Assembly (NCBI GenBank): GCA_027324255.1
Contig: DAHVTI010000234.1
Span: 1-46,950, forward strand
Reading direction: 5' to 3'
From: Bryobacterales bacterium
GTDB lineage: Bacteria > Acidobacteriota > Terriglobia > Bryobacterales > Bryobacteraceae
Length of the DNA: 46,950 nt
The notes beneath the pieces are model-generated. The model had not been told where the DNA came from and searched no databases. It worked only from the letters and a program-made list of their open reading frames with translations. The translations under genes and the position numbers were made by a program. Numbering within the stretch: the stretch's first letter is position 1; the number at the start of each line of letters is the position of its first letter. Below are positions 1 through 46,950 of this stretch, piece by piece.

Positions 1-1
1 G

Positions 2-346
2 CCCGTGCGGGCGGACGCTGCCGGTGCTGGAGCGGTTGGAGGGGCGATCGGAGACCTGATTCACCTGGCAGACGGCCGGACGCTGCACGCGCTGCAGGTG
101 ATGCACAGGCTGCGGGCGGCGTCGGGGGTGGAGCGGATCCAGGTGGTGCAAGAGGAGGCGGGCACGTTCCGCGTCCGCGCGGTGAGCGACGCCGGGCTGG
201 ACAGACAGGCGGCGGCGGCCAGCCTGGCGGCCGAACTGGCGGGGCTGACCGGGGAGCGGGCGGACGTCTCCGTCGAATGGGTGGAGAAGCTGCCGGCGGA
301 GGCCAACGGCAAGACGAGGGTGGTGATCTCGAAGGTTCGAGGATGA
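2..346 (+). CDS. C-terminal end of a PaaK-like adenylate-forming ligase (5' truncated by window)
   Basis: The frame is open from the window edge and stops at 346. The roughly 114 visible residues are the small C-terminal domain of the phenylacetate-CoA ligase/CapK family. They include a GRTLHALQVMHRLRAASGVERIQVVQEE stretch (given here only as its start and end: GRTLHAL to VVQEE), which matches the C-terminal segment of the next gene (GIEQFQVIQE). The stop overlaps the next start as ATGA, so the two ligases are translationally coupled. In this family tandem copies often sit in exopolysaccharide or surface-glycan loci. The substrate cannot be read from this fragment, and the catalytic N-terminal domain lies outside the window. 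Confidence 0.75.
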   Translation, partial: PVRADAAGAGAVGGAIGDLIHLADGRTLHALQVMHRLRAASGVERIQVVQEEAGTFRVRAVSDAGLDRQAAAASLAAELAGLTGERADVSVEWVEKLPAEANGKTRVVISKVRG

Positions 347-1608
347 ACGGGAAGCTGTGGAGCCTGGCCACGTTGTGCCGCAACCGCTCGCTCCCGCCGG
401 AGCGATTGGAGGCGCTTCAATTGCGGAAGCTGCGCGCCGTGGTGGAGGCGGCGAGACGGGACGTTCCTTTCTACCGGGAGCTCTACGCCGAGGCAGGCGT
501 GGAGCCAGGCATGCCGCGCACGATGGAGGATCTACAGCGGCTGCCGCTGGTGGCGAAGCCGCAGATGCGAGCGGCAGGATTACAGAACGCGGTCTCGGAG
601 CGGCTGGCGGCGCAGTGCAGAGCGACGCTGCGCACGAGCGGCACGACGGGGGTTCCACTGGCGGTTCCGCTTTCGCCGGAGGACGCGCGCATCAGAAGCC
701 TGGTGGACTTCCGGGGCCTGCTCTCGCTCGGCTTCCGGCCATGGGACAGGCTGGTGACGGTGGGTCCGGGACAAGGGCGGGCGCCGGCGCCGCACGAGCG
801 GTTGGGGTTGTTTCGGGCGCTGGTGATCCGGGCCGAGGTCCACCCGGAAGAACAGGTCAGGCGACTGCTCCGGCTGCGGCCGGACATCCTGTGGTGCTAT
901 CCGGCGGAGCTGCGGGTGCTGCTGGAAAAGGCCGGCCACCCGCTGCGGGAGTTGAAGCCACGCTTCCTGATCGTCTCCTCGGGAGTGCTGGAGGACCAGG
1001 TGCGGCGGATGGCGGAACGGGAGTGGGGCTGCGAGATCTTCGTCTCCTACGCCTGCATGGAGACCGGAAGGATCGCCATCGAGTGCCCGAAGCACCGGGG
1101 GCCGCACGTGAACGCCGACCACGTGCTGTTGGAGATCAGGAACGGGGATCGCGCGGCGAAGGCGGGCGAGACGGGCGAGGTGGTGCTGACGACGTTGAAC
1201 CAGTCGGCGATGCCGTTTATCCGGTACCGGCTGGGCGATTTGACGGCGTGGACGGGGGGCGCGTGCACATGCGGCAACACCTTTCCGCTCATCCAGGCGC
1301 CGGAGGGGAGGGTGGACGAGGCGCTGCGGTTCGCGGGGGGAGAGCGGCTTTCGCCGACGCGGTTCTGCTTTGCGCTGCGGGCGTCGGACGGCATCGAGCA
1401 GTTCCAGGTGATCCAGGAGACGTTGGGGTGGATCCGCGTGCTGATTGTTCCGGAGCGGTCGTGGAGCCGGGCGGAAGAGGACGGGCTGAGGCAGAGGCTG
1501 CTGGAAGGGGGCCCGCCAGGGGTTCGACTGGACTTCGAACCGGTGGAGCGGATTGACGCCACGGGCAGGAAGTTCCGTTCGACGGTCTCGAAGCTGCCGG
1601 CAGAGTAG
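343..1608 (+). CDS. PaaK/CapK-like phenylacetate-CoA ligase family protein
   Basis: 421 residues, the usual length for the PaaK/CapK family of ANL adenylate-forming enzymes, which activate a carboxylate as acyl-AMP. The N-terminal segment has the family pattern of basic helix then DVPFYREL. The phosphate-binding loop is TSGTTGVPLAV at about residues 102-112. A CTCG motif at about 310 and the C-terminal domain (GIEQFQVIQETLG) follow. The start at 343 overlaps the preceding stop by four bases (ATGA); an upstream in-frame ATG at 277 would run far into the previous gene and is rejected. Two tandem paralogues suggest a pathway rather than phenylacetate degradation, since no paa genes are nearby. 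The substrate is unknown. Confidence 0.85.
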   Translation: MNGKLWSLATLCRNRSLPPERLEALQLRKLRAVVEAARRDVPFYRELYAEAGVEPGMPRTMEDLQRLPLVAKPQMRAAGLQNAVSERLAAQCRATLRTSGTTGVPLAVPLSPEDARIRSLVDFRGLLSLGFRPWDRLVTVGPGQGRAPAPHERLGLFRALVIRAEVHPEEQVRRLLRLRPDILWCYPAELRVLLEKAGHPLRELKPRFLIVSSGVLEDQVRRMAEREWGCEIFVSYACMETGRIAIECPKHRGPHVNADHVLLEIRNGDRAAKAGETGEVVLTTLNQSAMPFIRYRLGDLTAWTGGACTCGNTFPLIQAPEGRVDEALRFAGGERLSPTRFCFALRASDGIEQFQVIQETLGWIRVLIVPERSWSRAEEDGLRQRLLEGGPPGVRLDFEPVERIDATGRKFRSTVSKLPAE

Positions 1609-1646
1609 GGCGGCGGCACGGCGCCCGGGGCGTGTAGGCTATTAGC

Positions 1647-2495
1647 ATGAAACTCGTCAATCGCCGCAGTTTTCTGGGCGCGTCCGCCGCGTCCGCGTTG
1701 GGGCTTCAGGGCAAGAGCCTGAAGGTGATCGGGGTGCAACTGTACACGCTGCGGTCGATTCTGCCGCAGAAGCCGCTGGAGATTTTAAAAGAACTGGAGC
1801 AGATCGGCTACCGCGAGGCGGAAGTCATCGGCGGCAGCCTGGAGGCGATCTGGCCGAGTCTGACGCAGACGGCGCTAAAGCCGGTGAGCGTTCATCTGGA
1901 CACGGCGCTGTTCACCACGAACCAGGAGAAGCTGCCGGCGGCGCTGGACGATGCGAAGAAGAGGGGCATCGAGTATGCGGTGTGCCCGTACATCGCGCCG
2001 AAGGACCGCGGGGGCGTGGACGTGATCCGGCGGCTGGCCGAGACCTTGAACAAGGCCGGCGAGAAGTGCAACCAGAGCGGGATGCGGCTGTGCTACCACA
2101 ACCACGCCTTCGAATTCGAACCGGCGGAGGGCGGGACGCTGCTGGACGTGCTGATGAAGACGGCGGAGCCGAAGCTGGTGAGCCTGGAACTGGACATCAT
2201 GTGGTCCACCGTGGCGGGCGTGGATCCGGTTTCGGTGCTTCGGAAGTACAAGGGGCGAGTGGCGTTGATGCACCTGAAGAACGTGGCTCCGGGGATCGAG
2301 AAGCGATACAACGAGAGCGTGCCGCGGACGGCGTTCCGGGAGGTGGGCGACGGGGTGATCGACATCCCGGCGGTGCTGAAGGCAGCCACGGCCACTGGGG
2401 TGAAGCACTTTTTTGTCGAGCAGGACCAGACGCCGGGCAACCCGGTGGAGTCGGTGCGGAAGAGCTTCGAGTACCTGAAGAAGCTGGAGTTCTGA
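1647..2495 (+). CDS. Sugar phosphate isomerase/epimerase-like TIM-barrel protein, exported
   Basis: 282 residues with an N-terminal RRSFLGASAAS twin-arginine-type signal, so probably exported. The body is an AP-endonuclease-2/xylose-isomerase-like TIM barrel: GVQLYTLRS in strand 1, LCYHNHAFEFE in the middle with the typical His-x-His metal ligands, LELDIMW and a late HLKN. Secreted members of this family are abundant in Solibacter-type Acidobacteriota and Planctomycetes, usually next to oxidoreductases or glycosidases, and most have no tested substrate. It lies 25 bases before the sialidase-like gene, on the same strand. There is no clear Shine-Dalgarno sequence before 1647, but the signal peptide fixes the start. 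Confidence 0.85.
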   Translation: MKLVNRRSFLGASAASALGLQGKSLKVIGVQLYTLRSILPQKPLEILKELEQIGYREAEVIGGSLEAIWPSLTQTALKPVSVHLDTALFTTNQEKLPAALDDAKKRGIEYAVCPYIAPKDRGGVDVIRRLAETLNKAGEKCNQSGMRLCYHNHAFEFEPAEGGTLLDVLMKTAEPKLVSLELDIMWSTVAGVDPVSVLRKYKGRVALMHLKNVAPGIEKRYNESVPRTAFREVGDGVIDIPAVLKAATATGVKHFFVEQDQTPGNPVESVRKSFEYLKKLEF

Positions 2496-2520
2496 GAGGG
2501 GCTGGGATCGCGATAGGCTG

Positions 2521-3756
2521 GTGGTTGCCATGATGCGAATCCTTGCTCTGTTGCGCCCGCATGAGGAACCAGCGGCGGCTTCCTCGATGGACCCCCCGGC
2601 TTCGTTCGGGGTCACGTCAGGTTCCCCGGTCGAGCGGATCAGCGCGCTTTTTCGAAAGGCGGGTGCGGGGCCGGCCTGGAGGCCGGCCGCAGGCCTGGCG
2701 GCCTGCCCCACCATCGCGCTGCTGTTGGTGGCGGCAGTGGCGGCGGGGCAGACGGAGTTTGTGTTTGAGAGCGCGCCGTTCGCGTCGTGCCACGCATCGA
2801 CGATTGTGGAATTGAAGGGCGGGGAGTTGATGACGGCGTGGTTCGGGGGGACACGGGAGGGGGCTCAGGACGTCGCGATATGGGGGTCGCGAAGAACCGT
2901 TGGGGGATGGTCGGCGCCGGTGGAACTGGCTCGGGAGGCGGGCCAGCCGGCGTGGAACCCAGTGCTGTTCCACACAGGCGACGGGACGCTGTGGCTGTAT
3001 TACAAAGTCGGGCCGTCGCCGATGACGTGGACGGCGGCGCGGCGGTTTTCGAGGGACGAAGGGCGGACCTGGCCGGAGATCGAACGGCTGCCGGCAGGGC
3101 TGGTGGGGCCGGTGCGGGCCAAGCCGCTGGTGATGAGCGACGGGACGATCGTGAGCGGATCTTCGGTGGAATCGTACCGTTCATGGGCGGCGTGGGTGGA
3201 GCGGAGCACGGACAACGGGCGGACGTGGAGAAAGATCGGCCCGATCACGGTGCCGCGGACGGTGGCGCGGCGCAACCCGCGGGGCGGGAGCCCGGCGCAG
3301 GTGCCGGGGGCGCCGGAATGGGACTTCACGGACGGGCTGATCCAGCCGAGCGTGGTGGAGGTGAAGGGCCAGCGGCTGCGGCTGTACGCGCGGGCGACGT
3401 CGAGCATCGGGAAGATCTGCGTGGCGGAATCCAGCGACGGGGGCGTGACGTGGTCGGAGGCGCGGCCGACGGAGCTGCCGAATCCGAACTCGGGCATCGA
3501 CGCGGTGAGGCTGCGCGACGGGCGGACGGTGATGATCTACAACCACACGGAAAAGGGGCGCACGCCGCTGAACCTGGCGGTGAGCCGGGACGGCGAGCAT
3601 TGGACCATGTTCCGGGCGCTGGAGAGCGAGCCGGGCGAGTACTCGTATCCGAACGTGATTCAGGGGACGGACGGGGATTTGCACATCGCGTACACGTGGA
3701 AGCGGCAGCGGATCCGGTACGTGCGGGCGCCGTTGAGCGAGATACCGGGGAAGTAG
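2521..3756 (+). CDS. Exo-sialidase-like BNR-repeat protein (start uncertain)
   Basis: The body from about 2745 on is a six-bladed sialidase/neuraminidase-type propeller. It has four Asp-box loops of the S-x-D-x-G-x-x-W kind: SRDEGRTW, STDNGRTW, SSDGGVTW and a shortened SRDGEHW. The early LKGGELMTAWFGGTREG segment is typical of the secreted exo-alpha-sialidase (COG4409) group. Such proteins cleave terminal sialic acid or related sugars outside the cytoplasm. A hydrophobic signal core (TIALLLVAAVAAGQ) sits at 2711-2752, yet the first ATGs are at 2530/2533. The intervening 180 bases encode low-complexity sequence containing two hairpin repeats. The true start is therefore not decidable from sequence alone: a TTG or GTG at 2725/2728 would cut the signal short. 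Confidence 0.75.
   Translation: MVAMMRILALLRPHEEPAAASSMDPPASFGVTSGSPVERISALFRKAGAGPAWRPAAGLAACPTIALLLVAAVAAGQTEFVFESAPFASCHASTIVELKGGELMTAWFGGTREGAQDVAIWGSRRTVGGWSAPVELAREAGQPAWNPVLFHTGDGTLWLYYKVGPSPMTWTAARRFSRDEGRTWPEIERLPAGLVGPVRAKPLVMSDGTIVSGSSVESYRSWAAWVERSTDNGRTWRKIGPITVPRTVARRNPRGGSPAQVPGAPEWDFTDGLIQPSVVEVKGQRLRLYARATSSIGKICVAESSDGGVTWSEARPTELPNPNSGIDAVRLRDGRTVMIYNHTEKGRTPLNLAVSRDGEHWTMFRALESEPGEYSYPNVIQGTDGDLHIAYTWKRQRIRYVRAPLSEIPGK
2669..2706. repeat. Tandem REP-like hairpins
   Basis: Two adjacent perfect inverted repeats are visible. GGCCGGCCT-GG-AGGCCGGCC spans 2669-2688 (9-bp arms, 2-nt loop), and GCAGGCC-TGGC-GGCCTGC spans 2689-2706 (7-bp arms). The doublet looks like an extragenic palindromic (REP/BIME-type) element. 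A third, weaker stem (GACCCC ... GGGGTC) lies just upstream at about 2588-2613. All fall inside the nominal 5' coding region of the sialidase gene. Their repeat status across the genome cannot be tested from this window. Confidence 0.5.
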
Positions 3757-3855
3757 GGGGCAAAGGCGGGCCGCGGGCTGGACCCGGCCGCGCTTGACAT
3801 CGCCGGGCGGGTGCGGGCACAGTCGAATATCATCTTCATGACTACGGGAGTTCCC

Positions 3856-5283
3856 ATGATCCGAAAGACGAAAGCAGCATGCCAGATCGGGATGTACGGC
3901 CTCGGCCCGATGGGCCGCAGCCTGGCCCTGAACTTCGCCGACCATGGCTACTCGGTGGCGACGTACAACTTCACGGCCGACCTGACTTGGCAACTGATGA
4001 GCGTGCCCGGGCTGGCGAGCCTGGTGACCCCTTTCTTCAATGAGCGCGACTTCGTGGCGGGGCTGCGGCAGCCGCGGACGGTGATGATCATGGTGAAGTC
4101 GGGCGCGCCGGTGGACGAGGTGCTGGACCGGCTGCTGCCGATGCTGGACCCGGGCGACGTGATCATCGAGGGCGGCAACTCAGACTTCCGGGACACGGCG
4201 CGCCGGCAGCGCAGCGTGAACGAAAAGGGCGTGATGTACATCGGCAGCGGCGTCTCCGGCGGGGAGGAGGGGGCGCGGCGCGGCCCGTCGCTGATGCCGG
4301 GCGGCAACGTGGAAGCGTGGCCGGTGGTGAAGGAGATGTTGCAGGCGATCGCGGCGCGCAACCAGCAGGGCCGGCCGTGCTGCGAATGGATCGGCCCGGA
4401 AGGCGCGGGCCACTTCGTCAAGACGCACCACAACGGCATCGAGTACGGCGTGATGCAGATCATCGGCGAGGTGTGCTGGTTCATGCGCGCGCTGGGCATG
4501 AGCAACGACGAGATTGCGGATGCGATGGACAACTGGAACGAGACGCTGAAGGCGTTTCTGCTGGAGATCACGGCGGACGTGCTGCGGGCGCAGGACGACG
4601 ACGGCTCGCCGCTGCTGGACCACGTGCTGGACGTGGCGGGGGCGAAGGGGACAGGCGCGGGCACGGTGGTGAGCGCGCTGGACCTGGGGCAATCGGTGAA
4701 CATCCTGGCGGCCGGGGTGGCGGCGCGGCTGATGTCGAAGAACCGGCGGCGGCGGCGGCTGGAGATCCGCGATCTCTACCAACTGCCGGAGCCGGCGCTG
4801 GCGGGCGGCCACGAGGAGTGGGCGGCGAAGCTGGGGCCGGCCCTGGAGGCGGCCTTCGCGCTGGCCTACGCGCAGGGCTTCACCACACTCGAAGAGGCCT
4901 CCATGCAGTACGGCTGGGGCCTGAACCTCCCGCAGATCGCCTCCATCTGGGGCGGCGGGTGCATCATCCGCGCGGACATCCTGAACGAGATCTCGGCGGC
5001 CTATACGGCCAATCCGACACTGGACACGCTGCTGGTGGCGCCGGCGTTTGTCGAATGCATCCGGCGAGGCGTGCCGGCGCTTCGAGAGGTGGTGTCGGCG
5101 GCTGTGCTCGCCGGCCTGCCGGTGCCGGCGATGAACAGCGCGCTGTCGAACTTCGACTCGATGCGCTCGCCGAATCTGGTTTTGGCGGGGGTCATCGCGT
5201 TGCTGCGGGACCTGTTCGGCGCGCACACGTTCCAACGCAACGACCGGCCGGGGGTGTTTCACCGCGACTGGTCGAAGGGCTAG
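3856..5283 (+). CDS. gnd: 6-phosphogluconate dehydrogenase, decarboxylating
   Basis: 475 residues, normal for the decarboxylating homodimeric type. It oxidises 6-phosphogluconate to ribulose-5-phosphate and CO2 with NADP+ in the oxidative pentose phosphate pathway. The Rossmann motif GLGPMG is at residues 15-20. The substrate site GHFVKTHHNGIEYG and the C-terminal-domain motif LDVAGAKGTGAGT match the family (HNGIEYGDMQ and GTGKWT in better-known members). The start at 3856 is preferred over 3838 because GGGAG lies seven bases upstream of it. The gene appears monocistronic; no zwf or pgl is in the window. Confidence 0.93.
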   Translation: MIRKTKAACQIGMYGLGPMGRSLALNFADHGYSVATYNFTADLTWQLMSVPGLASLVTPFFNERDFVAGLRQPRTVMIMVKSGAPVDEVLDRLLPMLDPGDVIIEGGNSDFRDTARRQRSVNEKGVMYIGSGVSGGEEGARRGPSLMPGGNVEAWPVVKEMLQAIAARNQQGRPCCEWIGPEGAGHFVKTHHNGIEYGVMQIIGEVCWFMRALGMSNDEIADAMDNWNETLKAFLLEITADVLRAQDDDGSPLLDHVLDVAGAKGTGAGTVVSALDLGQSVNILAAGVAARLMSKNRRRRRLEIRDLYQLPEPALAGGHEEWAAKLGPALEAAFALAYAQGFTTLEEASMQYGWGLNLPQIASIWGGGCIIRADILNEISAAYTANPTLDTLLVAPAFVECIRRGVPALREVVSAAVLAGLPVPAMNSALSNFDSMRSPNLVLAGVIALLRDLFGAHTFQRNDRPGVFHRDWSKG

Positions 5284-5524
5284 GCGGGGGGAAGCTTCGA
5301 GCTCGAACCGATCGGGATTCCGGACTATCTGAGGCAGGCGACGACCGGTGCGAACGTGACGTGACGAGCGACGGCCTGCGCGCCGGCACGCGAGGCGACG
5401 GCACTGCGTGCGACGGGCAAGTGCACGGGAATCAGTCAGGGGTAGCGGGTGCCGCCGGGCCACGGGCCCGTCTGTCCTCAGGCACCGGGGTCCAAGACAC
5501 CGATGCGGCGGCGCGGGCCGTACT

Positions 5525-5971
5525 TCAGGGACGCGGCTTGGAGAGGGCGAGGAAGCTGGCCCAGGCGTGGGCGTGGATTCTGCCATCCTGGGCCGTGAGG
5601 GTGGCCTCGGTTTCGATGAGCCGCTTGCTGCGCCTGACGATCCAGCCCCGGATGAGGAACGTCCCGCCCGAAGTCACGGGCAGACGGTAGCGGATGCGGA
5701 GCTCCGCGGTTAGCGCTTCGCTGCCGGCGGCGGCCACGGCTTTCGACATCACCTCGTCGAGAACCGTGCTGACGACTCCGCCGTGAACGATCCCGCGGAA
5801 ACCTTCGAGGGATGGGCCCGGAGTCCAGACCGCTGCCATCCCGCCGTCATCGCGGGGTTGGAATTCGATTCTCAGGCCGACAGGGTTGTCCTGCCCGCAG
5901 ACGAAGCACATGGACTGCGGACGGGCGTGGAGATCGTTGTTTTGTGAAACTGCGCAAGTGGTTGCCGCCAT
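5525..5971 (-). CDS. Hotdog-fold PaaI-like thioesterase
   Basis: 148 residues with a single hotdog domain: MCFVCGQDNPVGL, then GIVHGGVVSTVLDEVM, the canonical PaaI-type helix with the HGG motif, then RLPVTSGGTFLIRGWI. These enzymes hydrolyse acyl-CoA thioesters. It starts 13 bases after the stop of the CoA-disulfide reductase and is the last gene of a three-gene leftward operon with that reductase and a TlpA-like protein. A CoA-thioester or CoA-thiol theme would be consistent, but the substrate is unknown. Confidence 0.85.
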   Translation of the reverse strand: MAATTCAVSQNNDLHARPQSMCFVCGQDNPVGLRIEFQPRDDGGMAAVWTPGPSLEGFRGIVHGGVVSTVLDEVMSKAVAAAGSEALTAELRIRYRLPVTSGGTFLIRGWIVRRSKRLIETEATLTAQDGRIHAHAWASFLALSKPRP

Positions 5972-5984
5972 GAGACCAGCTCCT

Positions 5985-7670
5985 TCAGTCAGCTCGCGAA
6001 GCAGAAGTTTGCGGACGCTCCTCCGGATGAAAAGCGCGGTAGGTTTGATATCCGCCGGGCAGAAGTTTCGCGCGGAAGCCGTGCTGGCTGAGGAGGCGGC
6101 AGGCGTAGTAGGCTCTCTGCCCGACGTGGCATTTCACCCAGATCTCGCGGTCGCACGGCAGTTCCTGGAGGCGGCCGCGCAACTGGCCGAGGGGGATGTT
6201 CACGGCGCCGACCACGCTGCCGCCCCTGAACTCCGCCTTCTCGCGCACGTCGAGGCAGAAAACATCCTCGGCGTGCACATCATCCCAAGGAGCGAGGGCA
6301 ACGTCGCCGCGCAGGACATTGGCGGCGAGCATGCCGGCCATGTTGACGGCGTCCTTGGCGGCGCCGTACTGAGGGGCGTAGCAAAGTTCGGCTTCTTCGA
6401 GATCGTAGACGGCGGCGCCCATCTGAATAGCCATGGAGATGAGATCGATGCGGCGTTCCACGCCTTGTTCGCCTACTGCCTGAGCTCCGAGAATCCGTCC
6501 GTCGCTTTTGCGATAAATGAGCTTCATGTGGATGGGCCGGGCGCCGGGATAGTAGCTGACATGGTGGCCCGGATGGACATACACGGCCTCGAAGTCGGAG
6601 ACTCCGGCGCGCCGGAGCGCTTTTTCGGTAGCGCCGGTGAGGGCCACTGTCAAGCCGAAGAAGCCGCACACGGCGGTGCCCTGGACGCCGCGGAAGCGTG
6701 CCTGGCGACCGCAGATGACGTCGGCGGCGATTCGTCCCTGGCGGTTGGCGGGCCCGGCGAGCGGAAGCATCTCCCACTGCCCGGCCACGGTGTTCCAGAC
6801 TTCCACGGCGTCGCCGACGGCCCAGATCCGCGGGTCGCTGGTCCGCATCTGCTCGTCGACGCGGATTCCGCCGCGCTTACCGATTTCCAGCCCCGCGCTC
6901 CGCGCAAGGCCGGTCTCCGGGCGCACACCGATGGAGAGAATGACGATGTCGGCTTCGAACTCCGCTCCGCGCCGGGTCCGCACCACGAGGCCGCCGGAGG
7001 CGGCCTGTTCGAAGCCGGCCACGGCGTCGCCTAGTTGAAGGTGGGACGCGTGCGTGGCCACGCGGCGCCGCACGAACTCCGCCATTTCGGCGTCGAGCGG
7101 CGGCATCAACTGGTCCGACATCTCGACGATGGTCACGTCGACGCCGCGATGGAAGAGGTTTTCAGCCATCTCCAGCCCGATGAAGCCGCCGCCCACCACG
7201 ACGGCGCGGCGCACCTCGCGGGCGTCCATCCACTGGCGGATCTCGCGGCTATCGGGCACGGTGCGCAGGGTGAAGATACCGGGCAAGCCGATGCCGGGCA
7301 GCGGGGGGCAAACCGGCGCGGCTCCGGGGGAGAGCACCAGAGCGTCGAAGCGTTCCCTGTATTCCCGGCCCGTCTCCAGGTCCTTCACCAGCACTTCGGC
7401 CGCGTCGCGGTCGATGGAGAGCGCCTCGTTGAGGATGCGCACATCGATGTTGAACCGGTCCCGGAACAACTGCGGCGTGGACACCAGAAGCTTCGCTTCA
7501 TCCTGGATCACGTTGCCCACGTAGTAGGGCAGACCGCAGTTGGCGAACGAGACATACGGCCCGCGCTCGAGCAGGACGATCCGCGCATGCTCATCCAAGC
7601 GGCGCAGGCGGGCGGCACAACTCGCGCCGCCGGCCACGCCTCCAACGATCACTATGCGTTTCCCTGGCAT
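5985..7670 (-). CDS. CoA-disulfide/persulfide reductase with C-terminal rhodanese domain
   Basis: 561 residues. The N-terminal FAD/NAD(P)H pyridine nucleotide-disulfide oxidoreductase has GGVAGG at 10-15 and the single redox cysteine of the CoA-disulfide reductase class in SFANCGLPYY (Cys45). The second nucleotide fold (VVVGGGFIGLEMAE) and the FAD motif WAVGDAVE follow. The last ~100 residues are a rhodanese domain with catalytic loop CHVGQRA. This two-domain architecture is known from bacterial CoA-disulfide reductases and NAD(P)H CoA polysulfide/persulfide reductases. It probably keeps CoA thiols reduced or reduces persulfides in the cytoplasm. It sits four bases after the TlpA-like gene and is co-oriented with it. 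Confidence 0.9.
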   Translation of the reverse strand: MPGKRIVIVGGVAGGASCAARLRRLDEHARIVLLERGPYVSFANCGLPYYVGNVIQDEAKLLVSTPQLFRDRFNIDVRILNEALSIDRDAAEVLVKDLETGREYRERFDALVLSPGAAPVCPPLPGIGLPGIFTLRTVPDSREIRQWMDAREVRRAVVVGGGFIGLEMAENLFHRGVDVTIVEMSDQLMPPLDAEMAEFVRRRVATHASHLQLGDAVAGFEQAASGGLVVRTRRGAEFEADIVILSIGVRPETGLARSAGLEIGKRGGIRVDEQMRTSDPRIWAVGDAVEVWNTVAGQWEMLPLAGPANRQGRIAADVICGRQARFRGVQGTAVCGFFGLTVALTGATEKALRRAGVSDFEAVYVHPGHHVSYYPGARPIHMKLIYRKSDGRILGAQAVGEQGVERRIDLISMAIQMGAAVYDLEEAELCYAPQYGAAKDAVNMAGMLAANVLRGDVALAPWDDVHAEDVFCLDVREKAEFRGGSVVGAVNIPLGQLRGRLQELPCDREIWVKCHVGQRAYYACRLLSQHGFRAKLLPGGYQTYRAFHPEERPQTSASRAD

Positions 7671-7674
7671 TTTC

Positions 7675-8190
7675 CTATTTTGTGAGCAGCTTCAGGACAG
7701 CGGTCCGAAGCGCCTCTTCTCCTTTCCAGCCGACCTCGATGGCGCGTATTCTCCCCTGGCGGTCCAGCAGCACCAGCGTCGGCACATAGAAGGGCTTTTC
7801 CGGGGGATGCTGGAGATAATCCAACACGCTCGCGCGGCCGGCGGTCCCCAGCGTGAAGGTCAGCCGGTGTTCCCGGCGGTAGCTCTCCAGCGCCGGGGGA
7901 GCATCCACGTTGAGGGCGATGCCGACAGGACAGAATCCCTTCGGCCCCAGTTCCTGGTACAGCTTCTGGAGGCCGGCCGATGCCATCCGGCAGGACGGGC
8001 AGACGGTAGTCATGAAATCCAGGACCACCACCCGGCCTTTCAGGCTGCGCACCTGCAGGACTTTGCCGTCCGGTGTCCGGACCTCCAAGGGCGGTCCGAC
8101 CCGCGTCTGCGAATCGCCCGCCAGCTTCGCCGCAGCCGGCAGCAAAATGGCGAGCATGGCCGCCGCACTTCGTATCCCTGGCCGTCTCAT
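7675..8190 (-). CDS. TlpA/ResA-like thioredoxin-fold protein, exported
   Basis: 171 residues with an N-terminal hydrophobic signal (MLAILLPAAAKLAG) and a thioredoxin/AhpC-TSA fold. The strand VVLDFMTTVCPSCRMAS carries the redox CPSC pair, and VGWKGEEALRTAVLKLL ends the fold. It is probably a periplasmic thiol-disulfide reductase or peroxiredoxin-like protein. It is the first gene of the leftward operon with the CoA-disulfide reductase and is divergent from folE, with 84 bases between starts. Confidence 0.82.
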   Translation of the reverse strand: MRRPGIRSAAAMLAILLPAAAKLAGDSQTRVGPPLEVRTPDGKVLQVRSLKGRVVVLDFMTTVCPSCRMASAGLQKLYQELGPKGFCPVGIALNVDAPPALESYRREHRLTFTLGTAGRASVLDYLQHPPEKPFYVPTLVLLDRQGRIRAIEVGWKGEEALRTAVLKLLTK

Positions 8191-8274
8191 TGCCGCCTGC
8201 TCCTTCCGATTCCCAAGCGCTGCCGACTTCTTCAGGCTATCAGGCGTGCGATACTAGATGCAAGAAACACTTAT

Positions 8275-8832
8275 ATGCAAAAGGAAGAAATTGAAGCAGG
8301 CGTCCGATTGATACTGGAGGGGCTGGGGGTGGACCCCGACGATTCGAACTTCCGCCGCACGCCGCATCGGGTGGCCAGGGTATACGAGGAGATGTTCGTT
8401 GCGCCCAAGACGGAATGGCCGGTCTTCGACGAGGACTACACGGACATGGTGATCATGCGCGGCCACACCTTCTGGTCGCTCTGCCCGCATCACCTCCTGC
8501 CGGTGCGCCTGGTGGCATCGGTGGGCTATATTCCGCGGGGCAAGGTGATCGGGGCCAGCAAACTGATCCGCCTGATTCACGACTGCATCCGAAAGCCGAT
8601 GACGCAGGAGGCGCTGACGGCCAGCGTGATCGCGCACATCCGCCACCTGACCGTCGGAACGCCGGAAGGGGAGGCGGTATTCATGGAAGGACGCCACGGC
8701 TGTTTTGAGATCCGCGGAGTGCGGTCCGACGCTTCGCTGATCACGTGCAAGTTCAGCGGGCGCTTCGAGTCGGAGCCGGAATTGCAGCGCAGGTTCATGG
8801 ACCTGGCGCGCGCGCCCGGCAACGGCCGCTGA
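8275..8832 (+). CDS. folE: GTP cyclohydrolase I, divergent
   Basis: 185 residues. It converts GTP to 7,8-dihydroneopterin triphosphate, the first step to folate, queuosine-type or pterin products. The expected zinc ligands are visible as Cys70, His73 and Cys143 in SLCPHHLLPV and GCFEIRGV. The usual CEHH is CPHH here. KVIGASKLIRLI is the family's substrate-loop helix. A long in-frame extension upstream (from 7540) overlaps the TlpA gene antisense and is not coding. The start ATG at 8275 has little Shine-Dalgarno. It converges with the NifX-like gene 10 bases away. Confidence 0.85.
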   Translation: MQKEEIEAGVRLILEGLGVDPDDSNFRRTPHRVARVYEEMFVAPKTEWPVFDEDYTDMVIMRGHTFWSLCPHHLLPVRLVASVGYIPRGKVIGASKLIRLIHDCIRKPMTQEALTASVIAHIRHLTVGTPEGEAVFMEGRHGCFEIRGVRSDASLITCKFSGRFESEPELQRRFMDLARAPGNGR

Positions 8833-8842
8833 GCAGCCCTGC

Positions 8843-9181
8843 TCAGTGATCGCAGGCGTTCGAACCGGCGGCGAGGCTGCCGTTCAGGTACATGGCCGCG
8901 AGCGCCTCCGCGCATTCCGCCGGCGCACCGACGACGACGGCGATGGAGACGTCCTGGAAAAGCCCGATCGCGCGGGAACCCATGCCGCCGGCGATCACGA
9001 GGTCGACGCCCCGCTCCTTGAGCCAGGGGGGCAGGAGTCCGGGCTGGTGGTCCGGCGCGGGAACTTCCGCGAGAGCGGTGATCTGATTCAAGACTGGATC
9101 GACGTCAACGAGGGCGAACGTCCTGCAGTGCCCGAAGTGCTGAGCCAGATGCCCGTCCTCCATGGGGATCGCGATTCGCAT
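8843..9181 (-). CDS. NifB/NifX-like (ORP-type) metal-cluster-binding protein, short form
   Basis: 112 residues of the dinitrogenase iron-molybdenum cofactor biosynthesis domain. MRIAIPMEDGHLAQHFGHCRTF is the family's start (only its first and last residues matter: MRIAIP and HFGHC), followed by VDLVIAGGMGSRAIGLF, and the C-terminus ends NACDH. Members bind Fe-Mo or Mo-Cu type clusters or act as carriers; the 'orange protein' of Desulfovibrio is of this superfamily. A good AAGGAAA lies upstream. It is the last gene of the leftward operon, directly after two ferredoxin-ATPases, which are its likely partners. Confidence 0.87.
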   Translation of the reverse strand: MRIAIPMEDGHLAQHFGHCRTFALVDVDPVLNQITALAEVPAPDHQPGLLPPWLKERGVDLVIAGGMGSRAIGLFQDVSIAVVVGAPAECAEALAAMYLNGSLAAGSNACDH

Positions 9182-9208
9182 GATGTGCCGTTTCCTTTCT
9201 ACGGCCGC

Positions 9209-10105
9209 TCACCGGATGACGGTGAAGGGTGTTGTTTCCTTTTCGAAGGAGCGTTCGAGGGCCAGCCACGCATTTTCCAGCGTCCGCCGGAGCAGCGGAC
9301 CGGCCTTGGAGAGGACCGGCTCGCCGGCGAGCTGCGCCTGATTGAAGGCGGGATCGCAGTCCAGGCGGCCCAAGAGGGTGAACTGATTCCCGGCCGCATA
9401 CTTCTCGATGCGCGCGGCCATTGCGCGGTTGATGCCGGCCCGGTTGATGAGGATGCCGGCGGGCACGCCGAAATGGCGGACGACGGCGGCCACGCGTTGC
9501 AGATCGGCCAAGGCCGAAAGGGTGGGCTCGGTCACCAGCAACGCATAGCCGGCGCCGGTGAGTGAGGAGATGACGGGGCATCCGATGCCGGGGGACCCGT
9601 CGGCCAGAATCCAGGCGGCCCGATGCCGTTTCGCGAGGTCTTGCGCCGCCAGCCGCAGCGTGGACACCAGTTTGCCGGAGTTCTCGTCGCCGGGGTTCAA
9701 CCGGGCGTGGACCATGGGGCCGAGCCGGGTGCCGGAGATGAACCACTCTCCGCAGACATGAGGCTCCAGACGCACCGCCCGCTGCGGACAGATGTCCGCG
9801 CACACACCGCAACCTTCGCACAGGGTGAGGTCCACCACGGCCGCGCGGTCCAGGCGTAGCGCCTCGAAACGGCAGGCGTCCGTGCACAAGCCGCAGCCGG
9901 AACAGGCCGCCGGATCGATGCGGGCTTTGGCGCCACCGACAAACTGGTGCCGCTCCTGAACGGACGGCGCGAGCAACAGGTGGAGGTTGGCGGCGTCCAC
10001 GTCGCAGTCCACCAGCACCACCCGGCCCGCGAGCGAGGCGAATGCGGCCGTGAGGCTGGTCTTGCCGGTGCCGCCCTTTCCGCTGAGCACCGTGATCTGT
10101 TTCAA
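9209..10105 (-). CDS. MinD-superfamily P-loop ATPase with inserted 2x[4Fe-4S] ferredoxin domain (copy 2)
   Basis: 298 residues. The deviant Walker A SGKGGTGKT is at 8-16, and the switch VDCDVDAANL follows. A bacterial ferredoxin insert has Cys68/71/74/78 (CSGCGLCTDAC) and Cys96/99/102/106 (CEGCGVCADIC). LADGSPGIGCPV is the Walker B/switch II region. The start codon is TTG (10105-10103), overlapping the TGA of the upstream ATPase, so the pair is translationally coupled. Paired ATPases of this kind occur with NifX-like proteins in anaerobes and belong to the ORP complex in Desulfovibrio. A role in inserting or moving a metal cluster with ATP hydrolysis is inferred. Confidence 0.9.
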   Translation of the reverse strand: MKQITVLSGKGGTGKTSLTAAFASLAGRVVLVDCDVDAANLHLLLAPSVQERHQFVGGAKARIDPAACSGCGLCTDACRFEALRLDRAAVVDLTLCEGCGVCADICPQRAVRLEPHVCGEWFISGTRLGPMVHARLNPGDENSGKLVSTLRLAAQDLAKRHRAAWILADGSPGIGCPVISSLTGAGYALLVTEPTLSALADLQRVAAVVRHFGVPAGILINRAGINRAMAARIEKYAAGNQFTLLGRLDCDPAFNQAQLAGEPVLSKAGPLLRRTLENAWLALERSFEKETTPFTVIR

Positions 10106-10950
10106 GCCGGCACCTCCGCCGTCAGCCGGCTGGCGATGGCCTCGATCGCGCGTGCAAATTCGGGGACGCCGCGGCCCGGCAACTCTCCGCGGGAATACGC
10201 CTCGGCCACCTTGCGATTATCGGCGATGCGCCCGATGACCGGCAGGCGGACCTCGGCGCAATACCGCTCGACGCGGTTGTCGCCCGCCCCGTCCCGGTTG
10301 ATCACCACGCCGATCCGCGCGCCGGCCAACCGCGCAGTTTCGACAGCCAGCAGCAGGTCGTTCAGGCCGAAGGGAGTCGGCTCGGCGACGAGCACCACCT
10401 GGTCCGCGCCTCTCATGGCCGCCACGGCCGGGCAACTCGATCCGGGCGGAGCATCGAGCACGACCACTTCCGCATTCGTTTCCCGGCGTCTCACGGCGCG
10501 AATCATGTGCACCGTGGCCGTCTCTCCCGGATTCAGGCTGCCCTGCGTCAAGAGGACCGGACCCGCCCAGCCTTCCGCAATCTCGCCCACCGTGCGCTGC
10601 GATTCGCGCAGCGCGCCCGACGGGCAGGCGCGAACACAGCCGCCGCAGCCGTGGCAGAGTTCCGGGAACACCAAGACCCTGTGCGGAGTGACCGCGATGG
10701 CATGGAAACGGCACGCATCGCTGCACCGGCCGCAGCGGTCACATTCGGGATCGGCGACCACCGGCACCGGCCGCGCAACCGGTTCAGCCTGCTGCATACG
10801 CGGATGGAGCAGCAGCGCCGCATTGGGCGCCTCCACGTCGCAATCCAGGAGATGGACACGGAACCGCCGCGACAGAACGACGGCGAGGCTGGCCGCCACC
10901 GTCGTCTTGCCCGTACCGCCCTTGCCGCTGGCCACCGCGATGCGTGTCAT
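10102..10950 (-). CDS. MinD-superfamily P-loop ATPase with inserted 2x[4Fe-4S] ferredoxin domain (copy 1)
   Basis: 282 residues. Walker A GKGGTGKT is at 9-16, LLDCDVEAPN at 34-43, ferredoxin cysteines at 70/73/76/80 and 99/102/105/109, then DAPPGSSCPA. The same architecture as its downstream partner suggests a heterodimer. The start is placed at 10950 because the P-loop begins a few residues later; an open frame continues 109 codons upstream but overlaps the DUF5320 gene antisense in reading phase and is compositionally unlike protein. It is third in the leftward operon. Confidence 0.9.
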   Translation of the reverse strand: MTRIAVASGKGGTGKTTVAASLAVVLSRRFRVHLLDCDVEAPNAALLLHPRMQQAEPVARPVPVVADPECDRCGRCSDACRFHAIAVTPHRVLVFPELCHGCGGCVRACPSGALRESQRTVGEIAEGWAGPVLLTQGSLNPGETATVHMIRAVRRRETNAEVVVLDAPPGSSCPAVAAMRGADQVVLVAEPTPFGLNDLLLAVETARLAGARIGVVINRDGAGDNRVERYCAEVRLPVIGRIADNRKVAEAYSRGELPGRGVPEFARAIEAIASRLTAEVPA

Positions 10951-11095
10951 CTGATCATCCCGTCTGCTGGTCGAGTCATCGAGTGGAACCTCATCCGGCT
11001 TCCGGCAGGCGTCGTGACTCCGTCCCCGCGCTGTCCAAAAGCGCGCCCGCGCAGTGGTTCCCCGCCAGGCACCGGGCGCCAGGCTGGCCGGCCTC

Positions 11096-11335
11096 TTATG
11101 CGCTTTCCTTCCCGCGGTCCGCCAGGCCGGCTTCCGGGGAGCCGGCGGTTTTTTCACTCGCGACAGCGCCGGCCTGGCCGGCCGCGCGGCCCCGCTGCAT
11201 TCCGAACCGGTTGCGGCGGCCTCCGCGCAGACCCTGGCCGGCCCCGGCCCATCGGCCGGTGCAGTCGCCTCTCCCACGGCCCGTCATCGGACCCTCGCCC
11301 CGCGGTCCCGTACCATCCTTGAACGGCATCTTCAA
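11096..11335 (-). CDS. DUF5320-like small Gly/Arg-rich protein
   Basis: 79 residues. The N-terminal pattern DGTGPRGEGPMTGRGRGDC is the hallmark of DUF5320 peptides (D-G-T-G-P-x-G-x-G-P-x-T-G-R). These are found almost only beside NifX-like proteins and ferredoxin-ATPases in anaerobic bacteria. Their function is unknown; a scaffold or cluster-binding role is only a guess, since a single Cys is present. It lies between a NifX-like gene and the first ATPase in the same orientation. Confidence 0.85.
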   Translation of the reverse strand: MKMPFKDGTGPRGEGPMTGRGRGDCTGRWAGAGQGLRGGRRNRFGMQRGRAAGQAGAVASEKTAGSPEAGLADRGKESA

Positions 11336-11372
11336 CTCCTTTCGCCGCCTCGCGCCTCAGCGCCAGACGCTG

Positions 11373-11726
11373 TCAATACGCCGGATCAGACTCTTTGATC
11401 TCCGCCAGACGCCCGGCCCGAAATGCCTCCACGGCTTCCTTCGCAGTCCGGCCGTCTCCGCGGTACACCTTCACCCCGCCCGCGGACAACACCGCGAACG
11501 CCTTCGGCCCGACACGTCCCGTGATCAACGCTTCAGCGCCGTGGCGGCAGATCGTTTCGGCCGCCTGGATGCCGGCTCCGTGAGCCGCCTCCGGCGCCTG
11601 CGTGTTCTCCAGCAACGTCCAGGATTCCCGCGCCGAATCAAAGACGAGGAAATTCGCCGCCCGCCCGAATCGGGGGTCGACTTCGTTTTCACTACCGGCG
11701 CCCGCGGCGCTCACGACGATCTTCAT
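11373..11726 (-). CDS. NifB/NifX-like (ORP-type) metal-cluster-binding protein, long form
   Basis: 117 residues starting MKIVVSAAG and VDPRFGRAANFLVFD, the variant of the NifX/ORP family that usually opens these clusters. EALITGRVGPKAFAVL and GVKVYRG complete the fold. It is the first gene of the leftward operon. Its start is 130 bases from the start of the rightward operon, and the palindromic element at 11754-11770 lies 28 bases upstream, where a repressor would block transcription. Confidence 0.88.
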   Translation of the reverse strand: MKIVVSAAGAGSENEVDPRFGRAANFLVFDSARESWTLLENTQAPEAAHGAGIQAAETICRHGAEALITGRVGPKAFAVLSAGGVKVYRGDGRTAKEAVEAFRAGRLAEIKESDPAY

Positions 11727-11753
11727 TCGCTGCCTCGTGTTGTGTTAGTGTAT

Positions 11754-11770
11754 AGGTGCAACTCACACAT
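11754..11770. promoter_or_regulatory. Weak PadR-type operator in the divergent promoter region
   Basis: On the minus strand this 17-mer reads ATGTGTGAGTTGCACCT. It matches the padR-upstream element (AGGTGTGACGTACATCT) at 12 of 17 positions, and is itself an imperfect dyad (AGGTGC/ACACAT). It is flanked by candidate -10 boxes for both directions: TATACT at 11773 (+) and TATACA on the other strand at about 11749-11754. One repressor bound here could control both operons. Assignment rests on similarity to three other copies in this window. Confidence 0.4.
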
Positions 11771-11856
11771 AGTATACTTCGACTCTTACTGGCCGGTCAA
11801 GGATCTCCGAGGCAGAGTTGCCAGGCCGAATGGAAGAAAGGAGCGCCGATACGTCC

Positions 11857-12786
11857 ATGAGCGCAGTGCTGGAACCCGTAGAGACAGATGTCCAACTCCG
11901 AACTCTTCCGCGCTGGAAAGCCGCCGCGGCACTCGCCTGCGCCTTGCTGCTCAGCCTTCTGTTTCTCGCCTCGGGCGCGTGGAAGCTCTCCGATCTCGAC
12001 GCCACCTCCGAACGCATGGTGCAATCGCTGGTGCCGGCCGAGCTGAGCCTGCCCGCCTCGATCGCCGTAGCGGTGTGCGAGACATGCACCGGGATCCTGC
12101 TGCTGATCCCGAGGTGCCGGCGGTGGGGCGCGTGGCTGGCGGCGCTGATGCTGGCCGCCTTCATGATCTACATCGGTGTTTTGTACAACAGGCTGCTCGG
12201 CGAAGACTGCAACTGTTTTCCCTGGGTGAGGCGCGTGGTGGGGCCGGTGTTCTTCGCCGGAGACGGGGTCATGCTGCTGCTCGCGGCGATTGCCGGACGG
12301 TGGTCCGCGAGGTCTCATGGCTGGCGGCGGGCGGGGCTGATTCTAGCGGGAGTTTGCGCGCTGGCGGCGGGGGCGTATGCGGTCTCCTCCATCCGGCGGG
12401 CCGCGGCCGACGCTCCGGAAACGGCGCTGGTAGATGGCAAGCCTCTCCGCCTGCGCGCGGGCCGGATCCTCCTGTACTTCTTCGATCCCGAATGCTCGCA
12501 CTGCTACACGGTGGCGCACGAGATGGCCGCGCGCAACTGGGGCGGCACGAGGATCGTGGTCCTGGCGACTCGGGAACAGCAATACACGGCCGGCTTCCTG
12601 GCCGACACAGGGCTGCGCGCCGGAATTTCTCCGGACGCGGGCATGCTGCGAAAGACCTTTCCATTCACGGACCCGCCCTATGCGGTGGCGCTGCACCGCG
12701 GCCGGGCGGTGGCTCAGTTCAATTCCGGACAGATGGAGGGCGAAGGCTACTATGACGCGCTCAGGAGCCTCGGCTTCGTGAAGTGA
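11857..12786 (+). CDS. MauE/DoxX-like membrane protein fused to a thioredoxin-like domain
   Basis: 309 residues. Four hydrophobic segments make up a MauE/DoxX-type domain, with a CETCTG pair in the second helix region and EDCNCFPW, the loop cysteines typical of MauE-like redox proteins. A fifth membrane segment (AGLILAGVCALAAGAYAV) leads into a ~110-residue extracytoplasmic thioredoxin-like domain with CSHC in FFDPECSHCYTVAHE. It is probably a membrane thiol-relay that passes electrons to or from exported proteins. AAAGGAG lies 13 bases before the chosen ATG; an ATG at 11830 is possible. It is the first gene of the rightward operon. Confidence 0.75.
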   Translation: MSAVLEPVETDVQLRTLPRWKAAAALACALLLSLLFLASGAWKLSDLDATSERMVQSLVPAELSLPASIAVAVCETCTGILLLIPRCRRWGAWLAALMLAAFMIYIGVLYNRLLGEDCNCFPWVRRVVGPVFFAGDGVMLLLAAIAGRWSARSHGWRRAGLILAGVCALAAGAYAVSSIRRAAADAPETALVDGKPLRLRAGRILLYFFDPECSHCYTVAHEMAARNWGGTRIVVLATREQQYTAGFLADTGLRAGISPDAGMLRKTFPFTDPPYAVALHRGRAVAQFNSGQMEGEGYYDALRSLGFVK

Positions 12787-12819
12787 AAGCGCGCCTGAGA
12801 GGAAAGGGAGGGGTGCTTC

Positions 12820-13658
12820 ATGGTCCAACGACTCAGCATCACGGTACTGGCCGACAATTCGGCCGGCCCTGGCGGCCTGCTTGCGGAACACGGCTTGTCG
12901 TTTCTGATCGAGGCCGACGGCTCACGGGTCTTTTCGACACCGGCCAGGGATTGGTATTGCGCCACAACGTGGCCGCACTGGGCCTCTCCCTGGATCCACT
13001 CGACGCGGTTGTGCTGAGCCACGGGCATTACGACCATACGGGCGGCCTGGCCGGCGTTCTGGAGGATGCCCGCCCGGGGGCGATTTACGTCCATCCGGCG
13101 GCGCTGGAGAACAAGTTTGCCAGGCGCGGGCCGGATTCGTTCCGCTCCGTGGGCATTCCGGCGTCCTCGCGCGAAGCGCTGGAGGGATGGAAGGACCGCA
13201 TTGTCCGGACAAGCACGGCGGCGGAGGTAGCGCCGGGGGTCTGGTGCACCGGCGAGATTCCACGGGCCCGGACGGAGGGAGAAGCCGAGCAGTTCTTCTT
13301 CCTCGACGAGGAGGGACGGACGCCGGACCCCCTGGCCGACGATCAGGCGCTTTTCATCGATACGGCACGCGGGCTGGTGATCCTTTCAGGGTGCGCGCAC
13401 GCCGGAGTCGTGAACACCGTGGATCACGCGTGCCGCCTCGCCGGGCGCCAGGACATCCATGCGCTCATCGGCGGACTGCACCTGGGCAGCGCCACGCACA
13501 AACAACTCGAAGAGACGGGCAACGCGCTGGGGCGGCGCCGTTTTCAGTATCTGGCGCCATGCCACTGCACGGGCATGAACGCGCACGCTTACCTGCGTGC
13601 GCGATTTCACTCCGTGGTGCGCGACGTCAACGCCGGCAGCCGACTTGTACTTGAATGA
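12820..13658 (+). CDS. MBL-fold metallohydrolase (COG1237-like) with an apparent -1 frameshift
   Basis: The N-terminus (ITVLADNSAG, LLAEHGLSFLIE) reads in one frame from the ATG at 12820, which has a strong GGGAGGGG ribosome site. The rest (FDTGQG, VVLSHGHYDHTGGL, SGCAHAG, LIGGLHL, CHCTG) reads in another frame, ending at 13658. Adding one base at the TTTT run 12931-12934 restores a continuous protein of about 279 residues with the expected V-(L/F)-F-D-T-G-Q-G. The HxHxDH motif and later His residues are intact. Family members are cytoplasmic zinc/iron hydrolases of unclear substrate, common in ORP-type clusters. Sequencing error, recent mutation and recoding cannot be told apart here. Confidence 0.8.
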
Positions 13659-13762
13659 GGATAGAGAACGAAGACCGGCCCGAACGCGGGCGACTCAGCC
13701 CACAGCAGGATGTCGCCGCCTAGCTGCCGGATTCAGCCCAGGCACGAAAGGCGCCTCACACC

Positions 13763-14287
13763 ATGCCGGACAAAATCATCATCGAACCGATCGGCGTGAT
13801 TGAAACGCCGTTCCGCGACCCCTCGGGCACACCCATCCAACCTTCGCGGGCCAAGGGCGCGCGAGGCAGGGTCCGCATCGATCCGCGCTTCCGGGAAGGG
13901 CTGAAGGACCTGGATGGCTTCGAGCGCATCTGGCTGGTTTACTGGTTACACGGGGCGCCGGGGGTCAGCCTGACGGTCACGCCATTCCTCGACACCGGCA
14001 CGCGCGGGATCTTTGGGACGCGCTGGCCCGCGCGGCCTTCTCCGGTGGGCATTTCCGTTGTGCGCCTGCTGTCGGTGGGGGAGGAGTTCCTCGAAGTGGC
14101 GGACGTGGACATTATCGACGGCACGCCACTGCTGGACGTCAAGCCATACGTGCCGGAGTTCGACTGCTACCCGGAGAGCAGAGCGGGCTGGCTCGACCAG
14201 TCGAACTCGAGGCGCCGGGTCGCCGATGAGCGATTTGAAAGCAAGCCGGGCGGGAGGGATCCGGAACCGCCGCAGAGGGACCCATGA
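13763..14287 (+). CDS. trmO: TrmO/TsaA-family tRNA m6t6A37 methyltransferase
   Basis: 174 residues. The family methylates N6-threonylcarbamoyl-adenosine at tRNA position 37, using SAM. Signature segments are PIGVIETPF near the N-terminus, GRVRIDPRFREGL, then GIFGTRWPARPSPVGISVVRLL and DGTPLLDVKPYVPEFD. The last ~30 residues are poorly conserved and basic/acidic. Homologues in anaerobes often sit in metal-cofactor gene clusters rather than with tRNA genes, as here. The stop overlaps the next start (ATGA). Confidence 0.87.
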   Translation: MPDKIIIEPIGVIETPFRDPSGTPIQPSRAKGARGRVRIDPRFREGLKDLDGFERIWLVYWLHGAPGVSLTVTPFLDTGTRGIFGTRWPARPSPVGISVVRLLSVGEEFLEVADVDIIDGTPLLDVKPYVPEFDCYPESRAGWLDQSNSRRRVADERFESKPGGRDPEPPQRDP

Positions 14288-15300
14288 CACGAATGGTGCT
14301 CGACAGCCTGATGATCACCGGCTTCGTGGCCGGGATGATGCTGCTGATTGAATATTTGAACGTGCTCACCAGCGGGCAGTGGAGCCGCTGGCTGGCGGGC
14401 CGGGGGATGGTGCAGATCCTGGCCGCGGCGCTGCTCGGCGGGATTCCCGGATGCCTGGGGGCTTTCACCGTGGTGGCCTTGTATTCTCACGGCGTGCTGT
14501 CGTTCGGCGCGGTGGTAGCGGCCATGATTGCCACCAGCGGAGACGAGGCCTTCGTGTTGCTGGCACTCATCCCGCGGGCCGCGGCGGCGCTGGCCGTTAT
14601 TCTGATCGTCATCGCCGTGGTGGCGGGCTATGCGGTGGACCTGATCGCGGCGAAGCGTGTCGTGTCCTGGCCGCGGTGCGAAGCCCTGGTCATACACCCG
14701 TCGGAACAGCTCTCCTGGTTCTCGGCCGAGGGTGTCAAGGCACAGTGGAAGGAGTGTTCCGCAGCCCGCGGAGTGCTGTTCACAACGCTGGCCCTGTTTG
14801 CCGCGGCCATCGCGGCGGGGCAGATCGGGCCGCCTCGCTGGGACTGGGTGCGGATCAGCCTGATTGCGGTATCGAGCGCGGCGCTCTTCGTAGTGGCCAC
14901 CGTACCGGAGCATTTTCTGGAGGAGCACCTCTGGCGGCACGTGGCGCGCAAACACGTGCCCCGGGTCTTCCTGTGGACATTCGCGGCGCTGGCGCTGAGC
15001 GGGCCCGTGGAGCGCCTGATCCACGTCAGCGGGCCGGGCCAGCAGAGCAACTGGCTGCTGCTCCTGCTGGCCTGCGTCATCGGACTGATCCCGGAGTCCG
15101 GCCCGCACCTGATCTTCGTGACCCTGTATGCGCAACATGCCATTCCGTTCGCGGTCCTGCTGGCGAGCTGCCTCGTGCAGGACGGCCACGGCATGCTCCC
15201 GCTGCTGGCGCACTCGCGCAGGGCCTTCGTGGCGGTCAAGACGGTGAACTTCGCGTTGGGTCTGGCCGTGGGAGCTGTGGCGATGCAGTTCAAGTTCTGA
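14284..15300 (+). CDS. Putative 10-TM heavy-metal/manganese exporter (ArsP_2-like)
   Basis: 338 residues with about ten hydrophobic segments. Conserved loops are GGIPGCLGAFTVVALYSHG, then ATSGDEAFVLLALIP, and near the C-terminus GLIPESGPHLIFVTLYAQ. This symmetrical pattern of I-P-G-C / G-D-E / I-P-E-S-G-P is the signature of the 'putative manganese transporter' family (PF11449). The ion is not proven. Translationally coupled to trmO, it makes metal export the likely theme of the rightward operon. Confidence 0.75.
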   Translation: MTRMVLDSLMITGFVAGMMLLIEYLNVLTSGQWSRWLAGRGMVQILAAALLGGIPGCLGAFTVVALYSHGVLSFGAVVAAMIATSGDEAFVLLALIPRAAAALAVILIVIAVVAGYAVDLIAAKRVVSWPRCEALVIHPSEQLSWFSAEGVKAQWKECSAARGVLFTTLALFAAAIAAGQIGPPRWDWVRISLIAVSSAALFVVATVPEHFLEEHLWRHVARKHVPRVFLWTFAALALSGPVERLIHVSGPGQQSNWLLLLLACVIGLIPESGPHLIFVTLYAQHAIPFAVLLASCLVQDGHGMLPLLAHSRRAFVAVKTVNFALGLAVGAVAMQFKF

Positions 15301-15326
15301 GTTCGACCCGGGAAAGGACGTGACGA

Positions 15327-16301
15327 ATGGCACTGACACCTGAGATGATGCGCGAGAAGATCAAAGCGGCCGTGGCCGTTCAGGCGACGCCGTTGAACCG
15401 GAACGGCAGTCTCGACCTCGGCGGTCTCCGCGAGAACACCAGATTCCTGGTGGACCGGTGCGCCGGCAAGCGGCTGGTTCTCGTGCCCACGGGAAGCACG
15501 GGAGAAGCATACGCCCTGTCGGACGCCGAACGGCTGAAGGTGATTGAGACGGTGATCGACTGCGCGGCGGGCCGCCTGCCCGTTGTCGCCGGCACAGCCG
15601 CCGCGGGCACTGAACACACTCTGGAACTCTCCAGGTCAGCCCAGCAGGCCGGAGCGGACGGCGTGCAGGTGGTGCTGCCTTACTACCACGTGCCGAGCGA
15701 GGAGGGCCTGGTCCGCCACTTTCTGACACTGGCCGATGCGCTTCGCATCGGCGTGATGATCTACAACAACCCTGTAGTTTCGAAGCTGTGGATGGCGCCG
15801 CACCTGATGGTGCGGTGCTCGCAGCATCCGAATATCGTGGCCGACAAGGAGAACATCAGCGACGTCACCCTGTACAAGGCCATGCGCGATGCGGTGGATC
15901 CGGAGAAGATGGCGGTGCTGTGCGGGCTGGGAGACTTGCAGTTTGCCTATACGGCCGCACTCGGATGCCCGGGCTTCGTCTCCTGGACAGCGAACCTGGC
16001 GCCTCAGCTTTCGCTCGACCTGCTGGAGGCGGCCGATGCCTGCGACTTCCACCGCGTGCGCGAAATCGTCGCCAGGACCGGCCGGCTGTACGAGTTCGCC
16101 GGTGCGTGCGCGCGCAGGAGGGGCCGCGATCCCTGGATCCTGCCGGGGTTTGCGTCCGGCCACATCTACGTTGGCATTCTGAAGGCCGCGCTCGAATTGG
16201 TAGGGCTGGCCGGAGGGCCGGTCCGCGGCCCGGGCGACGATCTCGAGGCTGCGGAACGGGCGGAGTTGCAGGCATTGCTCCAGGACATCGGCCTGATTTA
16301 G
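15327..16301 (+). CDS. DapA/NAL-family Schiff-base aldolase-lyase
   Basis: 324 residues, a class I TIM-barrel of the dihydrodipicolinate synthase/N-acetylneuraminate lyase superfamily. Recognisable parts are TPLNRNGSLDL, VPTGSTGEAYALSDAER (the GxTGE-type carboxylate loop), IYNNPV with the catalytic Tyr, and VADKENIS with the Schiff-base Lys. It is unlikely to be the lysine-pathway DapA because it is longer, diverges in the C-terminal third and lies in a metal-related operon. Which 2-oxo acid it handles is unknown. It begins 26 bases after the exporter gene. Confidence 0.85.
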   Translation: MALTPEMMREKIKAAVAVQATPLNRNGSLDLGGLRENTRFLVDRCAGKRLVLVPTGSTGEAYALSDAERLKVIETVIDCAAGRLPVVAGTAAAGTEHTLELSRSAQQAGADGVQVVLPYYHVPSEEGLVRHFLTLADALRIGVMIYNNPVVSKLWMAPHLMVRCSQHPNIVADKENISDVTLYKAMRDAVDPEKMAVLCGLGDLQFAYTAALGCPGFVSWTANLAPQLSLDLLEAADACDFHRVREIVARTGRLYEFAGACARRRGRDPWILPGFASGHIYVGILKAALELVGLAGGPVRGPGDDLEAAERAELQALLQDIGLI

Positions 16302-16325
16302 CACCGGCGGGATCGTGAGGCCAAT

Positions 16326-17072
16326 ATGCTAATCGACGAGATTTGCGAGGCGCTGCTGCCTGCCGCGGCGGAACGCGCCGTGGCGGATGTGCGAATCGGC
16401 CTGGGGTACACGGCGGTTCAGGTCGACGATGGAGGCTGCGGGCTGGCCTACACCTTCCGGGACGAAATTCCCTCGGGCTGTTCTGTCATCCATTCGGCCG
16501 GCACGCTGGTAGGGCGCCAAGCCTCCGAACTGGCGCTATGGGCCAAGTCGCACGAGGCCCTGCCAGCCGCAATCGGACTCGCGACGCTGAATGCGCTGAT
16601 CGGCGTTCCTGCCGGGGCGGTGGAGACGGATCTGCTGGCGCTTCTGGCTTGTGAACCGGCCGACGAGGCCGGCATGGTGGGCCACTTCGCGCCTCTCGCC
16701 GATCCGCTGAAGGCGCGATGCCGTGCGCTGCACATCCTGGAACTCCGCGCGGACCCCGGATCGGGACTGCTGCCTGCATCGGCGGCGGCCGAAGTTCTAC
16801 CCAGATGCCGGATCGTGATCCTGTCGGCCACGACCCTGATCAACCGCACGCTCGATGAACTATTGCCACTGTGCCGCAGCGCCAGGGAGGTGGCGATTCT
16901 CGGCCCGTCCACCCCGATGCTGCCGGAGGTGTTCGCCGGACGGGGCGTGACATGCCTCTCCGGCGTCCGGGTGAGCAGCGCGGAACGGGCGCTGCGGGTC
17001 GTCAGCGAAGGCGGCGGCACGCGGCAATTCGGCGGAGCGGTGAGGAAGCTGACGCTCCGCCTGCCTGCTTGA
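16326..17072 (+). CDS. DUF364/DUF4213 putative heavy-metal-chelation domain protein
   Basis: 248 residues. The N-terminal part has the DUF4213 pattern (IGLGYTAVQ, then ASELALWA), and the C-terminal part the DUF364 pattern (VVILSATTLINRTLDELLPLCR, AILGPSTPMLPEVFAGRGV). The family is named for a predicted metal-binding role and often neighbours molybdate/tungstate or iron transport and nitrogenase-like genes. It is the last gene of the rightward operon, 24 bases after the DapA-like gene. No catalytic motif is evident. Confidence 0.75.
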   Translation: MLIDEICEALLPAAAERAVADVRIGLGYTAVQVDDGGCGLAYTFRDEIPSGCSVIHSAGTLVGRQASELALWAKSHEALPAAIGLATLNALIGVPAGAVETDLLALLACEPADEAGMVGHFAPLADPLKARCRALHILELRADPGSGLLPASAAAEVLPRCRIVILSATTLINRTLDELLPLCRSAREVAILGPSTPMLPEVFAGRGVTCLSGVRVSSAERALRVVSEGGGTRQFGGAVRKLTLRLPA

Positions 17073-17157
17073 GCGAGCCCGGCGGAGATCTTGCCCCAGT
17101 GTGGGTGGCCCCTGTTCGGCTGGCCCTTGAACCGGGCAGTAGACGGCAGTATCTTTT

Positions 17158-17174
17158 AGATGTGATGTACATCT
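17158..17174. promoter_or_regulatory. Perfect palindrome AGATGT-N5-ACATCT (PadR-type operator)
   Basis: The sequence AGATGTGATGTACATCT is a perfect 6-bp inverted repeat around GATGT. It lies 75 bases upstream of the 17250 gene. An almost identical element (15 of 17) precedes the padR gene. PadR proteins are known to bind ATGT/ACAT dyads, so this is the best-supported operator in the window. Its ATGT-N5-ACAT spacing is shorter than the ATGT-N8-ACAT described for Bacillus PadR. Confidence 0.6.
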
Positions 17175-17249
17175 ATTGACGCGTGAGGCGACCTGGGCTC
17201 CGGCGGCGGTGGGGGGAAGTCCGGCTGGAGCGGAACGGAGGTTTCGGGC

Positions 17250-17654
17250 ATGAACAAATTCGTGTACTTCGCCGCCATTGCCGGCAGCATTGTGCTGCTG
17301 TACGGAGTTGGGAGCAACTGGAAGCTGAAGCCGGAATCCACGTACCATCACAGCCCGTATATCGGGGAGACGGCCGTCCTGACGATTGCGGGAAGCGAGG
17401 CTGTCTGGCTGGCCTTGGACAAGAACGACTGCTACGCCATCAACGTGGCGATGGCCGGGAAGGACGCGGCGCAACTGCGGGGTTGCGCAGATGCAAATAC
17501 CGCTTTCGCCGTTCCGGCGGGCACGTTTGTGAAGGTCACGGGAGAATCCGCCAGCCACAACAAGGTGAAGATACTGGACGGTCCGCTGGCCGGAAAGACC
17601 GGATGGGTGGAATTCCAGTACCTGCGGCCAAGGCGGCCGGGGGAGTTCCGGTAG
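17250..17654 (+). CDS. Membrane-anchored small protein with possible SH3-like domain
   Basis: 134 residues. A single N-terminal membrane segment (FVYFAAIAGSIVLLYGV) is followed by a ~100-residue extracytoplasmic region. That region resembles a bacterial SH3-type barrel: FAVPAGTFVKVTGES, then KVKILDGPLAGKTGWVEFQYL. The last line, with G-x-x-G-W-V, is the common end of SH3_3-like domains. Two cysteines (in NDCYAI and RGCADA) may form a disulfide. GGAGG lies eight bases before the ATG. The perfect operator upstream ties it to the PadR regulon. No function is known. Confidence 0.7.
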   Translation: MNKFVYFAAIAGSIVLLYGVGSNWKLKPESTYHHSPYIGETAVLTIAGSEAVWLALDKNDCYAINVAMAGKDAAQLRGCADANTAFAVPAGTFVKVTGESASHNKVKILDGPLAGKTGWVEFQYLRPRRPGEFR

Positions 17655-17669
17655 CGGCCGGACGCGGCC

Positions 17670-17954
17670 CTACCAGGCGGGCCGCCCGCCGGCGCCCCGC
17701 GGGCGAAGGGTTCGGCCGTGGAGAGTGATGCGGGAGGCCAGCAGCATCTCCCCGTCGCAGCACGCCACCCGGTGGCCGGTCACGCGCGCGGCATCGCCCT
17801 GGCGGACGTTCAACTGACTGGCGAGGAGAAAGCCGGATCGGAATCGTCTCCAGGCCGGCCTCAACCCGTCCCGGCGGCTGGAGTCCCCGTGGCACGATGA
17901 TTGGCAGAAAGGAGCATCGGCGTGTGCCGCGGCCCCCTGGGTTGCCGCTGCCAT
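17670..17954 (-). CDS. Possible small exported protein
   Basis: 94 residues from the first ATG. An Ala-rich N-terminus could be part of a signal peptide. The C-terminal half (QLNVRQGDAARVTGHRV, then LLASRITLHGRTLRP, ending GGRPAW) reads like a small beta-rich domain: the alternation around G-D-x-x-R-V-T-G and the ending L-R-x-x-x-G-x-P-x-W are protein-like and seem familiar from short exported Acidobacteriota proteins. The N-terminus may be cut short, since an in-frame stop lies just upstream. It may instead be a remnant. Confidence 0.3.
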   Translation of the reverse strand: MAAATQGAAAHADAPFCQSSCHGDSSRRDGLRPAWRRFRSGFLLASQLNVRQGDAARVTGHRVACCDGEMLLASRITLHGRTLRPRGAGGRPAW

Positions 17955-18075
17955 GGCTACGGCGGCCCGGGTGGCGGTGACAACACGAGGGGCCGAATGC
18001 CGGGGGGCCAGTCACCCCCCACGACGGCGAAGATGACGAACGCGTTTGCGCGCCGCCTGCCTGGCTCACTCTTAT

Positions 18076-18092
18076 AGGTGTGACGTACATCT
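18076..18092. promoter_or_regulatory. PadR-type operator upstream of padR
   Basis: AGGTGTGACGTACATCT, an AGRTGT-N5-ACATCT dyad with one mismatch between arms. It differs at only two positions from the element at 17158 and is 126 bases before the padR start. Position suggests autoregulation. It could also serve the minus-strand ORF at 17954. Confidence 0.55.
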
Positions 18093-18218
18093 GTCGTAGA
18101 GGCTCGTGTTCAAGGTATTCCGACCGTTCTCAGTAGGTGAAAGAAGCATCTATGGCAGAATGGGGTGCGGGTCTGCTAGATTGGATATTGGTAGCCAGGC
18201 GGGATTCGGGAGGATCAA

Positions 18219-18662
18219 ATGCCACGACGGATGTGCCTCAGACATGGCGAAGATCAGCCCTGCACTTGCGCCATGGGAAACCTCTACCGGTTTGTGGAGC
18301 CGGTGGTGCTCCTGCTTCTGAAAAAGAAGGGGCAGTCCTACGGATACGACCTGGCCGGGGATCTCCACGAGCATGCGCTGACGGACGCGGAAATCGAGCG
18401 CGCCGCTCTTTACCGCACGCTGCGCCAACTGGAGATGAACGGCAACGTCAAATCCGACTGGGAGACCGACAGGGGCGGCCCGGCGCGCCGCGTCTACAAG
18501 CTGACGGCGATGGGCGAGAAGCACCTGGAAGAATGGGCCACGGTCCTCGATCACGTTTCGAAATCGATGACCCGATTCGTCAAAGAGGCGAGAGCGTCAA
18601 TCAAGGGGCAAACCGCGCCCAAGCGGAAGCCGGGCGCGCGGACCCGTAGCGCACGCCGGTAG
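18219..18662 (+). CDS. PadR-family transcriptional regulator with N-terminal cysteine cluster
   Basis: 147 residues. The winged helix is complete: NLYRFVEPVVLLLLKKKGQSYGYDL, given only as its ends (NLYRFVEP and YGYDL), then ERAALYRTLRQLEMNG (recognition helix) and GGPARRVYKLT for the wing. A shorter C-terminal helix for dimerisation and a basic tail follow. Unusual is the N-terminal Cys6-x8-Cys15-x-Cys17 before the HTH, a plausible metal or Fe-S site. A GGGAGGATCAA ribosome site directly before ATG 18219 shows that the cysteines are translated. Dyads matching PadR sites precede this and neighbouring genes. A sensor-repressor of metal or redox state is inferred. Confidence 0.88.
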   Translation: MPRRMCLRHGEDQPCTCAMGNLYRFVEPVVLLLLKKKGQSYGYDLAGDLHEHALTDAEIERAALYRTLRQLEMNGNVKSDWETDRGGPARRVYKLTAMGEKHLEEWATVLDHVSKSMTRFVKEARASIKGQTAPKRKPGARTRSARR

Positions 18663-18716
18663 CCCGGCCGTCGGGCACAGGAAGGCGGCCATGTTCACGG
18701 CGCGCGGCCCGGAAGA

Positions 18717-19421
18717 TCAGGGTTCCGGCTGAACGGCGAGGCGAAGCGCTTTTTCCGCGTGCAGCAGCGTTGTGTTGAACAAAGGCAAGGCGCAGTCCTG
18801 GGGCCGCACGAGCAGCGGAATCTCGGTGCATCCCAGCACGATGCCCTGCGCGCCGCGAAGCCGCAACCGGTCGATGATCCGCAGGAACATGCCGCGGGAC
18901 GCCTCCAGGATCCGCCCGCCGCAGAGTTCCTGGTAGATCACTTCATTCATGCGATCCTGATCGCCCGGCTCAGGGACCAGCACCTCAATCCCCGCCTGGG
19001 CGAGCCGATCGCGAAAGAAAGGCTCCCGCATGGTGAACACGGTGCCCAGCAGGCCCACGCGATGGAGGCCGGCAGAGAGGATGGCTTCGGCGGTGGCGTC
19101 GACAATGCTGACGAGAGGCATTCCAACCGCCTGCTGAACGGCATCAAAGACGATGTGCATCGTGTTGGTCGCGATCAGGCCGAAGCCGGCGCCGGCCAGG
19201 CGAAGGCCTTCCAGCGCCCTGGCCATTTCATCAGCGGCCGCCGTCCATTGCCCGGCGTGCTGCCAGTCGACGAATTGCTGGAAGTTCACGCTGTGGATGA
19301 GGATCTCCGGATACCCGTAGTCGCCGAAGCGCTCCGTATAGGTGCGGGTGATGTGCTCGTAGTAGACGATTGTGGACTCCGGGCTCATGCCTCCTAGAAT
19401 GCCGATCCTGCGGTGCTTCAT
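18717..19421 (-). CDS. Aspartate/glutamate racemase family protein
   Basis: 234 residues. It opens with GILGGMSPESTIVYYEHI, a family signature. The first catalytic position is Thr85 (ATNTMH) and the second is Cys198 (VLGCTEIPLL). Asp/Glu racemases normally use two cysteines; the Thr/Cys pair is known from the E. coli YgeA-type L-Asp/Glu-specific enzymes. A cofactor-independent amino acid racemase or related isomerase/decarboxylase is likely. It is transcribed towards padR, converging with it 54 bases away. Confidence 0.87.
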   Translation of the reverse strand: MKHRRIGILGGMSPESTIVYYEHITRTYTERFGDYGYPEILIHSVNFQQFVDWQHAGQWTAAADEMARALEGLRLAGAGFGLIATNTMHIVFDAVQQAVGMPLVSIVDATAEAILSAGLHRVGLLGTVFTMREPFFRDRLAQAGIEVLVPEPGDQDRMNEVIYQELCGGRILEASRGMFLRIIDRLRLRGAQGIVLGCTEIPLLVRPQDCALPLFNTTLLHAEKALRLAVQPEP

Positions 19422-19577
19422 CCTTCGATCTCCCGGACCTCAGCGATGGCGACAGACGCAAAGAGGCGCGCCGCCGCTCCTTTCGATCTCACCACGAATC
19501 CTGGAGGCCATTCCAGCCTGCCGCGGCCGCGGCGGAATTACAGGGCGGCCTGGCGCCCCGCCGGCGCGCGCGCCGCA

Positions 19578-19772
19578 TCAGAACCGCACATGGAGTCTTC
19601 GCAGGAATACGAGGTCTTCCTCCGAGAGCAGGACTCGGCTGGTCCAGCGACAGGTGTTCTCCCGCAAGGCGGCCGTCGCCAGCAGGAGCAGCCGGCTGGT
19701 CCACAGCAACCAGCAGCAGGCCAGTATGACGACCAGCACGACTTCAAACGTTTCCGGCACTGAAGCCAGCAT
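19578..19772 (-). CDS. Possible small membrane protein
   Basis: 64 residues, with one long hydrophobic helix (VVLVVILACCWLLWTSRLLLL) followed by a charged tail. It resembles a single-pass small protein in composition, but there is no family match that I recognise and no strong ribosome site. It may be chance. Confidence 0.2.
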   Translation of the reverse strand: MLASVPETFEVVLVVILACCWLLWTSRLLLLATAALRENTCRWTSRVLLSEEDLVFLRRLHVRF

Positions 19773-20215
19773 GGCGCCCCCCTTCCGGCCGGTCTCTCAT
19801 TTCCGCCTTCTCACCCGCCGGGGACAGTGGGAGACTTCGCCGCCGCCCCCTGGCCGACGCACCGCAACTTCGCCGCCAGCCCCAGGGCGGCATCCCCGAG
19901 GCAGGAGCTATCGCGGACTCGGATTCGCGCGGCGGCGTGGCGACATGCGGAATGCGAGGCAGCCTGCGCGCTCCTGCTCCTGATGCAGCGGCGCGGCGGT
20001 CTGCCGCCGCCGGCCCCTGGTAGAAGCGGGGTCCTGCCCCGCCGGGAGCGCTGGCGCGATCATCGGGAACGTGGTCATTGCCGTCTGCGGGGCCGGCCTG
20101 GCGCAGGACGCCGGCAGGAACAGTCCCTCTTGCGGCAACGATCCAGAGAGGCTCGCCGCAGCCGGTGACGCAGTTTTCGCGCACCGCCTTGCAACGCCTG
20201 ATCGTACAGTGCATA

Positions 20216-20234
20216 GTACATCTAGATGTTACTC
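20216..20234. promoter_or_regulatory. Palindrome ACATCTAGATGT upstream of the 20329/20812 genes
   Basis: ACATCTAGATGT (20218-20229) is a perfect 12-bp palindrome built from the same half sites as the PadR-type dyads, but back to back. With flanking AGT/ACT it extends to 19 bp with one mismatched pair. The preceding bases AGTGCATAGTACATCT also resemble the direct element. It lies about 100 bases before the start at 20329. Confidence 0.45.
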
Positions 20235-20328
20235 AATTCGAGCTGCTGTCACCAGCAGAGAATTACCGCATCGTAAGATCCGGAGCGATTGCGGCGGCTC
20301 ACCGGGCCGTGCCGGCAGGGAGGCAGTC

Positions 20329-20757
20329 ATGCGGAAGATGGCTGTGTTGGCGCTGAGTCCTTCGGAAGACGGCATACTCTCGGCTCAGATCGTGTTCTGG
20401 CAACGTGGCACGGAGCTACGCTGCGGCGGCACGATGGCTGAAGCGGCAGGATTCCTTGCGCGGCATCCCGGCGCGCTCGTTCTATGCCGATGGGCGGGGC
20501 AGGACCGCGGCCGGAACGCAGCGCTTTCCTGGCTCCTCGGCGCGGGCCGGCCCTCGGCGGTGGTATGGATGGGCGAATGTGGCCGGGACAAGATCAGCGT
20601 CGAGGTGAGGCCGGCAGGCGATCTCCGGGCCGCGCGCGAGATCCTTGGAAACCCGGAGTTGCTGCGGAAGATATACCTGGCCTGGAGCCACTGCGGGGGG
20701 AGTTTGCCAGCGCCGCACCAGGTTGCCGGAGAGGCCCTGAAGGAACTGGTGATGTGA
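20329..20757 (+). CDS. Hypothetical protein
   Basis: 142 residues from the ATG at 20329, which has GGGAGG seven bases upstream. I do not recognise a family. The alternation of short beta strands (MAVLALSPSEDG, ALVLCRWAG, AVVWMGECG) with helices suggests an alpha/beta fold, loosely like a receiver domain, but no phospho-acceptor pattern is present. Two Cys and a Trp near the C-terminus are not diagnostic. An open frame extends upstream to 20071 but crosses the operator and is rejected. It is followed by a TPR gene and may share its transcript. Confidence 0.6.
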   Translation: MRKMAVLALSPSEDGILSAQIVFWQRGTELRCGGTMAEAAGFLARHPGALVLCRWAGQDRGRNAALSWLLGAGRPSAVVWMGECGRDKISVEVRPAGDLRAAREILGNPELLRKIYLAWSHCGGSLPAPHQVAGEALKELVM

Positions 20758-20811
20758 TCGCGGGCAGTGGGTTTGCCGGCCGAAGGGATGCTCGCAGTGA
20801 GAGGATGCGTC

Positions 20812-21792
20812 ATGGGAGAGGCACAGCAGGACAGGAGGTCGCTGGCGGCTTGGAGGTGCGCGGCTCAGCGGTGTGAGGAGGCGATCCCTCTTCTCGAGAA
20901 GGTGCTGGCCGATCAGCCCGCCGACGCCGAGGTGAGTTACCAGCTCGGACTCTGCTACAGCGGCGCCTGCCGGATGCACTCGCTGGTAAGCCCGCCGTTC
21001 GCAATCGCATACTTGGAACGGGCGCTGCGGGTGATTGGCCCGGACGGCCATCCGGAGTTCCGGGTGAAAGCGCTGGATGCGCTCGGCAACGTCCAGCGGC
21101 TCAATCTGCGGCCGGAGGAGGCCCTGCCGCTGCTGGAGGAGGCGGCCGCGCTCTTTCAGCGCCTCGGAGCGTCAGAAGACTGGGCGCGGACGGAGTTCAA
21201 CCTGGGCAACCTGTGCTGCGATCTTGCCGGACGCGGGGCGCCGCAGCAGTGGGATGCGGCAATCCGGCACTATCGAAATGCGTTGACCGTCAGGCGGGAG
21301 GATACCGACCCGGTCCGGTTCGCGGCGACTGTACTGAACCTGGGCACGGCTTATCGCGAATCGCCCGGCGAAGATCACGAAGCGAACCTCAGGAGGGCCA
21401 TCGGCTGCTACAGCGCCGCATTTCGGGCGTACCTCGGTGCGCACCTGCGCCAGAAGTGCGCCGACGTGCACAACAACCTCGGCAATGCCTTCCTGGAACT
21501 GTCATCGACTCCCCGCGCTGCCTGCAGGAACACCCGCCGCGCGCTCCGGCACTATGCGCTGGCGCTCCGCGCCCGCACCAAGGCCGATCGCCCCCGCGAC
21601 TACGCGGTGACACAACTCAACCGGGGACAAGGCTACCTCCGGCTCGCCGGCTGCGAGCCGGAGGGGAGCAGGCAATCCGCCTCACGCTGCTTCCAGGAAG
21701 CCATGGAAGGCTTCCTGCTGTGTGGAGATCCAACGCGCGCCAGCCTGGCGAGAGAGTGTTTGAGCGCCCTGGCAGGCTCACGTTCCGGGTGA
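20812..21792 (+). CDS. Tetratricopeptide-repeat protein
   Basis: 326 residues from 20812 (GAGAGG upstream; in-frame ATGs at 20767 and 20788 are alternatives). Helical repeats of TPR type run through most of it: AIPLLEKVLADQPADAEVSYQLG, summarised here by its ends; ALDALGNVQRLNLRPEEALPLL; TEFNLGNL; ATVLNLGTAYRE; VHNNLGNAFLEL; AVTQLNRGQGYLRL. No signal peptide is seen, so it is probably cytoplasmic and a protein-binding scaffold. It lies 54 bases after the 20329 gene and shares its upstream palindrome. A link to the PadR regulon is inferred. Confidence 0.75.
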   Translation: MGEAQQDRRSLAAWRCAAQRCEEAIPLLEKVLADQPADAEVSYQLGLCYSGACRMHSLVSPPFAIAYLERALRVIGPDGHPEFRVKALDALGNVQRLNLRPEEALPLLEEAAALFQRLGASEDWARTEFNLGNLCCDLAGRGAPQQWDAAIRHYRNALTVRREDTDPVRFAATVLNLGTAYRESPGEDHEANLRRAIGCYSAAFRAYLGAHLRQKCADVHNNLGNAFLELSSTPRAACRNTRRALRHYALALRARTKADRPRDYAVTQLNRGQGYLRLAGCEPEGSRQSASRCFQEAMEGFLLCGDPTRASLARECLSALAGSRSG

Positions 21793-21960
21793 TGCGCGGC
21801 GCGGTCCCGTCCTGAACGGGTGGAGGGCGCTTGGCGGGAAGGGACAGCACCCACGTCCCGACCAGACTATTGCCGGAGGCCGGTTTCACCGCCGCCGGCA
21901 CAGGGACGGGGAGAAGATTGCGATGCGGCGCATTCCCGGAGAGGCCCACCCGCGAAGCCG

Positions 21961-23439
21961 TCAGGGAGCGGAGATCCCCTGGACGGCTGAGCAGTTCTCT
22001 TCCAACCGGAAGGAAGGAGCCGGGGTGACGGTGTTGACCCGGACGGAGTGGAACGAGGAATCGTGGACGTCGTCGAGGACGAATACCGGCCGGGCGTCGG
22101 GCTGGCGGAGCGAGACCCGCATGTTGCTGAGATGAATGTCCCTGGCGTGGCGGACATAGAAGGCACTGGCGGGGAGCACGCCGAACATGCGGTTTTCGGG
22201 GTAAGCCCTGGAGTTTTCCGGGACGACGCGGCGGGCATCTTCCTGGGTGCCGGGCGGGAAGCCGCCGAGGATCTCGATGTCGACGTCGTCGATGAAGACG
22301 CGCTGAACCGGGCGGCCGGGGATGCCGGTGATGCTGGAGGCGTAGGGCAGGTAGTTGTGCATGGCGCGCTCCGCGGAGGAATGCTTCTCGGCGTCATTCA
22401 CCTGGGCGCGGATGCCGCTGATGTGGATGTCTTCGAGGACGCCGGTGGCGGGGACGGCGTCGCCCGAGTCCGTGACGATGGGCCGGTTGCGGTCGCCGAG
22501 CCGGATGAAGATGGGCGTCTCGACGACGTCCATGGTGAGGTTGCGGACGATGACGTTGCGCATGACGCCGCCATCGACGAGTTCGAGCGCCAGCCCGGCG
22601 ATGCCGGTTTGCCAGACGACGTTGTTCTCGATGAGGATGTTCTGGAAGCCGCCGGAGGAGTCCGTGCCGGCCTTGATGCCGTTGCAGAGGCTGCGGACGC
22701 GGTTGTTGCGGATGACGACGTTGCGGCAGCCGGCGGAGGTGTAGCCCTTGAGGCAGATGCCGTCGTCGAGGGCGTCGATATTGCAGTTCTCGACGATGGC
22801 GTTGTCACAGTCGATGATGTTGCAGCCGTCGTTGTTGCGGAAGGTGCTGTCGCGGACGGTGATGCCGCCGACATGGAGGTTGCGGCAGCGGGTGTAGGTC
22901 TCGGTCCAGAAGCCCGATGAGGTGAAGGTGACGTCGCGGACCGAGACGTTGGCGCACTCGTCGAACCAGATGAGGCAGGGGCGGTGCTTCTCCACGCGGT
23001 CCTTGGAGATGAAATCGTTTTCGCCCTGGCTGTTGCCGTTGAGCGTGCCTTTGCCGGTGACGGAGATGCCACCGGCGCCCTGGGCGAAGAGCAGGCTGGT
23101 GAGGAGGAAGCGGTCGTAGCGGGCCTTGGATCTGGGTGCGTGCGGGGCATAGTCGCGCACCCACGGGCTGCCGAGGAGGACGGCACCGTCGCTGAGATGG
23201 AGGTTGACGCGGTCCTTCAGGACGACGCCTCCGGTGAGGAACGTGCCCGGGGGGACGAGGACCTGGCCGCCGCCGGAAGCGGCGCAGGCGTCGATGGCGC
23301 GCTGGATGGCGGCGGTCGAGAGAGTGCGCTGCCCCGCGGCAGCACCGTAGTGCTGGATGTTGAAGACGCGGGAGGCGGAGTGCGCCGAGGCGGCGGCGCC
23401 CGTGGCGAGCAGAAATGCCCTGCGAGGAAGGATGGACAT
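21961..23439 (-). CDS. GH28-like glycoside hydrolase (polygalacturonase family), exported
   Basis: 492 residues with a signal containing a single Arg-Arg (PRRAFLLATGAAASA). The body is a right-handed parallel beta-helix: VFNIQHYGAAAG with TAAIQRAIDACAASGGGQV, the pectate-lyase/GH28 N-terminal box, then GTLNGN, NNDGCNIIDC, ALDDGICLKGY (acidic catalytic pair) and GIKAGTDSSGGFQNI. It probably hydrolyses galacturonans or related uronic polysaccharides outside the cytoplasm. The canonical GHG triad is not obvious, so substrate and even hydrolase activity are uncertain. Confidence 0.8.
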   Translation of the reverse strand: MSILPRRAFLLATGAAASAHSASRVFNIQHYGAAAGQRTLSTAAIQRAIDACAASGGGQVLVPPGTFLTGGVVLKDRVNLHLSDGAVLLGSPWVRDYAPHAPRSKARYDRFLLTSLLFAQGAGGISVTGKGTLNGNSQGENDFISKDRVEKHRPCLIWFDECANVSVRDVTFTSSGFWTETYTRCRNLHVGGITVRDSTFRNNDGCNIIDCDNAIVENCNIDALDDGICLKGYTSAGCRNVVIRNNRVRSLCNGIKAGTDSSGGFQNILIENNVVWQTGIAGLALELVDGGVMRNVIVRNLTMDVVETPIFIRLGDRNRPIVTDSGDAVPATGVLEDIHISGIRAQVNDAEKHSSAERAMHNYLPYASSITGIPGRPVQRVFIDDVDIEILGGFPPGTQEDARRVVPENSRAYPENRMFGVLPASAFYVRHARDIHLSNMRVSLRQPDARPVFVLDDVHDSSFHSVRVNTVTPAPSFRLEENCSAVQGISAP

Positions 23440-23527
23440 GCGGATGTCACCCGCCGGAGCCTGCCCGGCCGAGGGCAGAGCGCGGCGCGTCTTTCCCCAT
23501 CAGAATGGCATGTTCGACGCGGGCCGG

Positions 23528-24151
23528 TCAGACCGACCGGGGGAGGATGTATTGGTAAACGGCCAGGAAGTGGCAGGCGCTGCCGGCAAGGACGAAGAGA
23601 TGCCAGACGGCGTGGGCGTACCTGCGGTGCGAGGCGAAGAAGACGACGCCGAGGGTGTAGAGCAGCCCGCCGGCGAGCAGCCAGAGGAAGCCGGGCCAGG
23701 GGATGGCGCCGAGCAGGGGCCGGATGGCGACAACGGCGAGCCAGCCCATGAGGACATAAACGGTGGTGGACAGCGCGTGGAAGCGGCCAGTGAAGAAACA
23801 CTTCAGGACCACTCCCGCCACAGCCAAAGCCCACACGACGCCAAAGAGCGACCAGCCCCAGGCGCCGCGCAGCGCCACCAGGGTGAAGGGCGTGTAGGTG
23901 CCAGCGATGAGGAGGTAGATGGAAGCGTGGTCCAGGATGCGAAAGACGCGCTTGGCGCGGCCGTTCGTCAGGGCATGATAGAGGGTGGAGGAGAGATAGA
24001 GCAGGACCAGGGTGGCGCCATAGACGGCGCAGGCCAGGACCTGCAGGGCGGTTCCGCGCAGCGCGGCGATGACGACGAGGACCACGAGGCCGGCGACGCT
24101 CAGCGCGGCGCCCACGCCGTGGGTGACGCTGTTGGCGATCTCCTCGCCCAA
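23528..24151 (-). CDS. Hemolysin III/PAQR-family membrane protein
   Basis: 207 residues with seven hydrophobic helices. Family hallmarks are EEIANSVTHGVGA at the N-terminus, LSSTLYHAL, LDHASIYLLIAGTYTPF and the C-terminal YAHAVWHLFVLAGSACHF, which supply the conserved Ser, Asp and His residues of the PAQR zinc site. The start codon is probably TTG at 24151 (leading to LGEEIAN); no ATG is available in frame upstream. Despite the name, most bacterial members are not toxins. It lies between the GH28 gene and the alpha/beta hydrolase. Confidence 0.88.
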   Translation of the reverse strand: MGEEIANSVTHGVGAALSVAGLVVLVVIAALRGTALQVLACAVYGATLVLLYLSSTLYHALTNGRAKRVFRILDHASIYLLIAGTYTPFTLVALRGAWGWSLFGVVWALAVAGVVLKCFFTGRFHALSTTVYVLMGWLAVVAIRPLLGAIPWPGFLWLLAGGLLYTLGVVFFASHRRYAHAVWHLFVLAGSACHFLAVYQYILPRSV

Positions 24152-24242
24152 AGTGGCTTCGATGCCGGCGGCTGGCGGGGGGATGCGGGTTACCTGCCGG
24201 ATGGCGCGACTCCTGCGACCATCATGACACGCGGGTGCACGC

Positions 24243-25283
24243 TCAGCCGGCCTGGGCCAGGACGGAGCGGACAGGGATGACGGAGTCGACAGCCTGGCGG
24301 ATGGTGTCGAGGAGGAGTTCGGGGGCGTCGAACTGGACCCAGTGTCCGGAACGTTCCGCGAGAATGTGGCGGCCTCTTGTGGAGAGGGCAGCGGTGCGGT
24401 GGTGGCCGGCGAGGCGGGGGGCGGGGGTGGTGCCGGTGGAGATGACCCAGAGGGGGAGGTCCCGGAGGACGGAGTTGTCGAGCGGCGTGGCGCAGAGCTT
24501 GGGCATCAGATCGAAGTACTCGGCGACGACGCGGAGATTCTTGGGGCAGCACCAGTGGGACTTGATATCGCCCCAGGTGGAGGGCGGCAGCTTGCGGATC
24601 TCGTCGAGGAGCTTGACGCTCAACTCGGAGCCGCGGCGGTTGCCGTTCATCGACTGGGAGACGAGGCGCGAGAGTTTGGCGGAGTGCTTGAGGGCGGATT
24701 CGAGGGCGAAGCGGAGGAAGCCCCACTCGCAGAGCTCGGCGCCGAACTGGGCCAGGAGGGAGCCGCGGCGGAGCTGGCGGTCGAGGCTGTGGGTGAGGGG
24801 GTGGAACTCGCACTGCTCCATGGGATCGACGAGGACGAGGGCGGCGACGCGGCCGGGGTGGGCGGCGGCGAAGTAGCGGGCGAGGCAGCCGCCGAAGGAG
24901 TGGGCGACGAGGACGAGGGGGCCGTGGATGTCCGCGGCGGAGAGGCCTTCAGAGAGTTCGCGGGCCATGGAGCAGAGGCTGCGGGGCCGGGCGGGAGCAT
25001 GGCTCCAACCGAGGCCGAGACGATCGTAAGCAATGGAGCGGGTGTAGGCGGCGACCTCCTGCTGGATGCAGCTCCAACTGATGGAGGAGGCGGCGAGGCC
25101 GGCTTCGAAGAGGACGGTGGGGGAGCCTTCGCCTTCGACGCGGAGGTGCATGCCGTCGTGCATGCGGCCGGGCGGGGGGTGGCTGGACTGGTCGCGGAGG
25201 ACGCCCGCATTCTGGTAGGCGCGGCCGGCGAGGTGAAGGCCGGCGACACCGGCGAGGGCGCTGAGCCAGATCTCAGAAGACAT
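24243..25283 (-). CDS. Alpha/beta hydrolase
   Basis: 346 residues. An N-terminal hydrophobic stretch (LSALAGVAGLHLAG) may anchor it. The fold is clear: TVLFEAGLAASSISW (oxyanion strand), SIAYDRLGLGWS, nucleophile elbow AHSFGG (Ser129), ALVLVDPME, and catalytic His in SGHWVQFD. ATG 25283 is chosen because AGGTGG lies five bases upstream. It is 58 bases downstream of the TPR gene and probably part of the SDR-ligase operon. The substrate is unknown; an acyl ester or lactone would fit the neighbours. Confidence 0.85.
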   Translation of the reverse strand: MSSEIWLSALAGVAGLHLAGRAYQNAGVLRDQSSHPPPGRMHDGMHLRVEGEGSPTVLFEAGLAASSISWSCIQQEVAAYTRSIAYDRLGLGWSHAPARPRSLCSMARELSEGLSAADIHGPLVLVAHSFGGCLARYFAAAHPGRVAALVLVDPMEQCEFHPLTHSLDRQLRRGSLLAQFGAELCEWGFLRFALESALKHSAKLSRLVSQSMNGNRRGSELSVKLLDEIRKLPPSTWGDIKSHWCCPKNLRVVAEYFDLMPKLCATPLDNSVLRDLPLWVISTGTTPAPRLAGHHRTAALSTRGRHILAERSGHWVQFDAPELLLDTIRQAVDSVIPVRSVLAQAG

Positions 25284-25341
25284 AGCTACCACCTGGGTTT
25301 TCAGGAACGGGGCGCAAGCGGGGCGGGGGAGGTTTCAGCAT

Positions 25342-26145
25342 TCAACGGCCTCGTGACAGCCGGCGATCCAGGATATCCAATTCGCGGCGGACGATGGGGT
25401 TGCCGGGATAGTCGCGGAGGAATTGGGCGAGCCAGGAGCGGGCTTCGCTGGTCTTCTTTTCGCGGAGGCAGGCCACGGCAAGGAGAATTTTGGCGTAGGG
25501 CGAGTAGAAGCGGCCGTTGGCGGCGACTTCTTTCATCCGTTCGAGGCCGAGCTGTTTCTGGCCCTTGATCTGGTCGTAGTGGACGAACCAGCGGACGAAG
25601 AAGGGAAGGCTGCCGACGATGTATTCGACGGCGCCGACGTGGAGGTAGGCGTCGACGACGGGCGGGCGGAGGGAGACGAGTTTCTGGGCGTAGGTATTGA
25701 CCTCGGAGGCGAGGGTGACGCTGCGCCACTGGCGGCGTTCGACGAGGCCGGTGTAGTCGGCGACAATGCTGGCGGCCATGCACATGGCAAAGAGGGCGTC
25801 GCGGTCGTCGGGGTGGGAGGCGAGGCGGGCCTGGGCGAGGGAGCGGGCGCGCTCGATGGACTCGAAGAGGCGGGCGCGGACCTGGGGATCGGGGCGGAGC
25901 TTCTTCTTGGAGGAGATGTTGTCGTCGTCGAGGAAGAAGTCGGTTTCGAGGATGCGCAGGCGGTCCATCTCGCTGAAGTGGTAGGCGGCGGCGCGGACGG
26001 CGTGCAGGAGGGGGTTGGCGGGGTCCTGGCGGAGGGCTTCGTCGAGGACGCGGTGAGCGCCGGGGAAGTCGGCGTTGTACAGGCGCTGGAAGGCGACGTC
26101 GGCAGGGCTGAGGGTGGCGGCGGCAGCGAGGAGGAGGAGGAGCAT
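25342..26145 (-). CDS. Exported TPR-like helical protein
   Basis: 267 residues with a very short signal (MLLLLLAAAATLS). TPR-like helices follow: AFQRLYNADFPGAHRVLDEALRQDPANPLLHAVRAA, summarised by its ends, and AKILLAVACLREKKTSEARSWLAQFLRDYPGNP near the C-terminus. No enzyme motif is present. Its start overlaps the stop of the AMP-ligase by one base (TGATG), so it is coupled to that gene. Its role may be scaffolding in the same pathway. Confidence 0.7.
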   Translation of the reverse strand: MLLLLLAAAATLSPADVAFQRLYNADFPGAHRVLDEALRQDPANPLLHAVRAAAYHFSEMDRLRILETDFFLDDDNISSKKKLRPDPQVRARLFESIERARSLAQARLASHPDDRDALFAMCMAASIVADYTGLVERRQWRSVTLASEVNTYAQKLVSLRPPVVDAYLHVGAVEYIVGSLPFFVRWFVHYDQIKGQKQLGLERMKEVAANGRFYSPYAKILLAVACLREKKTSEARSWLAQFLRDYPGNPIVRRELDILDRRLSRGR

Positions 26146-27743
26146 CAGAGCGCCTCCGCGGAGTAGCGCTCGCGCAGGACGCGGCGAAGGGTTTTGCCGG
26201 TGTGATTCTGGGGCAGGCCGCCGGGCTCGAGGATCCAGATGCGGCGGGGCGCCTTGTAGGGGGCGAGGCTCTGGCGGCAGAAGGCGAGGAGGTCGTCTTC
26301 AGCGGCCTGGGCGCCGGAGTGGAGTTCGACGGCGGCGGCGGGAATCTCGCCCTTTTCGGCGTGGGGGAGGCCGAAGCCGGCGGCGCGGGCGACGGCGGGG
26401 TGGGCGGAGATGGTCTCTTCGAGCTCGCGGACGTAGACGGAGTAGCCGCCGGACTTGATGACTTCCTTGGTGCGGCCGACGAGGCGGATGAGGCCGAGAA
26501 TGTTGCGGACGGCGGAGTCTCCGGTGCGGAGCCAGCCGTCGGGGGTGAGGAGGGATTCGTTGCGGGCGGCATCGCCCCAATAGCCGGCGGCGAGGCCGGG
26601 GCGGAAGACCTGGAGTTCGCCGACAGCGCCGCGAGGCAGCGGGCGGCCGTCGTCGCCGGCGATGCGGATGCGGTGCGGGGGGACGGGGAAGCAGAGATCG
26701 CCGCTGCCGGGGAAGAGCATGGACTCGACACCCAGCATGGCGAGGCCGCCGAGCTCAACCATGCCGTAGCCGTTGAGCAGGAGCGGGGGGATGCGGAGGC
26801 CGAAGGGGAGGCGGCGGAGCGCGCCGAAGCCGCGCAAGCCGGCGCGGACGGTGGAAGGGAGATGATCGCTGGCGGAGAGCCAGAGGCGGACGGAGGCGAG
26901 GCGACGCGGATCGGGCTGGGAGTTGACGAGGCGGGCGAACATGGCGGGCACGCCGACAAAGGCGGTGACGCGGTGGCGCTCGACGAGTTCCAAGGCGGCG
27001 GCAGCGTCGAAGCGTTCGAGGAAGCAGCCGCGGATGCCGGCGAGCAAGCCGTAGAGGGCGATGCTGACGGCCATGACGTGGGACCAGGGCAGCGCGACGA
27101 GGGCGAGGTCCCGGGAGCCGAGCAAGGGTCCGACGAGGACGCTGACGGAGCGGGCGCCGAGCAGGGCGCGGGAAGAGAGGGCGGCGCCCTTGGGGAAGCC
27201 GCTGGTGCCGGAGGTATGGAAGATGGCGACGGTGGCGCCGGGCTCGACGGAAGCGGGGGGCGGCGTTTCGGAGGAAGCAGGGACCCGGAGGAAGCCATCG
27301 AGGGTGGCGGGCTCGTCGTCGGCCTGGATCCAGGTATCGACGTCGAGGGCGGAGCGGTGCTGGATGGCGGCGTCGAAGACGGCGCGATCGGTGACGAGGA
27401 TGCGGGTGCCGCTGCGGGCGAGGATGGTGCGGACCTCGGGGAGCGAGAGCTGGGGGTTGAGGGGGACGGCGATGCCGCCGGCGCGGATGATGGCGAGGAA
27501 CCAGCGGAAGCAGAGGGGGTCGTTGGTGCGGTAGACGGCTACGCGCTCGCCGGCGCGGAGGCCGGCGGAGAGGAGGAAGGCGTGGATGGAGCAGATTTCG
27601 CGGTGGAGTTCGAGGAGGCGGCGGGGGCGGCCTTTCTCGACGCTGATTTCGCCGTCGCCGCGGGCTTCGAGAATCTTGTCGGTGAGGTTGGAGACAGTGA
27701 GGGCGCGGTCGCGGGAGAGCCGGTAGTTGCGGGCAAGGCTCAT
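26145..27743 (-). CDS. AMP-dependent acyl-CoA synthetase/ligase
   Basis: 532 residues of the class I ANL family. The P-loop motif TSGTSGFPKGAALS is near residue 190. GYGMVELGG is the A5 adenine-binding motif, GWLRTGDSA the A7 motif, RTKEVIKSGGYSVY the hinge A8 region, and LPQNHTGKTLRR carries the catalytic Lys of A10. It activates a carboxylic acid as acyl-AMP and normally transfers it to CoA or a carrier. The start overlaps the stop of the reductase gene (ATGA). Coupled to a reductase of the fatty acyl-CoA reductase family, it could act as a two-protein carboxylic acid reductase. Confidence 0.87.
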   Translation of the reverse strand: MSLARNYRLSRDRALTVSNLTDKILEARGDGEISVEKGRPRRLLELHREICSIHAFLLSAGLRAGERVAVYRTNDPLCFRWFLAIIRAGGIAVPLNPQLSLPEVRTILARSGTRILVTDRAVFDAAIQHRSALDVDTWIQADDEPATLDGFLRVPASSETPPPASVEPGATVAIFHTSGTSGFPKGAALSSRALLGARSVSVLVGPLLGSRDLALVALPWSHVMAVSIALYGLLAGIRGCFLERFDAAAALELVERHRVTAFVGVPAMFARLVNSQPDPRRLASVRLWLSASDHLPSTVRAGLRGFGALRRLPFGLRIPPLLLNGYGMVELGGLAMLGVESMLFPGSGDLCFPVPPHRIRIAGDDGRPLPRGAVGELQVFRPGLAAGYWGDAARNESLLTPDGWLRTGDSAVRNILGLIRLVGRTKEVIKSGGYSVYVRELEETISAHPAVARAAGFGLPHAEKGEIPAAAVELHSGAQAAEDDLLAFCRQSLAPYKAPRRIWILEPGGLPQNHTGKTLRRVLRERYSAEAL

Positions 27744-28846
27744 AGGGCGGCGGTTTGCTTGCGGCCCCAATCGCTGTCGGTGCAGTAGCGAAGGAGGCGG
27801 TCGAGGTAGTCCATGACGGGCGGGGGCTGAAGGCCGTGAGGGGCGAGGAGGCGCTCGGCGATGGAGACGTCGAACTGCATGCGCATGGAGAAGTAAGAGC
27901 GGTAGGCGCGGCCGTCGTGGAGGATGCGGCGCCTGCGGCCCCAGAGCGTGAGGAGCAGGAGCGGCCGGAGGGCGCCGAAGAAGAGAGCGGGATTGACGTA
28001 GCGGGGGGCGGGGACGCGGAAGTATTCGGAGGCGCGGGTGGCGATCTGGTGGAGGGTGGCGCTCGAGCGGGATCCGGCGCAGAGGTGGACGGCGGCGCCG
28101 AGGGCGGCGGGATCGAAGGCGAGGCGGGCGGTGGCGGCGGCGACGTAGTCGACGGGGACGATGTCGAGGATGGCGCCGGGGCTGCCGGGGACGGTGCGCC
28201 AGAGGCGGCGGGCGTAGATTTTGAGGGGCCAGTACATCATCTTGAAGCTGGTGGTGACGCCGGTGCGGGAGTCGCCGACGATGATGCTGGGGCGGACGAT
28301 GACGATGGGGAGGGAAGACTGGCGGGAACGGACGAGGGCTTCGGCCTGGCACTTGGTCTGCTCATAGGTATTGCGGAAGCCCTGGCCGACGTCGAGTTCG
28401 TCCTCGCGGACGAGGCCGGTGCGGTCACCGGCGACGTAGGCGGTGCCGATATAGGTGAAGGACTGGAGATCAGGGGCGTGGGCGGCGAAGTCGAGGATGC
28501 GGCGGGTGCCCTCGACGTTGATTTGGGAGGCCTCTTCCAGGGTGTGATCGAAGCGGACCGTGGCGGCGGAGTGGATGACGCGGGTGACGGAGGCTGCCAG
28601 GCGGCGGTAGTCCTCCTGGCTGAGGCCGCAATCGGGAAGGGTGACGTCGCCGGAGAAGACCTGGACGCGGGGACGATGGCGTGCGGGGACGAAGGCGGCG
28701 ACGCGGTCGAGGGCGGACTGCTCCGGCCTGCCGCGAACGAGGAGGGCAAGGGAGGCTTCCGGGTGGAGCTCGAGCAGTTCAGTAACAAGCCGGGCCCCGA
28801 GAAAACCGGTGGAGCCGGTGACTAGGATGAGTTCCGCGCGATGCAT
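27740..28846 (-). CDS. Fatty acyl-CoA reductase/thioester reductase-like SDR (NAD_binding_4)
   Basis: 368 residues. The extended-SDR Rossmann motif GSTGFLG is at 11-17. GDVTLPDCGLS and VIHSAATVRFD are typical of the male-sterility/FAR family, which reduces acyl-CoA or carrier-bound thioesters to aldehydes or alcohols with NADPH. The catalytic Tyr-x3-Lys is in NTYEQTKCQAE. The long open frame upstream of 28846 runs antisense to the TIM-barrel gene and is not coding. It is the first gene of a four-gene leftward operon (reductase, ligase, TPR, hydrolase). Confidence 0.82.
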   Translation of the reverse strand: MHRAELILVTGSTGFLGARLVTELLELHPEASLALLVRGRPEQSALDRVAAFVPARHRPRVQVFSGDVTLPDCGLSQEDYRRLAASVTRVIHSAATVRFDHTLEEASQINVEGTRRILDFAAHAPDLQSFTYIGTAYVAGDRTGLVREDELDVGQGFRNTYEQTKCQAEALVRSRQSSLPIVIVRPSIIVGDSRTGVTTSFKMMYWPLKIYARRLWRTVPGSPGAILDIVPVDYVAAATARLAFDPAALGAAVHLCAGSRSSATLHQIATRASEYFRVPAPRYVNPALFFGALRPLLLLTLWGRRRRILHDGRAYRSYFSMRMQFDVSIAERLLAPHGLQPPPVMDYLDRLLRYCTDSDWGRKQTAAL

Positions 28847-29098
28847 CAGGCGTTCTTCACTGCAACGGAGAAGCGGGGACAACGAGGGGCTCGGACCGGG
28901 TAGCGGGTCCGCAGGACGGACGCCCAACGGGTAAATGCCAACTGCTCCATCGTTTCCGGCAGCATTCCGGCTTCCGGAAGTCTGTCGCTGATGATAGCGC
29001 AAAGCAAGGGGGGGTGGCACGCAGGGGGGCGAGCACGCAGGAGCGGGGGCGTCGGATATACTGGCGCTGCCGGCAATCTGGCCGGCCGGGGAGGACGC

Positions 29099-29995
29099 AT
29101 GATGGATGGATGCACGCGGCGCGGCTTCGCGGGAGCCATGATGGCGCTTTGCGGCGCGGAGGCGCAGGCGGCGCCGAAGGCCGGGACGGGGCGCACGCCG
29201 GGCGCCGGGGTGCGGATCGCGCTGAACGCCTATTCGTTCAACCAGCCGCTGCGAGACAAGTCGATGGACTGGAACGGAGTGGTGGATTACTGTGCGGCGC
29301 ACGGCATCGGCGCGCTGGACGCCACGGGATACTACTTCGACGGCTACCCGAAGGCGCCGGCGCCGGCGGTGCTGCACGAACTGAAGCGGCGGGCGTTCGT
29401 CAACGGGGTCACGATCCACGGCACGGGCGTGCGCAACGACTTCGCGGTGACGGATGCGGCGGCGCGGCAACGGGACGTGGCGATGGTGAAGGAGTGGATC
29501 GAGGCGGCGGCGGTGCTGGGAGCGTCGGTGATTCGCGTGTTCAGCGGGCAGAAGGTGGCGGAAGGCACGACGTTCGACGAGACGCTGAAGTGGATGGTGC
29601 CGGCGTTCCGGGAGTGCGCCGAGCACGGCAAGCGGCACGGGGTGATCGTCGGTCTTCAAAACCACAACGATTTCGTGAAAACGGCGGCCGAGACCATCCG
29701 CATCGCGGAGGGGGTGGATTCGGAGTGGTTCGGTGTGATTCTCGACGTGGGTAGTTTGCGGCGGGGGGATCCGTACGCGGAGATCGAGCGGTTGCTGCCG
29801 TATGCGGTTTCGTGGCAGTTGAAGGAGACGGTCTGGTACGGGACGAAGGAGGCGCCGACGGATCTGCAGCGGGTGAAGGCGATCATTGACAAGGGCGGCT
29901 ACCGCGGCGTGCTGCCGGTGGAGACCCTGGGGGCTGGGGATCCGCGGGAGAAGGTGGCGCGGTTCGTGGAGAAGGTGCGGGCGGTGTTCGGGTAG
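29099..29995 (+). CDS. Sugar phosphate isomerase/epimerase-like TIM-barrel protein, exported
   Basis: 298 residues. CTRRGFAGAMMALCG is a twin-arginine-type signal. The barrel has IALNAYSFNQPL, VIVGLQNHNDF (metal-binding His) and VILDVGSL, then RGVLPVETLG near the C-terminus. GGGGAGGA lies just upstream; the ATG at 29102 is an equally good start. The family is broad and substrate unknown. It is divergent from the reductase operon. Confidence 0.85.
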   Translation: MMDGCTRRGFAGAMMALCGAEAQAAPKAGTGRTPGAGVRIALNAYSFNQPLRDKSMDWNGVVDYCAAHGIGALDATGYYFDGYPKAPAPAVLHELKRRAFVNGVTIHGTGVRNDFAVTDAAARQRDVAMVKEWIEAAAVLGASVIRVFSGQKVAEGTTFDETLKWMVPAFRECAEHGKRHGVIVGLQNHNDFVKTAAETIRIAEGVDSEWFGVILDVGSLRRGDPYAEIERLLPYAVSWQLKETVWYGTKEAPTDLQRVKAIIDKGGYRGVLPVETLGAGDPREKVARFVEKVRAVFG

Positions 29996-30290
29996 AGCAT
30001 GCGGATGGTTGCCGGCGCCGATGTGATGCGCATCGGGCGGCAGGCATCCGACGTCATGGTAGCGGCGCGTGGCGAGACGGCGTTGGACGGGCAGAGCACC
30101 GCTGGCGCAGAGGGGGCGACGGGCCACCCCTGGCGACAGCGCCCGGACGATCCGGGCGGAGATGAAAATCGCCCGCAGCGGCAGTCTCGAGCTGACTTGC
30201 GTAAACCGTCAATTCTCCCCTCGTAGGGCCGGCAGCGCGTCCATGTACAGGATGGGATCAGGGGTGGTTCACCTGCCATAGCAGGGCGAG

Positions 30291-30455
30291 ATGCAAATTG
30301 GAAGAACCCCGCTCAGTTCGCTGCTGGGCGCCTGCCTGTCTGCGGCACCCGTTACTTCTACCACTATCCTTTCGGGCGCAAATGAAAATCCGGCGGTGGC
30401 TTCGCCTGGCACTGGGCTGGCGATGGTAATCATGGACGCGGTCTCAGGATCAAGG
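30291..30455 (+). pseudogene. N-terminal fragment of a CHRD-domain (PEP-CTERM) protein
   Basis: From ATG 30291 the frame encodes a signal-like segment (LSSLLGACLSAAPVTS) and then TTILSGANENPAVASPGTG, the diagnostic N-terminus of the CHRD domain, ending at VIMD near 30437. After that the frame continues as unrelated sequence to 30626 and crosses into the tRNA. The missing remainder (MDTVAHTLTVSVSF onwards) occurs in the same orientation at 39898. The two halves would join into one normal CHRD protein, so this gene looks interrupted by the segment between them. Confidence 0.6.
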
Positions 30456-30616
30456 AGTTGCGGGCGCCGGTGTTGGGTTTTGAAAGGATTACGGGCGTTT
30501 GATTTGGACGCCATTTGGGCTCCAGGGCCTCTACCTTGCGGCTTTGGATTCCGGCTGGACTCCAAACGGACTCCGGTTGGCGGAGTCGTTGGACTCCAGT
30601 TCGTCGGTCGATGTGA

Positions 30617-30693
30617 GGGCTCGTAGCTCAGTTGGTTAGAGCGCATCCTTGACACGGATGAGGTCGCAGATTCGAGTTCTGCCGAGCCCACCA
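30617..30693 (+). tRNA. tRNA-Val (anticodon GAC)
   Basis: A complete cloverleaf can be read by eye. Acceptor GGGCTCG pairs with CGAGCCC (30683-30689), followed by A and an encoded CCA (30691-30693). The anticodon stem CATCC/GGATG encloses TTGACAC, with anticodon GAC at 30651-30653. The T arm is GCAGA-TTCGAGT-TCTGC. It lies about 180 bases inside the left edge of the lower-GC segment, not at its end. Confidence 0.96.
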
Positions 30694-31740
30694 CCCCCTC
30701 CCTCACGTCGCATTGGAATTCCCATTGCTCTCCTGCCCGGCGGGCGCGGTCGTACCCGCCGTTATCGAATTCTCTCCTTCTGAGTCGAGTGACATTTGGA
30801 GAAGACAAAACACACTTCCTATACTGCGTGACGGCGCCCATCCACGCCGCGAGATGCGGCGACTGATGCGAGGAGGCAGAGCCTGATGGTCAACGGGGCG
30901 GAGTGGCTGGACATGGAGTCGCGCCCGCCGCCGGGATGACCATGCCGCAGTACCACCGATCTCTCTGCGAGCTTCCGGCGGTGGGTATCATCACAACCAG
31001 TACCGTCGTGCAGGAACCATCCGGGCCCGCCGGCAAGTCCGCGTACTCGAGCGCCGCAGCATCGAGGTCCCGATGAGCGCGGACGAACGCGGGCGACTCC
31101 TGGCGGAAGCTTACCAAGCCGGGGTCGGCTCGCTGCCGCAGTACATCCGCTCAGGAGCGGGACTTCAGATCCGTAGCATGTCGCTGCCCAACACTACCGA
31201 GCGTGAAGACGAGGAGGACGATGCGTGGAACCGACTTCAGGGCCTTGGACTGGACCTTCAGGCCTTCGGACCGGATGGATGATCCCGATGTAGGGACAGC
31301 GTTTTGTGCGGACGACAGCCGACAACCTTCCAGGCCCCCGATAACGCCGCTTTACGTGCTCCGGATTGCCAACCGACAGGCGTCACCAAGGCGCCTCGAC
31401 GATAAGGTGTTGTCGAACGAATTGGGTGCATTTCTCCCCAAAACTGGGTTCCCGGAATGCCAGCGCCCCTGTCCGGCGATTGACAACTCTTCATTCAGGG
31501 TAGGCCACGCTCGTTCTCCGAGGCCGTAGTGTCGTTTGCCAGCTTGGAGGCGCAGTTCACCAAATCCGTGGTGATCTTCGCGTACCTCCAACGGCATGAT
31601 CGGTGCAGGCGGACATGAGAGATAACACCTCGCTTCCTTCGAAAAGCCTGCTGACCTGTCCTCGACGGCAGGGAAACGCAACGACATCACGGCCGGCAAG
31701 TGCCTCAAGGATTGGGCGGGCTGCGGGGGTGGCGCTCCGT
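30694..31740. other. Gene-poor interval after the tRNA
   Basis: Roughly 1 kb with no long convincing gene. One small plus-strand ORF (31073-31282) looks protein-like. The rest shows scattered short frames in all phases and lower GC than flanking genes. No integrase, transposase or inverted terminal repeat is recognisable. Confidence 0.5.
31073..31282 (+). CDS. Small hypothetical protein, possibly a remnant
   Basis: 69 residues from ATG 31073. The text SADERGRLLAEAYQAG, then SLPQYIRSGAGLQIRS, resembles short CopG-like or mobile-element-associated proteins (charged helix then S-x-P-x-Y-I-R-S). The frame reads on upstream without a start as RRQVRVLERRSIEVP, so the N-terminus may be missing. No ribosome site is evident. 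It may be a decayed gene of the inserted segment. Confidence 0.3.
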   Translation: MSADERGRLLAEAYQAGVGSLPQYIRSGAGLQIRSMSLPNTTEREDEEDDAWNRLQGLGLDLQAFGPDG

Positions 31741-32751
31741 ATGGGCGTAGTTACCGGCGTTTCGGCACGTTCCGTCCGGAATTTGGCGCTTGCCTCGGTG
31801 ATACTTCTGGGAGCGCTCTTTGCATCGGAGCCCGCCGATGATGGGGTTCACCAAGTCGAACTCGCCAATGCTCTTGTCGATCGGGGCGATTTGGATCAAG
31901 CGGAGGCGGCGTACACTAGAGCATTGGACCAAGCGCAGGTCGCCGGCGACAGCGTTCGTGCCGCCGGCGTTGTGCTGCACAACATCGGCAGGCTCCTCGA
32001 CCGCAGGGGGCGTCAACTTGAAGCAGAGCGAGCGTATCTCCGGGCAGTTCAGGCTTTCAGTGGCGCCGGCGTCACGGATGAGAGGCTGGTGGTGCGTGCT
32101 TACGCAGGGCTTTCCGCGGTGTATATCCAAACCGGGCAGTATTCGAAAGCCGAAGGACTGATTAGACGCGTGCTTACCGATCATGCGGCCGGCGACGACT
32201 CGGATCGAACGAGTCTCATGGGCAGCCTCGGAGTCGTTTTGACGCACAAAAACAGATCCGCAGAAGCCGAGCAAGTGCTGCGGAGCACGGTGCAACAGTG
32301 CGTGGGGCGTTCGAGCGTGGAGATGCAGGAGGTCTGCGCTATCGCACTCGCCAATCTAGCCGGACTGCAGATGCGGAGGGCCCGTACAGCGGAAGCAATT
32401 GATTCGTACCGGCAGGCGGTCGCGATGATGGAGGCGGTGCCCACGCCCTCTCCGGCGACGCTTTGCATGACTCTGGGGGATTATGCGATGGCTGTTCGCG
32501 GCGCAGGAGATCACCAGACCGCGGAGCAACTGTACCGCAGGGCCATAACCCTCGCCAAAACGCGACTTGGGCCGGGTCACGTGATCCTCGCGGAGCTGCT
32601 TCAACGATATGGCGAACTTGCGCGCGATGCGGGCAGGAAGTCTGAAGCTCGAAAGCTAATCCAGGCGGCGAGGCGAATCGAGAGCGAATGGAGTCGCGAG
32701 AACGTGACAGGGCACACCGTTGAAATCGACACCCTGTTCGTGCGGAGGTGA
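31741..32751 (+). CDS. TPR-repeat protein, exported or membrane-anchored
   Basis: 336 residues from ATG 31741, chosen because a signal/anchor helix follows directly (LALASVILLGALFA). At least six TPR units are visible: ANALVDRGDLDQAEAAYTRALDQ, given by its ends; RAYAGLSAVYIQTGQYSKAEGLIRRVL; MGSLGVVLTHKNRSAEAEQVL; ALANLAGLQMRRARTAEAIDSY; and GDYAMAVRGAGDHQTAEQLYRRAI. An in-frame ATG at 31603 would add 46 residues lacking similarity to a signal. It precedes a LytS-type kinase on the same strand, possibly as an accessory sensor. Confidence 0.75.
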   Translation: MGVVTGVSARSVRNLALASVILLGALFASEPADDGVHQVELANALVDRGDLDQAEAAYTRALDQAQVAGDSVRAAGVVLHNIGRLLDRRGRQLEAERAYLRAVQAFSGAGVTDERLVVRAYAGLSAVYIQTGQYSKAEGLIRRVLTDHAAGDDSDRTSLMGSLGVVLTHKNRSAEAEQVLRSTVQQCVGRSSVEMQEVCAIALANLAGLQMRRARTAEAIDSYRQAVAMMEAVPTPSPATLCMTLGDYAMAVRGAGDHQTAEQLYRRAITLAKTRLGPGHVILAELLQRYGELARDAGRKSEARKLIQAARRIESEWSRENVTGHTVEIDTLFVRR

Positions 32752-32887
32752 CAATGGAATCGAAGAACCGTTGGCACGCAAGCGAACAACTCAGGTACTG
32801 GTGGGCCGGTTTGCTCATGATGTGGGCACGGACTCAGACCAACTGGATCGTGCGGCAGGGCTTTTGGTGGGTGTCCAGACGACGGAA

Positions 32888-34114
32888 ATGCCAGAATTGA
32901 TGCCGAGAGGACTCGTGAGCGATCAGCAAGCGCCTTCCACGGCGCCCTTCACAACGGGCCCCGGGAACCGGGCTGTTCTACGCTACCCCGGATTTGGAAA
33001 GGTCTTTCTGATTTGGACCGCGATCGGGATTCTAACGTCCTTGCGATACCAGTTGCAGCGTCCCTCCAACTCGGAGATCAGGGACGTAGTGTTCATGGCT
33101 GCATTCACCGCCTGTTACTACCCTTGGGTTGCACTTACGCCCCTGGTCTTCCGGATCGAGCGGAGGTTCCCGCTCGGACACGGGAACTGGTTCCGAAACC
33201 TGGGTCTGCTGGCGATGATCAGCTTGCCCATCTGCCTGTTCGCGTCGCCATGGATGTCGGGTTTCTTCGCCGGAGTTCTAACGGTCTTGCAGCCGGCCTT
33301 CACCCTGCCGGCGCCGCGATTCTGGTGGCTCCATTTCCCAATGGCCGAGGCCCTCTTCTGGTGCAGCGTGGCTTGGGGATATTTCGTACGGACCCAGTTT
33401 CAGTTGCGAGAACAGGAACAGCGGGCGGCCCGGCTCGCTCTGGAGAAATCGCAACTCGAGGCTGGCTTGAAGCAGGCGCAACTCGATGTCATCCGCGTGC
33501 GCCTGAATCCGCATTTCCTTTTCAACAGCCTGCAAAACATCTCCGCGCTGACCAAGCAGGATCCCCAGACGGCGAGCCGGATGCTGGCACGCCTGGGAGA
33601 CCTCTTGCGCGCCGTACTTCGACAGGATTCAGAACCCGAGAGTACCCTCCATGAGGAGATCGAACTGACGAGGGCTTACGTCGCGCTCGAGCAGATGAGG
33701 TTCGGAGAACGCCTCCTGGTGACTTTCAACATCGCTCCGGACCTGCAGCGCGCGATGGTTCCGTGTTTTCTGTTGCAGCCCCTCATTGAGAATGCGATCA
33801 TTCACGGGTTGCGCGGCGTGGGCAAGACCGGCGAGATTCAGGTGTCCACGACGAAGGAGAGCAGCGAGTTAGTGATGACCGTGGCGGACAACGGAATCGG
33901 CCCGTCCGAAGATGCCTTGTCCGGCAAAAAGGCGGGCGTCGGGCTGGGATCAACACGCGAGCGTCTCGCAACCATGTACCCGGACCGCCACACATTGACG
34001 CTGCGAAGATCCGCCGAGGGCGGCACGGAGGTTCGCATCGCAATCCCATTCCGTTTCGCGAACAACGAAGGTCCATCTTTCCCCGATGAAAAGCCTACAG
34101 TTGCTGATCGTTGA
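32888..34114 (+). CDS. LytS/YehU-type sensor histidine kinase
   Basis: 408 residues. About four membrane helices span residues 37-170. A coiled linker (RTQFQLREQEQRAARLALEK) leads to the His_kinase domain with phospho-acceptor His209 in LNPHFLFNSLQNIS. The HATPase_c domain has LLQPLIENAIIHGL (N box) and VADNGIGP (G1). It senses an unknown signal and phosphorylates the regulator encoded next. The frame is open from 32720; ATG 32888 or 32900 is the likely start, neither with a strong ribosome site. The 3' end overlaps the regulator gene by 29 bases. Confidence 0.85.
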   Translation: MPELMPRGLVSDQQAPSTAPFTTGPGNRAVLRYPGFGKVFLIWTAIGILTSLRYQLQRPSNSEIRDVVFMAAFTACYYPWVALTPLVFRIERRFPLGHGNWFRNLGLLAMISLPICLFASPWMSGFFAGVLTVLQPAFTLPAPRFWWLHFPMAEALFWCSVAWGYFVRTQFQLREQEQRAARLALEKSQLEAGLKQAQLDVIRVRLNPHFLFNSLQNISALTKQDPQTASRMLARLGDLLRAVLRQDSEPESTLHEEIELTRAYVALEQMRFGERLLVTFNIAPDLQRAMVPCFLLQPLIENAIIHGLRGVGKTGEIQVSTTKESSELVMTVADNGIGPSEDALSGKKAGVGLGSTRERLATMYPDRHTLTLRRSAEGGTEVRIAIPFRFANNEGPSFPDEKPTVADR

Positions 34115-34844
34115 TGATGAGCCTCTGATTCGTACCGGCATTCGAAATGACCTGTCCGGGGTGGAATCAGTCCACGTGGCCGGCGAGTGCGGGTGCGTCT
34201 CGGAAGCGGTCGAGGCGATCCGTTCAAATCAGATCGATCTCGTTCTTCTCGACGTTCAGATGCCGGATGGGACCGGCTTCGACGTGATCCGTGACGTCGG
34301 GCCGCAACACATGCCCGCCGTCGTGTTTGTGACCGCATACGACAGGTACGCGATCCAGGCGTTTGAGGTAAACGCGGTCGACTACCTTCTGAAGCCGTTC
34401 GACGATATCCGGCTGAGAGAGAGCATCGAACGCGCTCGCGAGCGCCTGTCACGGCCCGCGGATTTGATCCGCCACCTGGAAGCCCTGCTTGCAGAGCGTG
34501 GCGAGCGGTGGACGCACAGGCTGGTGGTACGAACGGGAGACCGCTTCGATTTCGTGCCCGTGGAATCGATCAACTGGATCGAATCGGCTAACAATTACAC
34601 CATGCTGCACTGCCGCTCGAAGGACTACCTGTATGGCGAGAACCTGACCGCCTTGGAGCGGTTGCTCGATCCCGGCAAGTTCGGTCGCGTACACCGCTCC
34701 CACATGGTGAACCTGGCGCGCATCGTAGGCGTCAACGCGATAGCCGGCGGTGTCTACGAACTGGAACTGGAAGGCGGTGTGCGTGTCAGCACCGGCCGGC
34801 GATTCAGTGACCGGATCCGGAAACTGCTCAAGCCTGGCGCTTGA
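34086..34844 (+). CDS. LytTR-family response regulator
   Basis: 252 residues. The receiver domain has Asp10/Asp11, phospho-acceptor Asp56 (LLDVQMPDG) and Lys103 (YLLKPFDD). The LytTR DNA-binding domain follows from about 145: VVRTGDRFDFVPVESINWIES and GRVHRSHMVNL. It is the partner of the upstream kinase, as the 29-base overlap shows. LytTR regulators bind direct repeats upstream of targets; none could be assigned here. Confidence 0.92.
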   Translation: MKSLQLLIVDDEPLIRTGIRNDLSGVESVHVAGECGCVSEAVEAIRSNQIDLVLLDVQMPDGTGFDVIRDVGPQHMPAVVFVTAYDRYAIQAFEVNAVDYLLKPFDDIRLRESIERARERLSRPADLIRHLEALLAERGERWTHRLVVRTGDRFDFVPVESINWIESANNYTMLHCRSKDYLYGENLTALERLLDPGKFGRVHRSHMVNLARIVGVNAIAGGVYELELEGGVRVSTGRRFSDRIRKLLKPGA

Positions 34845-35018
34845 TCCGGCGCGCCAGGCTGCCAGCGCCGGTCGTCAGCCTCCCGCTGAATGCCGTTCAC
34901 CACCCGTCGCGTGCGGTTGGCCAGGAACCGAACGCCCCAGACCGGCGATCGGACATATCCTGAAGCTGCAAGATCCCTGCCTTGATTGAATGATTTTCGC
35001 CAAACAGGAGTACCCGGT

Positions 35019-36170
35019 ATGAAGCCCCGCGATTCCCGAAGAAGTTTCCTGGCGGCCGGCCTAACGGTTCCGACCGCCGCGCTCGCCACGCCCCAGGTTC
35101 CGAAGGCGCCGCCGGCCCTGTCGCCGCCATCCGGGGGACGGGCGTTCCGGACGCTCGGCAAGACCGGGCTGAAGGTGACCTCGGTCGGCTTCGGGTGCAT
35201 GGTCACCTCCGACGAGAGCGTCGTGTCGCGGGCGGTCGATATGGGCATTACCTATTTCGACACGGCGCGCGCGTACTCGCGGGGCAATAACGAGCGCATG
35301 GTCGGCAGCGCGCTGAAAGGCAAGCGCGACAAAGTGATTCTCTCGAGCAAATCGACGGCCAGGACTGCCGCCGAGGCGCGAGAGCACCTCGACACCAGCC
35401 TCAAGGAACTGGGCACCGACCACCTGGATATCTGGTACATGCATTTTCGTGATCAGCCGGACGCGATCTCCGACGAGCTGATCCCGGTGTGGGAGGACGC
35501 CAGGAAACAGGGCAAGATCCGGCACATCGGGGTGAGCACCCACAACCCGAACGCCATTGTAGACCGCGTGTTGGAGGTCGGCAAGATCGAAGTCGTGCTC
35601 AGCACGTACAATTTCGCAATCGGCTCCGCGAACGACTCCGCCTACGAGCGCCTCGACCAGGCCGGGATCGGACTGGTGGCGATGAAGGTGATGGCGCCGG
35701 CCAGCCGGGCGTTCGGATTCAAGACGTCAGGCGAGCACTCCAAGCGGCCGGGCGGTCCGCTGGCCGCGCTGAAGTGGGTGCTGCGGAACAAGCGGTTCGG
35801 AACCACCATTCCCAGCATGACGGACTCCGAGCAGTTGGAGGAGAACTTCCGCGCGATGACGGAGCCGTTCGGGGCGCTGGACGAAAAGGTGCTGGCGGGC
35901 ATCAATGAGAGCATCCGCCCGCTCTACTGCCGCATGTGCTACCGGTGCACCGGGCAGTGCCCGAAAGGCGCGGCCATCCCGGACACGATCCGGTTCCTCT
36001 CCTACGCCGATTTCTACGGCCAGTTCACGCTCGGCCGTGAGCATTTTGCGGGCCTTCCGGACGAGACGCGCGCGATCCGCTGTGGCGAATGCGAGTCCTG
36101 CTCCATCGTCTGCCCGAATGGCGTACACGTCCCCGAGCGAATGATCCGGGCACAGGAGTTGTTCGCCTAA
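35019..36170 (+). CDS. Tat-exported aldo/keto reductase with C-terminal [4Fe-4S] ferredoxin motifs
   Basis: 383 residues. SRRSFLAAGL at 6-15 is a Tat signal. The AKR barrel has FRTLGKTGLKVTSVGFG, YFDTARAYSRG (Asp and Tyr of the tetrad) and ILSSKS (Lys). The C-terminal ~70 residues add two cysteine clusters, CRMCYRCTGQCPKG and CGECESCSIVCPNG, that should hold two [4Fe-4S] centres. This 'AKR with 4Fe-4S' architecture is known but biochemically poorly studied. AGGAG lies nine bases before the ATG, and an ATG at 34986 is rejected because it precedes the Tat motif. Confidence 0.9.
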   Translation: MKPRDSRRSFLAAGLTVPTAALATPQVPKAPPALSPPSGGRAFRTLGKTGLKVTSVGFGCMVTSDESVVSRAVDMGITYFDTARAYSRGNNERMVGSALKGKRDKVILSSKSTARTAAEAREHLDTSLKELGTDHLDIWYMHFRDQPDAISDELIPVWEDARKQGKIRHIGVSTHNPNAIVDRVLEVGKIEVVLSTYNFAIGSANDSAYERLDQAGIGLVAMKVMAPASRAFGFKTSGEHSKRPGGPLAALKWVLRNKRFGTTIPSMTDSEQLEENFRAMTEPFGALDEKVLAGINESIRPLYCRMCYRCTGQCPKGAAIPDTIRFLSYADFYGQFTLGREHFAGLPDETRAIRCGECESCSIVCPNGVHVPERMIRAQELFA

Positions 36171-36252
36171 CGCACGGAAGCCATGCGCGGCCGGCCCGGT
36201 ACGATCCCGCGGGTCACCGACTTGGAACAGCAAAGGAACAGGAGAAAACTGC

Positions 36253-36720
36253 ATGAAAGGTCCACTTTTCGCAATGTGTGTTTTGCTAGTGAGTCTGCAA
36301 GGGGCCTCCGGGCAGGACAAGCCGGCAACATCCCCCGCTCCGATGGGCGGGAATGCGGAACAGGAGATCATCAACCTCTCCAAGGAAAAATGGCGCTGGA
36401 TGTCAGAGCGCAAGATGGACTCCCTGGAAGCCCTGTTCCATCCAGTGGCTGTCTTTGTCCACATGGGCGGAACCATGTCGAGGAGCCAGGAGCTGGATGT
36501 CATCAATACCGGAAGGATCCACTACAAGCAGGCCGATATCCAAGATGTGTCGGTGCGGTTCATTGGCACGACGGCAATCGTGTTGAACAGAATTCGCCTG
36601 CTGGCCGTGGTTGGCGGCAACGAGGTCACCAATCCCTTCGTGGTCACGGAGGTCTACGTTCAGCAAGGCGGCGCCTGGAAGTTAGGCTCGCTCTCGTTCA
36701 CCAGACTGCTTGGCCAGTAA
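36253..36720 (+). CDS. NTF2-like (DUF4440-type) exported protein
   Basis: 155 residues with a signal (LFAMCVLLVSLQGASG). The NTF2/SnoaL-like cone fold is suggested by EIINLSKEKWRWMSERKMDSLEALFHPVAVFVHMGG, summarised by its ends, and VVTEVYVQQGGAWKLGSLSFTRL. Family members are enzymes (dehydratases, isomerases) or binding proteins. It sits between an aldo/keto reductase and an esterase, with which it may share a transcript. Confidence 0.75.
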   Translation: MKGPLFAMCVLLVSLQGASGQDKPATSPAPMGGNAEQEIINLSKEKWRWMSERKMDSLEALFHPVAVFVHMGGTMSRSQELDVINTGRIHYKQADIQDVSVRFIGTTAIVLNRIRLLAVVGGNEVTNPFVVTEVYVQQGGAWKLGSLSFTRLLGQ

Positions 36721-36736
36721 CTGCGCCGGATAAGCG

Positions 36737-39562
<2,826 letters not shown>

Positions 39563-39574
39563 AGCGAACTGCGT

Positions 39575-39838
39575 TTGGATGAGAAATCACGAACGGACGG
39601 TCCGTTCTTTGCACTCTGGCTTTTCCCAGCCCTCCTCCTTGCTTCCGCAAGTGCACAGGCAGCAGGAACAAGCGGGGCAGCGCAGGCGTCAACGCCCGAC
39701 GCCCCGACCGTCCGTACCGCCTCGGGCAACGTGCGCGGCGTATCCGAAGGGGATGTCGCCAGCTTCAAGCGGATTCCCTATGCTGCGCCGCCAGTCGGCG
39801 CCAATCGCTGGCGACCGGCCCAACCCTTCCTGCCGTAG
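39575..39838 (+). pseudogene. N-terminal fragment of a type B carboxylesterase
   Basis: 87 residues: signal ([18 protein letters not shown]) then [36 protein letters not shown], the invariant start of type B carboxylesterases (normal length ~500). A TAG follows FLP at 39836-39838, exactly where CHRD-type sequence begins. The catalytic Ser, Glu and His are all missing. The gene was cut at the right end of the inserted segment. Confidence 0.8.
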
Positions 39839-39858
39839 AAAACGATGGTGCCGATGAT

Positions 39859-40332
39859 GTGCAGATCGGCATGGGTGTCACATTCCAGAGCGAAACCATG
39901 GACACGGTAGCGCACACACTCACCGTGAGTGTCTCTTTCTCGGATCTCGTGGCTGGAACGACGGCGGCTCATATCCATTGCTGCACAGCGCCTCCGACCA
40001 ACTCCAGCGTGGCGACCATGACACCTGACTTCACTGGCTTCCCATTGGGCGTGACCGCCGGAAGTTTCTCGAACACGTACGACACCACACTGGACTCCAC
40101 GTTCAACGCGACTTTTGTCACGAACAATGGCGGAACAACAGTGGGCGCCGAAGCGGCGCTATTCTCCTGTCTGCTCGCGGGTCAAGCCTACCTCAATAGC
40201 CACCCATCGGTGTTTCCCGGCGGCGAGATCCGGGGATCTCCAGCGGGGGCACCGTTACCGGAACCAGCTACGATCGCGCCGACTGGCTTTTCGCTGGCCG
40301 GCGTGGCGCTGCTGAGGCGGCGGGAGTCGTAG
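39859..40332 (+). pseudogene. C-terminal part of a CHRD-domain, PEP-CTERM-anchored protein
   Basis: 157 residues from a GTG at 39859, but the CHRD homology starts only near MDTVAHTLTVSVSF (39898). Then AAHIHCC, GFPLGVTAGSF and LNSHPSVFPGGEIRG complete the domain; CHRD domains typically end H-(S/T)-x-x-F-P-x-G-E-I-R-G. The C-terminus LPEPATIAPTGFSLAGVALLRRR is a PEP-CTERM sorting signal (given in part). No signal peptide is attached. The missing N-terminus is found at 30291. Confidence 0.7.
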
Positions 40333-40477
40333 GCGCTCCGCAACCCGATACCCGGCCACCGGACTGCAGGAGCGGCGCGAGGGGGTGCGTGCGCGGGCGC
40401 TTTGAGATGGGTGAATTCACTGCCGGACGGCTGATGCGGGCGCGGCGGAACTGGCGGGGATCTGCCAGACCGCGGAT

Positions 40478-40837
40478 ATGGAGAAGGTGAACCTGCGGGA
40501 GAAGTTCGCGCTGTTCAGCGACCACTGGCGGCCGCGGATTGCGGGGGAGCTCAACGGGCAGCAGGTGAAACTGGTGAAGTTCGCGGGTGCGTTCGAGTGG
40601 CACCATCACGTGGACGAGGACGAGATGTTCCTGGTGATCGAGGGGGAGTTCGTGATGGAGTTCCGGGAGCGGAAGGTGGAGTTGAAGAAAGGGGAGTTCC
40701 TGATTGTGCCGCGCGGGGTGGAGCACCGGCCGGTGGCGGAGCGGGAGGTACAGGTGATGCTGCTGGAGCCGGCCGGGACGGTGAACACGGGGAACGTGCG
40801 GAGCGAATTGACGGCGGAGAGGCTGGATTGGATATGA
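40478..40837 (+). CDS. Cupin-domain protein
   Basis: 119 residues, a single small cupin. AFEWHHHVDEDEMFLVIEGEF (in part) holds the metal ligands His-His-Glu, and KKGEFLIVPRGVEHRP closes the barrel. It is cytoplasmic. Members of this short group have no fixed function. High-GC codon use resumes here. It converges on the PIG-L gene with a strong hairpin in between. Confidence 0.85.
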   Translation: MEKVNLREKFALFSDHWRPRIAGELNGQQVKLVKFAGAFEWHHHVDEDEMFLVIEGEFVMEFRERKVELKKGEFLIVPRGVEHRPVAEREVQVMLLEPAGTVNTGNVRSELTAERLDWI

Positions 40838-40839
40838 GG

Positions 40840-40867
40840 GGCGGAGAGCCGCGGCGGGCTCTCCGCC
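40840..40867. terminator. Bidirectional hairpin between convergent genes
   Basis: GGCGGAGAGCC-GCGGCG-GGCTCTCCGCC is a perfect 11-bp stem with a 6-nt loop. It lies three bases after the cupin stop and six before the PIG-L stop on the other strand. There is no T-run, as is usual in GC-rich genomes, so termination strength is unknown. Confidence 0.65.
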
Positions 40868-40873
40868 GTGGCT

Positions 40874-41821
40874 TCAGAAGGGGAACAGGGTTTTGAGCTC
40901 TTCGGCGGAGGGCCGGCGGCCGTACTCGCAGATCTCGAAGGCCTGGGCGTAGCGGACTTGTTTGGCGCGCTCGGTGCCGTAGAACTTCACGAGGGCGTCG
41001 CGGTAGGAGTTGGCGGCGCCGGCGTAGCGGCCGGCGAGGCTCTTGCGCACTTCGGCGTCGCGTTTGGCGCGGCCGGCGGGGTCTCCGGGATAGAGGCCGG
41101 CGAAGCCGTTGGCGCCGCCTTCGTGGATCTGGGAGACCATGACGAGGAGGGCGTCGAGGGTGGGCTCGATGACGTCGTCGATGCCGACGGCGAGGTCGGC
41201 GCGGAAGGGGGCGGGGCGCTGGAAGCGGTCGGAGGTGTAAAGGAAGACGGGGTTCTTCTTCAGCGGCGGGACGTCGGGGCAGAAGAAGGGGACGGTGACC
41301 ATGTAGGCGGCATCCTGCACGAGGATGGAGGTGTAGCGGTGGTCGGGATGGTAGTCGTTGGGGCGGTTGGTGATGACGATGTCGGCGTTCCACTCGCGAA
41401 TGAGGCGGGTGACGGTGCGGCGGTTCTCGAGGGTGGGCATGATTTCGCCGTCGTGGATGTCGAGGACCTCGTTGGTGACGCCGAGGCGGCGGGCGACTTC
41501 GAGCACCTCCTGCTTGCGGCGCAGGGCGAGCGGGCCGCCGGCCTGCTGCCAGTGGCCGATGTCGCCGTTGGTGGTGGAGACGAGCTTGACGTGATGGCCG
41601 GCGCGGGCCCACTTCATGGCGACGCCGGCGCCGCGGTATTCGGCGTCGTCGGGGTGAGCGCCGAAGATGATGATGCGCAGCTTGCCGTCGGCGGGCGGCG
41701 CGGCGGTGGTGCGGGCCTGCGCCACCTGCGGGGCGCGCTCGTTGATGCGGGAGCCGAGCAGGACGCCGAGTCCGCAGGCGAGAACCAGGGCGAGCACGGG
41801 GTAGCGGGCGGTCATTTTCAT
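40874..41821 (-). CDS. PIG-L family deacetylase, exported
   Basis: 315 residues with an N-terminal anchor (VLALVLACGLGVLLG). The zinc site is in GAHPDDAEYRGAG (His56, Asp59) and YHPDHRYTS. Family members remove N-acetyl groups from sugars such as GlcNAc-PI or bacillithiol/mycothiol precursors; exported ones in this kind of genome are of unknown substrate. AAAGGA lies ten bases upstream of ATG 41821. A frame open to 42064 is antisense to the neighbouring gene and rejected. Confidence 0.88.
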   Translation of the reverse strand: MKMTARYPVLALVLACGLGVLLGSRINERAPQVAQARTTAAPPADGKLRIIIFGAHPDDAEYRGAGVAMKWARAGHHVKLVSTTNGDIGHWQQAGGPLALRRKQEVLEVARRLGVTNEVLDIHDGEIMPTLENRRTVTRLIREWNADIVITNRPNDYHPDHRYTSILVQDAAYMVTVPFFCPDVPPLKKNPVFLYTSDRFQRPAPFRADLAVGIDDVIEPTLDALLVMVSQIHEGGANGFAGLYPGDPAGRAKRDAEVRKSLAGRYAGAANSYRDALVKFYGTERAKQVRYAQAFEICEYGRRPSAEELKTLFPF

Positions 41822-41942
41822 TTCGGAAAGATCCTTTCTGGCCTGTGGTCTCCGCCGATGGCGAGAGACGGGGACACGAACACTGTATTTCTTTTCGGAG
41901 GGCGGCGGGAGGGGGTGGGCCGAACGGGGGTATGATGCAGGG

Positions 41943-42443
41943 ATGTTGACGCGTACTGTGTTCACGGCGATTCTGTGCCTGACGACGCTCGCCGCCGCGG
42001 ACGCTCCGGCGAGCGACGCGGCGTGGAAGAGACTGCTGACGCTGGCCGGCGAGTGGGAGGGCACCGAAGGGGGCCGGACGACGACGCTGACCTACACGGT
42101 GGTCTCCGGCGGCCACACCCTGCTGGAGTCGATGAAGATGCCGGCGCCGGAGCCGGACATGGTGACGGTGTACCACCGCGACGGCGAGGCGCTGATGGCG
42201 ACGCATTACTGCAGCATGGGCAACCAGCCGCGGATGCGGGCGGCGGCGCCGATCCCCGCGGGCAATTCGATCCGCTTCCGTTTCGTCGACGTGACGAACC
42301 TGAGGAAGCCGGGGGAAGGCCATATCCGCCACCTGACGGTGACGTTCGTGGACGCCGGCCACTTCACGCAGGAGTGGACGAGCTTCGGAGAGGGCAAAGA
42401 GCAGTCCGCGGTCTTCAAGTGGACGCGGAAGAAGGCGAAGTAA
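41943..42443 (+). CDS. DUF1579-like exported protein
   Basis: 166 residues with signal (FTAILCLTTLAAADA). WKRLLTLAGEWEGT, TLTYTVVSGGHTLLESM and MVTVYHRDGEALMATHYC follow the pattern of small lipocalin-like DUF1579 proteins (L-x-G-x-W at the start of the barrel). Function is unknown. It is divergent from the PIG-L gene. Confidence 0.75.
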   Translation: MLTRTVFTAILCLTTLAAADAPASDAAWKRLLTLAGEWEGTEGGRTTTLTYTVVSGGHTLLESMKMPAPEPDMVTVYHRDGEALMATHYCSMGNQPRMRAAAPIPAGNSIRFRFVDVTNLRKPGEGHIRHLTVTFVDAGHFTQEWTSFGEGKEQSAVFKWTRKKAK

Positions 42444-42477
42444 GCCGAGCGCCAGGGCGCGGGAGTACACTCGGCCT

Positions 42478-43932
42478 ATGAACCGACGCCAGTTCCTTGC
42501 CGCGGCGGGAGCCCCGGCCGTGCTGCGCGCGCAGCGGCGCGCGGCGGATCAGCCGAACCTGCTGTTCCTGTGGACGGACGAGCAGCGGGCGGACACCTTC
42601 GCGGCTTACGGGAACGAGCGGTTCCGGATGCCGGTGTTGAACCGCCTGGCGCGGGAGAGCGTGGTGTTCGAGCGGAACTACGTGACGCAGCCGGTGTGCA
42701 CGCCGAGCCGGTGCAGCATCATGACGGGGCTGTGGCCGCACCAGTCGGGGTGCCTGAACAACAACATCGCGCTGCGCAAGGAGACACCCGCGCTGCCGGA
42801 GCTGATGGGCCGCCACGGCTACCGGACCGCGTATATGGGCAAGTGGCACCTGGGGGACGAGGTGTTCGCGCAGCACGGCTTCGAGGAGTGGGTGAGCATG
42901 GAGGACGGCTACGCGCGCTGGTACAGCGAGGGGCGGGACGCAAACGCCGTCAGCTCGTATCACAAGTGGCTGATGGGGCTGGGCTACGCGCCGCCTAACG
43001 GGAAGCGCTTTTCGCGCGATTGGGCGGTGCGGAGGCCGGTGGAGCATTGCAAGCCGGCGTTTCTGGCGGCGGAGGCGTCGCGGTTCATCCTGGGCTCGGG
43101 CAGCCAGCCGTGGCTGCTGAGCGTCAACTTCCTGGAGCCGCACATGCCGTTCTTCGGGCCGTACAACGACCTCCACTCGGAGGCGGAGGCGCCGGTGCCG
43201 GCCAACTACCCCGGGGACACGATGCAGCCGGAGCCGGAGGACTACCGGAGGAAGCGAAAGGGCTACTACGAGAAAGGTTTCGAGGGGCTGGACCTAAAGA
43301 CGCGCGCGGGCTGGCAGCGCCTGAACCGCAACTACGCGGGCCTGTGCACGCAGGTGGACCAGGCGCTGGGGCGGATTCTCTGGGCGCTGGAGGCGTCGGG
43401 GCAGGCGGAGAACACGCTGATCGTCTACACCTCGGACCACGGCGAGATGATGGGCGCGCACGGACTGGTGGGCAAGACGGTGATGTACGAAGAAGCGCTG
43501 CGGGTGCCGCTGCTGATCCGGGCGCCCTACCGGAAGCAGCGACCGGGGCGCGTGGAGCGCAACACGAGCTCCATCGACATCGTGCCGACAGTGCTGGAAC
43601 TGATGGGGCGGAAGCCGGCGGCGCCGGTGTCCGGCGATTCACTGGCGCCGCTGATGGCCGGAGGCGCGCATCCGGAGCCTTTCGTGTTTTCGCAGTGGAA
43701 CGCGGCGGGCGGCGGGCCAAACGCGCGCACGGTGATCTCGCCGGAGGGTCTGAAGCTGGTGGTGCACGACAAGGACCACTCCATGCTGCTGGACCGGCGC
43801 AAGGATCCGCTGGAGACGGCGAACCTGATCGGGGACAGCGCCCGGCAGGCGGAGGTGGCGCGGCTCAAGAGGGAACTCGAGCGATGGATGCGCCAGGAGA
43901 AGGACCCGCTGCTGGGGAAGAACCTTCCCTAG
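42478..43932 (+). CDS. Sulfatase, exported
   Basis: 484 residues. Signal with NRRQFLAAAG (Tat-like). NLLFLWTDEQRADTF supplies metal ligands, Cys74-T-P-S-R78 is the formylglycine-forming sulfatase motif with GLWPHQSG following, and YTSDHGEMMGAHGL carries further ligands. It hydrolyses sulfate esters outside the cytoplasm, after activation by a formylglycine-generating enzyme not in this window. Closest in style to choline-sulfatase/arylsulfatase A-like enzymes; the polysaccharide or small-molecule substrate is unknown. Confidence 0.92.
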   Translation: MNRRQFLAAAGAPAVLRAQRRAADQPNLLFLWTDEQRADTFAAYGNERFRMPVLNRLARESVVFERNYVTQPVCTPSRCSIMTGLWPHQSGCLNNNIALRKETPALPELMGRHGYRTAYMGKWHLGDEVFAQHGFEEWVSMEDGYARWYSEGRDANAVSSYHKWLMGLGYAPPNGKRFSRDWAVRRPVEHCKPAFLAAEASRFILGSGSQPWLLSVNFLEPHMPFFGPYNDLHSEAEAPVPANYPGDTMQPEPEDYRRKRKGYYEKGFEGLDLKTRAGWQRLNRNYAGLCTQVDQALGRILWALEASGQAENTLIVYTSDHGEMMGAHGLVGKTVMYEEALRVPLLIRAPYRKQRPGRVERNTSSIDIVPTVLELMGRKPAAPVSGDSLAPLMAGGAHPEPFVFSQWNAAGGGPNARTVISPEGLKLVVHDKDHSMLLDRRKDPLETANLIGDSARQAEVARLKRELERWMRQEKDPLLGKNLP

Positions 43933-43938
43933 CGCCGC

Positions 43939-44466
43939 TCAGTTGGCCGGCGGAGGGGCGGCGGGCAGGTCGGAGTTCCAGGTATCGACGATGCACTTCC
44001 AGCTTCCGTCGGCCTGTTTCTTCCAGATCTCGAGAATCTTGCCCTGGTCTGTGACAGGCTTACCCTTGGGGCCGTCCATGCTCAGTTGGTAGGCACCGTA
44101 GAGGTAGCCGAGATCGCCGGAGGCGGCGACTTCGATTTTGGCGGGCCGCCAGGAGATTTTGAGGCCGGGCAGGCCGAGGAGGCCGGCGACGGATTTGCGG
44201 ATGCCGTCGCGGTTAGCGGCCAGCTTTTCGTTCGGGGGCAGCACGACGGCGTCGTTGGAGTAAAAGGCCATCCAGGCGTCGGGCTGAAGGGTCCCGGCGG
44301 CCTTGACCCAAGCTTCATCCGCCTGGCGGATGGCCGCTTCAGCGCCAGCGCGGGCGTCCGGAGCGGGCGCACTGGTCCCGGGGCCGCAGCCGAAGAGCGA
44401 AAGGAGGCACAGCAGGCCGAGGAGCTGTGCCGTGGGGCGATGGCGATTCATGCAGAGAGCTTTCAT
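43939..44466 (-). CDS. DUF4440/SnoaL-like lipoprotein
   Basis: 175 residues. LLGLLCLLSLFGCGPG is a lipobox, so it is a probable lipoprotein. The NTF2-like fold is shown by AIRQADEAWVKAAG, AFYSNDAVVLPPNEKL and DQGKILEIWKKQADGSWKCIVDTWNSD (in part). GGAAGG lies upstream of ATG 44466. It converges with the sulfatase gene, stops six bases apart. Confidence 0.82.
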   Translation of the reverse strand: MKALCMNRHRPTAQLLGLLCLLSLFGCGPGTSAPAPDARAGAEAAIRQADEAWVKAAGTLQPDAWMAFYSNDAVVLPPNEKLAANRDGIRKSVAGLLGLPGLKISWRPAKIEVAASGDLGYLYGAYQLSMDGPKGKPVTDQGKILEIWKKQADGSWKCIVDTWNSDLPAAPPPAN

Positions 44467-44487
44467 GTTCGTTCCTTCCTGGGGCAC

Positions 44488-45357
44488 CTATTCGTGTTTT
44501 CCGTAGACCGTGTATTCCGCGGTGGCGGTGTAGCCCATGCGCTCGTAGACCGGGCGGCCGGCCTCGGTGGCGTGGAGGTAAGTGCGCGGGCCGAGGCCCG
44601 CGGCGAGCGAACGGGCGAGGACATCGCGCATGGCCGCATCGGCGTAGCCGCGGCGGCGCAGGTCGGGATGGGTGGCGACGAGGGCGACGTAGCGCAGGCC
44701 GCCGACATCCACGACGGCGGCGCAGCCGGCGGGCCGTCCTTCCGCTTCGAGTACCGTGGCCATGCGGCGCGGCGGCGCCCACCAGCCGGGGCGCTCCATG
44801 GCGAGAGAACCGGACTCGCCGAGCGGCATCTGGTAGGCCGCCTCGTTCAGGCGGAGCATGAGGTCCGGGGCCTGGGCATCCGACTCGGTCCGGCACCGGC
44901 CGGCGGGCGGTTCCCGATGCGGCGGCGACACTTCCTCCGCGGCCATGCCGGTGAGCGCCATCATGGGCGCCAGGCCGAGGCGCTCCAGGGTGCGGCCGGC
45001 TTCAGGCATCAACTCACCCATGGTCTCGTGGCAGACGGCGAAGAGCCACGGGAGTGTCCGCGCGGCGGTCCAGGCGCTGGTATCCAGCGCCGCCACTTCG
45101 AACTCCCCGGCCGAGGACGGCGTCCGGGCGGTGACGGCGAGGTTGAAGAAGACCACGGGGACGCCGCCCCAGGAGACTTCGACAAGGCCTCCGCGGCAGC
45201 TCTCGAACCCGGCGCTGCCGGAGTTCAGGGCATCCCAGGCGTCGACAAAGACGGCATTCGATTCGCGGGCTCGTTCCATGGTTTGTGACAGGTCTCCAGT
45301 CCCAGCGCGGCGATTGTTGAGATGGTAGTACAGAATTTTGGAATCCGCCAGAGGCAT
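44488..45357 (-). CDS. GNAT-family N-acetyltransferase
   Basis: 289 residues. The C-terminal half holds the acetyl-CoA site: YVALVATHPDLRRRGYADAAM, i.e. V-x-T-x-P-x-x-R-x-x-G-x-A, followed by YLHATEAGRPVYERMGY. The N-terminal half resembles a degenerate second GNAT fold. The substrate is unknown. ATG 45279 is an alternative start that would remove 26 residues. It starts divergently from the second sulfatase gene, 61 bases away. Confidence 0.85.
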   Translation of the reverse strand: MPLADSKILYYHLNNRRAGTGDLSQTMERARESNAVFVDAWDALNSGSAGFESCRGGLVEVSWGGVPVVFFNLAVTARTPSSAGEFEVAALDTSAWTAARTLPWLFAVCHETMGELMPEAGRTLERLGLAPMMALTGMAAEEVSPPHREPPAGRCRTESDAQAPDLMLRLNEAAYQMPLGESGSLAMERPGWWAPPRRMATVLEAEGRPAGCAAVVDVGGLRYVALVATHPDLRRRGYADAAMRDVLARSLAAGLGPRTYLHATEAGRPVYERMGYTATAEYTVYGKHE

Positions 45358-45418
45358 CGGCCTCTCGCGCCCGGCGGGAGGAGCGGACTATGCTGAGGGG
45401 GATTTCAGAAGGAACGGA

Positions 45419-46849
45419 ATGGGCACGATGAACGGGACAACGAACAAGGCCGGCATCAGCCGGAGAACATTCACCGGCAGCCTGCTGGCGGCGCGAACGG
45501 CGCGAGCCGCGGCGCGGCGGCCGAACGTCCTGCTCTTCCTCACCGACGACGAGAGCTGGCTGGAGCGGAGCATATACGGGTGGTCGAAGGCGCCGACGCC
45601 GCACTTCGACCGCGTGGCGAAAGAGGGGGTGCTGTTCACGCACGCCTACACTTCGGCGCCGTCGTGCGCGCCGTCGCGGGCATCGCTGCTGACGGGGCGG
45701 AACTTCTGGGAACTGGAACAGGGCGCCTTCATCCAGGCGTGGCTGCCGGCGAAGTTTCCGGTGCTGCCGGACCTGATGGAAGCGGGCGGCTACCATGCCG
45801 GCTTCACCGGCAAGGGCTGGGGTCCGGGCGTGCTTCCGCCGTCGGGCCGCAAGCGCAATCCGGCTGGCAACGCCTACAACCGGATCAAGCGGTCCGAGCG
45901 GGAACCGGGAGTCAGCCCTATCGACTATGCGGCGAATTTCGAGGATTTCCTGGAGCAGCGGCCGCAGGGCAAGCCGTTCTGGTTCTGGGCGGGCCCGACG
46001 GAGCCGCACGGGCCGTACGGGGAGGACAACTACCGGAAGCTGGCGAGGTACGGCATCGCGCCGGAGAGCGTGAAGGTGCCCGGGTTTCTGGCCGGCACGC
46101 CGAAGACGCGGCGCGAGCGGGAGAACTTCACGTACGAATTGCGCCACGCCGACGAGGACCTGGGACGGATCCTGAAGGTGCTGGAGCGCCGCGGCGAGCT
46201 GGCGGACACGCTGGTGGTGGTCACTTCCGACAACGGCACGGCGATCCCGCGGTCCAAGACCAACGTGTACGACTGGGGCGTACGCGAGCCGATGGCGGTA
46301 ATGTGGCCGTCGGGCGTGAAGTCGGGCCGCGTGGTGGAGGACTTCGTGAACTTCGTCGACTTCGCGCCGACGATGCTGGACGCGGCGGGGCTGCCGGCGC
46401 CAGCGTCGATGAGCGGGCAGAGCTTCCTCGATGTGCTGGTCTCGGGCAAGGGGGGCCGGGTGGATGCGTCGCGCGGGTGGACGGCGGCCGGCCTGGAATG
46501 GCACGGCGAGTTCGATCCAGTGAGCTTCGCCGGCCGGATGATCCGCGATGAGCGCTACCAGTACGTCGTGAATTACGGGAAGCGGCCGGTGGAGTTGCCG
46601 GGCGAAAACGGGAAGGAGCGGCCGCGCGAAGAACTGTACGACTGCCGCGGAGACCCGTGGCAGTTGAAGAACCTGGCGGGGTCGGCGCAGCAAGCGGCGA
46701 TACTCCAGAAGCTGCGCGGCCGGCTCGAGGACTACCAGCGGCGGACGCGCGATCCGCGTGTGACGGGTGAGATGCGGATCTTCGAGCGGACGAGGCAGTA
46801 CGTGCAGGAGCGAAAAAGGAAAGGATACCCGGGAGGAAACGGAATGTGA
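45419..46849 (+). CDS. Sulfatase, exported
   Basis: 476 residues. ISRRTFTGSLLAARTA is a Tat-type signal. NVLLFLTDDESW supplies the N-terminal acidic metal ligands, Cys83-A-P-S-R is the formylglycine motif followed by ASLLTGR, GKGWGPG occupies the position of the usual GKWH, and VTSDNGTAIP carries the later metal ligands. It resembles heparan N-sulfatase-like enzymes of environmental bacteria. AAGGA lies six bases before ATG 45419. Confidence 0.92.
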   Translation: MGTMNGTTNKAGISRRTFTGSLLAARTARAAARRPNVLLFLTDDESWLERSIYGWSKAPTPHFDRVAKEGVLFTHAYTSAPSCAPSRASLLTGRNFWELEQGAFIQAWLPAKFPVLPDLMEAGGYHAGFTGKGWGPGVLPPSGRKRNPAGNAYNRIKRSEREPGVSPIDYAANFEDFLEQRPQGKPFWFWAGPTEPHGPYGEDNYRKLARYGIAPESVKVPGFLAGTPKTRRERENFTYELRHADEDLGRILKVLERRGELADTLVVVTSDNGTAIPRSKTNVYDWGVREPMAVMWPSGVKSGRVVEDFVNFVDFAPTMLDAAGLPAPASMSGQSFLDVLVSGKGGRVDASRGWTAAGLEWHGEFDPVSFAGRMIRDERYQYVVNYGKRPVELPGENGKERPREELYDCRGDPWQLKNLAGSAQQAAILQKLRGRLEDYQRRTRDPRVTGEMRIFERTRQYVQERKRKGYPGGNGM

Positions 46850-46911
46850 CGGCGGGCCCGGGCGCAGTGCGAATCCAGGCCTCCGGCGTGCGCGAACGGA
46901 TGTAGGATACG

Positions 46912-46931
46912 TTCAGATCCGGGAATCTGAA
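46912..46931. promoter_or_regulatory. Perfect inverted repeat in front of the last gene
   Basis: TTCAGAT-CCGGGA-ATCTGAA, 7-bp arms around six bases. It directly abuts the AAGGAGG ribosome site (46931-46937) of the gene starting at 46942 and follows a possible -10 (GGATAC at 46905-46910). It may be an operator, or a 5' leader hairpin. Confidence 0.45.
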
Positions 46932-46941
46932 AGGAGGCGCG

Positions 46942-46950
46942 ATGGAGCGC
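46942..46950 (+). CDS. Start of a further gene (truncated by window)
   Basis: Only MER is visible. The strong AAAGGAGG with a four-base gap to ATG 46942 makes this a likely gene start. Product unknown. Confidence 0.5.

Follow-up and report, generated by a model that had tools for sequence, protein, structure and literature searches.

A PadR-family protein with a conserved Cys3His tail as the probable dedicated regulator of a NifX and MinD-ferredoxin gene cluster

Why a PadR protein should carry three cysteines ahead of its winged helix is the question raised by the reading frame at 18219-18662 (+) of the window, a stretch of 46,950 nucleotides from a Bryobacterales bacterium. The first-pass annotation had noted an N-terminal Cys-x8-Cys-x-Cys in its product and proposed a metal, Fe-S or redox sensor. 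The frame is a genuine padR gene of 147 aa. Its product has the N-terminus MPRRMCLRHGEDQPCTCAMGNLYRF, in which Cys6, Cys15 and Cys17 all precede a winged helix at residues 30-105, with a dimer-type C-terminal helix at 97-130. The earlier observation was correct and understated; an invariant histidine, His9, had been overlooked, and with it the tail motif is a Cys3His set of the form C-x2-H-x5-C-x-C.

The cysteine region would be untranslated if the protein began at Met19, a residue kept in 76 of 78 aligned proteins. Both Met5 and Met19 are further in-frame ATGs and possible starts in principle. An in-frame stop lies upstream of padR at 18192, no ATG, GTG or TTG occurs between 18192 and 18219, and GGGAGG stands a few bases 5' of ATG 18219 in the Shine-Dalgarno position. 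Among the homologues, a Shine-Dalgarno sequence is usual before the start 19 codons upstream and almost never found before Met19. Upstream of Met19 conservation acts at the amino-acid level, with the codons of the tail Cys and His residues switching synonymously (TGC/TGT, CAT/CAC) while the residues themselves are unchanged. These findings exclude a Met19 start in practice, leaving it a vanishingly small probability, and bear out the earlier claim of translated cysteines behind a near-perfect ribosome site.

By profile and predicted fold the protein is a PadR member. PF03551 matched residues 30-105 at 57 bits against a gathering cut-off of 27 and was the only family matched; the Rrf2 domain that defines IscR and its relatives was not found in the product. 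The AlphaFold model displays a PadR fold with a mean pLDDT of 83.8 and the long C-terminal helix, its N-terminal tail being of moderate confidence (pLDDT about 67-72), and its best PDB matches are PadR proteins. Shared with the family (PF03551; LmrR and the Listeria and Brachyspira PadR structures) are the winged helix, the C-terminal dimer helix and a predicted autoregulation through a palindrome near the promoter. It differs in the Cys3His tail ahead of helix 1, in its predicted NifX and Fe-S targets and in its operator, the commonly cited PadR consensus being ATGT-N8-ACAT.

Named PadR families describe the protein less well. The best NCBIfam match is PhaQ (TIGR02719), the poly-beta-hydroxybutyrate-responsive repressor, with which it shares a GPARR-Y wing and a long N-terminus. 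This identity was rejected at 64.5 bits against a cut-off of 139.35. The N-terminus of Priestia PhaQ is free of cysteine and its gene is grouped with phaP/phaR, while no pha genes were found among the scanned padR neighbours. Likewise rejected was the acidobacterial PadR paralog family TIGR03433 (48.4 bits against 101.8). The solved structures 5zi8 and 7wh4 show the PadR protein Rv3488 of M. tuberculosis in complex with a ligand, which we take to be cadmium; on NF053635 the window protein reaches 27 bits, with the cut-off at 140.

The tail was examined in a search of 84,980 species genomes, using an alignment trimmed to begin at Gly20 and therefore patterns with no Cys column. This yielded 79 padR loci, mainly from Acidobacteriota, with others from Armatimonadota, Geobacteraceae and some further groups. 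Two of the loci, labelled as Hydrogenedentota (L036) and Arcobacter (L060), are of acidobacterial type and were likely mis-binned or transferred. In the alignment of 78 sequences, the window protein among them, His9 and Cys17 are each present in 78/78 sequences, Cys15 in 76/78 and Cys6 in 75/78, counts that, like the operator and co-occurrence counts below, come from related genomes and are not phylogenetically independent. With cysteine columns kept out of the search, this conservation is far beyond chance. The three proteins without Cys6 carry a cysteine one residue later, giving C-x-H, and the two that lack Cys15 have serine there, its sole substitute, and retain Cys6, His9 and Cys17. Tail positions 5, 7 and 11 vary freely beside the conserved residues. 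The first-pass annotation had suggested aligning PadR proteins found beside NifX/DUF5320 genes; this alignment supplies the comparison, with each cysteine kept in 75-78 of 78 sequences.

Ten carrier genomes were checked, each with one copy above 200 bits and then a gap down to below 90 bits, and the group is therefore a distinct subfamily. N-terminal cysteines are nonetheless wider spread than the annotation of an atypical feature had allowed, since other PadR lineages (L156-L158, L013, L022, L162, L163) bear different N-terminal Cys patterns. Judged from these sequences, the Cys-tailed PadR type is wider than one cluster, and it is the exact Cys3His spacing that marks this subfamily. In the tree of distant PadR relatives the branches are long and many forks stay open, and a single origin of the N-terminal cysteines is not claimed. 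A wide alignment of seven sequences yielded no searchable stretch, and a search of viral contigs returned no relatives. L159-L161, three relatives in the same phylum as the Geobacteraceae carriers, have no N-terminal cysteines. As the cysteines are present in their closest relatives, L156 and L157, these proteins form natural Cys-less controls. In L163 (G471:C16), a 461-aa frame couples a Cys-tailed PadR domain (CACAGG...) at its N-terminus with a stretch that by eye resembles a radical SAM domain (CRPCPMNCGFC).

The genes under control of this subfamily were approached through its operator. Upstream regions of padR in other genomes have in common a 19-bp palindrome, TAGRTGYAA-N-TTRCAYCTA. The exact 6+6 dyad TAGATG-N7-CATCTA occurs in 17 of 78 such regions (300 bp), compared with no more than two in shuffles. 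A palindromic weight matrix was trained only on padR upstream regions of other genomes, the window being excluded, and has the consensus TATAGATGTAAATTACATCTATA. With this matrix, 61 of 78 padR genes have an upstream site, whereas shuffled sequences yield 0-1. Over 1.23 Mb of loci at 16 bits it gave 119 matches where the reversed matrix gave 0, and 50 of these lie away from padR, many of them before NifX2, NifXa, TrmO, MBL, DUF5320 and TusA genes. Non-padR sites are an independent test of the operator as they were absent from the matrix training. With padR-promoter sites excluded, matrix sites are enriched at NifX genes (16/55 vs. 35/1016 for other genes, p about 5e-10, among related loci). 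In L058, a TusA-like gene is preceded by three operator copies in tandem at 7338-7491, a hint that the regulon has a branch for sulfur transfer.

The window contains five matrix sites of at least 18 bits, where shuffling predicts 0.01; the runner-up scores 11.4 bits. All five lie between genes at promoters and are backed by both the matrix and the pattern. Two predicted operators precede padR itself, at 18073-18095 (TATAGGTGTGACGTACATCTGTC, 18.5 bits) and 18132-18154 (AGTAGGTGAAAGAAGCATCTATG, 20.0 bits), placed much as the two upstream of its ortholog in L024 (-156 and -86). No sigma-70 promoter was recognised in the region upstream of padR. The best site in the window, at 17155-17177 (TTTAGATGTGATGTACATCTATT, 27.0 bits), precedes a gene for an SH3-like small protein (17250-17654, +; no Pfam match, named by eye), and the orthologous gene in L024 is preceded by a matching site. 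A fourth, at 8253-8275 (ACTAGATGCAAGAAACACTTATA, 24.4 bits), lies between tlpA (-) and folE2 (8275-8832, +; PF01227), a second GTP cyclohydrolase I copy. This copy is the weaker, more divergent paralog of a stronger, canonical one on contig C118, and its start codon directly abuts the operator.

The remaining site, at 11751-11773 (TATAGGTGCAACTCACACATAGT, 24.9 bits), is predicted between nifX2 (-) and mauE (+). The minus-strand nifX2 has a sigma-70-like promoter, TTGACC-18-TATACT, which ends at 11771 at the operator edge. The -10 box TATACT runs into the operator at its end, and the expected start point lies within the operator too, an arrangement that fits repression by occlusion.

The genome as a whole was scanned by pattern with up to two mismatches rather than by matrix. 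The pattern found eight places in 6.17 Mb, five of them inside the window. Because a two-mismatch pattern is at background level in whole genomes without this PadR, trust was limited to sites with few mismatches or with matrix support. The places on C58 and C329 have no support from the matrix and were taken as chance, while one on C151 scores 19.8 bits and was kept as a possible PadR operator on a contig that also holds the third of the genome's three NifX genes (PF02579). No Rfam elements were found at 5000-22000 of the window.

The operators frame a cluster of two opposed transcription units. On the minus strand, nifX2 (11373-11726; PF02579, 80 bits) is the first gene, followed by a DUF5320 protein (11096-11335; PF17253), two MinD-like ATPases with ferredoxin inserts (10102-10956, Orp3/Orp4-like with an uncertain start, and 9209-10105; each PF01656 + Fer4) and nifX1 (8843-9181; PF02579). 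The plus-strand operon begins with a MauE/DoxX protein (11818-12786; PF07291), followed by a metallo-beta-lactamase fold protein (12783-13658; PF00753), a TrmO-like tRNA methyltransferase (13763-14287; PF01980), an ArsP_2 heavy-metal/arsenic efflux protein (14284-15300; PF11449, NF037962 above cut-off), a DHDPS-family aldolase (15327-16301; PF00701) and a DUF4213/DUF364 'putative heavy-metal chelation' protein (16326-17072; PF13938, PF04016).

This gene content recalls the Orange protein (ORP) complex of Desulfovibrio vulgaris, in which ORP-domain proteins, which are NifX-like, are joined by Orp3 and Orp4, two MinD-like ATPases of the ferredoxin type (PMC6345978). The window likewise encodes two PF02579 proteins and two CbiA+Fer4 (ferredoxin-MinD) ATPases. 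Its NifX proteins are not fused to Mrp, with scores of 114.5 and 26.8 bits against 450 for the fused MrpORP (NF041136); the higher score is that of nifX1, whose product matched the C-terminal MrpORP part against a cut-off for the whole protein. Regulation also differs, with a PadR palindrome here whereas the D. vulgaris orp operons are activated by sigma-54 and DVU2106 (PMC3897727).

The first-pass annotation had placed padR in the cluster. In this genome the Fe-S and NifX genes are 6.5-9.4 kb away on the opposite strand rather than directly beside it, while in many relatives they are adjacent. Since padR is a separate transcription unit 6.5 kb from the nearest NifX gene, it could be asked if PadR regulates only itself, the NifX link being accidental. 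This is very improbable, since the nifX2/mauE promoter of this genome and many NifX promoters of other genomes carry the operator, and since PadR and NifX genes co-occur across genomes. A PF02579 gene lies within 3.5 kb of 40 of the 79 padR genes, often adjacent and divergent, where roughly 0.3 of 79 loci would be expected by chance at the NifX density of this genome. About half of the loci have no NifX gene within that distance, contig ends accounting for only some. PF02579 genes are present in 13/13 genomes with this PadR and absent from 19/19 acidobacterial genomes without it, all related, and the two differ together between G073 and G121 of the same genus. Other recurrent neighbours are MinD-ferredoxin ATPases, Mrp, DUF5320, TrmO, MBL, thioesterase and CoA-disulfide reductase genes.

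The predicted regulon is well supported, its operator, target list and co-occurrence with NifX genes having been computed along with the gene and the motif conservation. We consider it fairly likely that this is an autoregulated PadR repressor dedicated to the NifX/MinD-ferredoxin cluster, with the Cys3His tail as its metal, Fe-S or redox input. The PadR dimer would bind the 19-bp palindrome, and at the nifX2 site, whose position coincides with the -10 box end and the expected start, it would block transcription. Control by further sites would extend to the divergent mauE-MBL-trmO-arsP-DHDPS-DUF364 genes, to the SH3 gene and second folE/tlpA, and to padR. That PadR acts as a repressor is suggested by family habit and the promoter overlap.

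In this proposal the tail, just before helix 1, would be the sensory input, its residues most likely serving as four ligands of one metal centre. Binding of a metal or Fe-S centre is indicated by a histidine that never varies alongside three cysteines, by the retention of a Cys in the shifted C-x-H form, and by serine as the only substitute for Cys15. Either a thiolate metal site or, after the manner of IscR, a labile Cys3His Fe-S cluster could fill this role, and loss or change of the centre would alter DNA binding and so open the gene cluster. We infer that this centre is the signal, and ligand identity and the direction of the response likewise. The earlier interpretation is thus plausible from sequence: its cluster link is now supported by an operator common to padR and NifX/DUF5320 promoters, while sensing is read from the Cys3His set and the target genes. 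PadR is probably a dedicated metal, Fe-S or redox sensor for the nearby cluster.

The cysteines might instead form a metal-free thiol switch of the CstR/BigR type, through a disulfide or persulfide. The recurrence nearby of genes for CoA-disulfide reductase with a rhodanese domain, thioredoxin-like and MBL proteins is consistent with this, as are TusA and Hdr-like genes near padR in relatives and the operators at TusA promoters in L058. A dithiol switch would however have no need of an invariant His9, and two proteins have Ser15 while retaining Cys6, His9 and Cys17, which makes this reading unlikely. Cys3His is a common zinc ligand set, and the tail could bind zinc for structure alone and so keep the N-terminus ordered, with the signal elsewhere, such as a ligand in the dimer cavity. 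Other PadR proteins do take small molecules there, with drug, heme and riboflavin complexes of LmrR among the structural matches. The predicted targets are Fe-S, NifX and metal genes, and L159-L161 still match the PadR profile with no cysteines, so that a structural role appears rather less probable still.

Returning to a sensory centre, Cys3His is also the ligand set of the IscR cluster, and the activator DVU2106 reportedly carries an Fe-S cluster as well. If its centre is Fe-S, the window PadR would work similarly to IscR (Rrf2 family), from which it differs in protein family, ligand spacing and ligand position, its own cluster being only proposed. IscR, itself of winged-helix type, carries a [2Fe-2S] cluster and acts as repressor of the Fe-S biogenesis operon to which it belongs (PMC12594620). 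It is tentatively suggested, at somewhat under even chances, that a metal centre or Fe-S cluster on the tail makes this PadR an IscR-like sensor that arose on a PadR scaffold and governs NifX/Orange-protein-type genes across several phyla.

A literature search on PadR with Fe-S, NifX, thiol or zinc found nothing relevant, and neither a PadR repressor bearing an Fe-S cluster or conserved N-terminal metal-type motif nor a PadR regulator of NifX/ORP-type genes was described in the literature searched. The physiological role of these genes is obscure, and knowing which signal PadR senses would reveal the purpose of the cluster. The operator, the target list and a candidate set of four ligand residues are defined, which makes this signal directly testable. 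The C151 locus (L114, G000:C151) adds an arrangement reminiscent of the Desulfovibrio orp genes, with the third NifX gene, a DUF5320-like ORF and, by eye, a sigma-54 activator among features at 7044-8444 (-), 9574-9900 (+) and 10116 onward (+), and the possible PadR operator at 4987.
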